From Hydnum rufescens UP504 (lineage: Eukaryota > Basidiomycota > Agaricomycetes > Cantharellales > Hydnaceae): a DNA stretch of 64,000 nucleotides. Where the stretch lies: the NCBI GenBank assembly GCA_014904985.1, contig MU129058.1, positions 93,646-157,645 of the forward strand. Direction: 5' to 3'. The notes beneath the pieces were generated by a model. The model had not been told where the DNA came from. It saw only the letters and a list, made by a program, of their open reading frames with translations, and searched no databases. This document shows, in pieces, positions 1 through 64,000 of this stretch (the first letter of the stretch is position 1; each line of letters opens with the position of its first letter). The position numbers and the translations under genes were made by a program.

Positions 1-1430
1 TGCCTGACAAGCTCAATCGACTATCTGCAATTGAATCCATCAATCCCTCGTCCTGTCCTACATTTTTGAAAGCGACATTGAAAACTTGGCGAGTGCGACA
101 TGTTGTGGAACTCCTCCAGGGTGCGCCAGCTGGATTTTGACTCCTTATTGGGCCGATGTGGCTCGACTCCGATATATGTGAATGTCCAAAAGGTGCGTCT
201 TACCAACCGTGATGCTTGTGGGAGACCGCATCCCCAACTGGCAAGGAACGTTTTGATGCCATCTAATTCAACAGCACTCGTGCTATCTGGGCGCGGCGAA
301 ATCTGGACAGGTGTTGGGGATTTTTTTCTTCACTCCCCAAAATTCCANNNNNNNNNNNNNNNNNNNNNNNNNNNNNNNNNNNNNNNNNNNNNNNNNNNNN
401 NNNNNNNNNNNNNNNNNNNNNNNNNNNNNNNNNNNNNNNNNNNNNNNNNNNNNNNNNNNNNNNNNNNNNNNNNNNNNNNNNNNNNNNNNNNNNNNNNNNN
501 NNNNNNNNNNNNNNNNNNNNNNNNNNNNNNNNNNNNNNNNNNNNNNNNNNNNNNNNNNNNNNNNNNNNNNNNNNNNNNNNNNNNNNNNNNNNNNNNNNNN
601 NNNNNNNNNNNNNNNNNNNNNNNNNNNNNNNNNNNNNNNNNNNNNNNNNNNNNNNNNNNNNNNNNNNNNNNNNNNNNNNNNNNNNNNNNNNNNNNNNNNN
701 NNNNNNNNNNNNNNNNNNNNNNNNNNNNNNNNNNNNNNNNNNNNNNNNNNNNNNNNNNNNNNNNNNNNNNNNNNNNNNNNNNNNNNNNNNNNNNNNNNNN
801 NNNNNNNNNNNNNNNNNNNNNNNNNNNNNNNNNNNNNNNNNNNNNNNNNNNNNNNNNNNNNNNNNNNNNNNNNNNNNNNNNNNNNNNNNNNNNNNNNNNN
901 NNNNNNNNNNNNNNNNNNNNNNNNNNNNNNNNNNNNNNNNNNNNNNNNNNNNNNNNNNNNNNNNNNNNNNNNNNNNNNNNNNNNNNNNNNNNNNNNNNNN
1001 NNNNNNNNNNNNNNNNNNNNNNNNNNNNNNNNNNNNNNNNNNNNNNNNNNNNNNNNNNNNNNNNNNNNNNNNGTCAATGCTGCTTCACCTTCTTGAGAAC
1101 CTTGTGCATTGAATCTAACCCTTCTCCGATTCCGTTCTCACTCACGCCTCCCACCCAATCGCCAGAAACCCCGGATCCTCTTAATTTTCCCGTTCTGCGC
1201 GCAGGACGGGGCGCATTCGCGTAAACTTGCAGCTCCCGTGATTGCACTGAGGGATTTGACAGCGTGGCGGATGCCCGCGAGATGCCCAAGGCGCTATTGG
1301 CACGGATTTATGAAGATCCAAGCCATCGAGGATAGTCAGGAAGAAGCTCGGAGCATTAGGGGTGGGAAGCAGTCCCGAAATTCTGTCAGGAGACGGTTCT
1401 AGAAGCGGAGAGCACGTTCGGAACGCAAGG
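1..1430. repeat. left arm of large inverted repeat (unit A)
   Basis: Positions 1-220 and 1073-1290 match, in reverse complement, 13985-14240 and 13745-13996. Both arms can be read as a short open stretch ending VKQH-stop (minus strand here, plus strand at 13.9 kb), with shared residues such as SGDWVGG, but I recognise no family. Sequence from about 225 to the gap has no counterpart in the other arm and looks inserted. No functional gene is supported; 1290-1640 holds nothing I recognise. Confidence 0.6.
348..1072. other. assembly gap (725 N)
   Basis: Run of N. It lies inside the left arm of an inverted repeat whose right arm (13.6-14.2 kb) is contiguous over the equivalent point, so the gap probably hides part of an insertion that began near 225 in the left arm. 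Confidence 0.99.
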
Positions 1431-2351
1431 TGGGATCGCTAGTGGTGGTCTCAGTGAGGCGCAGCAGTGCCGAGTGGTGTCGAGCACAGTGAATTGTTTG
1501 GGCGTAGCTAGGATACAAAGCCTGCCTTCGAGTTGTTTGGAGACTAAGCTAGCGAGAGCAATGCCATCAACTCAAGACAGGCTGTCACACGTCACCGGTC
1601 ACGCTGAACGGACCTAGTCCACACGCGGGGGGAGAACAGTAGGTGCATCCCATCCGCGTTTCTTTGATGCCCTTTGCACTTTTCTCTATCCTCGCAGTCC
1701 CAAGGGTTCCGCACCACATAAATTAATCTGCGCGGAGTGTGCGGAAGTTGACTAAAGAAGCCACTAAGAATGTCTACTTTCTATGGCTCGTTTTTTTTTC
1801 ACCGTCCTTGAGATTCCTACTTCGTCCAACGTTCCGAAATCTTCGATTCTGCGGGTTGATTTCGCACATCAATGTCCTCCCCCCAGCAATGTATATTATC
1901 CAAGGATAATGCCAGTTGGATATCCTTTCTTCCTCCAAGTCGTCAAGTACATCTGTCTGGAATTGAGACCCACAGTCGTAGCCGCATACATACATACACA
2001 ACATGACACCCATGATTAAGCCAGAAGATGACGGCCGGTTGTAAGGAAAGGGGATTGTGGCTAGTATCCCTGTGACTCGACTCGACCTCCAGCGGGCACG
2101 GTCCATTCTGATACGCTCATTAAAAGCTCCAGTATCAATTCTCATCCTAGTATCCATTGTACCGTTTATGACGTGGCTTCATGGTAGGACTTGTAGGACA
2201 CCGTCGATGAGTAAGGGAGGCGAAATTTCACAGAATAGTCCATCCATTTTGAGATGTGGGGAGGGCTCTCCGATGATGATCGATCCCTCCCCTGAGAGAT
2301 TGGAACCGTCTTCCGAATCTACTAATACCCTATCAGCTTTTCCTTGTGTTA

Positions 2352-4710
2352 GAGAATAAGGGAATAAGGCGCAACCCACCCTCGACGTTCTGGTTCTCCA
2401 TCAATTCCCAGCTGATAACGCTGATAAATCGGGACTTGGTGGAATGAAGTCGAAGACTTCACCACAATGCTCAGTCCATTGACGTCGACCCAGATCAGCA
2501 TGGCCTGTTCAACCCCAGGGAGGCACATAAATCGAACACGCTTCCCCTGTAAACCAATATTTTGGGTGCACAATCCAGTAGAGTACTATCCAGGGAGTGC
2601 ACATACAATTCCTCGATGGACGCCCAAGTTCTTTCGATAGGTACGGTACAGGCAGCGCTGTATAGTGTCGATGATTAAGTCCACTGATGGCCGACTCGAT
2701 GGGTCATGAGACCAGTAGCGTTTTAAGACTTGCAAAACCGAAGGGAACGTGACCTCCTCATCCGATGGTTCAAAGGGAGGCCGATGGGGATCTAATATAG
2801 CACGGATAAGGGGTGCTTCTTCGGATAGCAGGTGATAGGGCCCCAGGTCAAACAAGATCTGCATTGAATACCGACTAAAAGTGAGACACAAAGCGCAGGG
2901 TACGGCGAGAATGTATCCCACCTGAATGCAAGTGCATGCATAAGCATATATGTCTGTCTGCACGGTTCTAGTGCGTTCGTCAAGAAGTTCGGGAGCCAGA
3001 AATCGCAATGTCCCGCCGAAATTCGATGACGTATAGCCTGTAGGTCCCCCATCAAGAATTATGGACAGTCCAAAATCACAAATACTTGCTCTTCCTTCTC
3101 CATCGACCAGCACATTCGGCTGAGCATATCAATTCATCAGTAAAGCACCAGCACTCCGTGTATTCAAGCATACCCCTTTAAGATCGCCGTGTATGATTTG
3201 AGGTTTGTGCTCATGCAAGTATTGTAATCCTAGTGCAACATCGGCACACTGTAAAGATCAAGCTCAGTTCGGGATGCGCCCCAAATTCGGGTGAGAGCCT
3301 ATCGATGTAAACGCACGATAATCGCTCTATTGACGCTTGGATTCTTTGCTAGAAAGCTCAAGACATCACCGTGAAGGTAGGAGATTGAAACGAGACCAGG
3401 CCCTTCCGGTTCTTCAGTATGACCTAGCAATCTTACCACGTTCTCGTGACGCAATTGGGCCCATACTCGCATTTCTACATGCAGATGCTACACCTATTGT
3501 GAACGGCAAATCCATGGTGCAACTATCGGATAAAATTACCTTCCGGAGTTTCCGTTTGACTGTGGACTTATCTGTATATGGGACATGAAGGATCTTGAGA
3601 GCGACCTAGGGAATCGGTTGTTAGCAGATGCACCCTCCCGGAGCTATGAATTGAAAAGAACACCTGAAGAGTTTGGTGAGGGTCGTCGGAGGTGGCAAAG
3701 ATCAAGCTGCCTCCCCAGACTGAGGAGTACCCTCCTCTGGCCATCGGTGTTGAGCCTAAACGAACAATACGGCCAGTTAAGTCGGGGGTTTCGGGGGGAC
3801 TGGGTTGGGGATTGGCAAATGGCGGACTCGTTTGTGGGCCTTGTCCCAAAGGTTCCGCTGAAGGGGCTGTAATCGCAACACGTTGCAGGATGGATGTGGC
3901 TTCGTCAATTCCAGTGGAAGTCGGAGTGGGAGTCAAGGATGGATTGGCAGGTTGCATAGGTCGCCTTTCATCGGGTTGGCCAGATAAGGCGTTCCTGGTT
4001 GGGGATATTGAACGACGATGCGGATTATACGGTGTCATGGATTCGACAGGCTTTGAGGCGAGTTCATTGGAGCGGTTGATTTCGCGACCTCGAGGCGGTC
4101 CACCACCATTCTTGCCAGCGTCGCCGGTCGCAGCAGCAGGTGCTGCACGATTCGCATTGGGCGACTGCATTGGGCGAAGTCGCGGGAGATCTTTCTCAGG
4201 TAAGGTTGGTGCTGAGCCAATATGTGCTATCTTCCCTTTCGTGCTTGCTAGGGGTAAATCGGATGCTTGAGACGGAGAAGCGGGCTCGTTTTTCCATCTC
4301 TCCCGGTCCCTGAGTGAGGTGTTTTTCGCGTTAGGAAACCGGATAGCAAATTGGCGCTCAACGGATTCTACAAGGGTTGCGTGTCTTCGCGAAAAGAGAT
4401 CGTTGTTCTTGAGCCAGCCTGGTGAGGACGATTTACCCCAAGATCCCCCAAAGCCTTGATGAAGCATTCCGAGGTTGATAACAGCCCACCACCGATGGTA
4501 GCGATAGCCATCTGGGCGAGGTACATTAACATTATTGAGAAGGTCTAGGACGTGACGGAAATTCAGGGTAGCAAATCGGGTGGCCATGGTGTAATTGCCG
4601 CGTGGTTCCCCGTGGCCGAGCTTAGAGCGATCGGCGGAGAATTCAATAGTACCCGGGATGCCATAGGACCACCTCTCCGCCCGCAACCAGACAATTGGCA
4701 CCGAGTACAT
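2352..4710 (-). pseudogene. protein kinase gene, copy 1 (5' end displaced by a transposon)
   Basis: Multi-exon Ser/Thr or tyrosine-kinase-like protein kinase of the agaricomycete type. Read on the minus strand, the long first exon (4710-3664) encodes a Pro/Ser-rich N-terminal region and the glycine loop MARGGYSSVWGG. An intron at 3606-3663 leads to VALKIL, with the ATP-site lysine. Further exons give RHENVVRLLG, the catalytic loop IIHGDLKG (near 3182), PNVLVDG, the metal-binding motif CDFGLS and FLAPELL (near 3000), then ILFDLGPYH and a C-lobe ending WSHDPSSRP. The kinase core looks intact. Two defects are visible. The upstream exons are cut off by an inserted element, whose terminus supplies the ATG at 4708-4710. 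A TAG at 2586-2588 replaces a Gln codon of copy 2 and removes about 70 C-terminal residues. It could still make a truncated kinase; I infer a pseudogene or a chimeric gene. Confidence 0.72.
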
Positions 4711-6073
4711 AGTCGATGCATCCCACTCGGCTCGTGTGCCGAGACCAACCGGGGATTACCGACAACCATGCTACATCCCACTCGGGTGCAACCTGTAGCA
4801 GTGTAGCTAGAATGCTTCCGCCTTGGCGGGGAGGGGTTGATCGGGATTACCGATACCCTAATTAGGTTCTGGTTGCGAGTGATGCGCTGTTACTGAAAAA
4901 ATGCATTCAGGCTTGGAGCCTGTAATCTACTGTTTTCAAGTTGATGGTTGTGGCGCAAACTGCCGATCAAAACCACTGAAAAAGTAATTTCGAGTTTTCT
5001 CTGCAACCACACTAGATATGAATGAGGGATTTGCTTTTCTGAGCTCGCTTGGAGAATCCCCAGCACGATGTTTTTGTTTTTTTGTCATAGCTTCAAATTT
5101 GAGAGTCGAGGTCATTAGGTAGTAATTTATGTTTTCCAGAAGAACGGCTGGACCAAATTATCCGAAAAGATTATTTGCATGAAAGGAATAAAAACCCGCA
5201 GGATTTTGTTTGTTTGCTAAGCAAAATGGGCAGTTTTTGGTTTCCACCTGTTGAAGGTTTGCGCGCCTACATCAACATTTCACTGCAGCTCTTACAGAGA
5301 CCGTTACATGGCTTTTTTTTCACTTATACCTCTCTCCACAACCATTTTGACATCCCCGGAGTATATTCCGTGTGCTTACAGAGTACCATTTGCTGTTCTT
5401 TTGGGTACTCTATGAGCTGATCCCATACTCACCAGTCCCCCCGGGAGCAAATAGACAACTGGCAAGTGCCCAAAAAAAAGTGCGAATGGTGCTCTGTAAA
5501 CACACGGAATACACTCCGGGGATGTCCAAATAGCTGTAAAAAGGTTATAAAGTGGAAAAATGGTGTGTAGCAGTCTCTGTAGGAGCTGTGGTGAAATGTT
5601 CATATAGGTGCGCAAACCTTCAACAGGTGGAAACCAAGAACTGCCCATTTTGTTTAGGGAACCCGGGATGTTCTGCGTATTTTCACTCTCTTCATGCAAA
5701 TAAGTTTTTTGAATGATTTGGTCCAGCCATTCTGCTGGAAAACATGAATTACTACTAATTACCTAGACTCTCAAATTTGAAGCTATGACAAAAGGAGAAA
5801 ACAAGGTGGTGGGGATTCTCCAGGCGAGCTCAGAGCAGCAAACTCCTCAGTCATATCTAATGTGGTTGCAGAGAAAACTCGAAATTACTTTTTCGGTAGT
5901 GTCACAGCTTTAATTGCCGATCCCTGGTATCAAAAGTTAAAGCTGTAATTACAAATCAAGTTGATTAGCCGTAACCAGCTGGAACTTAAATGGCAACCAA
6001 TTGCAAGTACTGATCGGTAACCACCCGGGTAACCTTCCGGGGACGCCGAGTGGGATGCATCGACCATCCTCTC
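4703..6073. mobile_element. Mutator-like foldback transposon (1,371 bp)
   Basis: The insertion is proved by comparison with the kinase duplicate, where the same site (near 11749) is empty. It is flanked by an imperfect 9-bp duplication, ATTGGCACC at 4694-4702 and ATTGGGACC at 6074-6082. The ends begin GAG and share a perfect 20-bp inverted repeat, GTCGATGCATCCCACTCGGC, at 4712-4731 and 6045-6064. Almost the whole element is one long inverted repeat. For example 4977-5030 pairs with 5855-5900, and the two arms carry homologous opposed open stretches (5175-5420 and 5376-5699). No transposase frame is seen, so it is non-autonomous. A 9-bp target duplication with long inverted repeats is usual for MULE elements. 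Confidence 0.85.
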
Positions 6074-6082
6074 ATTGGGACC

Positions 6083-6930
6083 CTCTGGTTCTGGATGTGG
6101 ACACTCATAAGCAGATAATCGAACTGGAAGTTTATTCAGCCGCCTGTAAATGCAAGGACATGATAAACTATGCCAACCACGCCCAGATAACACGCGACGT
6201 CTCGGACATCCCCTGATATAAATGCATGCAGCCTACCAAAAGTCTCCATTAATATACCGTTGCACGTATTCAACAGGATGACTTACCCAGAGTTAGGAGA
6301 GGTGACCTCCCTATAGAAGTCAGGAAGCTTCCACTCGACTGGAGGGATCATTTCAGCGATAGCAGCAAAAGAGCCAGAGGAATCAGCACCGGATTCAGTG
6401 GGAGAGAAGACTGCTGTCCTTGGAGGTCCGTTTGCCCGGCCAGACGGTGGTACATCGCCCATCAGGAATCAGAAACGCAAGGCTAGAGTCATAGCCACGT
6501 GGCCGGATCGGATGATCTCCATTCAATCCCCATTGGTTTCGCTTCACCGTCAGCGCTTGCATGATCCATATGCTTTCCTGAACATGGCTGAGCAGCTCAA
6601 ACCTCCCCGCCTCTTCGACGAAAACCTTCAAGGGATTCATAAGCCTACATGCTTGCAATCTTGCCGTCTCGGTCACGGTGAACGGCTCCCAGAATCTAAG
6701 CTAAGTACATATACCCGGGCCGATCCTAAACATGATGTACGTGCACACCTCTTGCTGTGTGCCATATCGCTGCAAGTCTGGTCACATCTTCATGCCCAGT
6801 CGAACCGCCATCACCTCAAGTCTTCCCATACCATTCTCACCAAGCATAACGACGGTGAACACAGCAGCTTTTTTCACTATCCCTGAGTAGGGATCCGAAT
6901 CTTCCGTCCACTCACCAGGCGACCAAGGAA
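6083..6930 (-). pseudogene. orphaned 5' exons of kinase copy 1
   Basis: Upstream part of the kinase gene, separated from the rest by the foldback insertion. An exon around 6290-6420 reads ...PPVEWKLPDFYREVTSPNSG and ends at a good GTAAGT donor; its duplicate at 11955-12110 is clearly homologous. Further upstream, 6740-6930 matches 12440-12656, including VMLGENGMGRLEVMAV. I cannot identify the true start codon. No domain is recognised in this part. Confidence 0.5.
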
Positions 6931-7280
6931 AGAATGAGTTATACAGGCCCCTTGCGGCTTGCGGCTCTGAGGTCTGATGTTGGTGGTAGGTGTATTGTGA
7001 AGTCCAAAGGACGCCCTTGTAGAACAGTACGGGAGGGAGCTAAGGCGCGTAGAATGGGACGGGCGTGCATCCTACAGTTTCCTGGACTCCCGTAAGGACG
7101 AGGTGAATCTGGAGTATGGAAGTGACACAACGGCCAAAACACGCACATATTACGTACGTTTACCTAGATTACTACATCGACGGAGTATATGAGAGGCTTG
7201 TGGGCGGACACTAAGCGTCGCCCGGCGCACCTCGTAAATCTATTTCGCCATCTTCATATGGTCCGCACGACCTGTATTAA

Positions 7281-8009
7281 GGAAAATAACGGCCTGCCAG
7301 GATGCGAGGGGGCTTGGCTTGGAAGACGTATTTCCGGCTTAAGAACAGGGTTATACTGGTGCTAAAGGAGTATCACGAACTGACGAGGCCGTCAAGTAAG
7401 AGCCAAGGCCCAGAAGCGTCTCTCCATATATCCGCATATAGCGTACCTGTACGATTTGTCGCGGGTGGTTTTCATCCTCCACTGTGCGGGTTCATTGGAC
7501 ACCACGTCGTCTGGACAATAGAATGCTATGCCCCGATTGAAGGACTCTGTGAGACCACTAGAGAAGTGCAACGAAGGAAAGAGATCGCAGATGAATGTAA
7601 TAAACATGGCAGCTCCACGAGGTGCGGCGCGACGCTGGCAAGTTGCCCCAAGGCAAAACGAATTGTTTGCGGATAAGTACGACACCAAGTCCACTTTTCA
7701 GTTCTTTGGGGATTGCGCTAGCGTTCTACATGGATCGTAGGTTCGGGTCAACAGGTCACAAAGGATTCCTCATCGCTGTCACGCATCAGCCCTCAGAATT
7801 AGATGAGATTGGAGCCCCGCTCCAACTTCCCCTAAGGATGAACTGATCTTTCCCTTAGTCGGAGCTCATTGGGGCTGGTGAAATGGTGAACCACCCGTTT
7901 TGAGCCGTCACAAGAATTTCGTGTGAACCTCCCGTCGAAGGAGGACAGAAACCCGCACGTCAGGAACTAGATTCTTCCCAGGTGTCCGCAACCAGATGAG
8001 GTAATGTAA
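7281..8009. other. stretch between kinase duplicates, nothing recognised
   Basis: Short open frames on both strands (for example 7302-7676 plus, 7392-7694 minus) show no motif, no plausible intron structure and no counterpart elsewhere in the window. I treat them as chance. Confidence 0.5.
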
Positions 8010-8152
8010 GGGCCTGTTCGGATACCCCAGAAACGTTTCGAAGAAACGCGTTTCTCAATATAAAAATGGCAAAAACGACCCGAAACGTTTCGCCGTTTTT
8101 ATATTGAGAAACGCGTTTCTTTGAAACGTTTCTGGGGTATCCGAACAGGCCC
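8010..8152. mobile_element. 143-bp palindromic MITE, hAT-like
   Basis: The element is an almost perfect palindrome: the first 56 bases pair with the last 56 with a single mismatch. It begins GGGCCTGTTCGGATACCCC and contains no coding capacity. The flanks TAATGTAA (8002-8009) and TAATGCAA (8153-8160) look like an 8-bp target duplication with one change, which fits hAT elements. A 3-bp TAA duplication, as in PIF/Harbinger, is the alternative reading. Confidence 0.85.
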
Positions 8153-8659
8153 TAATGCAATACGTTCTTTCCTCCCCGAGCCCAGCAGCTACGTTTTTTA
8201 AATGAATTGTGCACCTTCGGTTGTATCTCGATGACACGACTTCTGGGGACTCTTTTTTTTTTTTTTTTTCTCTTCATTTTTTTTCTTTTCCCAATTCAGG
8301 ATGAGCAGTGTCGAGGGCACCCAATATTATCTGGACTTCACTACGTCCGCCTGTGTTTATTTCTTTGCACACGGTCTTGAATAATTACTGATAACATATT
8401 GTATGCGGGCACTGGTGCACTAACCCTTGCAGCATCGAGTGGGCCGATTCAGACTCTGGTGTCGAGAATCACAACAAACAACTCGACGAATCGCCTCTGT
8501 GGAATAGGGTGTAGTCCCGTGGGGTTTTTCGGTGGGCTGTCGGGAGGCATTTTGTGAGTGCTCTGCTCTTGGGTACCGATTGACAGAGTGGGGGTATATC
8601 AGGGGAATGACGGTCAAGAATGATCGGGTACAAAGCAATCATTGATGAATCCTGCACCC
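8153..8659. other. non-coding stretch with poly-T tract
   Basis: Contains a 17-base T run (8253-8269) followed by T-rich sequence to about 8290. Small open frames at 8420-8657 have no support. Confidence 0.5.
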
Positions 8660-11600
8660 ATGGGGGAGAACAGCTGGTGCGTCCCGCTCGCGTTCCTTTA
8701 ATGCCCTTCGGGTTTTTCTATATCCTCGGGGGCCCCAAGGGTTCCATTCCACAGACAGCACGTAAATTAATTTGCCTGGCCATGTACGTGGAGCATACGG
8801 GAGTTGACTAGAGAATCTGTCAAAAAGGTCTACTTTGTGCCGCTGATTTTTTCGCACTCTCCTCGAGATTCTTGTTTCGTTCAACGTTCCGAAATTTTCG
8901 ATTGCGCGTTGTTGATTTCTCGCATTAACCCCCCTCCCTCTTCAGAGATGTAAATTATCCAAGTATCATGTCCATCTGATATCCTTTCTTCCTTCAAGTC
9001 TGAATCGTACATGTACATCTGTCCGAAATCGATATCTACAATCGTAGCCCCATAGATACATCATACATACATACACAATATGACTCCCATGAGTAAGCCA
9101 GAAGATGACGGCTGGTCGTAAGGAAAGGGGATTGTGGCTAGTATCCCTGTGACTCGACTCGACCTCCAGTGGGCACGGCTGTACTCTGATACGCTCATTA
9201 AAAGCTCCAGTATCAATTTTCAACCTAGCATCCATTATACCCATTACGAAGAAGCTTTCTGGTAGGACTCGTAGGACACCATCGATGAGTGGGGGAGGCG
9301 AAATTTCACAGAGTAATCCGTCCATTTTGAGACGTGGGGAGGGCTCTCCGATGACGATGCATCCTTCCCCGACAGAGAGGAAGAAACACCGGAGTCATCT
9401 TCCGAATCTACCATGACCTTAGCAGTGTTTACTTCTGTTTGAGAGTAAGGCGCAACGCACCCTCCAAGTTCTGGTTATCCATCAATTCCAAGCGATAGCG
9501 CTGGTAGATCGGGACTCGGTGGAGGGAGATCCCGGAATCCACGATGATGCTCAGTCCATCGTCGTCGGCCGAGACCAACGTTGCTTGTTCGAGGCCAGGA
9601 AGGGACATAAATCGAACACGCCTCCCCTGTAAACCAGTAATTTGGGTGCATAATCCAGTAGAGTACTGTCGGGAAAGAGTACGTACGATTCCTTGGTGGA
9701 CGCCCAAGTTTGTTCGATAGGCACGGTACAGGCAGCGCTGTATAGTGTTGGTGATTAAGTTCAATGGTGGCCGACTCGATCGGTCGTGATCCCAACAGCG
9801 CTTCAAGATTCGCAAAACTGAAGGAAAAGTGACTTCCTCCTTCGATGGTCCAAAGGGAGGCCGATGGCCCAATATAGCACGGATAAGGTGTCCCTCTTTG
9901 GAGAGCTCGTGGTAAGGCTCCTTGTCAAATAAGATCTACAGTGAATGGGCGATCACGAGTTAGACAATAGCAACGTACGGCGAGAATATATCCCACCTGA
10001 ATGCAAGTGCATGCATAAGCATATATGTCGGTCCCCACCGTTCGAGTGCTCTCATCGAGTAGTTCCGGAGCCAGAAATCGCAGTGACCCGCCGAAGTTTG
10101 AGGACGTCTGGCCAGTAGGTCCCCCATCAAGAATGATAGACAGTCCAAAATCACAAATACTCGCTCTTCCCTCCCCATCGATCAGCACGTTCCGCTGAAC
10201 ATATCAATTCATCAGCGAAGCACTATCGCTCGGTGTATTCAACCATACCCCTTTAAGATCGCCGTGTACAATTGGAGGCTCGTGTTCATGCAAGTATTGT
10301 AGTCCCAGCGCAACATCGGCACACTGTAAAGATCAAGCTCAGTCGGGGATGCACCCCATATTCGAGTGAAAGGATATCGATGAAAACGCACGATAATCTC
10401 TCGATTGACACTTGGATTCTTTGCTAGAAAGCTTAGGACATCACCGTGAACGTACGAGATTGAAACGAGACCAGGCCCTCGGGTTCTTCAGTATGACCTA
10501 GTAATCTCACCACGTTCTCGTGACGCAATTGGCCCATATTCTCATTTCTATACGCAGATGCTATCCCTATTATGAACGGATGATCATGGTGGAACTGTCC
10601 GATAAAATTACCTTGCGAAGTTTTCGTTTGACTGTGGACTCATCCGTATACGAAGCATGAAGCACCTTGAGGGCAACCTAGGGCATCGTTTGTTAGCATA
10701 TGCGCCCTCCGGGAGCTGTGAATTGAAAAGAGCACATGAAGGGTTCGGTGAGAGTCATCGGAGGTAGCAGAGAGCAAGGTGCCTCTCCAGACTGAGGAGT
10801 ACCCTCCTCTGGCCATCGGTGTTGAGCCTAAACGAACAATACGGCCAGTCAAGTTGGGAGTTTCGAAGGGACTGGCTTGGAGATTGGAAAATGGTGGGCT
10901 AGATTGTAGGCCTTGTCCCAAAGCTTCTGCGGAAGGAGCTGTAATCGCAACACGTTGTAGAACCGACGTGGCTTCATCTATTCCGGTGGAAGCCTCTTTA
11001 GGAGGAGTGGGAGTTGAGGATGAAATGGCAGGTTGCACCGGTCGCCTCAGATCGGTTTGGCCAGATAAGGGCTTCCTGGTTCGGGGTATTGAACGGCGGT
11101 ACAGGTCGTGTAGTGTCGGGGATTTGGCAGGCTTCGAGGCAAGTACATTGGGCGGTTGATTTCGCGACCTCGAGGCGGTTGACCACCATGCTTCTCAGCA
11201 CCGGTCGTAGCAGCAGGTGCTTCACCATTCGCATTGGGCAACTGCACTGGGCGAGGTCGTTGGAGATGTTCCTCCGGTAAGGTTGGTGCTGAGCCAATAT
11301 GTGGTATGTTCTGTTTCGTGCCTGCTAGGGTTGAATCGGCCTCTTTTGTCCATCTCTTTAGGTCCCTGAGTGAGATCTTTTTTGCGTTAGGGAACTGGAT
11401 AGCAAATTGGCGCTCCACGGATTCTACATGGATCGCAGAGCTTGGGGAAAACGGGATGCTCCCCTCGAGCCAGTGTGGTGGGGTCGGTTTGACCCAAGAT
11501 CCCCCGAAGCCTTGATGAAGCACTCCGAGGTTGATGAAAGCCCACCACCAAGAGTAGTCATAGCGATCGAAGCGGGGAACTTTAATATTATTGAGAAGGT

Positions 11601-12970
11601 TTATGACGTGACGGAAATTCAGGGTAGTAAATTGGGTGGCGATGACATAATCGTCGTGTGCTTCCTGGAGCTTAGAGCGGTCGGCGGAGAATAGGATTGT
11701 ACCCTGGTTGGTACGGAGTCGCCTCTCCGCCCGCAACCAGACAATTGGCACCCTCTGGTTCTGAATGTGGACCCTCATGACCAGACAGCGGCCCTGGAGG
11801 TTCATTCAGCCGCCTAGAAAACGCAAGGACATGATAAACTATGCCAACCTGGCGCAGGTAACACGCGATGTCTCGGATATCCCCTGATATAAATGAATGT
11901 AGCCTACCAAAAGTATCCGTTATTATGCAGCTGCACGTATTCAACAGGATGGCTTTACGCAGAGTCAGGAGAGGTAACCTCCCTATAGAAGTCAGCAAAC
12001 GTCCAGTCGACTGGAGGGTTCCTTTTAACGATAGCATCAAAAGAGTCAGGGTCATCAGCGCTGGATTCAGCGGGAGGCGAGGCCGTTGCCCTTCGACGTA
12101 TGAGAACAGGCCACCTCGCTCTGACTTTGTTCCCCATCAGGGATCAGAAGCGCACGGAATCCAACATCGACCACGTGTTCGGATCGGATGATCTCCATTC
12201 AATCCCCATCGGTTTCGCCTCTCCATCAGCGCTTTCCTGAACATGGCTTTCCTCCCTGCCTCTTCGACGAAAACTTTCAAGGGACTCATAAGCCTACACC
12301 CTTGCGATTTTGTCGTCCCGGTCACGGTGAACGGCTCGCAGAATCTAAGCTAAGTACATATACCCGGGCTGATCCTAAACATGATGTACGTGCACACCTC
12401 TTGTGGCGTGCCATATCGCTGCAAGTTTGGACACATCTTCATGCCCTGGGCGTCGAGGTGGTCTCATAGCCATCACCTCAAGTCTTTCGATACCATTCTC
12501 ACCAAGCACAACGAGGGTGAACGGGGTTCCTTTTTTCATTCTCCCTGAGTAGGGAGGCGAGTCATCCCTCCACCCAGAAGATGACCGAGGAAAGAATGAG
12601 TCACGTAGCCCCTTGCCGCTCCGAGCTCTGATGTTGGCCCCAGATGTCTTCACCACCTATTTAGCCATGAGCAACTGAGGAGAGAGTGGATGTAGAAAAT
12701 ACACCGTGTGAGATCCAAAAGCCGAAACGACGCTCTGTACTGAATGATAGTGAAGCACATAAAAAACCCAAGGCACATGAAAGGGGACAATCATCGTCCT
12801 GCAGCGAATCTGGAGTATGGAAGTGACACGACGGCCAAGACATGTACGTTTGTCTACATTACTGGATCAACAAAGTACATGAGAGGCCCACAGATACTAA
12901 GCCTCTCCCGGCTTGCCTCCGTAAATCTATTTCACCGTCTTGACATGGTCCGCACAACCTGTGTACTCGA
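8660..12970. repeat. segmental duplication, copy B2 (kinase gene 2)
   Basis: Direct, diverged copy of 1640-7280. It preserves the empty insertion site of the foldback element (ACAATTGGCACC joined to CTCTGG near 11740-11755). Confidence 0.8.
9427..12656 (-). pseudogene. protein kinase gene, copy 2 (frameshifted)
   Basis: Paralogue of the kinase at 2.4-4.7 kb with the same exon order. On the minus strand, candidate 5' exons lie at 12656-11955. The long N-terminal exon covers 11805-11047. The glycine loop MARGGYSSVW is near 10810, VALKVL near 10670, CDFGLS near 10140 and FLAPELL near 10060. The C-lobe and C-terminal tail run from 9872 to 9429 without the stop found in copy 1. Against copy 1 it has single-base deletions near 11150, 10535 and 10485, which break the N-terminal exon and the exon carrying RHENVV. 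The splice donor after its ...VTSPDSA exon is also weaker (GTAAAG instead of GTAAGT). The deletions could be assembly errors, since they lie in G/C runs; otherwise this is a pseudogene. The tail (CTQITGLQGRRVRFM...) is unrecognised. Confidence 0.7.
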
Positions 12971-13639
12971 TCATGCCCTTCGGAGGGTTGCGGCACAAGC
13001 TTTGAAGGCATCGACGAACTCTATATCCCACGTCTCCTTTGCAATATTGTCCCAACCGTGCCCTGGATGGGAAGATGTGACTTGTGACGGATTGCATCTG
13101 TGACGTCAATCACGACGCGAGCCCGCTTGTTGGCGCCCCCTTGGTGGCTGCAATTACCGCCATAAAGGATAGCCCCTCGAATCGCAGCAGGGGGGCATAT
13201 TACTCGCTCTATATCTACATCTCCACCAATCTGGTTCTCGTTGGGCGTGCCACCATTGGAATCTGCTGGCACCCACTCGCATTTGCTCCTCTCCACACCC
13301 ACGTCTGAGGCTTGTCCTTATAGCATAGCAAATAAAACGAATGGGGCACAAACGTAACTTCATTGTGGCCTCTGAAGAACCCCCGGGCATAGTTACGGTA
13401 TAATAATGGTATATGCTGATGGATATATGCATGTATATGGAGATACGCTTGTCAACTTTGATTCTTATTTGATGGCGTCGTGTTCGCAACTGTCTTGCAG
13501 CACCAACATGATCCTGTTCTTAACCGGAAACAAGTCTTCCAAGTCAAACCCCCTCTTGTCCCAATTTTTTTCTTAATCCAACAGGCGGAGACATGAAGCT
13601 CTAAGAATTTTCACGATCTCTGAATCTCTTATGGCTGAA
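12971..13639. other. stretch between duplication and inverted-repeat arm, no gene recognised
   Basis: An open frame of 93 codons lies on the minus strand (13021-13302) and others overlap it, but none shows a family motif. A weakly repetitive TATATGCATGTATATGG stretch occurs near 13420-13440. Confidence 0.4.
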
Positions 13640-14240
13640 CCAGAATGCCGGTGCGCACATAACATATGGCTGGCCTTGGCCGCTCCCATCCGAGAAAATC
13701 GTGGGTCATGAACTGGAACACATTCCCGACACGTCCTCAATGGCTTGGGTCTTCATAAATCCGTGCCCGATGGGCCGCCTCGGGCATCTCCCGGGCATCC
13801 GCCACGAGCTGTCAATCCCTCAGTGCAATCATGGGAGCTACAGGTTTACGCGAATGCGCCCGTCCTGCGCCCAGAATGGGCAAATTTAGAGAGGTCCGGA
13901 GTTTCTGGCGATTGGGTGGGAGGCGTGAATGAGAACGGAATGGGGGAAGGGTTAAATCTAGTGCACAAGGTCCTCGAGAACGTGAAGCAGCATTGAGCCC
14001 ACATTCGTTTTACTCTAAGACACACCTTTCGGTCATGGGGCCACATTTTGACCCAATAAAGAGTTGAAATCCAGCTCGCGCATCCTGAAGGAGTTCCATA
14101 ACGCGTCACACTCACGACGTTTTCAACGTCTCATTAAAAAGCATAAGAGGAAACAGGGATTAATGGACTCAATCACAGACAGCTGAGGGAGCTTGTCAGC
14201 TGGGCTGGACATCGTCAGAAAGAAATACGAGCAAGGCACG
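13640..14240. repeat. right arm of large inverted repeat (unit A')
   Basis: Reverse complement of 1-1290 (see the left arm). Here the unit is uninterrupted, so it is the better guide to the original state. The open stretch 13745-13996 on the plus strand is 83 codons, ends VKQH and resembles the minus-strand stretch 1074-1289. Frame conservation between the arms hints at past coding, but I recognise no family. Confidence 0.6.
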
Positions 14241-15880
14241 ACCGAGATCGAGTACTAGCAGTTGCTTCACTAGCATCAGCCATCACTTGATCCCTCGAGG
14301 TCGGACTTACAGACGATGCAGAAGCTGGGGGCGTTTAAGGTTGGAAAATAGTTCTGGAATTCTGCGAGGAGGCCATGTTAGAAGCAAAGAGCGCATTCGG
14401 AACGCAAGGTTGCATCGCTAGTGATCTCAGCGAGGTGCGGGACTGTAATCTCGAAAAAAGGAGGACTGTTTGCGCATACCTGCGATATGAAGCTCGCCTT
14501 GGCCTTCTTCGCGGACTGTGAGCTACATCAGGAAAGTCCCTGGCCAAATCCGGAGTCTCTGAAGCGTCCGGAGCAAGTGAACTGCAAAAAGTGTGCACAA
14601 GAAGGTGGTCTGCTTTGGGGAAAAACAGAGCAGCCAATTGCTCTGAATGGTTCTTAGGCTTCAGGCTTTGAGGGGTCTGGAGACTTTAAAACTTTTTATT
14701 GCTAATTGGTATATACTATTCTGGAGGCTCGAGAGTCAAGATATACTATAGAACTTTTTGTAATGACAGTGTCTCCTTGTTATATGAAAAAATCGTTCAA
14801 TCCGTGTCAAAAACTACAAACTGTGAGGCCAAATCTGTAGCATCGGGTGCATGTCCACAGGCAACACTATCATGCATGTCAGGAAATTGAACCCCATGAT
14901 AAACTTGTTTTTAACGCACGCGGCTGCAGATCCCAAATCCTTTGAGACATCTTTCCATTCTTCTGACCGCACAGGCTTCTTACGCCACTCTTGGATCCAG
15001 TTGATATGGCCTTGATAAAATTGGCCATAATTCGTCGCACTGAGGTTTTGTGTCTTCAAAGTGCCTGTCTTCCAGGCAAGGGGGTGCACGTGATCAAATC
15101 CGGGAACATAGGTACCCCCCCCTCTGGGGACCCTAAATACTTTTTTTGACCTCATTTTAGGGAGTCACTGGGGGAACTTAGGAATGCTTTATGAGGCTTC
15201 TGGATAGTTTTAAGCGGTAATACATTGGTAATCAAGCTGCAGGTGATAACCAAGGTCACGCTTCTACCCTTTGCCACCTATTTAGCTGCTAATCCCCATC
15301 CACAGACCTGTCTATCTTCAGTCCTGTTGACCAGTATTGCAATTTTGGGTCACTTGACCTCTTAGTGGCATTTCATGTTGGAATTGGGGGGCAACTCATT
15401 GCTTAGTCAGCATCATCCTTGTATAGTGTCTCAGGATGTACCAAACCCTTGTTAGCCTGAGCTCTGATTGTTGCATGAATCCTCGAGTGCTTAACAGTGA
15501 TCCTTCAACATTTGGACACCCCTCCACCCAGTCAGAGCCATATTCATTGACCTAGAATAGAGACGGGAATTTGGTTCCTGGAGAAAATAGAAATGATGCT
15601 GACTCTGAGGTCAAATAATAATGCCATTCTTCTTTTTGGTCATTGATACGGCAGTCCTAGGCAGATAAGAGACTTGCTGGTGATAAAAGTGATGCCCGCA
15701 CAGTCAGGTCATGTGCCAAGTTCTCACGGGCTAAATTAATGCCTATATTTGGTCTTACATCCGTTACGTCTGTATATCCACCTCGGCTCCGACGGATATA
15801 GGTGGATTTAAAGGGTACCCCCCCCTCCCCCCCTCCCCCTTCAGGTCTTAAGTTCATAATTCGACCTGAGTTCCAGTATT
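14241..15880. other. non-coding or unrecognised stretch
   Basis: Holds a minus-strand open frame (14814-15155, 113 codons, with WIQEWRKKP and KDLGSAAACVKNKF) that looks protein-like but unfamiliar, perhaps a transposase fragment. A C-rich tract lies at 15818-15840. No other structure was recognised. Confidence 0.4.
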
Positions 15881-15887
15881 TGATTCC

Positions 15888-17917
15888 TTACACCCCCTTG
15901 CTTCCAGGAGGCCAATACATTATGAATCTGCAAAGACTGTAAAAAAATATCCTTGCCAGCCCAGCTGGATCACTTACTACTGTCAGAGTGAAGGCAATAG
16001 TCTCACATGGCATCTCAAGAAATGTAGGCATAACATCCGAGGCAACCTCCAAAAGTTCAAAGAACGTATTGATGATAGTGGAGATGGCTGGATGCCGCAG
16101 TGCATTCTTGCGGGGCTGTGGGTATCCATATGCTATCAGTTCCACAAAAAGGGAGGTATAGATGACATACTTTTTCAGGGTGCCCTTCAAAATATTCATA
16201 TCTGTAGCACTGATATTGTAGTGCAGCCCCGACGACATGTATTATGGCATCTTGATCTTTCCTGAAAAAGCCATAAAGGTATGGGACAGTATTTAGAGCT
16301 TTTTGCTTGAATTTTGAGTGAAAGGATGCAGCTTCGTTGATGATCTGGCCAAGCAGGAAAATTAGACCCCAAGTTTCCATACCTATGGAGAAATATTACA
16401 CACAGCTTTATAGAATCCCTCATCGGGGGAAAATAGATCATGATTTTCGGAGGTGCCATTAATCGAGTCAACAGTTTCTTGAATGCAATAGTGTGCCTTG
16501 ACATCATTGGGGAACATGTTCTGCATTAAGATAAACATGTGGAAGTCATGGACAGCAGTAGCAAGATTGGCTGAAAATTCTGGAAGGGGGTTAGAAAGCT
16601 TTAGATCTTTCATGATAATACGCGATGTGCGTTTTCCGGTCATGGGTTTTGAAAGAACTTCCATATCACTATCCATGTTGCCATCCCCAGAGGTCATTGA
16701 CAGGTGCCGAGAATGGCTCAGCTTTGATGGCCTTGGTGCATACTTAGTCTCCTAGAATATGTGTCGAAACCATAAGGTGAATCAGTAAGGAAAGCCTTCA
16801 ATAATAAGAACAACATACAGGAATACTCCTGCTTGGTGACGAGAAACATGTTTCTGATGGGGACGACAGAGGGACATAGCACTGCTTGGGTAGTCGTGCA
16901 AGGGAGACTGTCTGTGTTGGCTTTGATATTATAATTGTGTCAGACTATCAAAAGAGATATAAATTGTCATTCAGGCAGGAAGTGAATACTTACAAGTACC
17001 CGAGACTTCTTTGGCTCAGGGCTTGAGTTTCCATGGTCACTTTTGAACACATCTGATGTCCGCTTGGCAAGAATCCCACCACTAAATGCAGTGGCAGATG
17101 GCGGCATAGGTACATTTGGAGGCTGTTCAAAGGAACTCTGTACACTGAGAGATTCTTCATCATCTGAGAAGAATTTGGAAGGGGGCTGTGGACAGCATGT
17201 ACAGAATGAGATGTTAGAAATTAGGAAGGGAAATGGATTCCCTGTACCTTTGAGCCATGCATGGAAGCCAATAGTTTTTTGATGTAAGTGCTGGTGAGCT
17301 TCATCTTCTTTGGCACGTTCAGCCATAATCCGTGCATCTTCAGCAGCATATATATCAGATTGGTGGAGGGTATAGTCATCCTCCTTGCCCGAGAGTCTGC
17401 CTATAAATGGGCATCAAAAATCTGGATTGAGGATCACTGTCGGACTTACTTACTTTCATCGGCATACTGGTCTGGCATGGGTGTAGCACCTCCCATTGCC
17501 ACATCTGTATTGGGATTGACTTGGGAATCAATGGGTTCAATGTTGACGTCGGTATTGATGATAGGCAAGACAATAGACAACTCACTGGGTGGTTCACTGG
17601 GAGCAGCAGTGGAAATCAAAGCCCCAGTGATGGCATCTTCCTGTTGCTGACATTCTTTATTCTCTTTCTGAGTTTTCATGGCTTTTTTCGCAGCTTCGGA
17701 CCTTTTTGCAGTGACAGTAGTGCTCACAGGAGGAGGAATAGCTGGGGCGCAGAGTTATTGATATCCACTGGCTTACCAACTTTGCAACCTGTACGAGCAG
17801 TTTGCTGCTGGATTCCACTCGCCATGGATGGTGGAGGCGGGGAGTACAGGTAAGTTGGAAAATTTTCATGTCAAAATAAGACCAAACATTACCAAATTGT
17901 TGGACCGTCAACACCAA
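15888..17917 (-). CDS. DUF6532-like hypothetical protein gene (multi-exon)
   Basis: Minus-strand gene of at least six exons. It starts with a basic, low-complexity segment (STTVTAKRSEAAKKAMKTQKENKE..., 17727-17446). Next come an exon with AERAKEDEAHQHLHQKTIGFHAWLK (near 17380-17250) and a Ser/Pro-rich exon ending PKKSRVL before a GTAAGT donor (about 17190-17000). A helical C-terminal domain follows (FSANLATAVHDFHMFILMQNMFPNDVKAHYCIQETVDS, 16697-16383; EAASFHSKFKQKALNTVPYLYGFF; HPAISTIINTFF; MPCETIAFTLTVV, to 15888). The pattern of a C-terminal helical region with a proline after 'I/V-M' and a HPAI-like motif recalls the DUF6532 family, common in Agaricomycetes and often near transposons. That assignment is from memory and moderate. 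No in-frame stop was noticed in the exons I traced, so the gene may be intact. Exact exon ends are not resolved. Confidence 0.5.
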
Positions 17918-18000
17918 TGCCCAAATATAGCCAGACTAGCTATAGCCAGACTAGCAAGAGATTTGGGCTAGGTTGATGCCCATACTGTGCAACACTGCAC

Positions 18001-21000
18001 AAGACTGCTGGTGGAGGGCTTGCAAACCACTTCTACAATGCACCTCTTTGTCGGCGCTGTCGTGACCAGTTGTCTGCTCTAAATTGTCACATTTCTTCAA
18101 GTGAAGACCTGGCACAAAATGGGGAGAGGGATCTGATCCAACTGGGCTTAAGCAGCATCACTCCAGGTGAGGCAAGGTTAGGGCATGGCAATGCTGCCTC
18201 TGGCTCTTGCCTTCCAGGTAATGATAGCAGTCAGGCACCTGAAATGGATGTCAGGGGTATCAAAAATCAACATGAGGCATATATCATCCACCACAATGTC
18301 AACGGAGGCCATATCTTACCAAACCAACATGCCACTCATTTCAAAAACTTGAAGGCAATGGAAGACCCTTCAAATCCATCAGCTCCATGGGCGAGTGAGG
18401 AAGAGTGGGCAATTGTTGAGTGGATTTTGTCAGTCCATATTTTGCAGAAAGCCATTGACCAGTTCTTAAAGCTACAATGGGTAAGCTCATCACTGTAAAT
18501 CTCTTACCTGTTCAGTATTTAAAATTGTGGCTAGGTTCGTAAGCACTCAGAGCCATTGACATTCTCTACTGCAAAGGAAGTCCATGAGAAAGTCCAGAGC
18601 ATGCCTGGTGGCCCACCATGGAAGTCTACTGAGATTACGTTAAAAGACGCACTGAACGAGCCTCAGATAGTATTTCATCGTGACCCCATCGAATGCACAG
18701 TGCATCTGTTCCAGAACCCAAAATTCGAGGGCTGCATGGACTTCACCCCGAAATTCGTCTATAACACTGATGGTACAACACGCATGTACCATGAAATGGC
18801 TACAGCAGATGGATGGCATGAGGAGCAGGTGGGTGACTTACCTGTATCACCACTATTCACCATGTCCTTACTTCGAGAACAGGCAAAGCTCCCAAAAGGA
18901 ACAACAATGCTCGCTATTATTATTGCATCAGACGAAACCCATTTAACGAACTTCTCTGGTGACAAGTCAATGCATGCAGTTTACATCACCCTTGGAAATA
19001 TCCATGATAACATGCGAAGGAAACCAATGTTCGGAGCCTGGATGTTACTTGCAAGGCTCCCCACCTCCAAATTTGCAAATACAGTTTTCAACTCCTCTCA
19101 TACAAAACTCGAAGCACAGCATATGCCTGGTGTCCTCAAGGAACAAATTTTCCATGAGAGCCTCCAAATCATTCTTGAACCACTGAGGGAGGATCGATGA
19201 GTGCCATGTGATACATTGGGTCCTGATGGATATGTCCGATGCACAGTTCCCATACTTATGGGATGGATTGCCGATATGAAGGAGCAACTTGTGATTGCCG
19301 GGGTTTCGCCATATTCATGTCCTGTTTGCATGGTTGCTCCCAGTGATCTCCAGAATTGTGGTGTATCCACACCTTGGACTGGTAAATCAACACTGGATGC
19401 ACTGGCATCTGTGCATGCAAAATATCCACATGCAACAACTTGGGAGTTTGTATGCATGGTCCGAAAATTGGGTCTTGGATTGTCAGGTCGTGTGGAGCAT
19501 CCATTCTGGGAACACTTAGGTGTGGATCCCTGTCACTTTATCTGCCAAGATCTACTACATGGCTATCACAAATCCTTTTGGGATCATGCAGCAAAATGGA
19601 TTGCACACATGATCGGAATTGACGAACTCGATAATCGATATATGGCACAACTGAAGGCTGGATTCTGCCATTTCAGCAGTGGCATCTCTGAACTCTCACA
19701 GGTGTCAGGTTGAGAACACCGGGATTTCCAAAAGTCAGCTCTTGCAGTTGTTGCTGGAGCAGAAGGAGCAGAACCTCAAGTTATCAAGGCCCTTCAAGCG
19801 CTTCTCGATTATATCTACATGGCTCAATCCCCTATCCAATCAGTTGATCTGCTAGACAAGATGTCATCTCTTCTTGCTGCGTTTCATCAAAACAAGAATA
19901 TCTTCATTGAAAATGGCTCATGCAGCGATTTGGACCATATCAATATTCTGAAGTTACATGCTCTCACTCATGGACTCGAGAATACATGGTACAATGGCTC
20001 CATGATCAATTTCACCACTGAGACCCCGAATACCTCCATATTTCCATGTGTAAGGAATTATATAATGCCACAAATCGTCGTGACATTGTTGTACAGATGC
20101 TAAGGCTTCTTGACATTAACGAACGAGTCCACTTCTGTCATGTGTATGTTGCATGGAAATGCATGGACGACCCTACCATGAACTCCCCTACTGGCGACGA
20201 TGACAACGACGATATTACTGCAGCTACAGACACAGCTCCATCACCAACAGCATTAGGAACACTGGCGATGCTGAGGGCTGGACACATCAAGATCGCACAA
20301 TGAGGACATCAGCTTCAAATCCCCATCCAAACACTAGTTGCTGAATATGGCATCCCTGATCTCATATCAGCTATATGTCGCATGGTTGAGCTTGGCGATA
20401 ATGGCACAACAACTCATGGTCGGTGGGATTATTCTATCACTTTGATCCCACCGTGCTTTGATATTCTTGATATCTGGACCTCGTTTCAGGTTACCGTACC
20501 CGGGTTCAATGAGTTCTATGCAACTGAGACCAAGGTCATCTGCTGCAAACTGGCCGGTGAGATAGCAGCAGCACAATTTCATCCAGTTCTGGTCTTGCTC
20601 TACCCCAATGCTACAGGCATACACAGTATGTTCATCCAAATTCAATCAACTTGCTCAGATCCATTGGCTTATAGTGTTTTGAAGGATATCGTGTTGCTGA
20701 ACTTCGACTTGTTTTCCGCACCCGACTAGACCGTAACAATCCGGAAAGTGAACACCCATTCTATGCACATGTTCTATGGTACACCAAGATCCCCTCCACC
20801 CCCATTCGCGATGTAAAACTATATCGTGTGGATAAGGACATCTCGATCTTGGAACACGTAGGAGTGGCATAGTGCTTCTCGAGCAGATTAAATGGCAGTG
20901 CCCTCTTGCTCCGATCATATCTGGGCCCTGTGTCCCCAAGTTAACCAGTCAGGAGTGTTATGAGAAATTTGATTCTTTTTACATTAACTCGTTTGCTAGC

Positions 21001-21027
21001 CACAATGATTACCGCCGTTTACAGTAG
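18001..21027 (+). pseudogene. Plavaka-family DNA transposase, decayed
   Basis: Cut-and-paste transposase of the fungal Plavaka group (related to CACTA/KDZ-type elements). An N-terminal Cys/His segment (LCRRCRDQLSALNCH, near 18050) is followed by an acidic linker and the PWASEEEWAIVEWIL exon. A 54-bp intron lies at 18481-18534. Then come family blocks RDPIECTVHLFQNPKF (near 18680), GDKSMHAVYITLGNI (near 18960), DGYVRCTVPILMGWIAD (near 19230), SCPVCMVAP and a C-terminal FDSFYINSFASHNDYR ending at 21027. In-frame TGA codons interrupt it at 19198-19200, 19711-19713 and 20301-20303. A frameshift lies near 20030, within the block read as PEYLHISMCKELYNATNRRD, and another near 20700. It is therefore inactive. 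I could not place its terminal inverted repeats. Confidence 0.82.
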
Positions 21028-21779
21028 AAAATCACCCAAGTTTCTTTGCTTTTGCTGTCTTTCCATACTTAATTCATATGGGAGAGTTACTTACTTCATC
21101 TGGCTCTCAATCCCACACTGCCAAGCCACCTCTATCTTGAGTCAAAATTGCTCTAGATCTCTCCGATCCTGAGTTTTTATTATTAAGGCAGTAATATTAG
21201 ACAGCGGAGCATGATGAGTATGATGAGCACACAAAAAGCCTTCAAGAACCTCATCCTTAAGTGTCATAACATTCTACAAACTGGTTCTTGGGCTGTGAGT
21301 GCTCTCGAGACTCTGCATGCTCACCTTGGACAGCCGTATGTGACCCCCTTGTTAGGTATCTATTCTGGGGCACGATTTGGTACCTAAGTAGGTACCAGAC
21401 ACTATTGGGGCCCCAGTCCACCACTTTGGTTGCAGCTTGGGTGCTGATTAGGGCCCCATTGGGGCCTTATTGGGCCAACTTCCAGTCAACAGCTGTGCTG
21501 GATCACATAATTATGTATGATTATTGATTTATTTATTTATTACTATACACATATTATCCCCCGCCACCACAGGGGGGGGTTACATGTCCCCACCTGGTGG
21601 AGCCACACAACATGGTGGCCACACGCCCCATTCACCTGCACATTTCATCTGGTGGCCACATCCCTCATTCTTGTGGGTGTTCGGTCGGTCGGGTCACGGG
21701 TTTTCGTGTTGTGTCTTTGTCGGCGGGGTTTTGCTTGGGGCTTGGTGCGGTGGTGGGCTGGATAAGGTCCTAGATTGAT

Positions 21780-23808
21780 AAATAATATGTTAGTAAAAGA
21801 AGAGAAAGGCCATGCAAAAGGAGCAGCCTGTGCTGCTCCTTTTGCATGGCCAGGTGTTATAATTACCTTAAAAATTGCCACACCCACTGCAGCGGGTGTG
21901 GCTCTCCTTTTCCTCTGTGACTTCGTTCATTTGCATGGTTGTGCATACTTGCGTGCAGGAGATCCTGGCGGATTGGCGGATTTGGGCTCGCGGCAGTATG
22001 GCTTCATGTGTTGGCTGGAATAGAAAATATGTTAGTTAAAATTAAATCTCACGCAAAAAGAGCAGCGACTGCTGCTCTTTTTGCGCATTTGTAGCTATTA
22101 AGAGATACTTTTATAAGGCCACACACCCGCCGCAGCGGGTGTGTGGTGCCATGTTTTATCCATCATCGTGTCGGTTGTGGGCGTTTGGGGACTGGGCCCT
22201 TGGGTCGGGTCTTGGCTCTCAGACAGGGTTCTGGGTGGCTGGGTATGTCGTCATTTCAGCTTGGACTCGTTTGTCAGGTGGTTTCGCACAGTGAGGGGAG
22301 ACCTAGAATAAAGAATAATACATTAGTATAAAATAAAATATAAAATAAAAACACAAGACAGCACCAAAAGAGCAGCTTCTGCTGCTCTTTTGGCACCGGT
22401 GGGATTAGACCTACCTGATGTTATCACACCCGCCGAAGCGGGTGTGTGGTACGAGGTTTGGTTGATCATCATATTTGGGGGCCGGCACTCAGGGCTTGGG
22501 CTGCGCATCAAATGTCATGCTGGGGGTTGGTCGTGTCCCTGTCAGGCAGGCTTTTGCATGGGGAAGGGAAGGGACCTAGAACAAGAGAGGATAATACATT
22601 AGTAAAAAGAAAAAGGAAAACAGAGTGGTGCCAAAAGAGCAGCACAAGCTGCTCTTTTGGCACTGGTGGGATTAGACATACCTGATACTACCACACACCC
22701 GCTTCGGCGGGTGTGTGGCACCGTGTTTGATTCATATAGATCATGGGGAGTCGGAGGTTGGGGTCTTGAGTGGCTGCGCGCGTGCCTGTATTTTGGCCTT
22801 GTCGGGTTTGGTGGAGGGAGAAAGAACCTAGAATAATAATATGTTAGTAAAAAAAATACCATGAACAACACCAAAAGAGCAGCTAGTGCTGCTCTTTTGG
22901 CATCGTGGTACACCGCGTAATGAAACAACTCACCTAATTGTGCCAAACACCCGCCGAAGCGGGCGTCTGGCACCGTATTTGATTCGTCATGTAGGTTGCG
23001 GGTACTTGAGGGTCGGGCAGTCTGGGGGGCTGCGCACTCCCGTGTTTGGCCCTGAGCCTGGCCTGTGCATTTGTCGGGTCGGGTATCATGTAGTGGAGGT
23101 CCCTAGAATAATCATACGTTAGTAAAACAAAAAAAAATTTGAAGGCAATGCCAAAAGAGCAGCTGGTGCTGCTCTTTTGGCGTCGTCGTACTCCCCGTAA
23201 TCAAACAGCTCACCTAATATTGCCACACACCCGCTGAAGCGGGTGTGTGGCGCCGTACTTGTTTCGTTGTCATATAGGGTGCGAGTTGGGGTCTTGGGCG
23301 GCTGTGTGCTCCTGTATTTCGCGGTGGATGTTGTCTGTGCGTTCTTCGGGTCGGTTTCATGGAGGGAGAAAGGACCTAGACTAAGTAATACGTCAGTAAA
23401 AAAAAATAACATAAGCGACGCCAAAAGAGCAGCTGGTGCTGCTCTTTTGGCATCGTAATACACCCTGTAATTCAAAAAAAAACTGACCCAGGATTGCCAC
23501 ACACCCGCTGAAGCGGGTGTGCAGCGCCATACTTGATTTGTTGTTGTGGGGGTTGAGGATACGCGAGGGTTGGAGTCCTGGGTGGCTGCGCGTGCCCCCG
23601 TATTTCGCCCTGGGCCTCATCTGTGGATAATTCAGCTGGGGTTTCGCGGAGGGAGAAAGGATCTAGAATAACGAATTTGTTAGTAAAAAAACAACACAAG
23701 CAACACCAAAAGAGCAGCTGTTGCTGCTCTTTTGGCATCGTCGTACACCCCAGATGAAAAACTCACCTAATAGTGCCACACAACTGCGCCCCGGCAGGTA
23801 TGTGGCAC
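21780..23808 (-). repeat. left hairpin array: eight exon/intron-like units, minus sense
   Basis: Each unit of about 270 bp carries two inverted repeats. H1 (CCACACACCCGC, 4-base loop, GCGGGTGTGTGG) lies at 23773-23808, 23496-23525, 23222-23251, 22942-22971, 22691-22718, 22425-22446, 22119-22146 and 21877-21902. H2 (GCCAAAAGAGCAGC, short loop, GCTGCTCTTTTGGC) lies at 23706-23735, 23420-23451, 23150-23181, 22871-22900, 22628-22663, 22364-22393, 22052-22085 and 21808-21851. On the minus strand most units read H1, TTAG, GTGAGT or GTATGT, H2, TTTACTAA, TTCTAG, which matches an intron that contains H2 and follows H1 directly. Spacers between introns are about 170 nt. In the units I traced they do not keep one reading frame, so a repeat protein is unlikely. 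Confidence 0.8.
23103..23213 (-). other. representative intron-like segment of the left array
   Basis: Minus strand: GTGAGC donor at 23213, H2 hairpin in the middle (23150-23181), TTTACTAACGT branch-like motif, and TTATTCTAG acceptor ending at 23103. Length 111 bp. The next one is 22828-22933 (GTGAGT ... TTATTCTAG, 106 bp), leaving a 169-nt exon-like piece between them. Confidence 0.6.
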
Positions 23809-23845
23809 CGTCTCGTGCTTGGTGGCCTTGGTAGATCTGAAGAGA

Positions 23846-24181
23846 TCAATGCCGGCGATTGCCGGTCTCGAAAAAGCGCCAAGTACGTAGGTGTGAGAAA
23901 TTTAAAAATCACCCGAATGTCCTATTTTTTTATCGGCGGTGTGCTACATATACATACCACCAAAATATGGGCCAATTCTGATGCAGAGAAGTCCCTCAAT
24001 CCGCATTGCATTCTTGTCATATAGTGCCTTGGTGAAATATGACTCACTATCCCTCCTTTTATTAGAAAAATATTTATTATTTAGTATTATTTTATGTGCA
24101 GGTATCTATTATTCATTTATATAAGCCTTGTAGTGCCCGTACTTGGGCGCCTTTTCGAGACCGGCGATCGCCAGCGTTGAG
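23846..24181. mobile_element. 336-bp inverted-repeat element at the centre of the divergent arrays
   Basis: Ends are about 42-bp imperfect inverted repeats containing GGCGAT(T/C)GCCGGTCTCGAAAA, at 23846-23887 and 24139-24181. The interior is AT-rich with no coding capacity. A diverged, CpG-poor relative of the interior and right end lies at 63645-63890, so this is a dispersed repeat. Its position exactly between arrays of opposite sense means it may also act as a divergent promoter region; that is inference. Confidence 0.6.
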
Positions 24182-24215
24182 CGGTTTGTTTGATGCTTAC
24201 CTCAGGTGTCTGTGG

Positions 24216-24221
24216 TATAAA
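24216..24221 (+). promoter_or_regulatory. candidate TATA box for the right array
   Basis: TATAAA lies about 36 bp upstream of the first right-array H1 hairpin and just outside the central element. No comparable box was seen at the same distance on the minus side. Confidence 0.25.
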
Positions 24222-24256
24222 TGCTCGACCCACAAGACCGAAACGGGAAAACAGGA

Positions 24257-25714
24257 TTACACACCCGCTGTGGTGGGTGTGTGGTCATATAAGCTAAGTG
24301 TGCAGTAGATACAGCCAGGCAAAAAGGGCAGCATAAGCTGCCCTTTTTGCGCTCCTTTGACATTCTCACTAACATGTACGGTATTTCCATTCTAGGTATT
24401 GCCTCTCGCCCGAATAACGAGGCATACCAAAGCTGGCAAGAAGCATGTGAAGATTAACGCATACCACGGTACCTGCAAGAGCCTGCACGCGTGCACAGCC
24501 CCCGAACACGCGACAATGGGTAACGTACAACACTACACACCTGCTGCGGTGGGTGTGTAGTTATATCGGGTGAGTTCTCTATTACACCATGTACTGTGGT
24601 GCCAAAAGAGCAGCATATGCTGCTCTTTTGGCACTGTCCCTTCTTTTTTTTAATAATCCTCTTATTCGCTATTCTAGTTCCCCTTTCCGCCTGCCCAACG
24701 AGATCGCGAACGAAGTCCCGGATGAAATAGCGACGCGCGGCTGTCAAAAATTGAACCCGAGAGCATAGTCCCGAAACCCCCACATGTTATGCAACAAGAA
24801 GTGAAACACGGTACCGCACACCCGCTTTGGCGGGTGTGTGGTACTTTCAGGTGAGTTCTCAGTAAATATAGGTACAACGGCGCCAAAAGAGCAGGAACTG
24901 CTCTTTTGGCCCGGTGTCGCCTTCGTTTACTAATATATTATTTGTTACTGTAGGCATCCTCCCTTCATGAAAACCTGCCGGACGAGAACACGATGAAGCC
25001 CCGCATGAAGTATGGACGTGCGCAGCCGCACCAGACCCCGAGTGCCCAATCCCTGAACAATCCACGCACTACGCGATGATGGGGGAAACTTAGTACCACA
25101 CACCCGCTCCGGCAGGTGTGTGGTAATATCAGGTGAGTTTCTACTCGAGATACGTACAATAGCACCAAAAGTGCAGTAGGCGCTGCCCTCTTAGTGCTGC
25201 CCTGGGTTTCTTTTTTTTACTAACGATGTATCATTTTATTTATTATTCTAGGCTACTGTACATGAAAACACGCCCGGTAAGAATACGGGCAAGGCCCCAT
25301 ATGGAATACCGCTACACAGCCGCCCAAGGCCTGACTGCGGCCCCAGCCCTCGAACATCTGGATTGCGGTACGCGACAATGATCTAACGATGGTACCACAC
25401 ACCTGCTGCAGCGGGTGTGTGGTAATCTCAGGTGAGTTTTCACTAAATATAGGTCCAATGGCACCAAAAGAGCAGCAGAGGCTGCTCTTTTGGTGCTCTC
25501 TTTACTAAAGTGTTACTTGTTATTCTAGATCACCCCTCCTGGTGCAAAAACACACCCAGCGTGAGCCTGGGCCAGGCCCAGTTCAAATTACTGACGTGCG
25601 CAGCCGCCCAAAACCCCATTCAAATGCCCCACCCTGCCCCGAACACTGTACAGTACCTGACGATGGATAAAACGAAGTACCACACACCTGCTGCAGCAGG
25701 TGTGTGGTAATCTC
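24257..25714 (+). repeat. right hairpin array: six exon/intron-like units, plus sense
   Basis: Same units as the left array but on the plus strand. H1 is at 24257-24284, 24533-24560, 24811-24844, 25094-25125, 25393-25424 and 25678-25709. H2 is at 24319-24350, 24599-24634, 24882-24910, a degenerate one near 25163-25197, and 25461-25496. Four clean intron-like segments follow: 24570-24677, 24851-24953, 25133-25251 and 25432-25528 (108, 103, 119 and 97 bp). Exon-like pieces between them are 173, 179 and 180 nt, so codon phase is not preserved. Each H1 is followed within about 10 nt by (T)CAG and GTGAGT, with CGG instead of CAG in the second unit. The last unit has lost the donor (CAGGAGTG). Confidence 0.8.
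24851..24953 (+). other. representative intron-like segment of the right array
   Basis: TTTCAG then GTGAGTTCTC donor at 24851, H2 stem with a 3-nt loop at 24882-24910, TTTACTAATAT branch-like motif near 24926, and TGTTACTGTAG acceptor ending at 24953. The three signals sit at distances normal for basidiomycete introns. Confidence 0.6.
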
Positions 25715-28480
25715 AGGAGTGTTAATCAAGATGTGTGGAATGGCACCCGGTGCACCTCCCCTGTACTTTGGGGGGAGTTTGGCCTGGTGAGTTTCTCTTT
25801 TTTCGCATATATCAAGCATTTTCAGTACTGATATGAATATAATATCCATTCGATAATTGTAATTATGTAATTATTGAATAAATATATGCGGGTGAGGGGG
25901 AGCATATGTAGAATATAATAATAATAAGTAAATAAATAAATAATAAACAAAACACACCTCTAAGTTTTGATCCTCAGTCAATTTCGGTCAATTTCAGCCA
26001 ATTCTGGTCCAGCAGAGTTTTCGAAGTGGAGGCCATAAAAGACCAAAATCAGCTGTAATAGGGTGGGACCATGTTAGGTCCATTATCTGCCCTGGCAATG
26101 GTACCTAATTGGGTAGGCTTAGGTGACTGACCAAGGTGACCACTGGATGGATCAAGCTGAAATTTTGCACATCATTTCAATACATTCACGTTCAAAAAAT
26201 CAGCCAATTCCAATGCATAGGCCTTGTGCAGTGAGAGGGGGGAACATTGGATGTTGAAGACTGAATATACAACTTGTTTCCCAGAATTCTAGAGGTATTG
26301 ATTTCATATTAGGCCCTCCACATGTTGAGCCATCTTGGGTCATGCCCCCTTCATTTACATCACTTCCATGCATTCAAATTGGCTATAATTTTGGGGATGC
26401 TTTGATAGTACATATATATAATTCAGGGTAAAGCATTGGAGCACTCCATTTGATTTCTATTGCTGTAGAGGACAATGAATGCACAAATATGCACCCATAC
26501 TAGAGCCTCTCCCATAGATGAGATTTGGCTGATATTCCAGATTACTGAAGGGGCTACATAGATTATGTGTGTGCCAAAGTGTCACAATTTTTGCTTATAT
26601 ATTGGGCCTTCCACATATTGATCAATGTTAAGTTCACCCCCCCTCCAGTTACAGTACTCCCATGCATCCAAATTTGCTATACTTGGGCACACACCTTACT
26701 GCTAGTTACAATATTCTGTGTTCAAAATTTTGGTGGAATCCATTGCCTCCCCATTGCTCCAGAGGGGCATGAACATGAATATAAGGGTTCCAGATCTATT
26801 CAATGGGCTCAGATATGTGCTATTCAAGTAGAAATTCTGTAAATTATGTCCACATAGTGCAAGATGCTATTGGATTGCACTTGAAAGTGATCCAAATGGC
26901 TTGAAATTCAACACATAGTTGGAGAACTGTCTACTGATGTGCCTGTGTGTGATTGGGTCCAGGAGGAATGGTGGAAGGGGGCCAATCTGGACCATTTTAT
27001 AAAATAACCAAATATAGTAATTCAGGAACCATTGAATGGAATGACCTAGAAATTTGCAAATGGGTCCAGAATATGTGGGAGATATCACATGTAGAATTTG
27101 ATAATGAATAGATGAGTGGAAGGTGGCAAATTGATGGGTGTATTGTGAGCTATCCCCCCAAGTCACCATTGTTCTCTAAAAGATCTGGAAAATATATAAA
27201 CATAAAATAATTATTANNNNNNNNNNNNNNNNNNNNNNNNNNNNNNNNNNNNNNNNNNNNNNNNNNNNNNNNNNNNNNNNNNNNNNNNNNNNNNNNNNNN
27301 NNNNNNNNNNNNNNNNNNNNNNNNNNNNNNNNNNNNNNNNNNNNNNNNNNNNNNNNNNNNNNNNNNNNNNNNNNNNNNNNNNNNNAAGAGAGAATTGGGG
27401 CCAAAAAAAACCCCTTCTTTTGTTTGGGGCCCAAAGTTATTCAAAGGGAAAAACAATTTGGAATGAGGCTGAATGTTTTGTCCTCAATGTGCCCCCTATA
27501 GGTCCCATATCATGTGCCACATTTCAGATACCTAGCCACTCTGTAGCCTTCACAATGTGGTTTGATATCCTCCCTTTCCTCTCCCATTTTCACCCACTTC
27601 CCTGCATCCAATTTATTTCATTTAATTTATATGATCCTCATCCCAGCAATTGCATTATATGGACCAATTTTGGAACCATTTTGACATAATCCAGATACAA
27701 TATGTGTTTCTATTTCCCCTTTTGGGCTGCTGAGCTGGCTCCATACCTAAAAGTTGTCAGAATGGGCTGACTTTTGACACCTGGTTATTATCATTTGTGG
27801 CCATTTCATGTAAAAATTTGGAGGCCATAGCTGCCCAGTGGCCTGAGTAAATCAGTCTTCAACATCCAATGTTCCCCCCCTCATTTAACAAGACCTATGC
27901 ATTGGAATTGGCTGATATTTTGATATGTTCCTCACCTGTATATCTTTAAATTATGTGCCAAATTTCAGCCTAATCCATTCAGTGGTTCCTTTGTGGCAAT
28001 TTCTGGATTTTCTGGATTTAAAGACATACTCATTGCTTGTTTAAGGCTTAACTGCATTTGGAAGTCTGGGGTCTTTGTGATCAGCAGGTTCCTCTGAGGG
28101 TCCCCCTACCCATTTGGGCCATATTCCCTTGGTCATGGGTCTGGATTGGGCTGGATGGCTTGGGTACACTGTGGATGTACTTATTGTCCACATTTTCCGC
28201 ATTTGGGTATTACATAATTAAAATTAAATGCGGATCAGTGCCTCAGTGGTGTGGAAACTATGAAGGGGTTCATTTTGGAGCCACATTGGGGCCACATGGC
28301 ACCACATTGGGGTATATGGGCCCAATTGGGGCCCCATTTGGGCTGATTCCCTGATATTGAATTATCAATTGGCACCCATATGGCACCCCATCACAATTGG
28401 ACCTACTTAGGTACCAAAAAGTGTCACAAATTTGATACCTATCATAGGTATCAAATATGGCTGACCAGCCTGGAAAAACA
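25715..28480. repeat. AT-rich non-coding flank with diverged inverted repeats
   Basis: No gene was recognised. The segment around 26120-26275 (with AATCAGCCAATTCCAATGCA) matches 27845-27990 in reverse complement. Direct internal similarity exists between 26310-26400 and 26605-26690 (both with CATGCAT-C-AAAT and a C-rich run). The segment 25975-26140 resembles 56430-56600. An N gap interrupts at 27217-27385. Confidence 0.5.
27217..27385. other. assembly gap (169 N)
   Basis: Run of N within the AT-rich repeat region, close to the symmetry centre of the flanking inverted repeat; such a structure could have hindered assembly. Confidence 0.99.
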
Positions 28481-28541
28481 CATGATCGTCCTCCAAATCT
28501 TCATTGCCATCCAAGCCCGTAGTGAGGTTTGAATTTGATTT

Positions 28542-28820
28542 GATGTCTCCCTCCCACCCCATTGCAACTGAATCTGGAAAGGGTATACCAGAAACATCTG
28601 AGGTTCAAATTGTCATTCTACACATCTAGACTATTTCTCACCATCTCTCTTACAATAGATAATTTTGAAGCTTGAGCACATAAGAGCCGAGCTGGCTGCC
28701 ATTCACCTGGAGATGGCCATGTTTCGAAACGAAGTTTCCAGTCTTCACATGGATATGTCTGAGATGCGGGCTGATATAGGTACTCTCTATAGCCTTCTTA
28801 CAGATGACGCTGTTGAGTGA
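28542..28820 (+). CDS. candidate small two-exon coiled-coil protein
   Basis: Possible exon 1 is 28542-28602 (MSPSHPIATESGKGIPETSE) and exon 2 is 28659-28820. The intron would have a GTTCAA donor and an ACAATAG acceptor. Exon 2 reads ILKLEHIRAELAAIHLEMA and continues as a heptad-like helix to TLYSLLTDDAVE and TGA, so a coiled coil is likely. The donor is not consensus, so the model is weak. It lies between the hairpin element and the KDZ relic. Confidence 0.3.
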
Positions 28821-29545
28821 AATTTGCTGTATTTGCTAATGATGGCAAAATCCGTGGAACATCGATGTACTCGCACCACTTCTGCTTCATCTAAAATCCT
28901 CTTATGCCTTATGCTTGTCACTCCATTCATTAGTCTAGTTATGTGCGACGTTCTGGAACGAGCGATACTGTCGGTCATTTCAACTGCCTCCCTACCAGTC
29001 CCCATCAGTGAGAAATCTGGTGGGGTTGAAGGGCCCTTATGGTTGGAGCGGGCTTGTCAATTCACATGAGCATAAGAACTCCTATGCAATCTATTGATGA
29101 AAAGCCAATCCCAATGCAGCCTAGGCCACTGGCGACAGATAGGAAACTTGAACTCTCTTGAATGGGAGCCTGCAGTTCAGTGTCTGCCACCAACATCGCT
29201 TATACAAGGTCAACATGATGGAAATCATATCCTCCACATCTCACACCCCTCGAGCTTAAATTCATCAACGCTACCACCTTCTGGCAGCTCCTCAAACCCA
29301 CATGTCGCTTCCCATGGGGGTGTGGTCCAGGCAGCTGCAGTTTTGTTGTGTTCACGTAACAATCCCCAAGGCATGTCACCAGGTAGTCTCAAAATCCTTC
29401 ATTCACAAATTCCTCAGCTCCCCTGACAGCAATGAAACCGCAGAAACCACAGCAGCCACAATGATCACAGAAGAAAGCTGAAAACCCTGGCGCTGTATCT
29501 GAACCACTTGTTATCCTGAACTTTTTTGGCAATACATCTGATTTA

Positions 29546-32500
29546 TTGCCACCCGCCTCTCTACCGAACTCCTCTCCCCATCCAAACCCACGCCCAAGTC
29601 GCAAACGTCCACATCGTTCCAGCGGTATCAATTGTCAAGCTGACCTTGAAGAAGTCAGTATGGGAACGTCATTTTTCTCATCCATTGGTATGACAGCACC
29701 ATCATCCAGCCCTGCAATCCCACCCAATACGATTCCGGCTCATGACATTCATGTACCTCCTATATTGCCAAGAAACCCAGGTTACATGAAAAACACGGAC
29801 TACATCGGGATGCCAACTCAGGCGAGACATGGCTGTATAGGATGATTGGTTCTAAGCACACTCCCCCACGTTTGCATTCATCTCTCCAGGTTGCCTCATC
29901 AGTGGGCCTGGCCCCTGATGTTCTTTCCAAAAATCATGATAATGGAGTCTCCACTTGTCCTGATTCTACATCATTGCAGGATGATAATCGCAGCTGGAAC
30001 CCTATTGCGACATTGGAGAGTGATGGGTTGAACGATCTATTCATTAGCGAAGCCCCTACACCTGCAAAGCAGCCCAAGTTGCGTGGCTCAGCATCTCATG
30101 GAGCATTGGCGCAGCGATGGAATGAGCTCATTCCCCGCCTTATTGTCCCCTTTTCCAGATGGGTTGCTGGAACAAACTGGGATAGTGGATTGTCTTTCGA
30201 TGCTGGTTTACCACCATGCAACAGCAATGCAGGGTGTTCTCCAAGAACACTCCATGTGATGTGTATTCGAACTCAAAGTGCATGCAGCTGATCGTTCCAG
30301 TGGCATGAATGTTATCTCATCTTCCTCCCTATACAGGTATTAATGAAATTACTCTAAACGTCTGCAGCTGCCGTCCTGCTGTGATGCTTCTCCTCGAACT
30401 TGGTCTTTTCCCATCAGCACCAGTTCATCCGACATTAGCCGTTGATCTCGACCTCCTTGACTTCACATCAACCCTCTTCAGAGTCGAGCAGCCTAACATC
30501 CACGGGTGGACAAGCGCACTGCAGATATTTTTGTGCAAATGAGGGCATGTTCTAGATGGAGAGGTACAGATCACCCAGCTACCTTTACTCTATCTTAATA
30601 TCTCCTTCATAGGATACGCTATGATGGCGCTTTGGAAAAGCACTTCAATATTACGACATCTTACTTAGTTCTATGGAGGAAGTTGTGAACAATGCCATCA
30701 TCTTAGTGAAAAAGAGCAAACAGGTGAGTGCACCCCCGAGTCAGCCCTTGGACAGCATGGTTTGTGAGTCCCCCTTGTCATCCAGCCCCTCATTGTCCAG
30801 CCCCTCGTCATCTGGCCCCTCATTGTCTAGCCCCTCGTCATCAGACCCCTTGTCGAGCCCCTTGGCATCTGGTTGTTTGGGATCTGGATCTGTGCCCTTC
30901 CCATCTGCTCCCTCATCGTCTTGTCCCTCATCTTGTCCATCACCATCTGTGCCCTTGTCATCTGGCCCCTCTCTATCCTCACATCTATCAGCCCCCCCTC
31001 TATCACCCTTACCCCCATATTCAATGCCTACATTAGAAGATCTAGCTGCCAATCCTTTCACGCGATCGTATCACACGGATCCAGAAAACCACAAACCAAT
31101 GACCAATGACACTCGACCCAGCATTTACCTTCAATATCGCTGCCCAGTGTGTTTTGGGGGGACACAGTATCCTAAGGATGGCCAGTACATACTTGTTCAT
31201 TCTTGATAAATTCCCATGACAAGATCTGGACCTTTGTTTCCTCAGACCCAGTGTATTTGTTGCCAGCGATGGTTGCGCCACTCAATGACAGCAACATGAT
31301 AGGCATGGAATGCAAGATTATGCCTTCGGGACACCACGCGATCTATTTCTCTCAATGAGCAAGACATCAGCTATGAGCAAATATTACACGGAGACCAAGG
31401 CAGCAGGAAAGTCTACAAATCCGAATCGCTCTACCAATGTTCGAGAAAGGGGAATGGTGGTCATTAATGATGTCATTGATTGCTGCGAGGATTCATACCT
31501 TGCGGCTAAAGATTATCGCATCAAAATAACAAAAGAATTCTCAGACAAGGGCCTTATTGTCTTGGTTTGCCGACACGACTGCATCCTTTGGTTCATCAAC
31601 ATGGGTCCAAATGGTGAAAAACAATATTTTATGCTTGCTATGATGCAACAGCTTCTTAGGGAGCTACCTGAGTCATTTACCATTGGTTTTTTTTACAATG
31701 TAATATGCGCTTTGCATCAAGAAATGGAATGGGTACATGGGATTCATTCCAATCAACCTATACCATCGTATTGACTATCAGCCCTCAGTGGCAACTGTTG
31801 CCCCATTGTCTGCCATGTCTCAAATTTGCCACACCCATTTTTCACTCGTATGGTCATCAATGGCCATGCCAATTGTTGTACCACCCATACAAAAATCCCG
31901 AGTTCAGTCGCACTGATGGTGAAGGATGCGAGAGAGAGTGGAATTTACTAAATGGTGTCATTCCAATGTGTCGTATTTCAGGTGTAAGTCTCCCACTCCT
32001 TTACAATACTGAATACTAAGTCTTCTATGACCATACAGTTCTATTGCCGATTGTTTGTGATAAATACCAAACAAGTGTATATTGATGGACAAAACCTGTG
32101 CAAGCTTGCAAGCCATCAGAAATGGCGCTTTGACAATGTGGTTGCTAAATTAGATGAAGCAGAGGGTGCTCTGGACAGACTAGCAATTCCAATCAACAAG
32201 ATCCAAACTGCATGGGCCAAGCAGTTGTCCACACAGCAGGCTGAGCCACCTCATGTGTTAAATCTGTTTCTCCAGATAAATTTACTGACATCGGGCAACT
32301 TAGTCCCCAAAAAGGATGCAGGGATGAAGACAATCAAATCTATACTCAACCTCCTACAGACTTGTACCACTCTCCGACGACAGATTACGCTTACTTCGAG
32401 TCAACAAGCATCTATACTTCTGCATGATCCCTCATCCCCTGACTGCATCAAATTACTTGATCGCTTAGATCAACTGCAATTGTCATTAGAACAGGTCGAA

Positions 32501-33563
32501 TCACAGCTTGCGAAAAAGAATACGATTTGTTACTTCATGGTAAGATGACACGAGGCGATCTCGAAAAGATCAAGTCTTCACAATGGTATGATGCACTCAT
32601 TCGTGCTTGTGCTCACTACCAGCGCCTCATGGCTGCTTTAATCAGTCGTAAATTTATGATTACTCAATGCATTGAAGATTACCGCAGCCATATCCTCGGT
32701 GCATATGATGGTTCAGGCCCATCAACTTGATCTGATACCAAGAACTGCCAATAGATCACAAAGCCCAAATTCATGAGGCGAAAGCAGACAAAAAGTGACA
32801 ACCTGCTGTCATACGCTGCCTCGACCAACTCAATAAAGAAATCGAACGTATGCTAGACGCTTGGGATGATGCCCCTTGAGGCGTGATCCATCCAGAAAAG
32901 CTCAACCAAAAGGGATTGTTCTCTCTCAACGTTGATGGTGCTATCTGGAAGGGTTTGCATATCCTTGAGGCTGGACTAGGTGACAATCGTGTGCCACCAT
33001 GATGGTTGGCAGATGAAAACATGCAGGTGGCGATTATCACATATCTAGACTGGAAGGGTTGCCATGCTGAACTCAACATCATCAAGCGTGAGGTGGCAAA
33101 CATGCATGTCTGGTATGCGGAGGAACATGATGCTATTCAGACAGCGATCCATGAGGCTGGTATGCACTCCAATGACACATGTTGACTTGAATTCTTATAA
33201 TCACTTACAGGAACTGATTCTGCCCTTTGCTTTCACCTTCTACACAAATTCACAGATCTCAACAACCTCAGAGAATTGTGGGATCATTCTCTCTCTCGAC
33301 TACCCTACCCTTCCAACCTACGATCTATCATGCCTTTCGCCTTGAATAGTGTACATGCAGATGTCACACGTGTCCACACTCTGTCTACACCCTTTCCCGA
33401 AGGTTTGACACACGAGCTTGATTCAGACGGTGAAGATTGCATCGAACAACGTGAAATTCTAGCAGTCACCTCCGAGGTGCTCAGGAAAATAGATGATGAT
33501 GAAGAATGCAGTCAATGTGACATCTGCTCTGATGACTCTGTAAATACCTATGAATCCGAATAG
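29546..33563 (+). pseudogene. KDZ-family DNA transposase, decayed
   Basis: Relic of a Kyakuja-Dileera-Zisupton transposase. A basic, disordered N-terminal part (29546-29845) precedes RWNELIPRLIVPFSRW (near 30120). The Cys-cluster segment GINEITLNVCSCRPAVMLLLELGLFPSAP follows at 30340. A Ser/Pro-rich linker (30730-31030) leads to LQYRCPVCFGG. The catalytic region contains GLIVLVCRHDCILWFINMGP (near 31555), FYNVICALHQEM and HSYGHQWPCQLLYHP (near 31850), then DGEGCEREWNLLNGVIP. An intron lies at about 31984-32038. The C-terminal domain includes NQKGLFSLNVDGAIWKGL and WLADENMQVAI, and ends at 33563. In-frame TGAs occur at 30540, 32728, 32796, 32877 and 33000 (first base). Frame changes lie near 31780, 32520 and 32745. 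Not functional. Confidence 0.82.
30728..31025 (+). repeat. Ser/Pro-coding low-complexity repeat inside the KDZ relic
   Basis: Imperfect short repeats of the type 'ccctcgtcatctgg' encode runs such as SSGPSLSSPSSSDP. They sit between the Cys-cluster exon and the CPVC motif, where KDZ proteins usually lack such a long linker, so this looks like local expansion. Confidence 0.6.
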
Positions 33564-34104
33564 AGTCTTGTGTTGTGTCTGGATTTGACAGATAGTAAAA
33601 TCAATGTTGCATTCTGTTGTATTGGAACAAAGTTGGGTTTAGATAGCTCTCCAAGTTCGAGGTCGGATGGAATATGGCACTGACAAACTAGTGTTTCCGC
33701 GACTCAGCTCAAACTCTGGAATTCTTGGTCTGGGGACACCCAAAGTTGGCCTTGGGACACCCAGGGTTAGGCTGTGGGACACCTGAATTAGGCCATGGGA
33801 TCCTCAGATAGGGGTTGGTCCGCCTAGTGTCCACGACTCGAAGTCACAAAAATCTCTCTCATCTGTTGTAGTTGGCGACTCTGCAACTTGACTTGATTCG
33901 ACTTGACTTGACTTGACTCGACTCGGCTTGACTCAACTTGACTCAACTCGACTTGACTCAACTTGACTTGACTCAGTTGAGCATCAGCATGTAAGTAAAT
34001 AAAGTATGTACAGTTTCAGTGCTTATGGAAAAGGTGGGAGGGTGAAGGAAATACAATCAATCCATTGAGATTAAGTTTCCATCAACTAATTAAGAAAACT
34101 AAAA
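33564..34104. repeat. intergenic stretch with short tandem repeats
   Basis: Contains a 10-bp-period array of ACTTGACTTG / ACTCGACTCG variants at about 33885-33976. Before it (33725-33800) three copies of a GGGACACCC-type motif occur. No gene was recognised. Confidence 0.55.
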
Positions 34105-35470
34105 CTAGGCACATTTGGAAGGAGAAAATTCTTGAAAGGGCTGAAGCAAGGAATATTCAGAAGGCAGGTAGTGCTGTGGGTGACAGACTTCATGAGACTC
34201 ACGATGAAGTGCACAAGCTTCACAACTTGCGATGAAGTTCACAAGGTTTGCAAGACTCGCAACGAGGTTCATGAGATTGAGACTCATGGGGAAGTTCGTG
34301 AGGTTGGCGAGAGTCACGATGAAGTTCATAAGGAGACTCATGACGAAATTCACAAGGAGGCTGGCGAGACTCGCGATGAGCTTCATGAGGAGGTTCATGA
34401 GACTGACGAGGAGGTTCATGAGGCTCCCAAAGAGGTTCACAAGAGTCGCGATGAACTTCACAAGGTTCGTGAGACTCACAACGAACTCCACGAGATTCAT
34501 GGGACCCATGATGAAGTTTGCTAGGAGATTCGCGAGACTTGTGAGGAGGAAGTTCGCGAGACTTGCGAGGAGGAAGTTCGCAAGACTCATGACGAGGAGG
34601 TTCGTGAGACTCGTGATGAGGAGGTTTCAGAGGTGGTTTGTGAAGAGGTTCGCAAGACTCATGATGAAATTTGCAACGTTCATGAGACTCATGATGAGAG
34701 GGTTCATGAGACTCATTGCGTGAAGGTTTGTGAGTCCCACAGTGCAAAGGCTTGTGGGACTTGTAGCGAGATGCTTCTTGGGACTCACGGAGAGATGTAC
34801 GTCCAGAGGCCCAGTCACGAGAGACACTTGCTTCATCCTCATAGTATTGTGAATCATGATCATCAGTATTATTGGGAGATGATGAGGTTTTGTTTTCAAA
34901 CTCCATCGGATAATAATTTTCCTCAGAGTAGTCCCCTTGAGCAGCGTCTTCGAAAGATGGCGAACCTCGATCATCAATCCATTCTTCGTTTGACAAGTTA
35001 TCAGAGTCATCGATTGTGGTAGAGCTAGAGTGGGATGGAAATCTCTATAAGTACAAATACGATATGTGAGAGGCAGTGACTTGATCAATACTTAGGTTGA
35101 GGTGGGTTTCGCTGGCCATAGCATAGATCTTCACGACGAAGAGGCTCGGGTGGCAGGTGATTATCCCCAACATCAGGGTCTCTAAAATTGGGCTCGCTAC
35201 CCTCTGAGATCGAGGGTAAACCATAAGTAGAATCTTGTATATTGTGCAGGTGGCTCGAAGTGGATTTTTCAATTAGAGACAAACATGCCATTGTTGTCAA
35301 GACCGACAGTTTTGAATCAAGTGCACCAGAGTTCCCAGTACCACTACCTGCACCTGAAGATGAGGTAACTCATGTCCTATTTGGCACTGAGGCAGGGAGC
35401 GGCTTGGTTTCACTATGTGAATTCCCTGCTCCGACCAGATTTCTTGATTTTGAATACAGAGTGTGAGACA
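34105..35470 (-). CDS. repeat-rich hypothetical protein (HES/P-rich tail)
   Basis: Minus-strand exons. The first (35470-35090) reads ...GAGSGTGNSGALDSKLSVLTTMACLSLIEKS... and ends QRNPPQPK before a GTATTG donor. The acceptor near 35045 opens an acidic exon containing NLSNEEWIDDRGSPSFEDAAQG, which continues into a long His/Glu/Ser/Pro repeat (HESHEPPRHESCELPP..., 34760-34220). A TGA near 35372 interrupts the first exon where Arg is plausible. No domain was recognised. It lies immediately beside the KDZ relic, in tail-to-tail orientation, and may be a transposon-associated or domesticated product. Coding status is uncertain because the repeat keeps several frames open. Confidence 0.35.
34190..34770. 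repeat. imperfect tandem repeat encoding HES/HEPP
   Basis: About 30 degenerate copies of units like GAGACTCATGATGAAGTTC (9-18 bp periods). Because the periods are multiples of three, both strands stay open through it. Confidence 0.65.
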
Positions 35471-36969
35471 ATAATGGCTTGGCAGATCGGGTGGAAGACG
35501 TGGTGGTAGAGGCTACAGATTGGACATTGTGTGCCGCCATGGCACCTCTTGGTCATGGTTGTGGCTGTTGCCCTGGATCACTTTGAGGTTGAGACTGAGG
35601 TTGAAGAGTAGGTTGAGAACGAGAACAATATCGGGTGCGAGAGCAGGAACAAGAGCGGGAATGAGAGCAGGTGCGAGAGTGAGAGCGTGAATGAGAGCGC
35701 CAACAGGACGAAGTATTGTTCTGCTGGTGCGAACAGGAGTGGGACTGGGATCGTCATGCTTGCTGTTGCCTCTGTGAATGCAACATTGAGGGTGAATTAC
35801 TGCAAGAGGGATTCAAGTCAGAATCAGAATGAAGCTTTGTTTTCACCTTCTTGTCTCATTTACATGTGCCAGATTTCTTGGGGAGCCATGGTTGAATATT
35901 GCAGACGCGCAGAAGAGTCTCTCCTTTATTGTTCTCGATGAGTGGGTATTGGTCAACATCATCAGGATCCTTGGCCACTAGCAATCTTATTTCAGACAAA
36001 TCAATGGATCGGAGGTAGACACGAAACACTCGCCAGAATTCCATTTGCGAACGTGGAGGTGGCATGTCGAGCTGAATGTGCAATTATTGATGAATGGCAC
36101 CAACTTGTCCTTCGAGTACTCAGATTGATTTGGAGTTGGAACTCACAGGTCATCAGGCCAGCCCACCAAGGTCAGCTCCTTTGCGCAAAGTTTAAGACCT
36201 AGCTGCTTCATAGGAAATGCCCATTTGGTGCCATCCCAGGAATTCAGGATGCCGATGCCATGGGGTTCTGAAGAAATTGCTATAATCATTGTGACTCGCA
36301 ACAAAAAGGAATCATTAAATACCTAGAATTGGTTTCATAAATGCTGACAGAGCAGCACAAGCAGTGTCTTGGTTCATCAATGCCTTGTGTTTCTTCTCTT
36401 CGACTAGTTGCTCAGGTTCAATTTCCCCAGAGTTCGTTGTTTTCAGAGTACTGGATTGACCTCAATTTGCACCATAACCAGTCGACTAAAGAGAATGGGA
36501 CATACTTTGTGGTTTGTACAGCATTGTGGAGTGTCTTAAGAATATTAGCCTTGAATGGGTCGAGTGCTTGCATAATCCCAGGTGATCCGGTAATTGTGCA
36601 GTTCTGTGCAGTGGCATATCCATCTTGAAAGTCTCGATTGATAAGAAATGTAATCATTGTGATGTTTGAGAATGCGTCCAAATGTAAGGCCTACATACTG
36701 TATCAGTGATGGAGCCGTACAGTTAAGGCATCTATGACAGGTCTACATGCCTGTTTTTTTATCGAATTTGTATTTCAAGCCATTATCACTCCCCGCCAGC
36801 CTTCTTCTGCTTGTTCAAAGTCTTGAATACCTCTCTTCTCCTGTAGACCTTTTAGGAGACTGTCTTTTTTGGCCACAGCCTCATTCTTGTTTAGACCTTC
36901 AAATAGTGTTGCATATTTAACTTTCATTCACACATTCCAAGCTTTCAATGGCTCTGTCAAACTCATATA
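35471..36969 (-). pseudogene. exon remnants of a KDZ-neighbour hypothetical gene
   Basis: Protein-like minus-strand pieces. 36681-36418 reads INRDFQDGYATAQNCTITGSPGIMQALDPFKANILKTLHNAVQ. 36083-35856 reads PPPRSQMEFWRVFRVYLRSIDLSEIRLLVAKDPDDVDQYPL and ends WLPKKSGTCK. They appear to be downstream exons of the gene that begins at 38.9 kb, but stops separate them. An Arg/Glu-rich stretch at 35600-35710 (repeated 'gagagc' units) follows. I recall similar uncharacterised agaricomycete proteins beside KDZ elements; the function is unknown. Confidence 0.35.
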
Positions 36970-38082
36970 TTAGCCACTACTTAGCGTGAATAGGAGATTC
37001 GTACCATCTGTAGGCCAATTATCCTTTTCAGAACTCAAGAATGCATTCCATAGATTTTCAGTTTGAGAGGGTGGGACCGATGCCACATGGCCCACCTCGG
37101 CAAGAATCCTACTGGGCTTGACTTGCCATTTTTGTGCCAGAAAATCCACAGCCTTCATGAATTGGCCCCAAATCAGTTCACACATCTTCCATTGGTCCAG
37201 CGACAATGGACCATCTTTGAGAGTCGAGACATTAGGGAGGATATCGGCAGTTGAATTGTTATCGTCGCATAGCTGATTGTCCTGGATGCCTTCCTGGGCC
37301 TGAAGATTGGCAAGTTCTGCTTCAATGTTGGGAATGTGAGGATGGTTTGACTTGGTCCTTGGCTTCTGGCATTGCTTCCCTGCGGTTCGGGTGCGTGCTG
37401 ATCGAACATTCCCATTCTCGTCTTCTTTGCTGAAGACATCATCAAAGTGCTCATTGTTAGAGTCTTCTGAGTCAGATGGGGTAACAAACTCCGATCCACT
37501 ATCAACATCTTGACTCCAATCGACATCTTGATCTAGAGCTGCCTGTGCAAACCTAGTGATGAAGTTGGCACCCATTGTAGTTCTAGACTTGAAGGGGGCA
37601 TTGGCGGATGTTGAAGGGACTCTGGATGTTGAAGGGACTGTGGATGCCAAAGAGATCATGGATGCTGAAGAGATCGTGGATGCCGACGAGATCGCAGATG
37701 CTGAAGGAACCGTAGATGCTGAAGGAACCGTAGATGCTGAAGGAACCGTAGATGCTGAAGGAACCGTAGATGCTGAAGGAACCGTAGATGCTGAAGGAAC
37801 CGTAGATGCTGAAGGAACCGTAGATGCTGAAGGAACCGTAGATGCTGAAGGAACCGTAGATGCTGAAGGAACCGTAGATGCTGAAGGAACCGTAGATGCT
37901 GAAGGAACCGTAGATGCTGAAGGAACCGTAGATGCTGAAGGAACCATAGACACTGAAGGAATCAGAGACATTGAAGGGATCGTAGACATTGAAGGAATTG
38001 TGAGTGTTGAAGGATGTGCGGACATCAAAGGAATTGCGGACGTCGAACGAATTGCAGATGTCGAACAAATTGCAGACATCAA
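36970..38082 (-). CDS. hypothetical protein with tandem SASTVP repeats
   Basis: 370-codon open frame on the minus strand. Residues about 1-165 are a hexapeptide array (STSAIR-, SMSTIP- and then perfect SASTVP units). After the array come TTMGANFITRFAQAALDQDVDWSQDVDSG, an acidic stretch, a basic KQCQKPRTKSNHP segment and a helical end with LSLDQWKMCELIWGQFMKAVDFLAQKWQVKPSRILAEVGHV and TENLWNAFL. I chose this frame over the other open frames of the repeat because only it continues into non-repetitive, protein-like sequence. The function is unknown; by memory, related proteins accompany KDZ transposons. Confidence 0.5.
   Translation of the reverse strand: MMSAICSTSAIRSTSAIPLMSAHPSTLTIPSMSTIPSMSLIPSVSMVPSASTVPSASTVPSASTVPSASTVPSASTVPSASTVPSASTVPSASTVPSASTVPSASTVPSASTVPSASTVPSASTVPSASAISSASTISSASMISLASTVPSTSRVPSTSANAPFKSRTTMGANFITRFAQAALDQDVDWSQDVDSGSEFVTPSDSEDSNNEHFDDVFSKEDENGNVRSARTRTAGKQCQKPRTKSNHPHIPNIEAELANLQAQEGIQDNQLCDDNNSTADILPNVSTLKDGPLSLDQWKMCELIWGQFMKAVDFLAQKWQVKPSRILAEVGHVASVPPSQTENLWNAFLSSEKDNWPTDGTNLLFTLSSG
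37697..37948. repeat. 18-bp minisatellite, 14 units
   Basis: Unit GATGCTGAAGGAACCGTA is repeated 13 times without change, plus one copy with a single change (37931-37948). Degenerate copies extend the array to about 37605-38115. It encodes SASTVP on the minus strand. Confidence 0.95.
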
Positions 38083-38289
38083 ACAAATTGCGGACTTTGA
38101 AGGAAGTGTAGATACCGAATGAATGGCGGGGGTGGAATGGCCTGCAAAGGTAGAGTGAACAGCAGATGTGGAAGATGTTGGATGAACAGTAGATGCCGAA
38201 GACAGTGCTGATAAAAGGGGAATCTAGTAAGGCGTTGGATCCTGTGTCAGATTTTCTTTCACTCAAAATGGATTGGGTGCACCTACGGC

Positions 38290-38865
38290 AGTGTTGTGTC
38301 ATTCATACATTCGCTTAGCCATGTTCAAGACATCAACTAGCCACTTATCAATAAGTCCAGACTCATGGTCTGTGGGACAGTGAGTAAAAGCAGATTGGAA
38401 CATCTTGGGAATCATGGCTACCGCACTGCCAGAAGCCCAGAACACCGATCCATCCATCTGTTGAGCATTCGCAATCAATACTGAGCATGTGACTTGCCGA
38501 ACACTCTCGAAATTGCCTGTAGAGAACATGGCAAGTGCTGCTTCAGCTTTGTATCAATCCCCAAAGGCTTGCTTGGCGAAGTCTTTAAATGCCAGGCCAA
38601 ATTTAAGGTTGTCTATGAGAAAATCGCCAAAATTGTCAATGCCGAAGACTTGTCGCCACTCTTCATAAGACTGAGGAACATAGCTCCCAAGGTAGTCACC
38701 CTGTGATGCAATAGTGCTGACATCTGGGAGGTGCTGAATGAGAATACAAAGATGTTGAATGCACAATGCACGCCATTCAGTACTACGAGGATCCCTGCCA
38801 TTGAAAATCTCATATTCAATGGGAGTATCGGTACCCATAGAGGCATGTAGGGAACTGAAATCCAT
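38290..38865 (-). pseudogene. upstream part of the KDZ-neighbour hypothetical gene
   Basis: Minus-strand reading starts MDFSSLHASMGTDTPIEYEIFNGRDPRSTEWRALC... and continues GIDNFGDFLIDNLKFGLAFKDFAKQAFGD, then a TGA at 38554-38556. In the same frame it continues YKAEAALAMFSTGNFESVRQVTC...DKWLVDVLNMAKRMYE to a second TGA at 38299-38301. The sequence is protein-like across both stops. No family name can be given. Confidence 0.45.
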
Positions 38866-38940
38866 GACACTGCCATCATGAAGCTGTTCATATAATAATT
38901 AAGCAGGGAGTTCCTTAGTGATGACTGAATACTTGTAATA

Positions 38941-39129
38941 TTGTGTTATTCAACTTCGAATATATGCAGGAGTCATCATTAGACGAGGCGGAGTTGACGT
39001 TCCTGCAAACAGAAGGAAGAGAGAAATCCTCCCACTCTATGCACTGGCTTCGAGCAGGCGGACCATGCACGAGGCTAAGCACTGGCTTCACCTCGTACAT
39101 GGGAGAAGCGGAGGGAGAGGGGGAAGGAA
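38941..39129 (-). mobile_element. truncated second copy of the gypsy A leader and first ORF
   Basis: Nearly identical to 51450-51638 (direct repeat): leader ending TTCCTTCCCCC and the first about 55 codons (MYEVKPVLSLVHGPPARSQC...). It follows the LTR end on the minus strand. The series gag-pol, LTR, leader suggests a tandem or LTR-LTR recombination product truncated at 38941. Confidence 0.8.
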
Positions 39130-40898
39130 TGTGGGAGGTGTGGTAGTAGCTGGAAAAAGGGCCAGACTACTATCTAAGGGCAAAGGGATGATCAGCTGAT
39201 AAAGTGGGGATAGGGAGCTTACTTAGTAGAGTCGCAGTCATACGCGACTCTCCCTTATCCTTCTTAACACCATGCTCTGTGGCGACGGTTCAGGTAGCTT
39301 TGCCGAGTGAGTCGTATGCGACTAGGTCACGTGGCTGCATAGTTTCATGGGTCTCGCGAGAGCGAAGGAGTCTGGGCAAAAGATGAATTTGATTCTGCTG
39401 TGCCAGCGACTTAGAATCATCGCGGTGTTGGAGGGATAAATCCCTACACCATAGAATCCTCATCCTCGGCCCATTTTCCCTACGAACGAATCAATTATAT
39501 GTCACCGTGCTCATTTAATTTTATCACCATTCGTTTATTCAAGAAATCAATTGGATTCCTACCCCTTTCCAACCCATAATATCACCTCATTCCTTTACCA
39601 TGTCCACCAGTCAATTTATTGACTATCCATCGGACTTCAACAGTCCTCATCAAAAAGGGGCAGTTTATGCCCTACTTCAAGTCCATTTTCTTTGGACAAG
39701 GCAATTCAACTTGCCATCTTTCTTCAAGACTGGATGACTTGCCTGCTCTTCCAAGCCATCCTATTGCCTTAAGGGCGATGAATTGTGATTATGTAACGAC
39801 GCGGACCGGGCCTAGTTCCAATTCTGGACTTGCGGATCCATCACATGATCCAGATAGGGGCTGCACTACTCTGAAGGAGTATTTTTCGAATTTCTCCGTC
39901 ATTTTTGATCAGATCGACTCGAAACGACCGCGCCCAGAAAGATACGAATCGTACCTATCGAACTGTACCAAACACGAAACGAACAGATCAAAAATGCGGT
40001 CCCTGTAACAATATCTTGCCATGATTCATACTCTGAAGGAGTATTTTTCGAATTTCTCTGTCAGTTTTGATCGGATCGACTCGAAACGACCATGCCCTGA
40101 AAGCTGTTAAAAATGCGCATCGAACGGTACCAAGGGCAAAACGAGCGGACGCGAACTACATTTTTCACAAGACAACTCCCTCCCCATGACTCCCCCTTTG
40201 CTCCACCATTCAAAATAGCGAATTACTTCCGGCCCTCTTATGTCCGATGGAGAAGACCCTCAGGGCGATCTATTCCACTTTTCCTTAAGGGAACTTGTCC
40301 AGGGTTGAAGGAGAAATAGCATGTAATGTGTCAATCTCCCCTTTTATCTTGAAATTGGAATATCTCCATCAGTTTTGAAGATTTTAACTTGATTTCTTTT
40401 TCTCTGTGTGTCCCTTAAGTCCGACTTTTTCACTTTCTATTGAGTTGAAGTCTGGATTGTATATTAGGTGCAGCTAGCACACAAATTCATTAGTTCTCCC
40501 CCTCCCTCCAGTTTGAAGCTCCTTGAACAGCTGCTGGTCCCTGGGTGATTTCTCACTACAAAAAGCAAATTCTAACTACACTTTGACTAAGGTCTCAAGA
40601 AGAGATTCTTAGGGTGTGGTAATTTGACTGAAAGACACATTCTCACTTAATTGCTTGGGCTTTGTTGGCTCACTGCAATTTCCCCTGTTCAAAAGACCCT
40701 CCCCCACTCGAACCTGAACATCCGGATTAGATCTGTGATCCCCTCTTTCGTCCCCGGCTCAACATCGTGGACAGTAGTTGGATTGGTTTAATAACCAACC
40801 TGCTTACAGCGGCCACGCTATTATGTAATTGTACAGAGGACGGGATGAACGGGGAAATAACAATTATGTACATACAGAACCTTGAGTACTATATTACA
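39130..40898 (-). mobile_element. 3' LTR of gypsy A, interrupted by another LTR
   Basis: On the minus strand it begins TGTAATATAG and ends CCTCCCACA. The LTR proper is 39130-39425 plus 40813-40898 (382 bp). A solo copy of the same LTR at 55977-56357 is contiguous across the insertion point. The tract GGGGGGCTC on its upstream side could be the polypurine tract. Confidence 0.85.
39426..40808. mobile_element. nested 1,383-bp solo LTR
   Basis: Begins TGTTGGAGGG and ends GCTTACA (TG...CA). It is flanked by GCGG on both sides (39422-39425 and 40809-40812); with one change the target duplication could be 5 bp (CGCGG/AGCGG). The empty site is seen in the solo LTR at 55977-56357. Internally it has two repeats with GAATTTCTC(C/T)GTCA (near 39890 and 40050). 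An open frame at 39619-40008 has no recognisable domain. Confidence 0.8.
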
Positions 40899-41019
40899 GA
40901 GCCCCCCAGCATGGACGCTACGATTCTTGCTCCAGGAGACCGAGGTCTTCGATACCTAGGTTGTCCAATGTAATCTCATACCTTTTGAACCACCCGTTCC
41001 ATCTAAATTGTTCACCGGC

Positions 41020-42423
41020 CTACGTGCCCCAGGCCCCAATAGAGGTAGGGTTGACTTCCAGGATGGCATGAGCTAGCCACACGAGGACGTCATGATGGGG
41101 GCCTAGGAATGGGATTTGCACATTGAATTTGACAGGATCTTCGTATGATAGATGTTTCCCAAGTACCCCTAATACCTCGTTTGTGGCCTTGATGATCTGA
41201 GCAGTGAACGGATGTTCGATAGGCTTGAGATGATTCACCCTCTGCTTAAGATATTGGATTGCGATTAGGGGTGAGATCAAGTATCGCGACATGAGGCTTT
41301 GTGAGGTCCCGAAAATCTGAGGGGGCCCTTGGGGGTAGAACACCTGCATGAGGTTGGCCAATTTGAACGTCGTGCCGGGGGGGCGAGTTAGACTGCTGCT
41401 TATGAGGACCATTTCTGGGATAGGACATTCGTTCTTACACCCAGTGTGACATATCTTGACTGTCTCTAAGATCTGGTTCTGTACTTCCTCACTCCACGTG
41501 TGATATTTTCCTTCCTCGTATGGCTGGGCGCATGCTGAGGGCTCCGAGGGGTAGAACTTCACTGCCCCTTTTTGGCTCTCGAGGGCCCTGCATGCACGGT
41601 CTCACAGTGTAAAGACTAGGACAAGCCGGGGTTCTTTGTAGAGCCACTCTTTGACCCCAGAACCGTAGCATTCGACTAGTTCCTCCTCCAATTGCCTAGG
41701 GGAATTCAAGTACACGAATGGGGATAATTCCACTGGGAACCTCCCCATTCACGTCTCGGTTTCTCCCCAGATTTCATCAGGGTCAGTGGTAGGTGGCACA
41801 TTCCCTGATTCTTTGGTGATGGACTCGTTGGACAGGAGAGCGGCCCCTTCCAGCAGGGTGAAATCGCCATCCTCTTGAGATTCAAAGTCTTCGTACGGTG
41901 CGAGTTCTTCCTCAGGATAGGAAGGGGCGTCATGTCGCTGGCATACTCGTCTCTCCTCTGGCGATTCAGCACAGGACCTTCTTGCTGCACCTGGAGTGGA
42001 GGGGTAACAGAGGTCTACATCCTCAAGGCGCTCCAGCAGAGCAGGGGGAGCGCTGTGAGTGCAGATGGAAGGGTCGATTAAGTGTGCTGCCAACTCCGTC
42101 TGTAGGGTTGGTTCAGGGAAAGGTTCAGGCTCACACCATTCATATCCCTTGTGTTCCATCCATTCATGACACATTGGGTAATTCTGGTGGAGGAAGGCCG
42201 GGGGGGGAGGAGAGAATTCGTGATCGGCCCACTTGGTCAGGGGTAACGTCGCCTCTCCTAAACATTCCTGCAGCTCCTTCAGCACTGGCAGGTAGTTACC
42301 TTCCTGGATCTGCGACAGCCATCGGAGCAGCCCCTCCAGGTAGACTTCACCTGGTGGACCCGGGCTTTGCGGAAGTACGCTGGGTGATGTCGGTAGTAAG
42401 GGCCGGTGTGCCTTGTCTCCCAT
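41020..42423 (-). pseudogene. gypsy A post-pol ORF 2 (unknown function)
   Basis: Minus-strand frame starting MGDKAHRPLLPTSPSVLPQSPG at 42423. It reads through an acidic region (EERRVCQRHDAPSYPEEELAPYEDFESQ...) to a TGA at 41749. In the same frame it continues MGRFPVELSPFVYLNSPRQLEEELVECYG, a TGA near 41607, then ...KFYPSEPSACAQPYEEGKYHTW and a helical end reaching 41020 (LGPHHDVLVWLAHAILEVNPTSIGAWGT). Both stops stand where Arg would be natural. The frame overlaps the end of post-pol ORF 1 by 77 bp, so the two could be separate products or one frameshifted protein. There is no signal peptide, no membrane segment and no motif I recognise. Confidence 0.45.
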
Positions 42424-43471
42424 GGGTGATTTTCTTCATTACCCATGCATATTCCGGTGGGCCCACCAAATGTTGAGAGAACTGCTCTTGGACGTTCTGC
42501 TCGAACCTCTCCTGGACGACCTTGCGAGGGTAAGGGTCCGTCATTCTCCAGGAGGGGTGCTTTTCACAGATCTCTCGTTCGGCTGCAATCCACAAGGGCA
42601 AGTTTTGAGTTGTTCCCCTGGGGAGAAGCTTGAGGGGAGGGTTCTCATTCTTGATTTCCATCGCCCATATTGGGACTCCCAATTGCGCAAGTCCCTCACC
42701 GATGAGTCGGGAGCGAGCATCCTGTTTTGATACAATGAGTCCGGTGAGATGCACTGTCATCCGGAACTGCGGGGGGTGGAGCTGTTCCTTGAAGCAGATG
42801 ATGTATAATATGACACGGAAGGCCATATTGGCGAACCCTGTCACGTCAAGTACTCTTCTTCGAATCTCCTGGGCGATGTGGATGGCCTTCCAAGCTGGGG
42901 CTGGAGTCGATCCCTGCTGTAGGAGATACATCCATGTGGAGCCAAAGTGCCAGTCCTGATCGTAGGCAGAGGGAAGGAGGATGTGGAATCGGTTCGTAAT
43001 CTGGTCTATGCGTCTAATACAATGCAGCATCACGTGGCTAGCATCCCAGGCATCATTCAGGAATTTGATCGACAGGGAGCGAAGTTGAGGGTTCAGCCCC
43101 CGTGCTTGGAGGAGGTGGACACGAGGGTCGAAGTCAAACTGGCTGACGTCGAAGGGAATGAAGGTGCGGTGCAGTGGGAAGGGGAAGTTCTTAGGAAGTA
43201 ACTGGGTGCGATACATCCATTCAAACTTTCCCAGCCATCCCCATTCGTCCAAGTGCTCCCATCTGTAGCCGTAGGGATCTTTAGTGAATGGAGCTTGACC
43301 TTGGACCCGAGGAAAGGCTCCAGCGAGGTTCAGAGTAGTTAGGCTGTAGACGTAAAAATACCCACAGCTCTCGAGCGATAGGTATTCGGCAGGGCGCCGT
43401 TCGGGGTTATCCTCTTCATCGCTGTATTGTGCGTAGTAGGGATCCGAGGGATCTGTACCCTCTCCAGGCAT
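42347..43471 (-). CDS. gypsy A post-pol ORF 1 (unknown function, about 374 codons)
   Basis: Open minus-strand frame after the chromodomain stop. A likely start is the Met at 43471 (MPGEGTDPSDPYYAQYSDEEDNPERRPAEYLSLESCGYF...). The frame can be extended upstream to 43852, but that part overlaps the chromodomain in another frame and is Ser/Pro low complexity. The body looks like a folded soluble protein: WEHLDEWGWLGKFEWMYRTQLLP, FDVSQFDFDPRVHLLQARGL, MAFRVILYIICFKEQLHPPQFRMTVHLTGLI, ending TQRTSAKPGSTR. It has no transmembrane helix of the kind expected for an envelope protein and no protease, kinase or nucleic-acid motif I can name. It stays open over more than 370 codons, while pol in the same copy is full of TGAs. 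Confidence 0.55.
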   Translation of the reverse strand: MPGEGTDPSDPYYAQYSDEEDNPERRPAEYLSLESCGYFYVYSLTTLNLAGAFPRVQGQAPFTKDPYGYRWEHLDEWGWLGKFEWMYRTQLLPKNFPFPLHRTFIPFDVSQFDFDPRVHLLQARGLNPQLRSLSIKFLNDAWDASHVMLHCIRRIDQITNRFHILLPSAYDQDWHFGSTWMYLLQQGSTPAPAWKAIHIAQEIRRRVLDVTGFANMAFRVILYIICFKEQLHPPQFRMTVHLTGLIVSKQDARSRLIGEGLAQLGVPIWAMEIKNENPPLKLLPRGTTQNLPLWIAAEREICEKHPSWRMTDPYPRKVVQERFEQNVQEQFSQHLVGPPEYAWVMKKITHGRQGTPALTTDITQRTSAKPGSTR

Positions 43472-43719
43472 GGCGTAGCAGCAACCTCGCCTGATGCCCT
43501 TATGTCTTCTGGGCCTGGATGCTGCATAAGTACTGTTGGTGGGGTTAGCTGCCGGTAAAGGGAGGACTGGGAAGGGGAGTAAGCGAGAACGTGGAAGAGA
43601 GGCAGTAGGAAGTGGGGAAGAGGAGATCGAGGGAGCCAAGGGGCTTTTCTTTTTTTTTTTAAGTTGCAGAGATGGGGGCAAGGGAGCTTCACCGTTGCCT
43701 CGTGGGGTCTGTGAGTACT

Positions 43720-46700
43720 CTAGGCACGCTCCTCCAGGGTCCTGCAATACTCCCTGAGCCTGGAGAAAGCGTTCTGTAGCCCGGGTTCTGACTCGAAGGT
43801 ATTGTGCTCCGGCCCATAGCCCTTCCATCTTACGAGATACTCTCTTCTTCATTTCCGTGGATTGTATTGATGCCCGACTATTCTTTCTACTTCGTACTCT
43901 TCTTCTGCGGCTAATTCTCTCATTTCTGGGAGCTTCGCTTGTTCTTCTGCCTGGTCGTCGCGGTAGTATTTCATTAGATGTTGTATATTTATAACGGGGT
44001 GCATCCTATACTTGGGCGGTATCTGGAGGCGATATACTACAGGGTTGATCTTTTCTGAGACCAGGAAAGGGCCTATGCGATGTTGTACTAGCTTTTGCCC
44101 TGTCCCTTGTATGTCCACTAGAACCTCATCCCCTTCTTCGAACTCCTCATCACGTCGTCTAAGATCGTAAGCTTTGGCTTGCCTGGCTTGGGCTCGTACT
44201 AAAGCGTCCCTTGCTCGGGATCGGTGCACCTCGAGCTCGTTGATAAAGGCTGTTGCTGCTACACCGTTGGGCTTGATCCGGGCGATTCCTCTCTTTACTG
44301 GGTCTATTGCTACTGCTTTCGTCTGAGGTGCATACCCGTGCAATAGGAAGAAGGGTGAATAGCCCGTGGAGGAGTGTGGCATAGCATTGTGGGCCATCCC
44401 TAGCATCCCTAGCCACTGGGCCCAGGAGCTACGATTACCCGCGGTATATGCTCATAATGCTACCTCCAGTGTGTCATTAGCCTTCTCGGTCTGCCTGTCC
44501 GTTTGGGGGTGATGTGAAGTCGAGAGTAGCAGGCCCAAGTCTAAGTGCTTGGCCACTGATGCCCAGAAAGACTTGGCCCACCTGGTGTCTCGATCGGCGA
44601 TCATTTGGCAGGGGATACCATATTTCAGAACCAGGTGTCGCACGAATAGCTTTGCGAACCCCTCCTGCTTTAGATCGGAAGTCGTGGGGATGTACTGGAC
44701 AAACTTTGTAAGCTTGTCTATGATCACTAATACTGCATTGAACCCCTCCAACTTCAGGAGGCCCGTAATCAGATCTAGCGTAACTACTTCAAATGGAAGC
44801 AGCAGGATCATGTGGGGGTGTAGCTTTCCCATGGGGCCACATTTGTCTGACTTGGTCTTTTGGCAGATGTCGCATGTTCTTGTAAATTCTACAACGTCAG
44901 CCCACATTCTGGGCCAGTAGAATCTCGCAGCTAGCTTGTGAAACAGCCAGGAAGATCCTGCGTGTGCTGCTTCCCAGGGCGACTCATGAGAATCTTGGAT
45001 TATTTTCCTCACTTCTGACTTGGGTACGCATAAGCGGGTGACCCAATTGGCATCATGGAAGATGAGGAGGCCCTCCTCTGATCGATAGAAGCATCATGCT
45101 GCTGAGAGCTCCTCTTCGTTGTCAACGGCTTCTTTCCATGGCTGCTTGAAGCTGGGATCATCCTGATATCCTTGGACAAAGGCTTCTGTTCGCATGGGGC
45201 TGATGGAGATATCCAGTGTCCGGGGCATCCATTCTCGACCAGGGGGATTGGACGTCTTACCCCTCTGCCTTGCTGCTACTTCTAGCTCATCTGCTGTTGT
45301 TGGAGGTATCCCTTCTGACTTCCTTTTGGCTTGTGCTCGTGTCGATAGAAACGCTGCTCGTTCTGCTGGTCTCCTTTCTACGACATCTCCCCATGTGAAT
45401 AAGGGTTGCGCTGGGAGTTGGCTTGGTAAAGCCAGGGAGTTGTCTTCAACGGGTGATTGATGCAGTGGGATTTGTTGCAGCCTGGAGAGCGGATCTATGT
45501 TTGAGTGTACGACTCCTGCTTGATGTACTATATTCAAGCCTGGGTATGCTGCGAACACTGCCCCCCATGCCACGAGATGCCTGTTGGCATTCTCGTAGGT
45601 TCGAGCCCACTGTAGGGCCATGTGATCCGTAATTACTATGTTCTTTTCGCCTTTGATAAATGGTTGGAATCGCACTAGTGCTTCCTTAACTCCCAGAGCT
45701 TCCCTTTCAGTCACTGAGTAGTTCCTTTTGGCTGACTTCAGAGATCTGCTCCACTAGGCGATCACTCACTCGACGTTGACTATTGTGTCTTCTACTCTTT
45801 CGGCCCAAGAACCTGGATTGGGTACATTGTTTGTATTCTTCGAGACTTGATGGGCTAGTTTTGGGACCAGTTCGCCCTTGGCATGGGCATCTATGACCTT
45901 ATCATAGGTCTTCGTGCCTTTCAGATCTCGTAGGGCGATGGGCTGTACCTGCTGTAGACTAGCTCCCATCGCTAAGTCAGAGGCATCAGAGTATATGCGA
46001 TATGGTTTTCCAGGCATCGCATGCCCCAGTACAGGGGCTGAGATGAGTCCTTCCTTAATGTCTTCGAAGGCCCATTCCTGTTCTGCCCCCCAGATCCAGC
46101 TCGTGCTTTTTCATAATAATTCAAATAATGGCGCAGCCCACTCTGAATAGTGGGGTATGTAGTGTGAGAAATAGACGGCCATTCCTAAGAACGTTTGTAG
46201 TGTGGTTTTATTATGGGGGCGAGCCAAGCCTGTAACAGCTTTGATTTTTTCCTTGTGCATTGACAGCCCAGCCGGGAGACTTTTTGTCCTAGTAGCAGGA
46301 TAGAGGTATACATGAAATGACATTTCTTTGGTGCTAGAGTCAGCTTGGCTTCTGCACAAGCCTGGAGGACTTGGTCGAGATGCTCCAGGTGCTCCTCGTA
46401 TGATTTCGAGTACACCACTATATCGTCTATGTAGACTAGTGAGAATATCCATAGAAAAGGGGCTAGGATAGATTGCATCATCCTCTGGAAAATGGAGGGG
46501 CCATTCCTGAGGCCGAAGGGCATCCGTTTGAACTGCCAAAGCCCTCGATGTGAACGAAAAGCTGTCTTCTCTTTATCATCCTCGTCCATTGTCATCTGAT
46601 GAAATCCTGCTAGTGCGTCGAGGGCGGACAGAACCTGCGATCCGGACAGAGCTTGCAGTATCTCAGCTTGCTGTGGGATTGGGAACTCGTCTGGTATAGT

Positions 46701-48401
46701 CATAGCGTTGAGTTTCCAGTAATCCACACAAAACCTCAGTTTCCCATTCCTGTATGCTATTACTATGGGGGCAGCCCAAGGACTTTTTGAGGGTTCTACT
46801 ACTTCTTGACGGATCCACTTATCCATCTGCTCGTCGATCACCAGTATTTTTGCTGGGGAGGCCCCGTACATTGGCATGGAGACTGGGTGGGCCTCCTCTT
46901 TCGTGCGGATCTTAGCGATCATATCCAACGTCCCCAGGCGATCATCGAAACCGAAGGCCTGAATGTGTTTTCTGATCAGCTTCAGTGTCTTCGCTCATAT
47001 GTCTGAAGGAGCATCTGGAGCTATGTCTATAAGCTCCTCCAGCTTCTTTGATTCATACACTGTTGGATCCGCGGGTTCTGATGTCTTGGGGCCCCACAGC
47101 TCGTCAGGATCATCAGGTTCGGGGGGGATCTCCAGCGCTTGCGACTTCACCAGCGCTTGATCGGATAGGTCTCTGTCCCCTAACGATCCCCGGGCTATCT
47201 TCTGCACTACTTGGGCGTAGGCTCTCAAACGTTGCATCTGCTTGTCGTCCTTGGCTCCATCAAAGTATTGCTTGGGGTCGTGTAGCACGCCTAGTACGTC
47301 ACCCCTGCGAATCCATTCTGTGGAGGGGGACGTATTAGCTACAGGTACTGTGAGCTCTTCCGACTTGAGCAGCATCGAAGGGGCTGCCAGGAAGCAACCA
47401 TTGCTCGTGGAGAGCATGACCCTCTCCATGAACCACTCGTCATGCCCCTTAGCTGGACCTTCCACAGGAACCCTGGCGACCCAACCAGAACGGATCCTCA
47501 CGTCCCTTGCAGCTTTCAGCAAGCGGGGCGTGCGTCAGTGTTCTTGGTCATTGGTAGGGTTCCTGGAAGCGGCTAGGTATGCAGTGCGATTTTTTATCTC
47601 TGGAGGATGGCGGGGCCAAACCTGGAACTTCTCTGGTGAAAAGGGGGTCGAGTAGGCGAGGACATCGAACCGTTCCCCTGGCTGGTTAATCGCCAGGCAT
47701 GTTTCCTGTGCTGTCCTCAGCACTGAGACTTCGTAATTAACCTGGAAGTCTTCTCCTAGTAGTACCAGGACATTCATACCTGGGATCACATAGGCTTCTT
47801 CAACGAATTCCAGGACTCGGTTATTCGTTGTGGGCATGAAGATGCAAAGGTTTATAAAACCCAGAATCTTTGCTTGGTTGGTGAGCTCGAAGAGGCTAAG
47901 TTTCATTCCCTTTTGTAGTTTCGGGTGGTACTCTAGGGTGTTGTAGTATTCCTCCGATATCAGGGTGATGTCGGCACCTGAATCCAGTCATAACTGTACT
48001 TCAGGACTCGAAAGAGACCCTAAGTGGCCCCTGTACACGCTGAGAGCTGTAATACTGAGGGCAGATTTCCCTGGGGGTGTAGTCCTAGCTTTACAACAAT
48101 GAATGACCTTCACTGGAGGGTTGTTCGGTGCTTCTTGAAATCCGGGCAGAGGGCCCTTGGCTGACATCAACCTTGTTGCTGTGGCTGTGACCCTTCTATA
48201 CATTCTTTCAAGGTCCTTGGAAGCTCGTTTCTCTGGTGGCTTCTTCGGTGGGTCCAGGGGGACTTTTATGGGAGGGGGAAGCAGTATATTACTCGTCGCT
48301 ATATTTACATTATGCAACAAGTTGAGGTGTGTTTCTATGTACATGGGCTTCCTGTGGGGTACAGGGGGGCCAGATGATGAAGCTAGTTTCATCTGCCCCA
48401 T
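43720..48401 (-). pseudogene. pol: gypsy A pol: protease, RT, RNase H, integrase, chromodomain
   Basis: Minus strand. Protease motif LDSGADITLIS (near 47985). Reverse transcriptase: WAAPIVIAYRNGKLRFCVDY, the catalytic Asp in SALDALAGFHQM, FGLRNGPSIFQRMM and LVYIDDIVVYS (46928-46185), with a one-base deletion near 46270. RNase H: YRIYSDASDLAMGAS and later YSVTEREALGV. Integrase zinc-binding CDICQK, then VTLDLITGLL, IADRDTRWAKSFW and HPQTDRQTEKANDTLE, so all three catalytic acids (D, D, E) remain. Chromodomain: EYEVERIVGHQYNPRK, stop, then EYLVRWKGYGPEHNTFE, ending at TAG 43720-43722. In-frame TGAs at 47988, 47535, 46995, 46111, 45766, 45094, 44452 and 43849 (lowest coordinate) and a TAG near 45757 make it inactive. 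Almost all TGAs sit where Arg fits. Confidence 0.88.
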
Positions 48402-48403
48402 AT

Positions 48404-50150
48404 TTAAAAATTCGGCACTGCATTGACCATCACTGAGTATGCAGCCTTATAGTCAGGTGTTTCGTACCGCCGGTGCTCCTTTTTAAGCATTCTCCTTTCG
48501 AGATGATTAGAATACGCCCCAAAGTGCTTGCAATCCCTAACCCAATGTTTTTCACTTCCACATGTGAAGCATTTTTGATTCGGCTTGTGATGGCTAACCA
48601 CAGTGTCATCCCGAGGGTAGGGATAGGTCTTTTCTGCCGTGTCCGCCCTTTTTTCCCGTGGGTAAGGGCGGCATGGTGGACGATAGGGTCTGCCCCCCGG
48701 GCGTCTTCCCACACTGAATGCCATCGAAGTGGCTTTCCCTCCTTCTGCTTCCTCACTAGAGTAGTAGAAGGCCCCATCGGGATCATCACTGTCCTTGGAG
48801 TGCAGCAAGTCTCTTTCACTCCTTTCTTCTTTGTCCTCCTGTGCCACGAAATTCGCCCTCTTCGAGTTTTTCGTCTCCTGGCAACGTCGATAGTGCTGTG
48901 AAGACCTCCACTGCATTACTAATGTCGCCTCGAACTGCTTGGCGTGCATTAGAACTGATTTGATTGGGGGTCTATCACTCCACCTCAATACTACATCCCA
49001 TTCCATGGGGGTGTTATTCATCACTGACACTGTTTCCTCAGGGCTATTGGGTGTGAAGTGCAGGAAAATGCGAGAAAGGAGGATGCATCGCTGGATGTAT
49101 TCGGCGGGTGATTCTTCAAGGTGGTCAACACTATGGAAAGTTTCCTCGTTATATTTAATTCGTTGGGCTGTATACCAAGCCTCTCCCAAGTACTTGTGCA
49201 GTACCCATTCTCGTAGGGTGTCCCAGGACTGTACAATGGAGTGCTTGACAGGTACTGAATGAGCCCACCAAGCTGTGGCCACCGCCCCTTTGAACCTGAA
49301 GGCAGCGATTTGGGCTAGTTGGTTCTCTATCGCAGGACCTAGCCCTACAAGATCATTGCACTCGTAGAGCCAATCGATCGCCGTGTCCTGATCGCCATCC
49401 CATTCGGGGACGGCAGCCCATTTCAGCTGGTTATCCCAAGTCACTCCTGATGGGGGGGGTGTTGAACGAGGCTCCTACAGGCCCCGGGGGTCCTGGGGGT
49501 CCGGGGGGGCCAGGAGGGCTGGGGGGGCCCGGGAAACCACCCTCACCTGGGAATTCTCCACTAGGAGGTACTCCTGGGGCTGGGCTGCCTCGCCCTGGGC
49601 CTCCCCTCCTGAACCTCCTCCTCGCCCAGGCTCGCCGCCATCACTCGGAGGCCCACCTCCACCTTCGTTTGAGCCCTGTGGGTGAGAGGGGGGAGGGGGC
49701 GAAGGGCCCTTGTCCTTGGAGTCCTCCATGGGGGGTCCCAGGCTTTCCTTCTGTGAAGAGCCTTGCGAAGGCATTGGGGCAGTGTGCTGGCTCCCAGGCT
49801 TCGAAAGGGGCATGCTCGTGGGGTTATGGGGGAAAAGCATGTGTGAAAGGGAGAAGGGCTCCGTCTTGACTATATTCATGTAGTAGTCATGAGCCCTTGT
49901 GGCTCCCAGGGCCGGCAAAGTGGGGGTATCTGTGACAGAGTTCCAGGCATGGCCTGGGTACTCATCTCCTTCTCCTGTGGAGTTCACTCGCCTAATCAAA
50001 TAATTGGTGAAGGCGAACGAGCACGAGAGGGCCTGCAGGTTGAAGCATGAGGGGGTCTCCACTAGGATGCCTCCCCATTGTGCATTCGCCTATAGGCTCA
50101 TTTCCCAGGATCCCATGGGCTCCCTATCCATGACTTGTGATCTGGAAGGG
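48404..50150 (-). pseudogene. gag: gypsy A gag
   Basis: Minus strand. The N-terminal part (about 50150-49475) contains SMLGEGLWNALWTPSRS and then a Gly/Pro-rich spacer (PPPPSHPQGSNEGGGGPP...). After a TAG at 49475-49477 the same frame continues with the capsid-like region WAAVPEWDGDQDTAIDWLYECNDL, a hallmark of agaricomycete gypsy Gag. It ends with a CCHC zinc knuckle CFTCGSEKHWVRDC (near 48560) and TAA at 48404-48406. Pol starts just downstream in another frame (MGQMKLASS at 48401). I see no canonical slippery heptamer at the junction. Confidence 0.8.
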
Positions 50151-50208
50151 GTCCAGAGAGCATTCCATAGCCCTTCTCCCAGCATAGAGACTTGCTGCGA
50201 GATGGCTG

Positions 50209-51609
50209 CTAGCTTATTCCGGGGTGCTGCATAGGAGTGGCTGACTCTCTGGGTGTAGAGTCGTAAAGGGGGATGTCTTGCCAGTTCGAAGGGGAAGCAT
50301 CTAAGTCAATCGACGAGGCCTGGAGTGCCGATGAATTCCCAAGCCTTGTCTGATCGGAAGGGGGCATCGGCCAGGCTGGCAGGTTTATAATAGAGCCTGG
50401 CCCCGCCCTTGGGCCTTGATCGGGGCCCAAACTCGTGCCGATACTTGGCTCTTCGAATTCTGAGCCAGGGACGAAGAGACCTAGGCCGTGGGGATCGGTC
50501 TCAACCCTGGGAAGAGGCTGCACGTTGAGCGCTTCCTCCAGGTTCACGTCATACTCAGCAAATTTCGACGCTTGGTTACACCGAAAAGGGGTGCCTCATT
50601 GCAGTTATGATAGGATGCGTCCCTTCGATGTCACCTTGGATCACCTCCCATTCCTGTAGTCAATGCTCGCCTGGCAACCTTCTTCATGGGGAGACGGGGG
50701 TCATGCCAGGCTTTATGTAGATGATCCCTCAACTCGGCATAGGAGGGAGAGAATCTTCGGAGGCCATGGGTGTAGAGAGAGTCTCACCCTGGTGGAGTTT
50801 CCTCAGCTTATAGAGCCACGCAAAGGTCAGTTCGACGTGAAGCTTCAACAGCTTATCGGCCATCCTTAGCTCCTCAATACGTTTGGACATCCATAACTGC
50901 TCTGTCAAATTTCCCTTCACGATCTATTACAAATCGATGGTCTTCCTCCCCTACTATAGCTATGACATCTGAGATTACATTCTGTAGCCTCTCTATTCCG
51001 TTTGCACTGTAATTAGGAGTTCCCTATCCAGTGCCATTCTCGTTGCTCTTCATCATATATGAAGTACATCTGGTTGTATTGTGCAGGGGTGAACTTTGTC
51101 CATACCATTAGGAACTGGTAGGTGGTGATGGGAGCAGACAAGAACGGGTCAGTGTACTCGTTGACCAGTTTGTCCAAGCATTGAGTGACTTCCCGATAGC
51201 ACTCCATCAAATGTAACCTAGGTGGGATGGCTACGCATTCATGCGTTGTGGCGTGATAGAGAATGTCCTCATGTTGGGACGAAGGGACATAGTGAGGGAT
51301 TGCCATGTGAGGGTTCTGCCTGGGCGTCTTCACACATTTGCTCATGATAGGGTGCAGAGGAGGGAGACAGAGGGTAGATTGGGAGTTGTGAGATGTAGAG
51401 GGTGAAGTTGGTTCGACCACCTCATCAGCTAGAGGGAACCAATGTAATATCGCGTTATTCAACTTCGAATATACGCGGGAGTCATCATTAGACGAGGCGG
51501 AGTCAACGTTCCTGTAAACAGAAGGAAGAGAGAAATCCTCCCGCTCTATGCACTGGCTTCGAGCAGGCGGACCATGCACGAGGCTAAGCACTGGCTTCAC
51601 CTCGTACAT
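50209..51609 (-). pseudogene. gypsy A upstream ORF A and spacer (before gag)
   Basis: ORF A (51609-51013, 198 codons) begins MYEVKPVLSLVHGPPARSQC and includes CVAIPPRLHLMECYREVTQCLDKLVNEY and MVWTKFTPAQYNQMYFIYDEEQREWHW before a TAA. Downstream, out of frame, come helical pieces (RLQNVISDVIAIVGEEDHRFV; MSKRIEELRMADKLLKLHVELTFAWLYKLRKLHQG, to 50729) and a Pro-rich stretch (50547-50209). These may be one broken protein ahead of gag, or the N-terminal region of Gag itself. No family was recognised. Its 5' end is repeated at 38941-39129. Confidence 0.45.
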
Positions 51610-51638
51610 GGGAGAAGCGGAGGGAGAGGGGGAAGGAA

Positions 51639-51763
51639 TAATTATTTATTTATTATCACTGTATTATACATGGGGTCAGCGGGGTTTCAGTCCTGTGTTT
51701 GTTTGTATTGACTTATCACCACTTATTTGTTTNNNNNNNNNNNNNNNNNNNNNNNNNTTCTAC
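51639..51763. other. short AT-rich stretch with assembly gap 51733-51757
   Basis: Starts exactly where the gypsy A 5' LTR should be, with TAATTATTTATTTATTATC, and contains 25 N. The gap may conceal a junction. Confidence 0.8.
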
Positions 51764-52470
51764 TGTGAGCTCTAGAAGTTATTTGTGGCAATGGGAGATG
51801 AAATCAAAGGATATTTCCGAGTTCTTGGAGATTAATTTGTTTGTAGTCCAGTGGTTAAGATGTTTTTGTTGCTGGTTGATAATGGGGACAAGTGCATGGG
51901 ATGGGATTTGATGCAGAAACAACAGTTTACATCTGTAATAGACGTTCTTGGTATCATTCGATGCGGATTTTTAACAGCTTTCTGGGCGCGGTGGTTCCGA
52001 GCAGATCCGGTGTAAACTGACAGAGAAATTTGTTTTTTACTGATGGGTGTTGATTCTGATAGTAATATTGTTCTGTAGAGTTCAGTTTTGATCTGTTCTT
52101 CGCGTGCTTAGTACCGTTTGATGCAGATTTTTATATCTTTTCAGGCGCGGTTGTTCTGAAAGGATTGGATGTGAACTGACGGAGAAATTCGTTTTTTACT
52201 GAAAATCCCGGATTTTGACAGTAATATTGGTCTGGAGAGTGCATTTCTGGTCCGTTCGACTTGTGTTTGGTACCATTTGAAAGGTATGAATCGTGGCTTT
52301 CCGAGAGTTATATGGGCGTACCTCTCCGATCAAAACTGACGGAGTTATAGAACGAATTCGATTTCTGCGCGTAGCCGTAATTGATTTCATAATAGGTCAC
52401 ATGATCATTCCAATGGCTGGGATCAATGGATATTTGCATTTTCTGATACTGGATGTTTTTATCTTCCACA
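51764..52470 (+). mobile_element. LTR-like repeat X (707 bp)
   Basis: Begins TGTGAG and ends TTCCACA. An inverted copy lies at 57308-58017. It holds three internal repeats of about 175 bp, each with GACGGAGAAATTCG-type sequence. The flanks (TCTAC left, CCGGA right) show no target duplication. On its right it abuts the RNase H part of gypsy B directly. Confidence 0.7.
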
Positions 52471-52652
52471 CCGGAGCAGTACTCTCACAGCTCCAAGAGG
52501 ATGGAAAGTGGCACCCAGTAGGTTTCCTATCGAAAAGTCTGTCAGAGGCTGAGAGGAATTATGACATCTATGACAAGGAGCTCATGGCCATTATCTGAGC
52601 TCTGGAGGCATGGAGACATTACCTAGAGGGCTCTCCACATCCGATTGAGATC

Positions 52653-54464
52653 TTGACAGACCACCAGAACCTTCAGTACTTCTGGACTGCACAGAAGCTG
52701 AATCGGAGACAAGCCCGCTGGAATATTTTCCTTTCCCGGTTCAACTTCACCCTCCAGCACTGCTCCGGATCACAGTCTGGGAAACCGGATGCTCTTTCAC
52801 GGCGCCCAGACCATCCGCGAGGAGACTCCGATAACTCCGATGTAGTCCTACTGAAGCTGACTGCTTTCCAGTCCCATGCCCTAGACACCACAGAGGTTGT
52901 GGCAGTGGAAGGACCTAGTCAGAGCTTGATGGCTTGGATCAAAAGGGCCACGGAGATTGATGACAAAGTAGTCCAGATCATCAAAGAGTTAAATGGAGAT
53001 GGCCCGAAGGCTCACCTGAAAGATTGGGAACTCCAAGGGTCTCTGGTCCTTTTCCGTGGATGTGTCTATGTTCCACTGGACTCCAAACTCCGTCATGACC
53101 TAGTCCATGAACACCACGACACCCCAACCACAGGCCACCCCGGACGATGGAAGACATATGAACTTGTGTCTCGCCACTACTGGTGGCCAGGGATGTCATG
53201 GTATGTCGCAACCTATGTCTCCACCTGTGACACCTGCAATCGGACCAAAACCTTCCCGTCCAAACCGTCTGGAACTCTCCACCCTAATCCAGTTCCAGAC
53301 CACCAATGGCAAGTCATATCAGTGGACATGATCACGGAACTCCCAGAGTCACATGGATTTGACAGTGTGATGATCGTCGTCGACCGACTCTCCAAATGGA
53401 TTCATGTGATGCCCACAACGACCACAGTGGACTCTGCCAGAGTCGCCCGCCTTTTCCGAGACAATGTCTGGAGGCACCATGGCCTTCCAGAGACCATCAT
53501 CAGCAATCGGGGCACCACATTCACCTCGAAGTTCATGAAGGAACTCAATTCACTCCTTGGAGTTAAAACCAACTTCTCCACAGCATTCCACCCCCAGACA
53601 GATGGACAGACGGAGCGAGTCAATCAGGAGATCGAGCAGTACCTCCGGATCTTTGTCAACCACAGACAAAATGATTGGGCAGACTGGCTCCCTATGGCGG
53701 AGTTTGCATACAATAACTGGATTCACTCCTCCACCTGGGAAACCCCATTCTGCCTTGACTCTGGCCAAGATCCTCGCCTTGGTACTGAACCAATCCGCCC
53801 TGGAGTTGTCGAAGCAGCCATGGACTTTGTCACACGGATGCAGAAAACCTCTGAGGAAGCCCAGTCCGCTCTCCGCCAAGCAGCTGAGGACATGGCTCGT
53901 CACTATGATGCACACCGGACAGAAGCCCCAGAGTATGCAGTTGGAGACTCAGTATGGCTGGATGCTCACAACATTTCCATTGACCGCCCAGCCCAGAAAC
54001 TCTTGGACAAGTGGTTAGGCCCGTACAAAGTGGACAAGGTGATCTCCCGCTCTGCTATCTGGCTCAAACTTCCCCCCTCCATGCGAGTCCACCCAGTGTT
54101 CCATGTCTCGAAACTCCGCCCTTTCCGGCCTGACCCAATTATGGATCGTGTTGCACATCCTCCGCCTCCTCCTATCCTCCATGGTGGTGAGGAGGAGTAT
54201 GAGGTGGAATGGATTGAAAACTCCCGCTATTTCCGAGGCCGACTCCAGTACTTGGTGAAATGGAAAGGCTACCCACCCTCGGAGAACCAATGGCTTCCAG
54301 AGACCAATCTAGGTAATGCCCCGGAAGTCATCATGGAGTTCCACCTTGCTCATCCAGCAGCTCCACGGCAGATCAGCGCCATTGACTTCTCCTCCATTGG
54401 GTTCCGGACATATCCACTCCTAACCGAACCCCCTGCAGACCTCCTGGACTGGTCGACCCATTGA
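52653..54464 (+). CDS. pol: gypsy B pol C-terminal part: RNase H end, integrase, chromodomain (603 codons)
   Basis: Uninterrupted frame from [22 protein letters not shown] (RNase H end) through the HHCC zinc module (HHDTPTTGH...CDTCNRTK, near 53110-53240) to the integrase core. The first catalytic Asp is in VISVDMITELP (near 53330). The second position reads IISNRGTTFTS (near 53500), with Asn replacing the expected Asp; the sister copy at 60.77 kb reads IISDQGTTFTS. The Glu in QTERVNQEIEQYL follows. A chromodomain closes it: EYEVEWIENSRYFRGRLQYLVKWKGYPPSENQWLPETNL. Upstream, the RNase H frame (52471-52598) ends at TGA 52596-52598. Integration activity is unlikely because of the Asn. Confidence 0.9.
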   Translation: MTDHQNLQYFWTAQKLNRRQARWNIFLSRFNFTLQHCSGSQSGKPDALSRRPDHPRGDSDNSDVVLLKLTAFQSHALDTTEVVAVEGPSQSLMAWIKRATEIDDKVVQIIKELNGDGPKAHLKDWELQGSLVLFRGCVYVPLDSKLRHDLVHEHHDTPTTGHPGRWKTYELVSRHYWWPGMSWYVATYVSTCDTCNRTKTFPSKPSGTLHPNPVPDHQWQVISVDMITELPESHGFDSVMIVVDRLSKWIHVMPTTTTVDSARVARLFRDNVWRHHGLPETIISNRGTTFTSKFMKELNSLLGVKTNFSTAFHPQTDGQTERVNQEIEQYLRIFVNHRQNDWADWLPMAEFAYNNWIHSSTWETPFCLDSGQDPRLGTEPIRPGVVEAAMDFVTRMQKTSEEAQSALRQAAEDMARHYDAHRTEAPEYAVGDSVWLDAHNISIDRPAQKLLDKWLGPYKVDKVISRSAIWLKLPPSMRVHPVFHVSKLRPFRPDPIMDRVAHPPPPPILHGGEEEYEVEWIENSRYFRGRLQYLVKWKGYPPSENQWLPETNLGNAPEVIMEFHLAHPAAPRQISAIDFSSIGFRTYPLLTEPPADLLDWSTH

Positions 54465-54513
54465 TCCCTGCTCCTCCGGCCAATCAGGACGATCGGCCCT
54501 AAGAGGGGGATGA

Positions 54514-55226
54514 TGTCAGGGTTTGTCCCATACTCCAGTCCACTCTGACTCTGGTCCACTCTGGCCCACTCCAGTCCACTCCGGTCCATTCCGGTCCACT
54601 CCGGTCCACTCCAGATCACTCCGGTCCTTATCCACCCACCTCCAGTCCAGTTCTCCACTTAGTTCCTTCGCCCAAGTCCACTTTGCTTCTGGCTTGATTC
54701 CGGTTTGACTCCAATCCAACCCTATCTTGGTTTCATTTCCCTTTCATTTCCCATTGCTTCCGGTTTGCCCCCTGGCTGAGTTCCTGTTCCTGTTCCTGTT
54801 CCCGTCCCCCTTGTAACCACCCACAGTTTAGTGATCACTCCCCTGTAGTATAGTCATCATGTATAAGTAGTCCGAGAGCGAAGTCCAGAGACCCCAGCTT
54901 TGGTCTCTCAGGATTTCCGCTGTTACTCCGGACTACAGGTCAGCCTTCATGTATTCCGTATTCATATTACATAATCTCAGGATTTCCACTGTTACTCCGG
55001 ACTACAGCTCCGAGTATCATCCAGTTGACTCCACAAGCTTAAGGACCACTGTGCTCATTTCTGCCTAGTCCCTTCCGGGCTGCTGGACCGCTCCTCTGAC
55101 ATCCCTAACCTCCTTATCTCATTCTTGCCCGGATTCTTGCGGACTTAGCCGGACTTACACTGGACTTAGCCGGAATTATTTGTGTTTACATTTGTTTGGT
55201 GCCCTCATCGCAGCGTGGCCCTGACA
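54514..55226 (+). mobile_element. 3' LTR of gypsy B (713 bp)
   Basis: Terminal inverted repeat TGTCAGGG ... CCCTGACA. U3 begins with about nine 10-bp repeats of the GGTCCACTCC type (54535-54625). A TATA-like GTATAAGTAG lies at 54861, followed by two copies of a 30-odd-bp CTCAGGATTTCC motif. The LTR of copy C (61787-62426) is shorter, 640 bp, and has fewer 10-bp repeats. Confidence 0.9.
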
Positions 55227-55976
55227 ATAATATGCATATGTTATGCAGGCTATACTATTTCATGCTGCTATAATTAACTTAGAGGGAAAGGTTCAGAGAG
55301 CAATGGAAGGAATACAGGAGACTAGAGAAGTGGATAGGACTATATTTACTCTAGGCATAATTGAATATTTTCAGCTTGGGGTGCACTGTTGCGGGATTTA
55401 CCGAGGCTTGATCAGCTTTCACAACTAGTTCTAAATGTCAGATAATCCTGGACCCTCAGAGACATCACTAAATGACAAGAAAAGGATAAGAGGAGAGGTA
55501 TGAGTATATTCACCTATATATTCCTACACAATTCTGATGAACTTTCCTCAGAGTGCCTCATTATCTGATCCCACCTGTGAACAAGACTTACCCAAGAGTG
55601 AAGATGGCTCTGGGTCTGCAGACGTATGCATTGAGGCCCCTTCCATTCATTGAACTAATATTTTTTTTATTTTAGCCTGGTCATACACGTAAAATACAAC
55701 GAACTCAGAAATACCAAGAAAGTCAAGAATATCTTCAGTCCGAGGCAGCCAGGGGCTGAGGGCTGGGCTCCAAAAGGGGAAAACCCACTGCCACTCGGGT
55801 GCAGTCAATTCATATTCATAGTTGCAGACATGGACAAGGACAAGTGCGGGGCCACGGCCAAGGCAGACAACCCAGACTTGGCATGCCACCCAGAAATGCA
55901 GATAGCCTATCCTTGGGCAGTGAAATCCCAATTGACCCATACTTCTCTCCAATAATGATACTATATTGGTCAGTAT
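55227..55976 (+). CDS. stretch with one weak two-exon gene candidate (55435-55653)
   Basis: A possible mini-gene begins at 55435 (MSDNPGPSETSLNDKKRIRGE), has a GTATGAG donor at 55498 and a CCTCAG acceptor at 55551, and ends SASLSDPTCEQDLPKSEDGSG... at TGA 55653. It could be the first exons of something truncated by the following solo LTR. The rest shows nothing recognisable. Confidence 0.2.
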
Positions 55977-56357
55977 TGTAATATAGTACTCAAGGTTCCG
56001 TATGTACATAATTGTTATTTCCCCGTTCGTCCCGTCCTCTGTACAATTACATAATAGCATGGCCATGATGATTCTAAGTCACTGGCATGGCGGAATCAAA
56101 TTCATCTTTTGCCCAGACTCCTTCGCTCTCGTGAGACCCGTGAAACTACACGGCCACGTGACCTAGTCACATACGACTCACTTGGCGAAGCTACCCGAAC
56201 CATCACCACAGAGCACGGTGTTAAGAAGGATAAGGAGAGTCGCATATGAGTGCGACTCTACTAAGTAAGCTCCCTATCCCCACTTTATCAGCTGATCATC
56301 CCTTTGCCCTTAGATAGTAGTCTGGCCCTTTTGCCAGCTACTACCACACCTCCCACA
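55977..56357 (+). mobile_element. solo LTR of the gypsy A family (381 bp)
   Basis: Begins TGTAATATAG and ends CCTCCCACA, the inverted, uninterrupted equivalent of 39130-40898. No clear target duplication flanks it (AGTAT left, TGAAT right). It carries CA or TG where the other copy has CG at several places. Confidence 0.85.
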
Positions 56358-56429
56358 TGAATGGAATACATTATCCCCGATAAGCCCATATGGCCTGCTG
56401 CAAGTCTGAGATTCTCTAAGTCCCCAGTT

Positions 56430-57307
56430 TCGGCCAATTTTTGGCCAATTTTTGGCCATTTCGGCCAATTCTGGGCCAGAAGGTGCAGACCATAAAATGG
56501 CCATTTCGGCCGGAATAGTAATGGGACCTACTTAGGTACCATTATCTGCCCCAAAAGTGGTACCTAACTAGGTAGGCTTAGATGACTGACCAAAGTGAAA
56601 AATCTCATCTTAGAGTACCACACACCTGCCACAGTGGGTGTGTGGTTCCTGGGGCCACTCATTGGCCCTGGGTCATTTCGTGTCTTCATCTGGTGGGTGG
56701 TCCTTCTTCGCCTGCACGGTATTCATTTGGCAGGTGGCCTTGGGTGCATGTTCATGTGGTGCTGTTGTTTCGGGGGGCTCAGGTTCGTTTGGCGGTTCTT
56801 CGTTTGGCCGTCTGTTCCATTCGTTCTTTCCTTCATTTCATTGGCCGCAGGCCAGGCGATACCTAGAAAAATAGATACATTAGTTAGAAATTGAAACCAG
56901 CACAAAAAGAGCAGCTTTCACTGCTCTTTTTGTGCGGCTGTATCTACTTGGGTGGGGACTCACCTTATATAGTGCCACACACCCGCTGTGGCGGGTGTGT
57001 GGTTCCTTGGGCCACTCATTGGGTGCATTGTCATCCATTGCACTGTCGTCTGTCACATTGTCGTCCATTGTGCCATCGTCTGTCGCATTGTTGTCCATCG
57101 TGCTGTCGTCTGTCACATTGTTGTTTGGCGCGTTGCCATCTGTTGCATTGGGTGTGTCATCATCTGTCGCGTTGCTGGTTGGGCTCCTGCCATTCGGGGC
57201 CTCATCGTTTGGCAAGTGGTCGCTGTGCGGGACCAGGCCATGATCTGAAATAATAAAAGATGTGTTAGTAGAAAAATCCAAAGCAGCGCAAAAAGAGCAG
57301 CTTGCAC
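56430..57307 (-). repeat. third hairpin cluster, truncated
   Basis: Starts with GGTACC motifs like the flank of the main array (compare 25975-26140). H1 follows at 56618-56645, H2 at 56900-56935, H1 at 56975-57002, and the left half of an H2 at 57286-57307, cut by LTR-like repeat Y. The H1/H2 order and the GGACTCACC and CCTAGAAAAATAG motifs show minus-strand sense. Between 57000 and 57240 a GTCATCTGTCG-type short repeat occurs. Confidence 0.75.
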
Positions 57308-58017
57308 TGTGGAAGATAAAAACATCCAGTATCAGAAAATGCAAATATCCATTGATCCCAGCCATTGGAATGATCATGTGACCTATTATGAAATCAATTA
57401 CGGCGACGTGCAGAAATCGAATTCGTTCTATAACTCCGTCAGTTTTGATCGGAGAGGTACGCCCATATAACTCTCGGAAAGCCATGATTCATACCTTTCG
57501 AATGGTACCAAACACAAGTCGAATGGACCAGAAACGCACTCTCCAGACCAATATTACTGTCAAAATTCGGGATTTTCAGTAAAAAACGAATTTCTCCGTC
57601 AGTTCGCATTCAATCCTCTCGGAACAACCGCGCCTGGAAAGATATAAAACATCCGCATCCAACGGTACTGAGAACGCGAAGAACAGATCAAAACTGAACT
57701 CTACAGAACGATATTACTATCAGAATCAACACCCATCAGTAAAAAACGAATTTCTCTGTCAGTTTACACCCGGATCTGCTCAGAACCACCGCACCCAGAA
57801 AGCTGTTAAAAATATGCATTGAATGATACCAAGAATGTCTATTACGGATGTAAACTGTTGTTTCTGCATCGAATCCCATCCCATGCACTTGTCCCCATTA
57901 TCAACCAGCAACAAAAACATCTTAACCACTGGACTACAAACAAATTAATCTCCAAGAACTCGGAAATATCCTTTGATTTCATCTTCCATTGCCACAAATA
58001 ACTTCTAGAGCCTCACA
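57308..58017 (-). mobile_element. LTR-like repeat Y (710 bp)
   Basis: Inverted copy of 51764-52470. On the plus strand it starts TGTGGAAGAT inside an H2 hairpin and ends CCTCACA. The other half of that hairpin is not found beyond the right end, so the insertion was accompanied by deletion or recombination. Confidence 0.75.
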
Positions 58018-58066
58018 GATAAGAAAGATAACACTCCCTTGACTACCCTTTTGTTCTGTTTATGAA

Positions 58067-58299
58067 TGACTCACCCTCCTTGCAACCACTTTATGAAAGA
58101 TAACACCTTCTTAGCAACCCTTTTGTTCTGTTCATGAATGACTCACCTATCTTGCAACCACTTCATGAATGACTCACCTATCTTGCAACCACTTTATGAA
58201 TGACTCACCCTCCTTGACAACCCTATTGTTCTCACATATGACTCACCTAGGAGTGACGTCATATTCTTTAAACACAGCCACCTTCAGAAAGGTATAAAA
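58067..58299 (+). promoter_or_regulatory. promoter-like region: five TGACTCA sites, one CRE and a TATA box
   Basis: TGACTCA, the Gcn4/AP-1-type bZIP site, occurs at 58067-58073, 58139-58145, 58170-58176, 58201-58207 and 58239-58245. A full CRE, TGACGTCA, follows at 58254-58261, and TATAAAA at 58293-58299. Part of the series results from tandem duplication of a 31-bp unit. A GTGAGT donor at about 58528 could end the first exon. Which element it drove is unclear; the following sequence degenerates into gypsy C. Confidence 0.6.
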
Positions 58300-58779
58300 G
58301 CTGGTAGATTTTCCTGTATCCCCCATCATCTTCTCCACTACTGGAATATACTACTGTCTACCAAATCTGCTTGCATCTTAAGAGAGTACTGATCTAAAGC
58401 CATCTGGAGCTAAGTCATATACAAGGTTGTTTAAGACTAAGTCACTGGAAGCCCTCTATGCGAAAATACTGAGCCAAGGATAGTTGCGCAGGACCTAAGG
58501 TTAGAGTTGCTGGACATCCAAGGAAAGGTGAGTAAAAACAAAGTTAAGTCAGAAGAAGAAAGAAACACATTGACATACTAAATCAAGCTTAAACTAGTCT
58601 AGAGCCTCTTTAGAATCTGCATTTTGACCAGGAGGACACAAATGAGGTACCCACCAAATAGCAGTAAACAGTTCAATACAACACATATAAGCCTTTCACA
58701 AGCATCCCACGATATCATTGACTATAGCTAGGTCCATACCACAATCTTTTCCTCCACTGAATACCATACCTAACTTGTT
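58300..58779. other. unrecognised stretch downstream of the promoter-like region
   Basis: Possible transcribed leader with a GTGAGT motif near 58528. No open frame or repeat was recognised. Confidence 0.35.
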
Positions 58780-61700
58780 AGAGAGTGATCAACCATCAGA
58801 GCGACCAGCCCATTGAATTAAAACAGAGAATACAGTCTCCCATCTACACACTGGCTGAACCAGACCAAGTTTGATTTGACAACAGTCATCAGAGCTCCCA
58901 ATCCTTCTTCTATACGGTGTTCTTCGTGAAGAAAAAGATGGAAGTTTTCAGCTAGTCCAGGACTACTGGAAACTCAATGACATCATGGTCAAGAATGCAT
59001 ACCCCTACCTCTGATCTCTTGATGTCATTGACCAACCTCCAAGGAGCCAAAGTGTCAGGAAACTGGACTTTTGTGTGTGAAAAATGCATAGAAGATGAAA
59101 GAAATGGAAAACAGTTATCACAGATAATATGAGGACAAGAATACAAAATATATAGAACCTGATCCATAGTTCTTTGGCATTTAAGCATCTGGTACAAGGC
59201 ACCTTCCAGAAACATGATCAATTGATGTCTACTGGGAATGGAGTTGACAATGAGTTGCTCATATTCTACTGGAGAACATCATAAGCATTTGCAAGACCTG
59301 GGAGGAAAGTACATCCATAAGGTGTTAAGAAAGATCCTCGACACCTCCAGCGAGACACCCCTCTTCTGACACACCTGACCTCCAAATCTGTGTGAGTTCT
59401 TCTGGACCAGATTTGAGTATCTAGGGATGGTGTTCACCCCGGATCATTCTGGGAGGATGACCCTCATCACAGGTTGCAGGCATAATGGAGTCGCCGGGAC
59501 ACCCGAAGAACCTGAAGGAGATGCAGTCATCTCGGATTCATCAACTTCTACACTGGTTCATCCAGGATTTCACTAAGGTTGCCAGACCTTTGAAGATCTC
59601 ACCCCCAGAAGGACACCTCCCTTCCAATGGGCCTGATTCTGAATGTAATGCCTTTGTCAAAACTGAAATCCCTTCGTCCACCTCTGCACGCATCCTAGTC
59701 TTTCCCTCGAGTCTGGATGCTTCTGAGTGGAAGCCAATGCCTCCAGATTATCAACTGGAGCAGTACTCTCCCAGCTCCAAGAGGATGGAAAGTGGCACCC
59801 AGTAGGTTTCCTATTGAAAAGTCCTGTCCGGAGGCCAAGAGGAATTATGACATCTATGACAAGGAGCTCATGGCCATTATCTGAGCTCTGAGCATGGAGA
59901 CATTACCTAGAGGCTCCTCCACATCCAATTGAGATCTTGACAGACCACCAGAACCTTCAGTACTTCCTGGACTGCACAGAAGCTGAATCGGAGACAAGCC
60001 TGCTGGAATATTTTCCTTTCCCAGTTCAACTTCACCTTCCAGCACCACTCCAGATCACAGTCAGGGAAACTGGATGCTCTTTCATGGTGCCCAGACCATC
60101 CATGAGGGGACTCTGATAACTCAAATGTAGTCCTACTGAAGCTGACCACTTTCCAGTCCCATGCCTAGACACCACAGAGGTTGTGCAGTGGAAGGACCTA
60201 GTCAGAGCTTGATAGCTTGGATCAAAGGGCAATGGAGATTGATGACAAAGTAGTCCAGATCATCAAGGAGTCAGATGGAGATGGCCTGAAGGCTCACCTG
60301 AAAGATTGGGAACTCCAAGGGTCTCTGGTCCTTTTCCATGGATGTGTCTATGTTCCACTGGACTCCAAACTCCATCACGACTAGTCCATGAACACCACAA
60401 CACCCAACCACAGGCCACCCAGATGATGGAAGACATACGAACTTGTGTCTCCCCACTACTGGTGGTTGGGGATGTCACAGTATGTTGCAACCTATGTTTC
60501 CACCTGTGACACCTGCAATTGGACAAAACCTTCCCATCCAAACTGTCCAGAACTCTCACCCTAATCCAGTCCCAGACCACCGATGGCAAGTCATATCAGT
60601 GGACATGATCATGGAGCTCCTGGAGTCGCATGGATTTGACAGTGTGATGATTGTCATTGACTGACTCTCCAATGGATTCATGTGATGCCATGATGACCAC
60701 AGTGGACTCTGCCAGAGTTGCCCACCTTTTCTGAGACAATGTCTGGAGGCACCACAGCCTTCCAGAGACCATCATCAGTGATCAGGGCACCACATTCACC
60801 TCAAAGTTCATGAAGGAACTCAATTCACTCCTTGGAGTTAAAACCAACTTCTCCACAGCATTCCACCCCCAGACAGATGGACAGACAGAGCAAGTCAATC
60901 AGGAGATCAAGCAGTACCTCTGGAGCTTTGTCAACCACAGACAAAATGATTGGGCAGACTGGCTCCCTATGGCAGAGTTTGCATACAATAACTAGATTCA
61001 CTCCTCCACCCAGGAAACCCCATTCTGCCTTGACTCTGGCCAAGATCCTCACCTCAGTACTGAACCAATCTGCCCTGGAGTTGTTGAAGCAGCCACAGAC
61101 TTTGTCACATGGATGCAGAAAACCTCTGAGGAAGCCCAGTCCACTCTCTGCCAAGCAGCCGAGGACATGGCTCATCACTATGATGCTCACTGGACAGAAG
61201 CCCCAGAGTATGCAGTTGGAGACTCAGTATGGCTGGATGCTCACAACATTTCCATTGACTGCCCAGCCCAGAAACTCTCAGACAAGTGGTTAGGCCCATA
61301 CAAAGTAGACAAGGTGATCTCCCGCTCTGCTATCCAGCTCAAACTTCCCTCCTCCATGCGAGTCCACCTGGTGTTCCATGTCTCAAAACTCCACCCTTTC
61401 CAGCCTGACCCAATTATGGATCATGTTGCACATCCTCCACCTCCTCCTATCCTCCATGGTGGTGAGGAGGAGTATGAGGTGGAACAGATTGGGAACTCCT
61501 GCTATTTCCGAGGCTGACTCCAGTACTTGGTGAAATAGAAAGGCTACCCACCCTCAGAGAACCAATGGCTTCTGGAGACCAATATAGGTAATGCCCCGGA
61601 AGTTGTTGCAGAGTTCCACCTTGCTCATCCAGAAGCTCCACGATGGATCAGCACCATTGACTTCTCCTCCATTGGGTTCTGGACATGTCCACTCCTAACC

Positions 61701-62426
61701 AAACCCCTGCAGACCTCCCAGACTGGTCAACCCATTGATCCCTGCTCCTCTGGCCAATTGGGATGATCGGCCCTAAGAGGGGGTGATGTCAGGGTTTTCC
61801 CCTTACTCCAGTCAACTCCAGTCCACTCCAGATCACTCCAGTCCTTGTCCACCCACCTCCAGTCCAGTTCTCTGCTTATTTCCTTTGCCCAAGTCCACTT
61901 TGCTTCTGGCTTGATTCCGGTTTGACTCCAGTCCAACCCTATCTTGGTTTCATTTCCTTTTCATTTCCCTTTCATTTCCCATTGCTTCCGGTTTGCCCCT
62001 GGCTGAGTTCCTGTTCCTGTTCCTGTCCCCCTTGTAACCACCCCCAGTTTAGTGATCACTCCCCCATAGTATAGTCATCATGTATAAGTAGTCTGAGAGT
62101 GAAGTCCAGAGACCCCAGCTTTGGTCTCTCAGGATTTCCACTGTTACTCCAGACTACAGGTCAGCCTTCATGTATTCCATATTCATATTACATAATCTCA
62201 GGATTTCCACTGTTATTCTGGACTACAGGTCCGAGTACTTTCCAGTTGACTCCATGAGCTTGAGGACCACTGTGCTCATTTCTGCCTAGTCCCCTCTGGG
62301 CCACTGGACTGCCTCTCCATCCCCTCCTATCCTTGTTATCTCATTCTTGCCTGGATCCTCCCGGACTTAGCCAGAATTATCTGTGTTTATATTTGTTTGG
62401 TGCTCCATTGCAGTGTGGCCCTGACA
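58780..62426 (+). mobile_element. gypsy element C: degenerate pol with 3' LTR
   Basis: Same family as gypsy B but extending further upstream. Reverse transcriptase traces begin near 58900 (FFVKKKDG, LVQDYWKLNDIMVKNAYPYL), followed by FEYLGMV near 59420. From 59757 it parallels gypsy B through RNase H (TGA at 59882-59884, the same codon as in B), integrase (ISDQGTTFTSKF near 60780, QTDGQTEQVNQE) and chromodomain (EYEVEQIGNSCYFRG). The LTR is at 61787-62426 (TGTCAGGG...CCCTGACA). Many short deletions and stops are present. CG dinucleotides present in B are commonly TG or CA here. Confidence 0.85.
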
Positions 62427-63640
62427 GTCCTTCATCTCATTGACTCCAAGCACTCTGCCACAGAATGTCCTCCATTACTGGTCTCCACACTTCTACTATC
62501 ACCCATGTCTGGTCAACACCACCCCCATGTTTCCAAGTCCTCTGGTGGTCATCCATCAAAGCTTTCCCCACTGATGTCTGCTGTGCCATCCATCTTATCC
62601 ACACTGGGAAGGCTACCACTGCCACCCAAGTTGCCCATTCCCTCCAATCCATCACCAACCAGTCATCTCCAATGAAACAGTCTGCTGCCATCTGAAGAGT
62701 GCTGGTTTAAAGGCTGTGGTGAAGAAGAAACATCCCCTGCTCTCCCAGCACCACAAGCATGAAGACTGGACTCTGCCTAAGCCATAAGGACTGGACTGTG
62801 GAGACTGGAAGTGTGTTGTGTGGTCTGATGAGACCAAAATTAATTGCCTGGGCTCTGATGGGTGAAAATGGGTGTGGCAAAAGGCTGGGGAGGGCCTCTC
62901 TGATTGTCTGGTGGAAGGGACTCTGAAGTTTGGTGGTGGTTCCTTGATGATGTGGGGGTGTATGACATGGGAGGGGCCTGGATATGCATGCAAGATTGAT
63001 GGAAAGATGGATGCCAACCTCTACTGCCAAATTCTGGAGGACAAACTCCAAGGATCCCTTGAATTTTACAACAAATCACCTGGGGATGTGGTTTTCCAGC
63101 AGGACAATGACCCCAAACACACCTGAAAAATGGCCCAAGCCTGGTTCAAAGACCATGGTTTCAATGTCATGAAGTGGCCTGCCCAGTCCCCAGACCTCAA
63201 TCCAATTAAACACCTCTGGCATCACATAAAAACAAAGCTTGGAGGATATGAAGAACCCCCAAAGGCATCCATGAGCTATGGGAGCAAGTAGAGGCATAGT
63301 GGAGAAGATTGAAGCAGGGTGTGTCAAAAGTTGATAGAAAGTATGCCTAGGAGGGTGGAAGCAGTGTGGAAGGCAAAGGGGGGTACACAAAATACTGAAC
63401 TGTAATGATTTGTGTCACAATTTCATGTGCCACAAAACCATTGCAATGATATAGATGGCTTGTTAAGGGCATTATCTCTGTCAAATATTGATGGATTGCT
63501 ATGAAATTTGGCACATGTGTAGACAAGAAGCATATACATCTTTACCACTTTTTTCAAATTTTTTAAAGGGCTGGTTGGGGAGGTATAAACAAAGAGAGTC
63601 AAAAGTGGCAAACATTGCAATGGTTTTGTGGGTCACTGTA
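62427..63640 (+). pseudogene. Tc1/mariner transposase relic
   Basis: Begins right after the gypsy C LTR with HTH-region traces (TATQVAHSLQSITNQS) and VVKKKHPLL (near 62720). The catalytic domain follows: VWSDETKIN (first Asp), KFGGGSLMMWGCMTW, CKIDGKMDANLYCQIL, VVFQQDNDPKHT (second Asp), [15 protein letters not shown]. The third catalytic acid, normally Glu in NPIEHLW, is Lys. TGAs at 62863-62865 and 63124-63126 and several other breaks are present. It ends in a right terminal repeat reading ACCCACAAAACCATTGCAATG on the minus strand, closing ...GGTCACTG at 63638 followed by TA. The left terminus was not found. Confidence 0.82.
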
Positions 63641-63644
63641 TATA

Positions 63645-63890
63645 TAACACTACTATATTCAAATTTGGGCCAATTCTGATGTGTAGAAGTGGCCCAATCC
63701 ACTCTGTAATTAGCCATCTCATGCCTTATTGAGCTCTGACTCATTACCATCCTCTTCTTCAGGTTTTCCTGGACAATTTTTTATTATATAGTATTTATTT
63801 ATAATATACATGCTTGGTACTATTGTGTACTGTGCTTGCAGTGCCAGTGCTTGGGTGCTTCTTGAGTATCAGCAATTGCCAGTGTTGAAT
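63645..63890. repeat. CpG-poor copy of the central element of the hairpin array
   Basis: Aligns with 23945-24180: shared GGGCCAATTCTGATG, CTTGGG(C/T)GC and GCCAG(C/T)GTTGA. At the terminal repeat the copy at 24.15 kb has CG where this one has TG or CA. Confidence 0.65.
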
Positions 63891-63927
63891 TTCGAACTCT
63901 ACACAGCCACACTCAGCAAGCAACTGC

Positions 63928-64000
63928 ATGACCATGACACAACAGCAACAGCAACAACAGCAACAACAGCAACAACAGCAACAACAGCAACAACAGCAAC
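63928..64000 (+). CDS. CAA/CAG repeat, possible polyglutamine gene start (partial)
   Basis: ATG at 63928 gives MTMT followed by an unbroken run of Gln codons (CAACAG, then CAACAACAG repeats) to the end of the window. It may be a real N-terminus or only a microsatellite; nothing upstream decides. Confidence 0.25.
   Translation, partial: MTMTQQQQQQQQQQQQQQQQQQQQ

Follow-up and report, generated by a model that had tools for sequence, protein, structure and literature searches.

The hairpin array that we analysed in a 64,000-nucleotide stretch of the Hydnum rufescens UP504 genome (the window) is best explained as the interior of a non-autonomous, probably KDZ-mobilised DNA transposon that carries two divergent, non-coding, spliced-looking arms. 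We consider this explanation reasonably probable as a whole and its structural part highly probable. The transposon ends and target duplications, the divergent layout, the lack of coding constraint, and the conservation of stems and splice signals between subfamilies are documented below at the level of the genome sequence, from which transcription and splicing of the arms in active copies also appear quite likely.

The window array contains 14 hairpins of one kind (H1) and 13 of a second kind (H2) within 21808-25709, far above chance. Folding of four units gave -63 to -78 kcal/mol (z -7.0 to -9.6), and no Rfam model matched the window at gathering thresholds. The sequence-only reading had described 14 units with the order H1, donor, H2, TACTAA, TTCTAG. 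The hairpins and the motif order are real, but the array does not lie on a single strand (eight H1 are on the minus strand and six on the plus strand), and a single 14-unit array is ruled out by the divergence of the two arms from a centre near 23.83-24.18 kb. The minus arm (21770..23766) has eight introns (23663-23766, 23376-23487, 23103-23213, 22828-22933, 22576-22681, 22303-22414, 22015-22108 and 21770-21866), eight intronic H2 hairpins (21814-21845, where pairing reaches 21808-21851, 22053-22084, 22363-22394, 22630-22661, 22870-22901, 23150-23181, 23420-23451 and 23705-23736), and eight exon-end H1 hairpins (21876-21903, 22119-22146, 22422-22449, 22691-22718, 22943-22970, 23223-23250, 23497-23524, and a degenerate copy at 23777-23806 that was placed by eye). 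The plus arm (24293..25528) has five introns (24294-24395, with a GC donor and a start possibly at 24293, 24570-24677, 24851-24953, 25133-25251 and 25432-25528), five intronic H2 hairpins (24319-24350, 24601-24632, 24882-24910, 25164-25195 and 25463-25494), and six exon-end H1 hairpins (24257-24284, 24533-24560, 24814-24841, 25096-25123, 25395-25422 and 25680-25707), the rightmost of which has no donor 3′ of the hairpin. The 13 introns that can be drawn are 94-119 nt long, and the junction pairs 24851/24953 and 25432/25528 that had been proposed earlier are exactly two of them. The splice motifs are present in order but looser than had been claimed: an exact GTGAGT donor is found in 6 of the 13 introns, an exact TACTAA in 9 and a CTAG acceptor in 11; one donor is GC, and a clear branch motif is missing from one intron. 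The window also carries a second, truncated array on the minus strand (56617..57310), with H1 near 56618 and at 56975-57002, H2 at 56900-56935, an intron at 56863-56963, and a broken H2 at about 57284-57310.

Pattern searches of the 63.2-Mb genome located H1 at 4,978 places (up to 2 mismatches) and H2 at 6,162 (up to 3 mismatches), and neither reversed control pattern had a match. The H1 pattern had no match in viral contigs. A bacterial contig, of Clostridium sp. N3C, carries a single palindrome similar to H1, and the other parts of the unit are absent from the 501 bases inspected. From 34 stretches on 25 contigs we collected 276 H1-H2 pairs, 187 of which have a recognisable donor between the hairpins. 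In a smaller set, of 221 pairs, 109 spacers contain GGTRAGT on the transcribed strand and one contains it on the opposite strand, and 113 pairs have TACTAA downstream, as compared with none for TTAGTA. Donor, branch point and acceptor follow in order, at fungal spacing. The distance from H1 to the 5′ splice site in the 187 pairs is 9 nt in 115, 7 nt in 30 and 11 nt in 26; at the commonest spacing H1 spans -10 to -37 relative to the end of the exon, with the tetraloop at -22 to -25. H2 is positioned between the 5′ splice site and the branch point, with medians of 30 nt from the 5′ splice site to H2, 20 nt from H2 to the branch point, and 106 nt for the intron.

The stems, commonly 12-16 bp long, are the same in all units and the loops are variable. 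One rival explanation is that H1 and H2 are small-RNA precursors, miRNA-like or, for H2, mirtron-like, and that the element uses or suffers RNAi. Stable hairpins in thousands, the location of H2 inside short introns, and the Piwi-domain genes of this genome would agree with it. However, stems of 12-16 bp are short, as the usual Dicer substrates are longer, and common stems with variable loops are the reverse of what target diversity would need. Small-RNA production also leaves unexplained the fixed distance between H1 and the 5′ splice site and the U-poor exons, and we think this explanation unlikely.

The arrays fetched from the genome are embedded in DNA transposons whose inverted ends have the form CA...TG and are 4.9-9.7 kb apart. 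Target duplications of 7-8 bp were found at six of the nine end pairs checked: they are perfect 8-bp duplications at five (C250, C169, C100, C38 and L031) and 7 bp at L064, and are absent from the window copy, C248 and C9. The elements have the order end, leftward arm, central palindrome, rightward arm, end. In the window, the left terminal inverted repeat is at 21322..21345 on the plus strand (CACCTTGGACAGCC...), where more than 20 of the 44 matches listed break off sharply at 21322 (21319-21322). The right repeat is at 28449..28472 on the minus strand (CAGGCTGGTCAGCCA...), with a sharp boundary at 28472/28473 in many of the 69 matches listed. Because the window copy has no target duplication, 28472 is the likely rather than the proven right end; an end-like sequence on the minus strand at 26114..26138 (CACCTTGGTCAGTCACC...) might be a remnant end or an alternative right end. 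A Helitron, raised by the hairpin-like 3′ end, is ruled out by the 7-8 bp duplications and the inverted ends.

The end sequence CAGGCTGGTCAGYCA occurs exactly 594 times in the genome and its reversed control not at all. Of 26 matches to KDZ transposase on contigs C1-C33, six are followed by such an end at a distance of 1.8-3.0 kb downstream, in every case oriented as the end of the KDZ gene's own element would be, whereas neither of the two upstream neighbours is so oriented. Furthermore, the homology of two KDZ loci stops exactly at that end (L075 8369 and L076 8163). The far end of the KDZ element was sought in L068-L070, L075-L077 and L078 and was not found, so the ends common to KDZ and array elements rest on one terminus. 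The KDZ match of the window itself (31310-31774) is outside the element at 21322-28472. Because such ends adjoin KDZ transposase genes (6 of 26), the array elements are probably non-autonomous and mobilised by a KDZ transposase.

These boundaries bear on what it is that moves. The earlier suggestion of a mobile, introner-like unit was right as to mobility, but the moving thing is a DNA transposon of several kilobases that carries whole multi-exon arms. A strict introner hypothesis would hold that every H2 intron is itself mobile and was inserted many times; the introns are indeed short, similar and numerous, and an introner can itself be a DNA transposon that duplicates its target site (PMC9860276). 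Nevertheless, the ends and duplications delimit the 4.9-9.7 kb elements, kilobases apart, and not introns, and exon and intron were duplicated jointly as units of about 280 bp. On contig C1, the 16 exact H1s among the matches listed fall into six clusters, four of them with at least two H1s, and the hairpins lie within transposons wherever examined. We therefore consider independent intron insertion very improbable.

We compared subfamilies in 44 alignments of 64-81% identity at non-CpG sites; the families are mutually related, and the counts are thus not independent. Mismatches were found at 30 of 459 branch point sites, 18 of 287 acceptor sites, 171 of 2236 H2 stem sites and 132 of 1605 H1 stem sites (6-8%), at 66 of 531 donor sites (12%), and at 863 of 4021 intron filler, 1754 of 7435 exon and 617 of 2555 centre sites (21-24%). 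The exon-intron reading of the units is supported in that the splice motifs are better conserved than their surroundings; the contrary outcome, intact hairpins with random splice motifs, was not observed, as stems and splice motifs are retained together. Changes on both sides of the stem were seen in 242 cells for H1 (shuffle mean 93, maximum 123) and 252 for H2 (shuffle mean 112, maximum 130). Outside CpG pairs, G-U exceeds A-C in H1 stems (60 and 36, P = 0.018), and the corresponding numbers in H2 stems are 44 and 29 (P = 0.10); CpG-site pairs show no excess. As a means of telling RNA-level from DNA-level selection this comparison is weak, and it reaches significance for H1 only. Because the G-U excess is not clear in H2, selection at the RNA level on that stem is unproven.

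Seven recent copies give a different picture. Their variable non-CpG sites number 33 of 1461 in exons, 15 of 678 in intron filler, 2 of 271 in H1 stems, 4 of 346 in H2 stems, 0 of 73 in branch points, 1 of 52 in acceptors and 3 of 87 in donors. No compartment but the loops differed significantly (pooled stems 6/617 versus exons, P = 0.052), and the host therefore does not visibly preserve the units. Raw variability had suggested host selection (H1 loops 28/56, branch points 1/74), but this proved to be mostly CpG decay, CpG sites being 52-85% variable in the larger compartments. Because the subfamilies show conservation and the recent copies no significant difference, splicing and hairpins look to have been under selection while the elements were active. 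It could be argued that the array is a passive tandem repeat whose motif conservation reflects recent common origin only, as decay in recent copies does not clearly distinguish between compartments. This seems very unlikely, given that in the same alignments, at 64-81% identity, divergence of stems and splice signals is about one third of that of the adjoining filler.

The loops of recent copies exceed exons in variability at non-CpG sites (5/29 and 6/50 versus 33/1461), and loops flip between copies, for example in C14 (TTCG/CGAA at 22691 and ACCA/TGGT at 23420). Both observations show that hairpins are inverted in DNA, events that could likewise yield paired stem changes. H1 and H2 might then act as DNA, as palindromic sites for protein binding or recombination which spread and stay symmetric through template switching, with the splice motifs incidental. 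However, donor, branch point and acceptor are conserved too, apart from the stems and on one strand only, and the loops are strand-biased: in 214 distinct pairs, H2 loops are GNRA in 43 and the mirror form in 1, and H1 loops are UNCG in 37 and the mirror form in 10. A role confined to DNA is, in our judgement, improbable.

Divergent arms surround the centre in the loci surveyed, and in 9 of 11 loci the centre is a palindrome of 392-654 bp (87-99%). The palindrome probably contains one promoter in two copies. The window centre (23826..24180), where an inverted match of 43 bp (88%) pairs 23846-23887 with 24138-24180, is its decayed counterpart and a probable two-way promoter. AATAAA occurs 10 times in the sense orientation in 37.9 kb of arms as compared with 75 times in 15.5 kb beyond them, where the antisense count is 21; past 4 of the 23 arms no sense AATAAA occurs. 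In the window, AATAAA-type signals cluster at 21525..21545 past the minus arm and at 25877..25950 past the plus arm, the first at about 25877, with four sense and no antisense copies within 700 nt of each arm.

The sequence-only reading had also held that the exons do not keep codon phase, which argued for a non-coding RNA, and this agrees with our results. In 28 exons picked from CpG-rich, less decayed arrays, the best frames contained 15 stops (18.0 ± 3.2 in dinucleotide shuffles), 17 exons were open (14.5 ± 2.4), and there were 97 ATGs (97.2). CpG-rich copies include C1:370211-375519 and C3:395509-402377; the window copy is decayed. Division of exon lengths by 3 leaves varying remainders, and the reading frame is not kept across exons. 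The element seems to encode no protein. One could still propose a family of protein-coding genes whose exons were duplicated in tandem, decayed in the window, because one exon of the second window array is open throughout and a relative with 71% identity is covered by a gene model in the public annotation of Hydnum rufescens UP504 (P0009, a hypothetical protein). Yet the 28 exons are no more open than shuffles, exon lengths fit no common frame, and stops are few because the exons are U-poor in composition. We give a coding origin very little credence.

We propose the following model for the probably KDZ-mobilised element. Two transcription units would diverge from the central palindrome, most of them ending in poly(A)-signal clusters, and each would consist of exon-intron modules that were duplicated in tandem and yield a non-coding spliced RNA. 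H2 would fold away the stretch between the 5′ splice site and the branch point and so shorten the intron, and the arms might give a fast, cleanly spliced, host-like RNA that escapes silencing by stalled spliceosomes. The exon junction complex is normally deposited at -20 to -24 from the exon end, a site that H1 covers at its commonest spacing; H1 might block or shift the complex, so that the non-coding RNA evades decay. An open, transcribed element would be accessible to the KDZ transposase, which presumably mobilises it. Matches to Mago nashi, Piwi and DNA methylase are present in the genome. These particular benefits, evasion of silencing by clean splicing and escape from decay through H1, are doubtful, and only tentatively do we suggest a transposon that has made splicing a survival trait, with hairpin-guarded modules and a host-like RNA that sheds the marks of splicing.

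In Cryptococcus, stalled spliceosomes are reported to mark transposons, splicing quality being a recognition cue in basidiomycete cells (PMC6232588). Non-coding arms that keep splice signals and hairpins while the element family evolves would put the opposite strategy to a natural test. If H1 masks the sites of the junction complex, they would also offer a natural experiment on the effects of such marks. They are a warning to gene annotators too, as such an array underlies at least one public gene model, the hypothetical protein P0009.

Among known systems, the fungal KDZ (Kyakuja-Dileera-Zisupton) transposons share the CA...TG ends, the 7-8 bp duplications and KDZ genes beside the same end. 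Reported target duplications are 8 bp for Zisupton and 7 bp, with CA..TG termini, for Kyakuja (PMC12730594), and 8 bp for Cryptococcus KDZ1 and 4-8 bp for KDZ2/3 (PMC12810828). The array elements differ in that no transposase was found within the window element and in that their interior consists of two divergent, spliced-looking arms round a palindrome. We found no description of the divergent hairpin exon-intron layout in the one open-access library searched. DNA transposons gave rise to many introner families, the fungal group in the introner survey being Pezizomycotina (PMC9860276). Introners and introner-like elements are likewise mobile introns with conserved splice signals, whereas here the mobile unit is a multi-kilobase element that has exons, a promoter-like centre and poly(A) signals of its own. 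Like MITE-type non-autonomous elements, the array elements have ends in common with an autonomous relative, and no transposase of its own was seen in the window element; unlike MITEs, they are large and have conserved interior RNA features. The Xist A-repeats exemplify a long non-coding RNA with repeated stem-loops and resemble the arms in having one hairpin in tandem copies in a non-coding RNA, but the arms have one hairpin per exon at a fixed junction distance and a second kind per intron, and are borne by a transposon. Finally, the SOLE stem-loop of oskar is positioned relative to an exon junction, as H1 is, and works with the junction complex (PMC4509934); SOLE, however, is formed by the joining of two exons, whereas H1 is repeated and contained entirely within the upstream exon.

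Fourteen copies of a 28-nt hairpin, H1 (CCACACACCYGC-loop-GCRGGTGTGTGG), and thirteen of a second hairpin of about 32 nt, H2 (core CAAAARGAGCAGC-loop-GCTGCTCYTTTTG), are present between 21.8 and 25.7 kb of the window. In the reading direction, each unit runs from exon to H1, 5' splice site, H2, branch motif and acceptor. The sequence-only reading had described a single array of 14 units with repeated splice motifs. The 14 H1 hairpins and the motif order were recovered, and 13 introns could be drawn, but exact motifs were found in only some of them (GTGAGT in 6/13, TACTAA in 9/13 and CTAG in 11/13), and the H1 hairpins split into eight on the minus and six on the plus strand, which indicates that the array consists of two arms diverging from a centre at 23.83-24.18 kb. 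RNA folding of four window units gave z-scores of -7.0 to -9.6. A second array, at 56.6-57.3 kb, is truncated; at 51943-52280 and 57330-57800, a 159-bp tandem repeat and the sequence that cuts this array off resemble each other by eye.

Throughout the 63.2-Mb assembly, H1 was found at 4,978 places (up to two mismatches) and H2 at 6,162 (up to three), and the reversed patterns of both, used as a control, at none. Of 187 units, 115 have 9 nt between the end of H1 and the 5' splice site, 30 have 7 nt and 26 have 11 nt; by the medians, H2 starts 30 nt past the 5' splice site, the branch motif follows 20 nt past H2, and the intron measures 106 nt. The outer end of one arm (8540-8650 of the fetched stretch L031) is crowded with smaller, degenerate H1-like hairpins, and in the copy on contig C248 (stretch L059) over 1 kb of inserted sequence interrupts the H1 that corresponds to window position 25096.

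The surveyed loci have the minus arm to the left of the centre and the plus arm to the right, and several contain a pair of elements or nested elements. Of 11 centres examined, 9 have a palindrome of 392-654 bp with 87-99% identity between its arms; the palindromes of the window (43 bp, decayed) and of stretch L073 (112 bp) are shorter. By eye, the half-palindrome appears to contain CCAAT-like, TATA-like and pyrimidine-rich sequence. The 37.9 kb of arms contain 10 sense AATAAA motifs and the 15.5 kb beyond them 75; in that outer sequence at least one followed 19 of 23 arms, and the antisense motif occurred 21 times. The 89 antisense copies inside the arms are explained by the TTTATT runs that precede acceptors.

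That the exon-like pieces are non-coding and out of codon phase, as first proposed, was borne out. Exon lengths kept no constant phase, and 28 exons, hand-chosen from CpG-rich arrays (T 10.5%, A 32%, C 34%, G 24%), were no more open than dinucleotide shuffles, with ATG neither enriched nor depleted. Judged by these sequence properties, the array exons are not coding. A public gene model on contig C106, the hypothetical protein P0009, spans an array exon and seems to read part of H1.

Two-sided changes in the stems exceeded those in shuffles two-fold. GNRA loops in H2 were strand-biased (43 versus 1; counted by arm, 26/62 versus 1), as were UNCG loops in H1 (37 versus 10; by arm, 21 versus 9). 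G-U exceeded A-C in H1 stems (60/36) and was not clearly above it in H2 stems (44/29). Near-identical copies have inverted loops on unchanged stems at H1 22691 and 23223 and at H2 23420, showing that hairpin inversion also occurs at the DNA level. We take RNA to be the main level at which the hairpins would act, with effects on DNA added.

Searches with the array flanks located sharp boundaries at window positions 21322 and 28472 in many copies, the ends being CACCTTGGACAGCC... and CAGGCTGGTCAGCC.... Among nine end pairs checked, five are flanked by a perfect 8-bp duplication (C250, C169, C100, C38 and L031, in the last of which it reads GGTTACCA), one by a 7-bp duplication (L064) and three by none (the window, C248 and C9). 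In five of the six duplication-bearing elements, reading the interior showed an array; for the sixth, C100, the ends alone were fetched. Because its end pair lacks a duplication, the window copy would be either rearranged or bounded elsewhere than at 28472/21322; another end-like sequence lies at 26138. Where the element ends on the right, a different repeat starts at exactly 28473, and several copies elsewhere match only from there. The left flank does not continue this repeat, which suggests that the target was rearranged or that two elements abut. The window also contains pieces of a Plavaka transposase upstream of the array element (18556-19713), of a KDZ (Kyakuja-Dileera-Zisupton) transposase downstream of it (31310-31774) and of retrotransposons (43849-44406, 48404-49444 and 52653-54464; Tf2-1-like SH3, zinc knuckle, and integrase with chromodomain).

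KDZ elements are the probable autonomous partner of the array-bearing DNA transposons. The genome contains at least 154 KDZ transposase matches and 594 places with the exact end CAGGCTGGTCAGYCA. On contigs C1-C33, where the comparison used 96 end places among the 100 matches listed of 594, this end lay 1.8-3.0 kb downstream of 6 of 26 KDZ matches, each time oriented as that gene's own element end; the two upstream neighbours point away. In the KDZ loci L075 and L076, homology stops exactly at the CAGGCTGGTCAGYCA end, and the L075 element is located within an array. A search for the far end of the KDZ elements did not find it. Duplications of 7-8 bp have been reported for fungal KDZ elements (PMC12730594, PMC12810828).

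Seven near-identical copies (window, C138, C143, C206, C473, C248 and C14) were aligned. CpG sites varied at 52-85% in the larger compartments versus about 2% at other sites, the pattern expected if CpG sites of these elements are heavily methylated and deaminated. Exons, introns, centre and left flank varied at about 2% of non-CpG sites; stem variability lay below that of exons, not significantly (6/617 versus 33/1461 sites, P = 0.052), loops varied more because they flip, and we attribute the excess in the right flank (60/227) to an indel that disturbed the alignment. Between subfamilies (64-81% identity; 44 alignments against 27 stretches, which are not independent and carry no P value), non-CpG differences amounted to 6.3-8.2% in branch points, acceptors and both stems, 12.4% in donors, 21.5-24.1% in intron filler, exons and centre, and 50-55% in loops. 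One explanation, hairpin-to-hairpin copying, cannot keep branch points and acceptors, which are too short and too separate. Given conservation between subfamilies but no significant stem difference among recent copies, we conclude from the alignments that splice signals and stems are probably kept by selection on still-moving elements, not by the host.

One possible role of the modules is that they would yield fast, clean splicing and would hide the marks that splicing leaves. Counted from the exon end, the H1 loop occupies positions -22 to -25, and the exon junction complex sits 20-24 nt upstream of junctions (PMC4509934); this position, the unit geometry, the presence of a Mago nashi gene in the genome and the recruitment of RNAi by stalled splicing of transposon RNA in Cryptococcus (PMC6232588) led us to this proposal.

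The initial statement that no described family with this layout was known agrees with searches of an open-access library (subscription journals lie mostly outside it), which listed no account of arms like these, whether in KDZ elements or in others, and, on Hydnum repeats, nothing beyond one large comparative paper. The mobile element itself belongs to a known kind, and what it carries inside appears to be undescribed.
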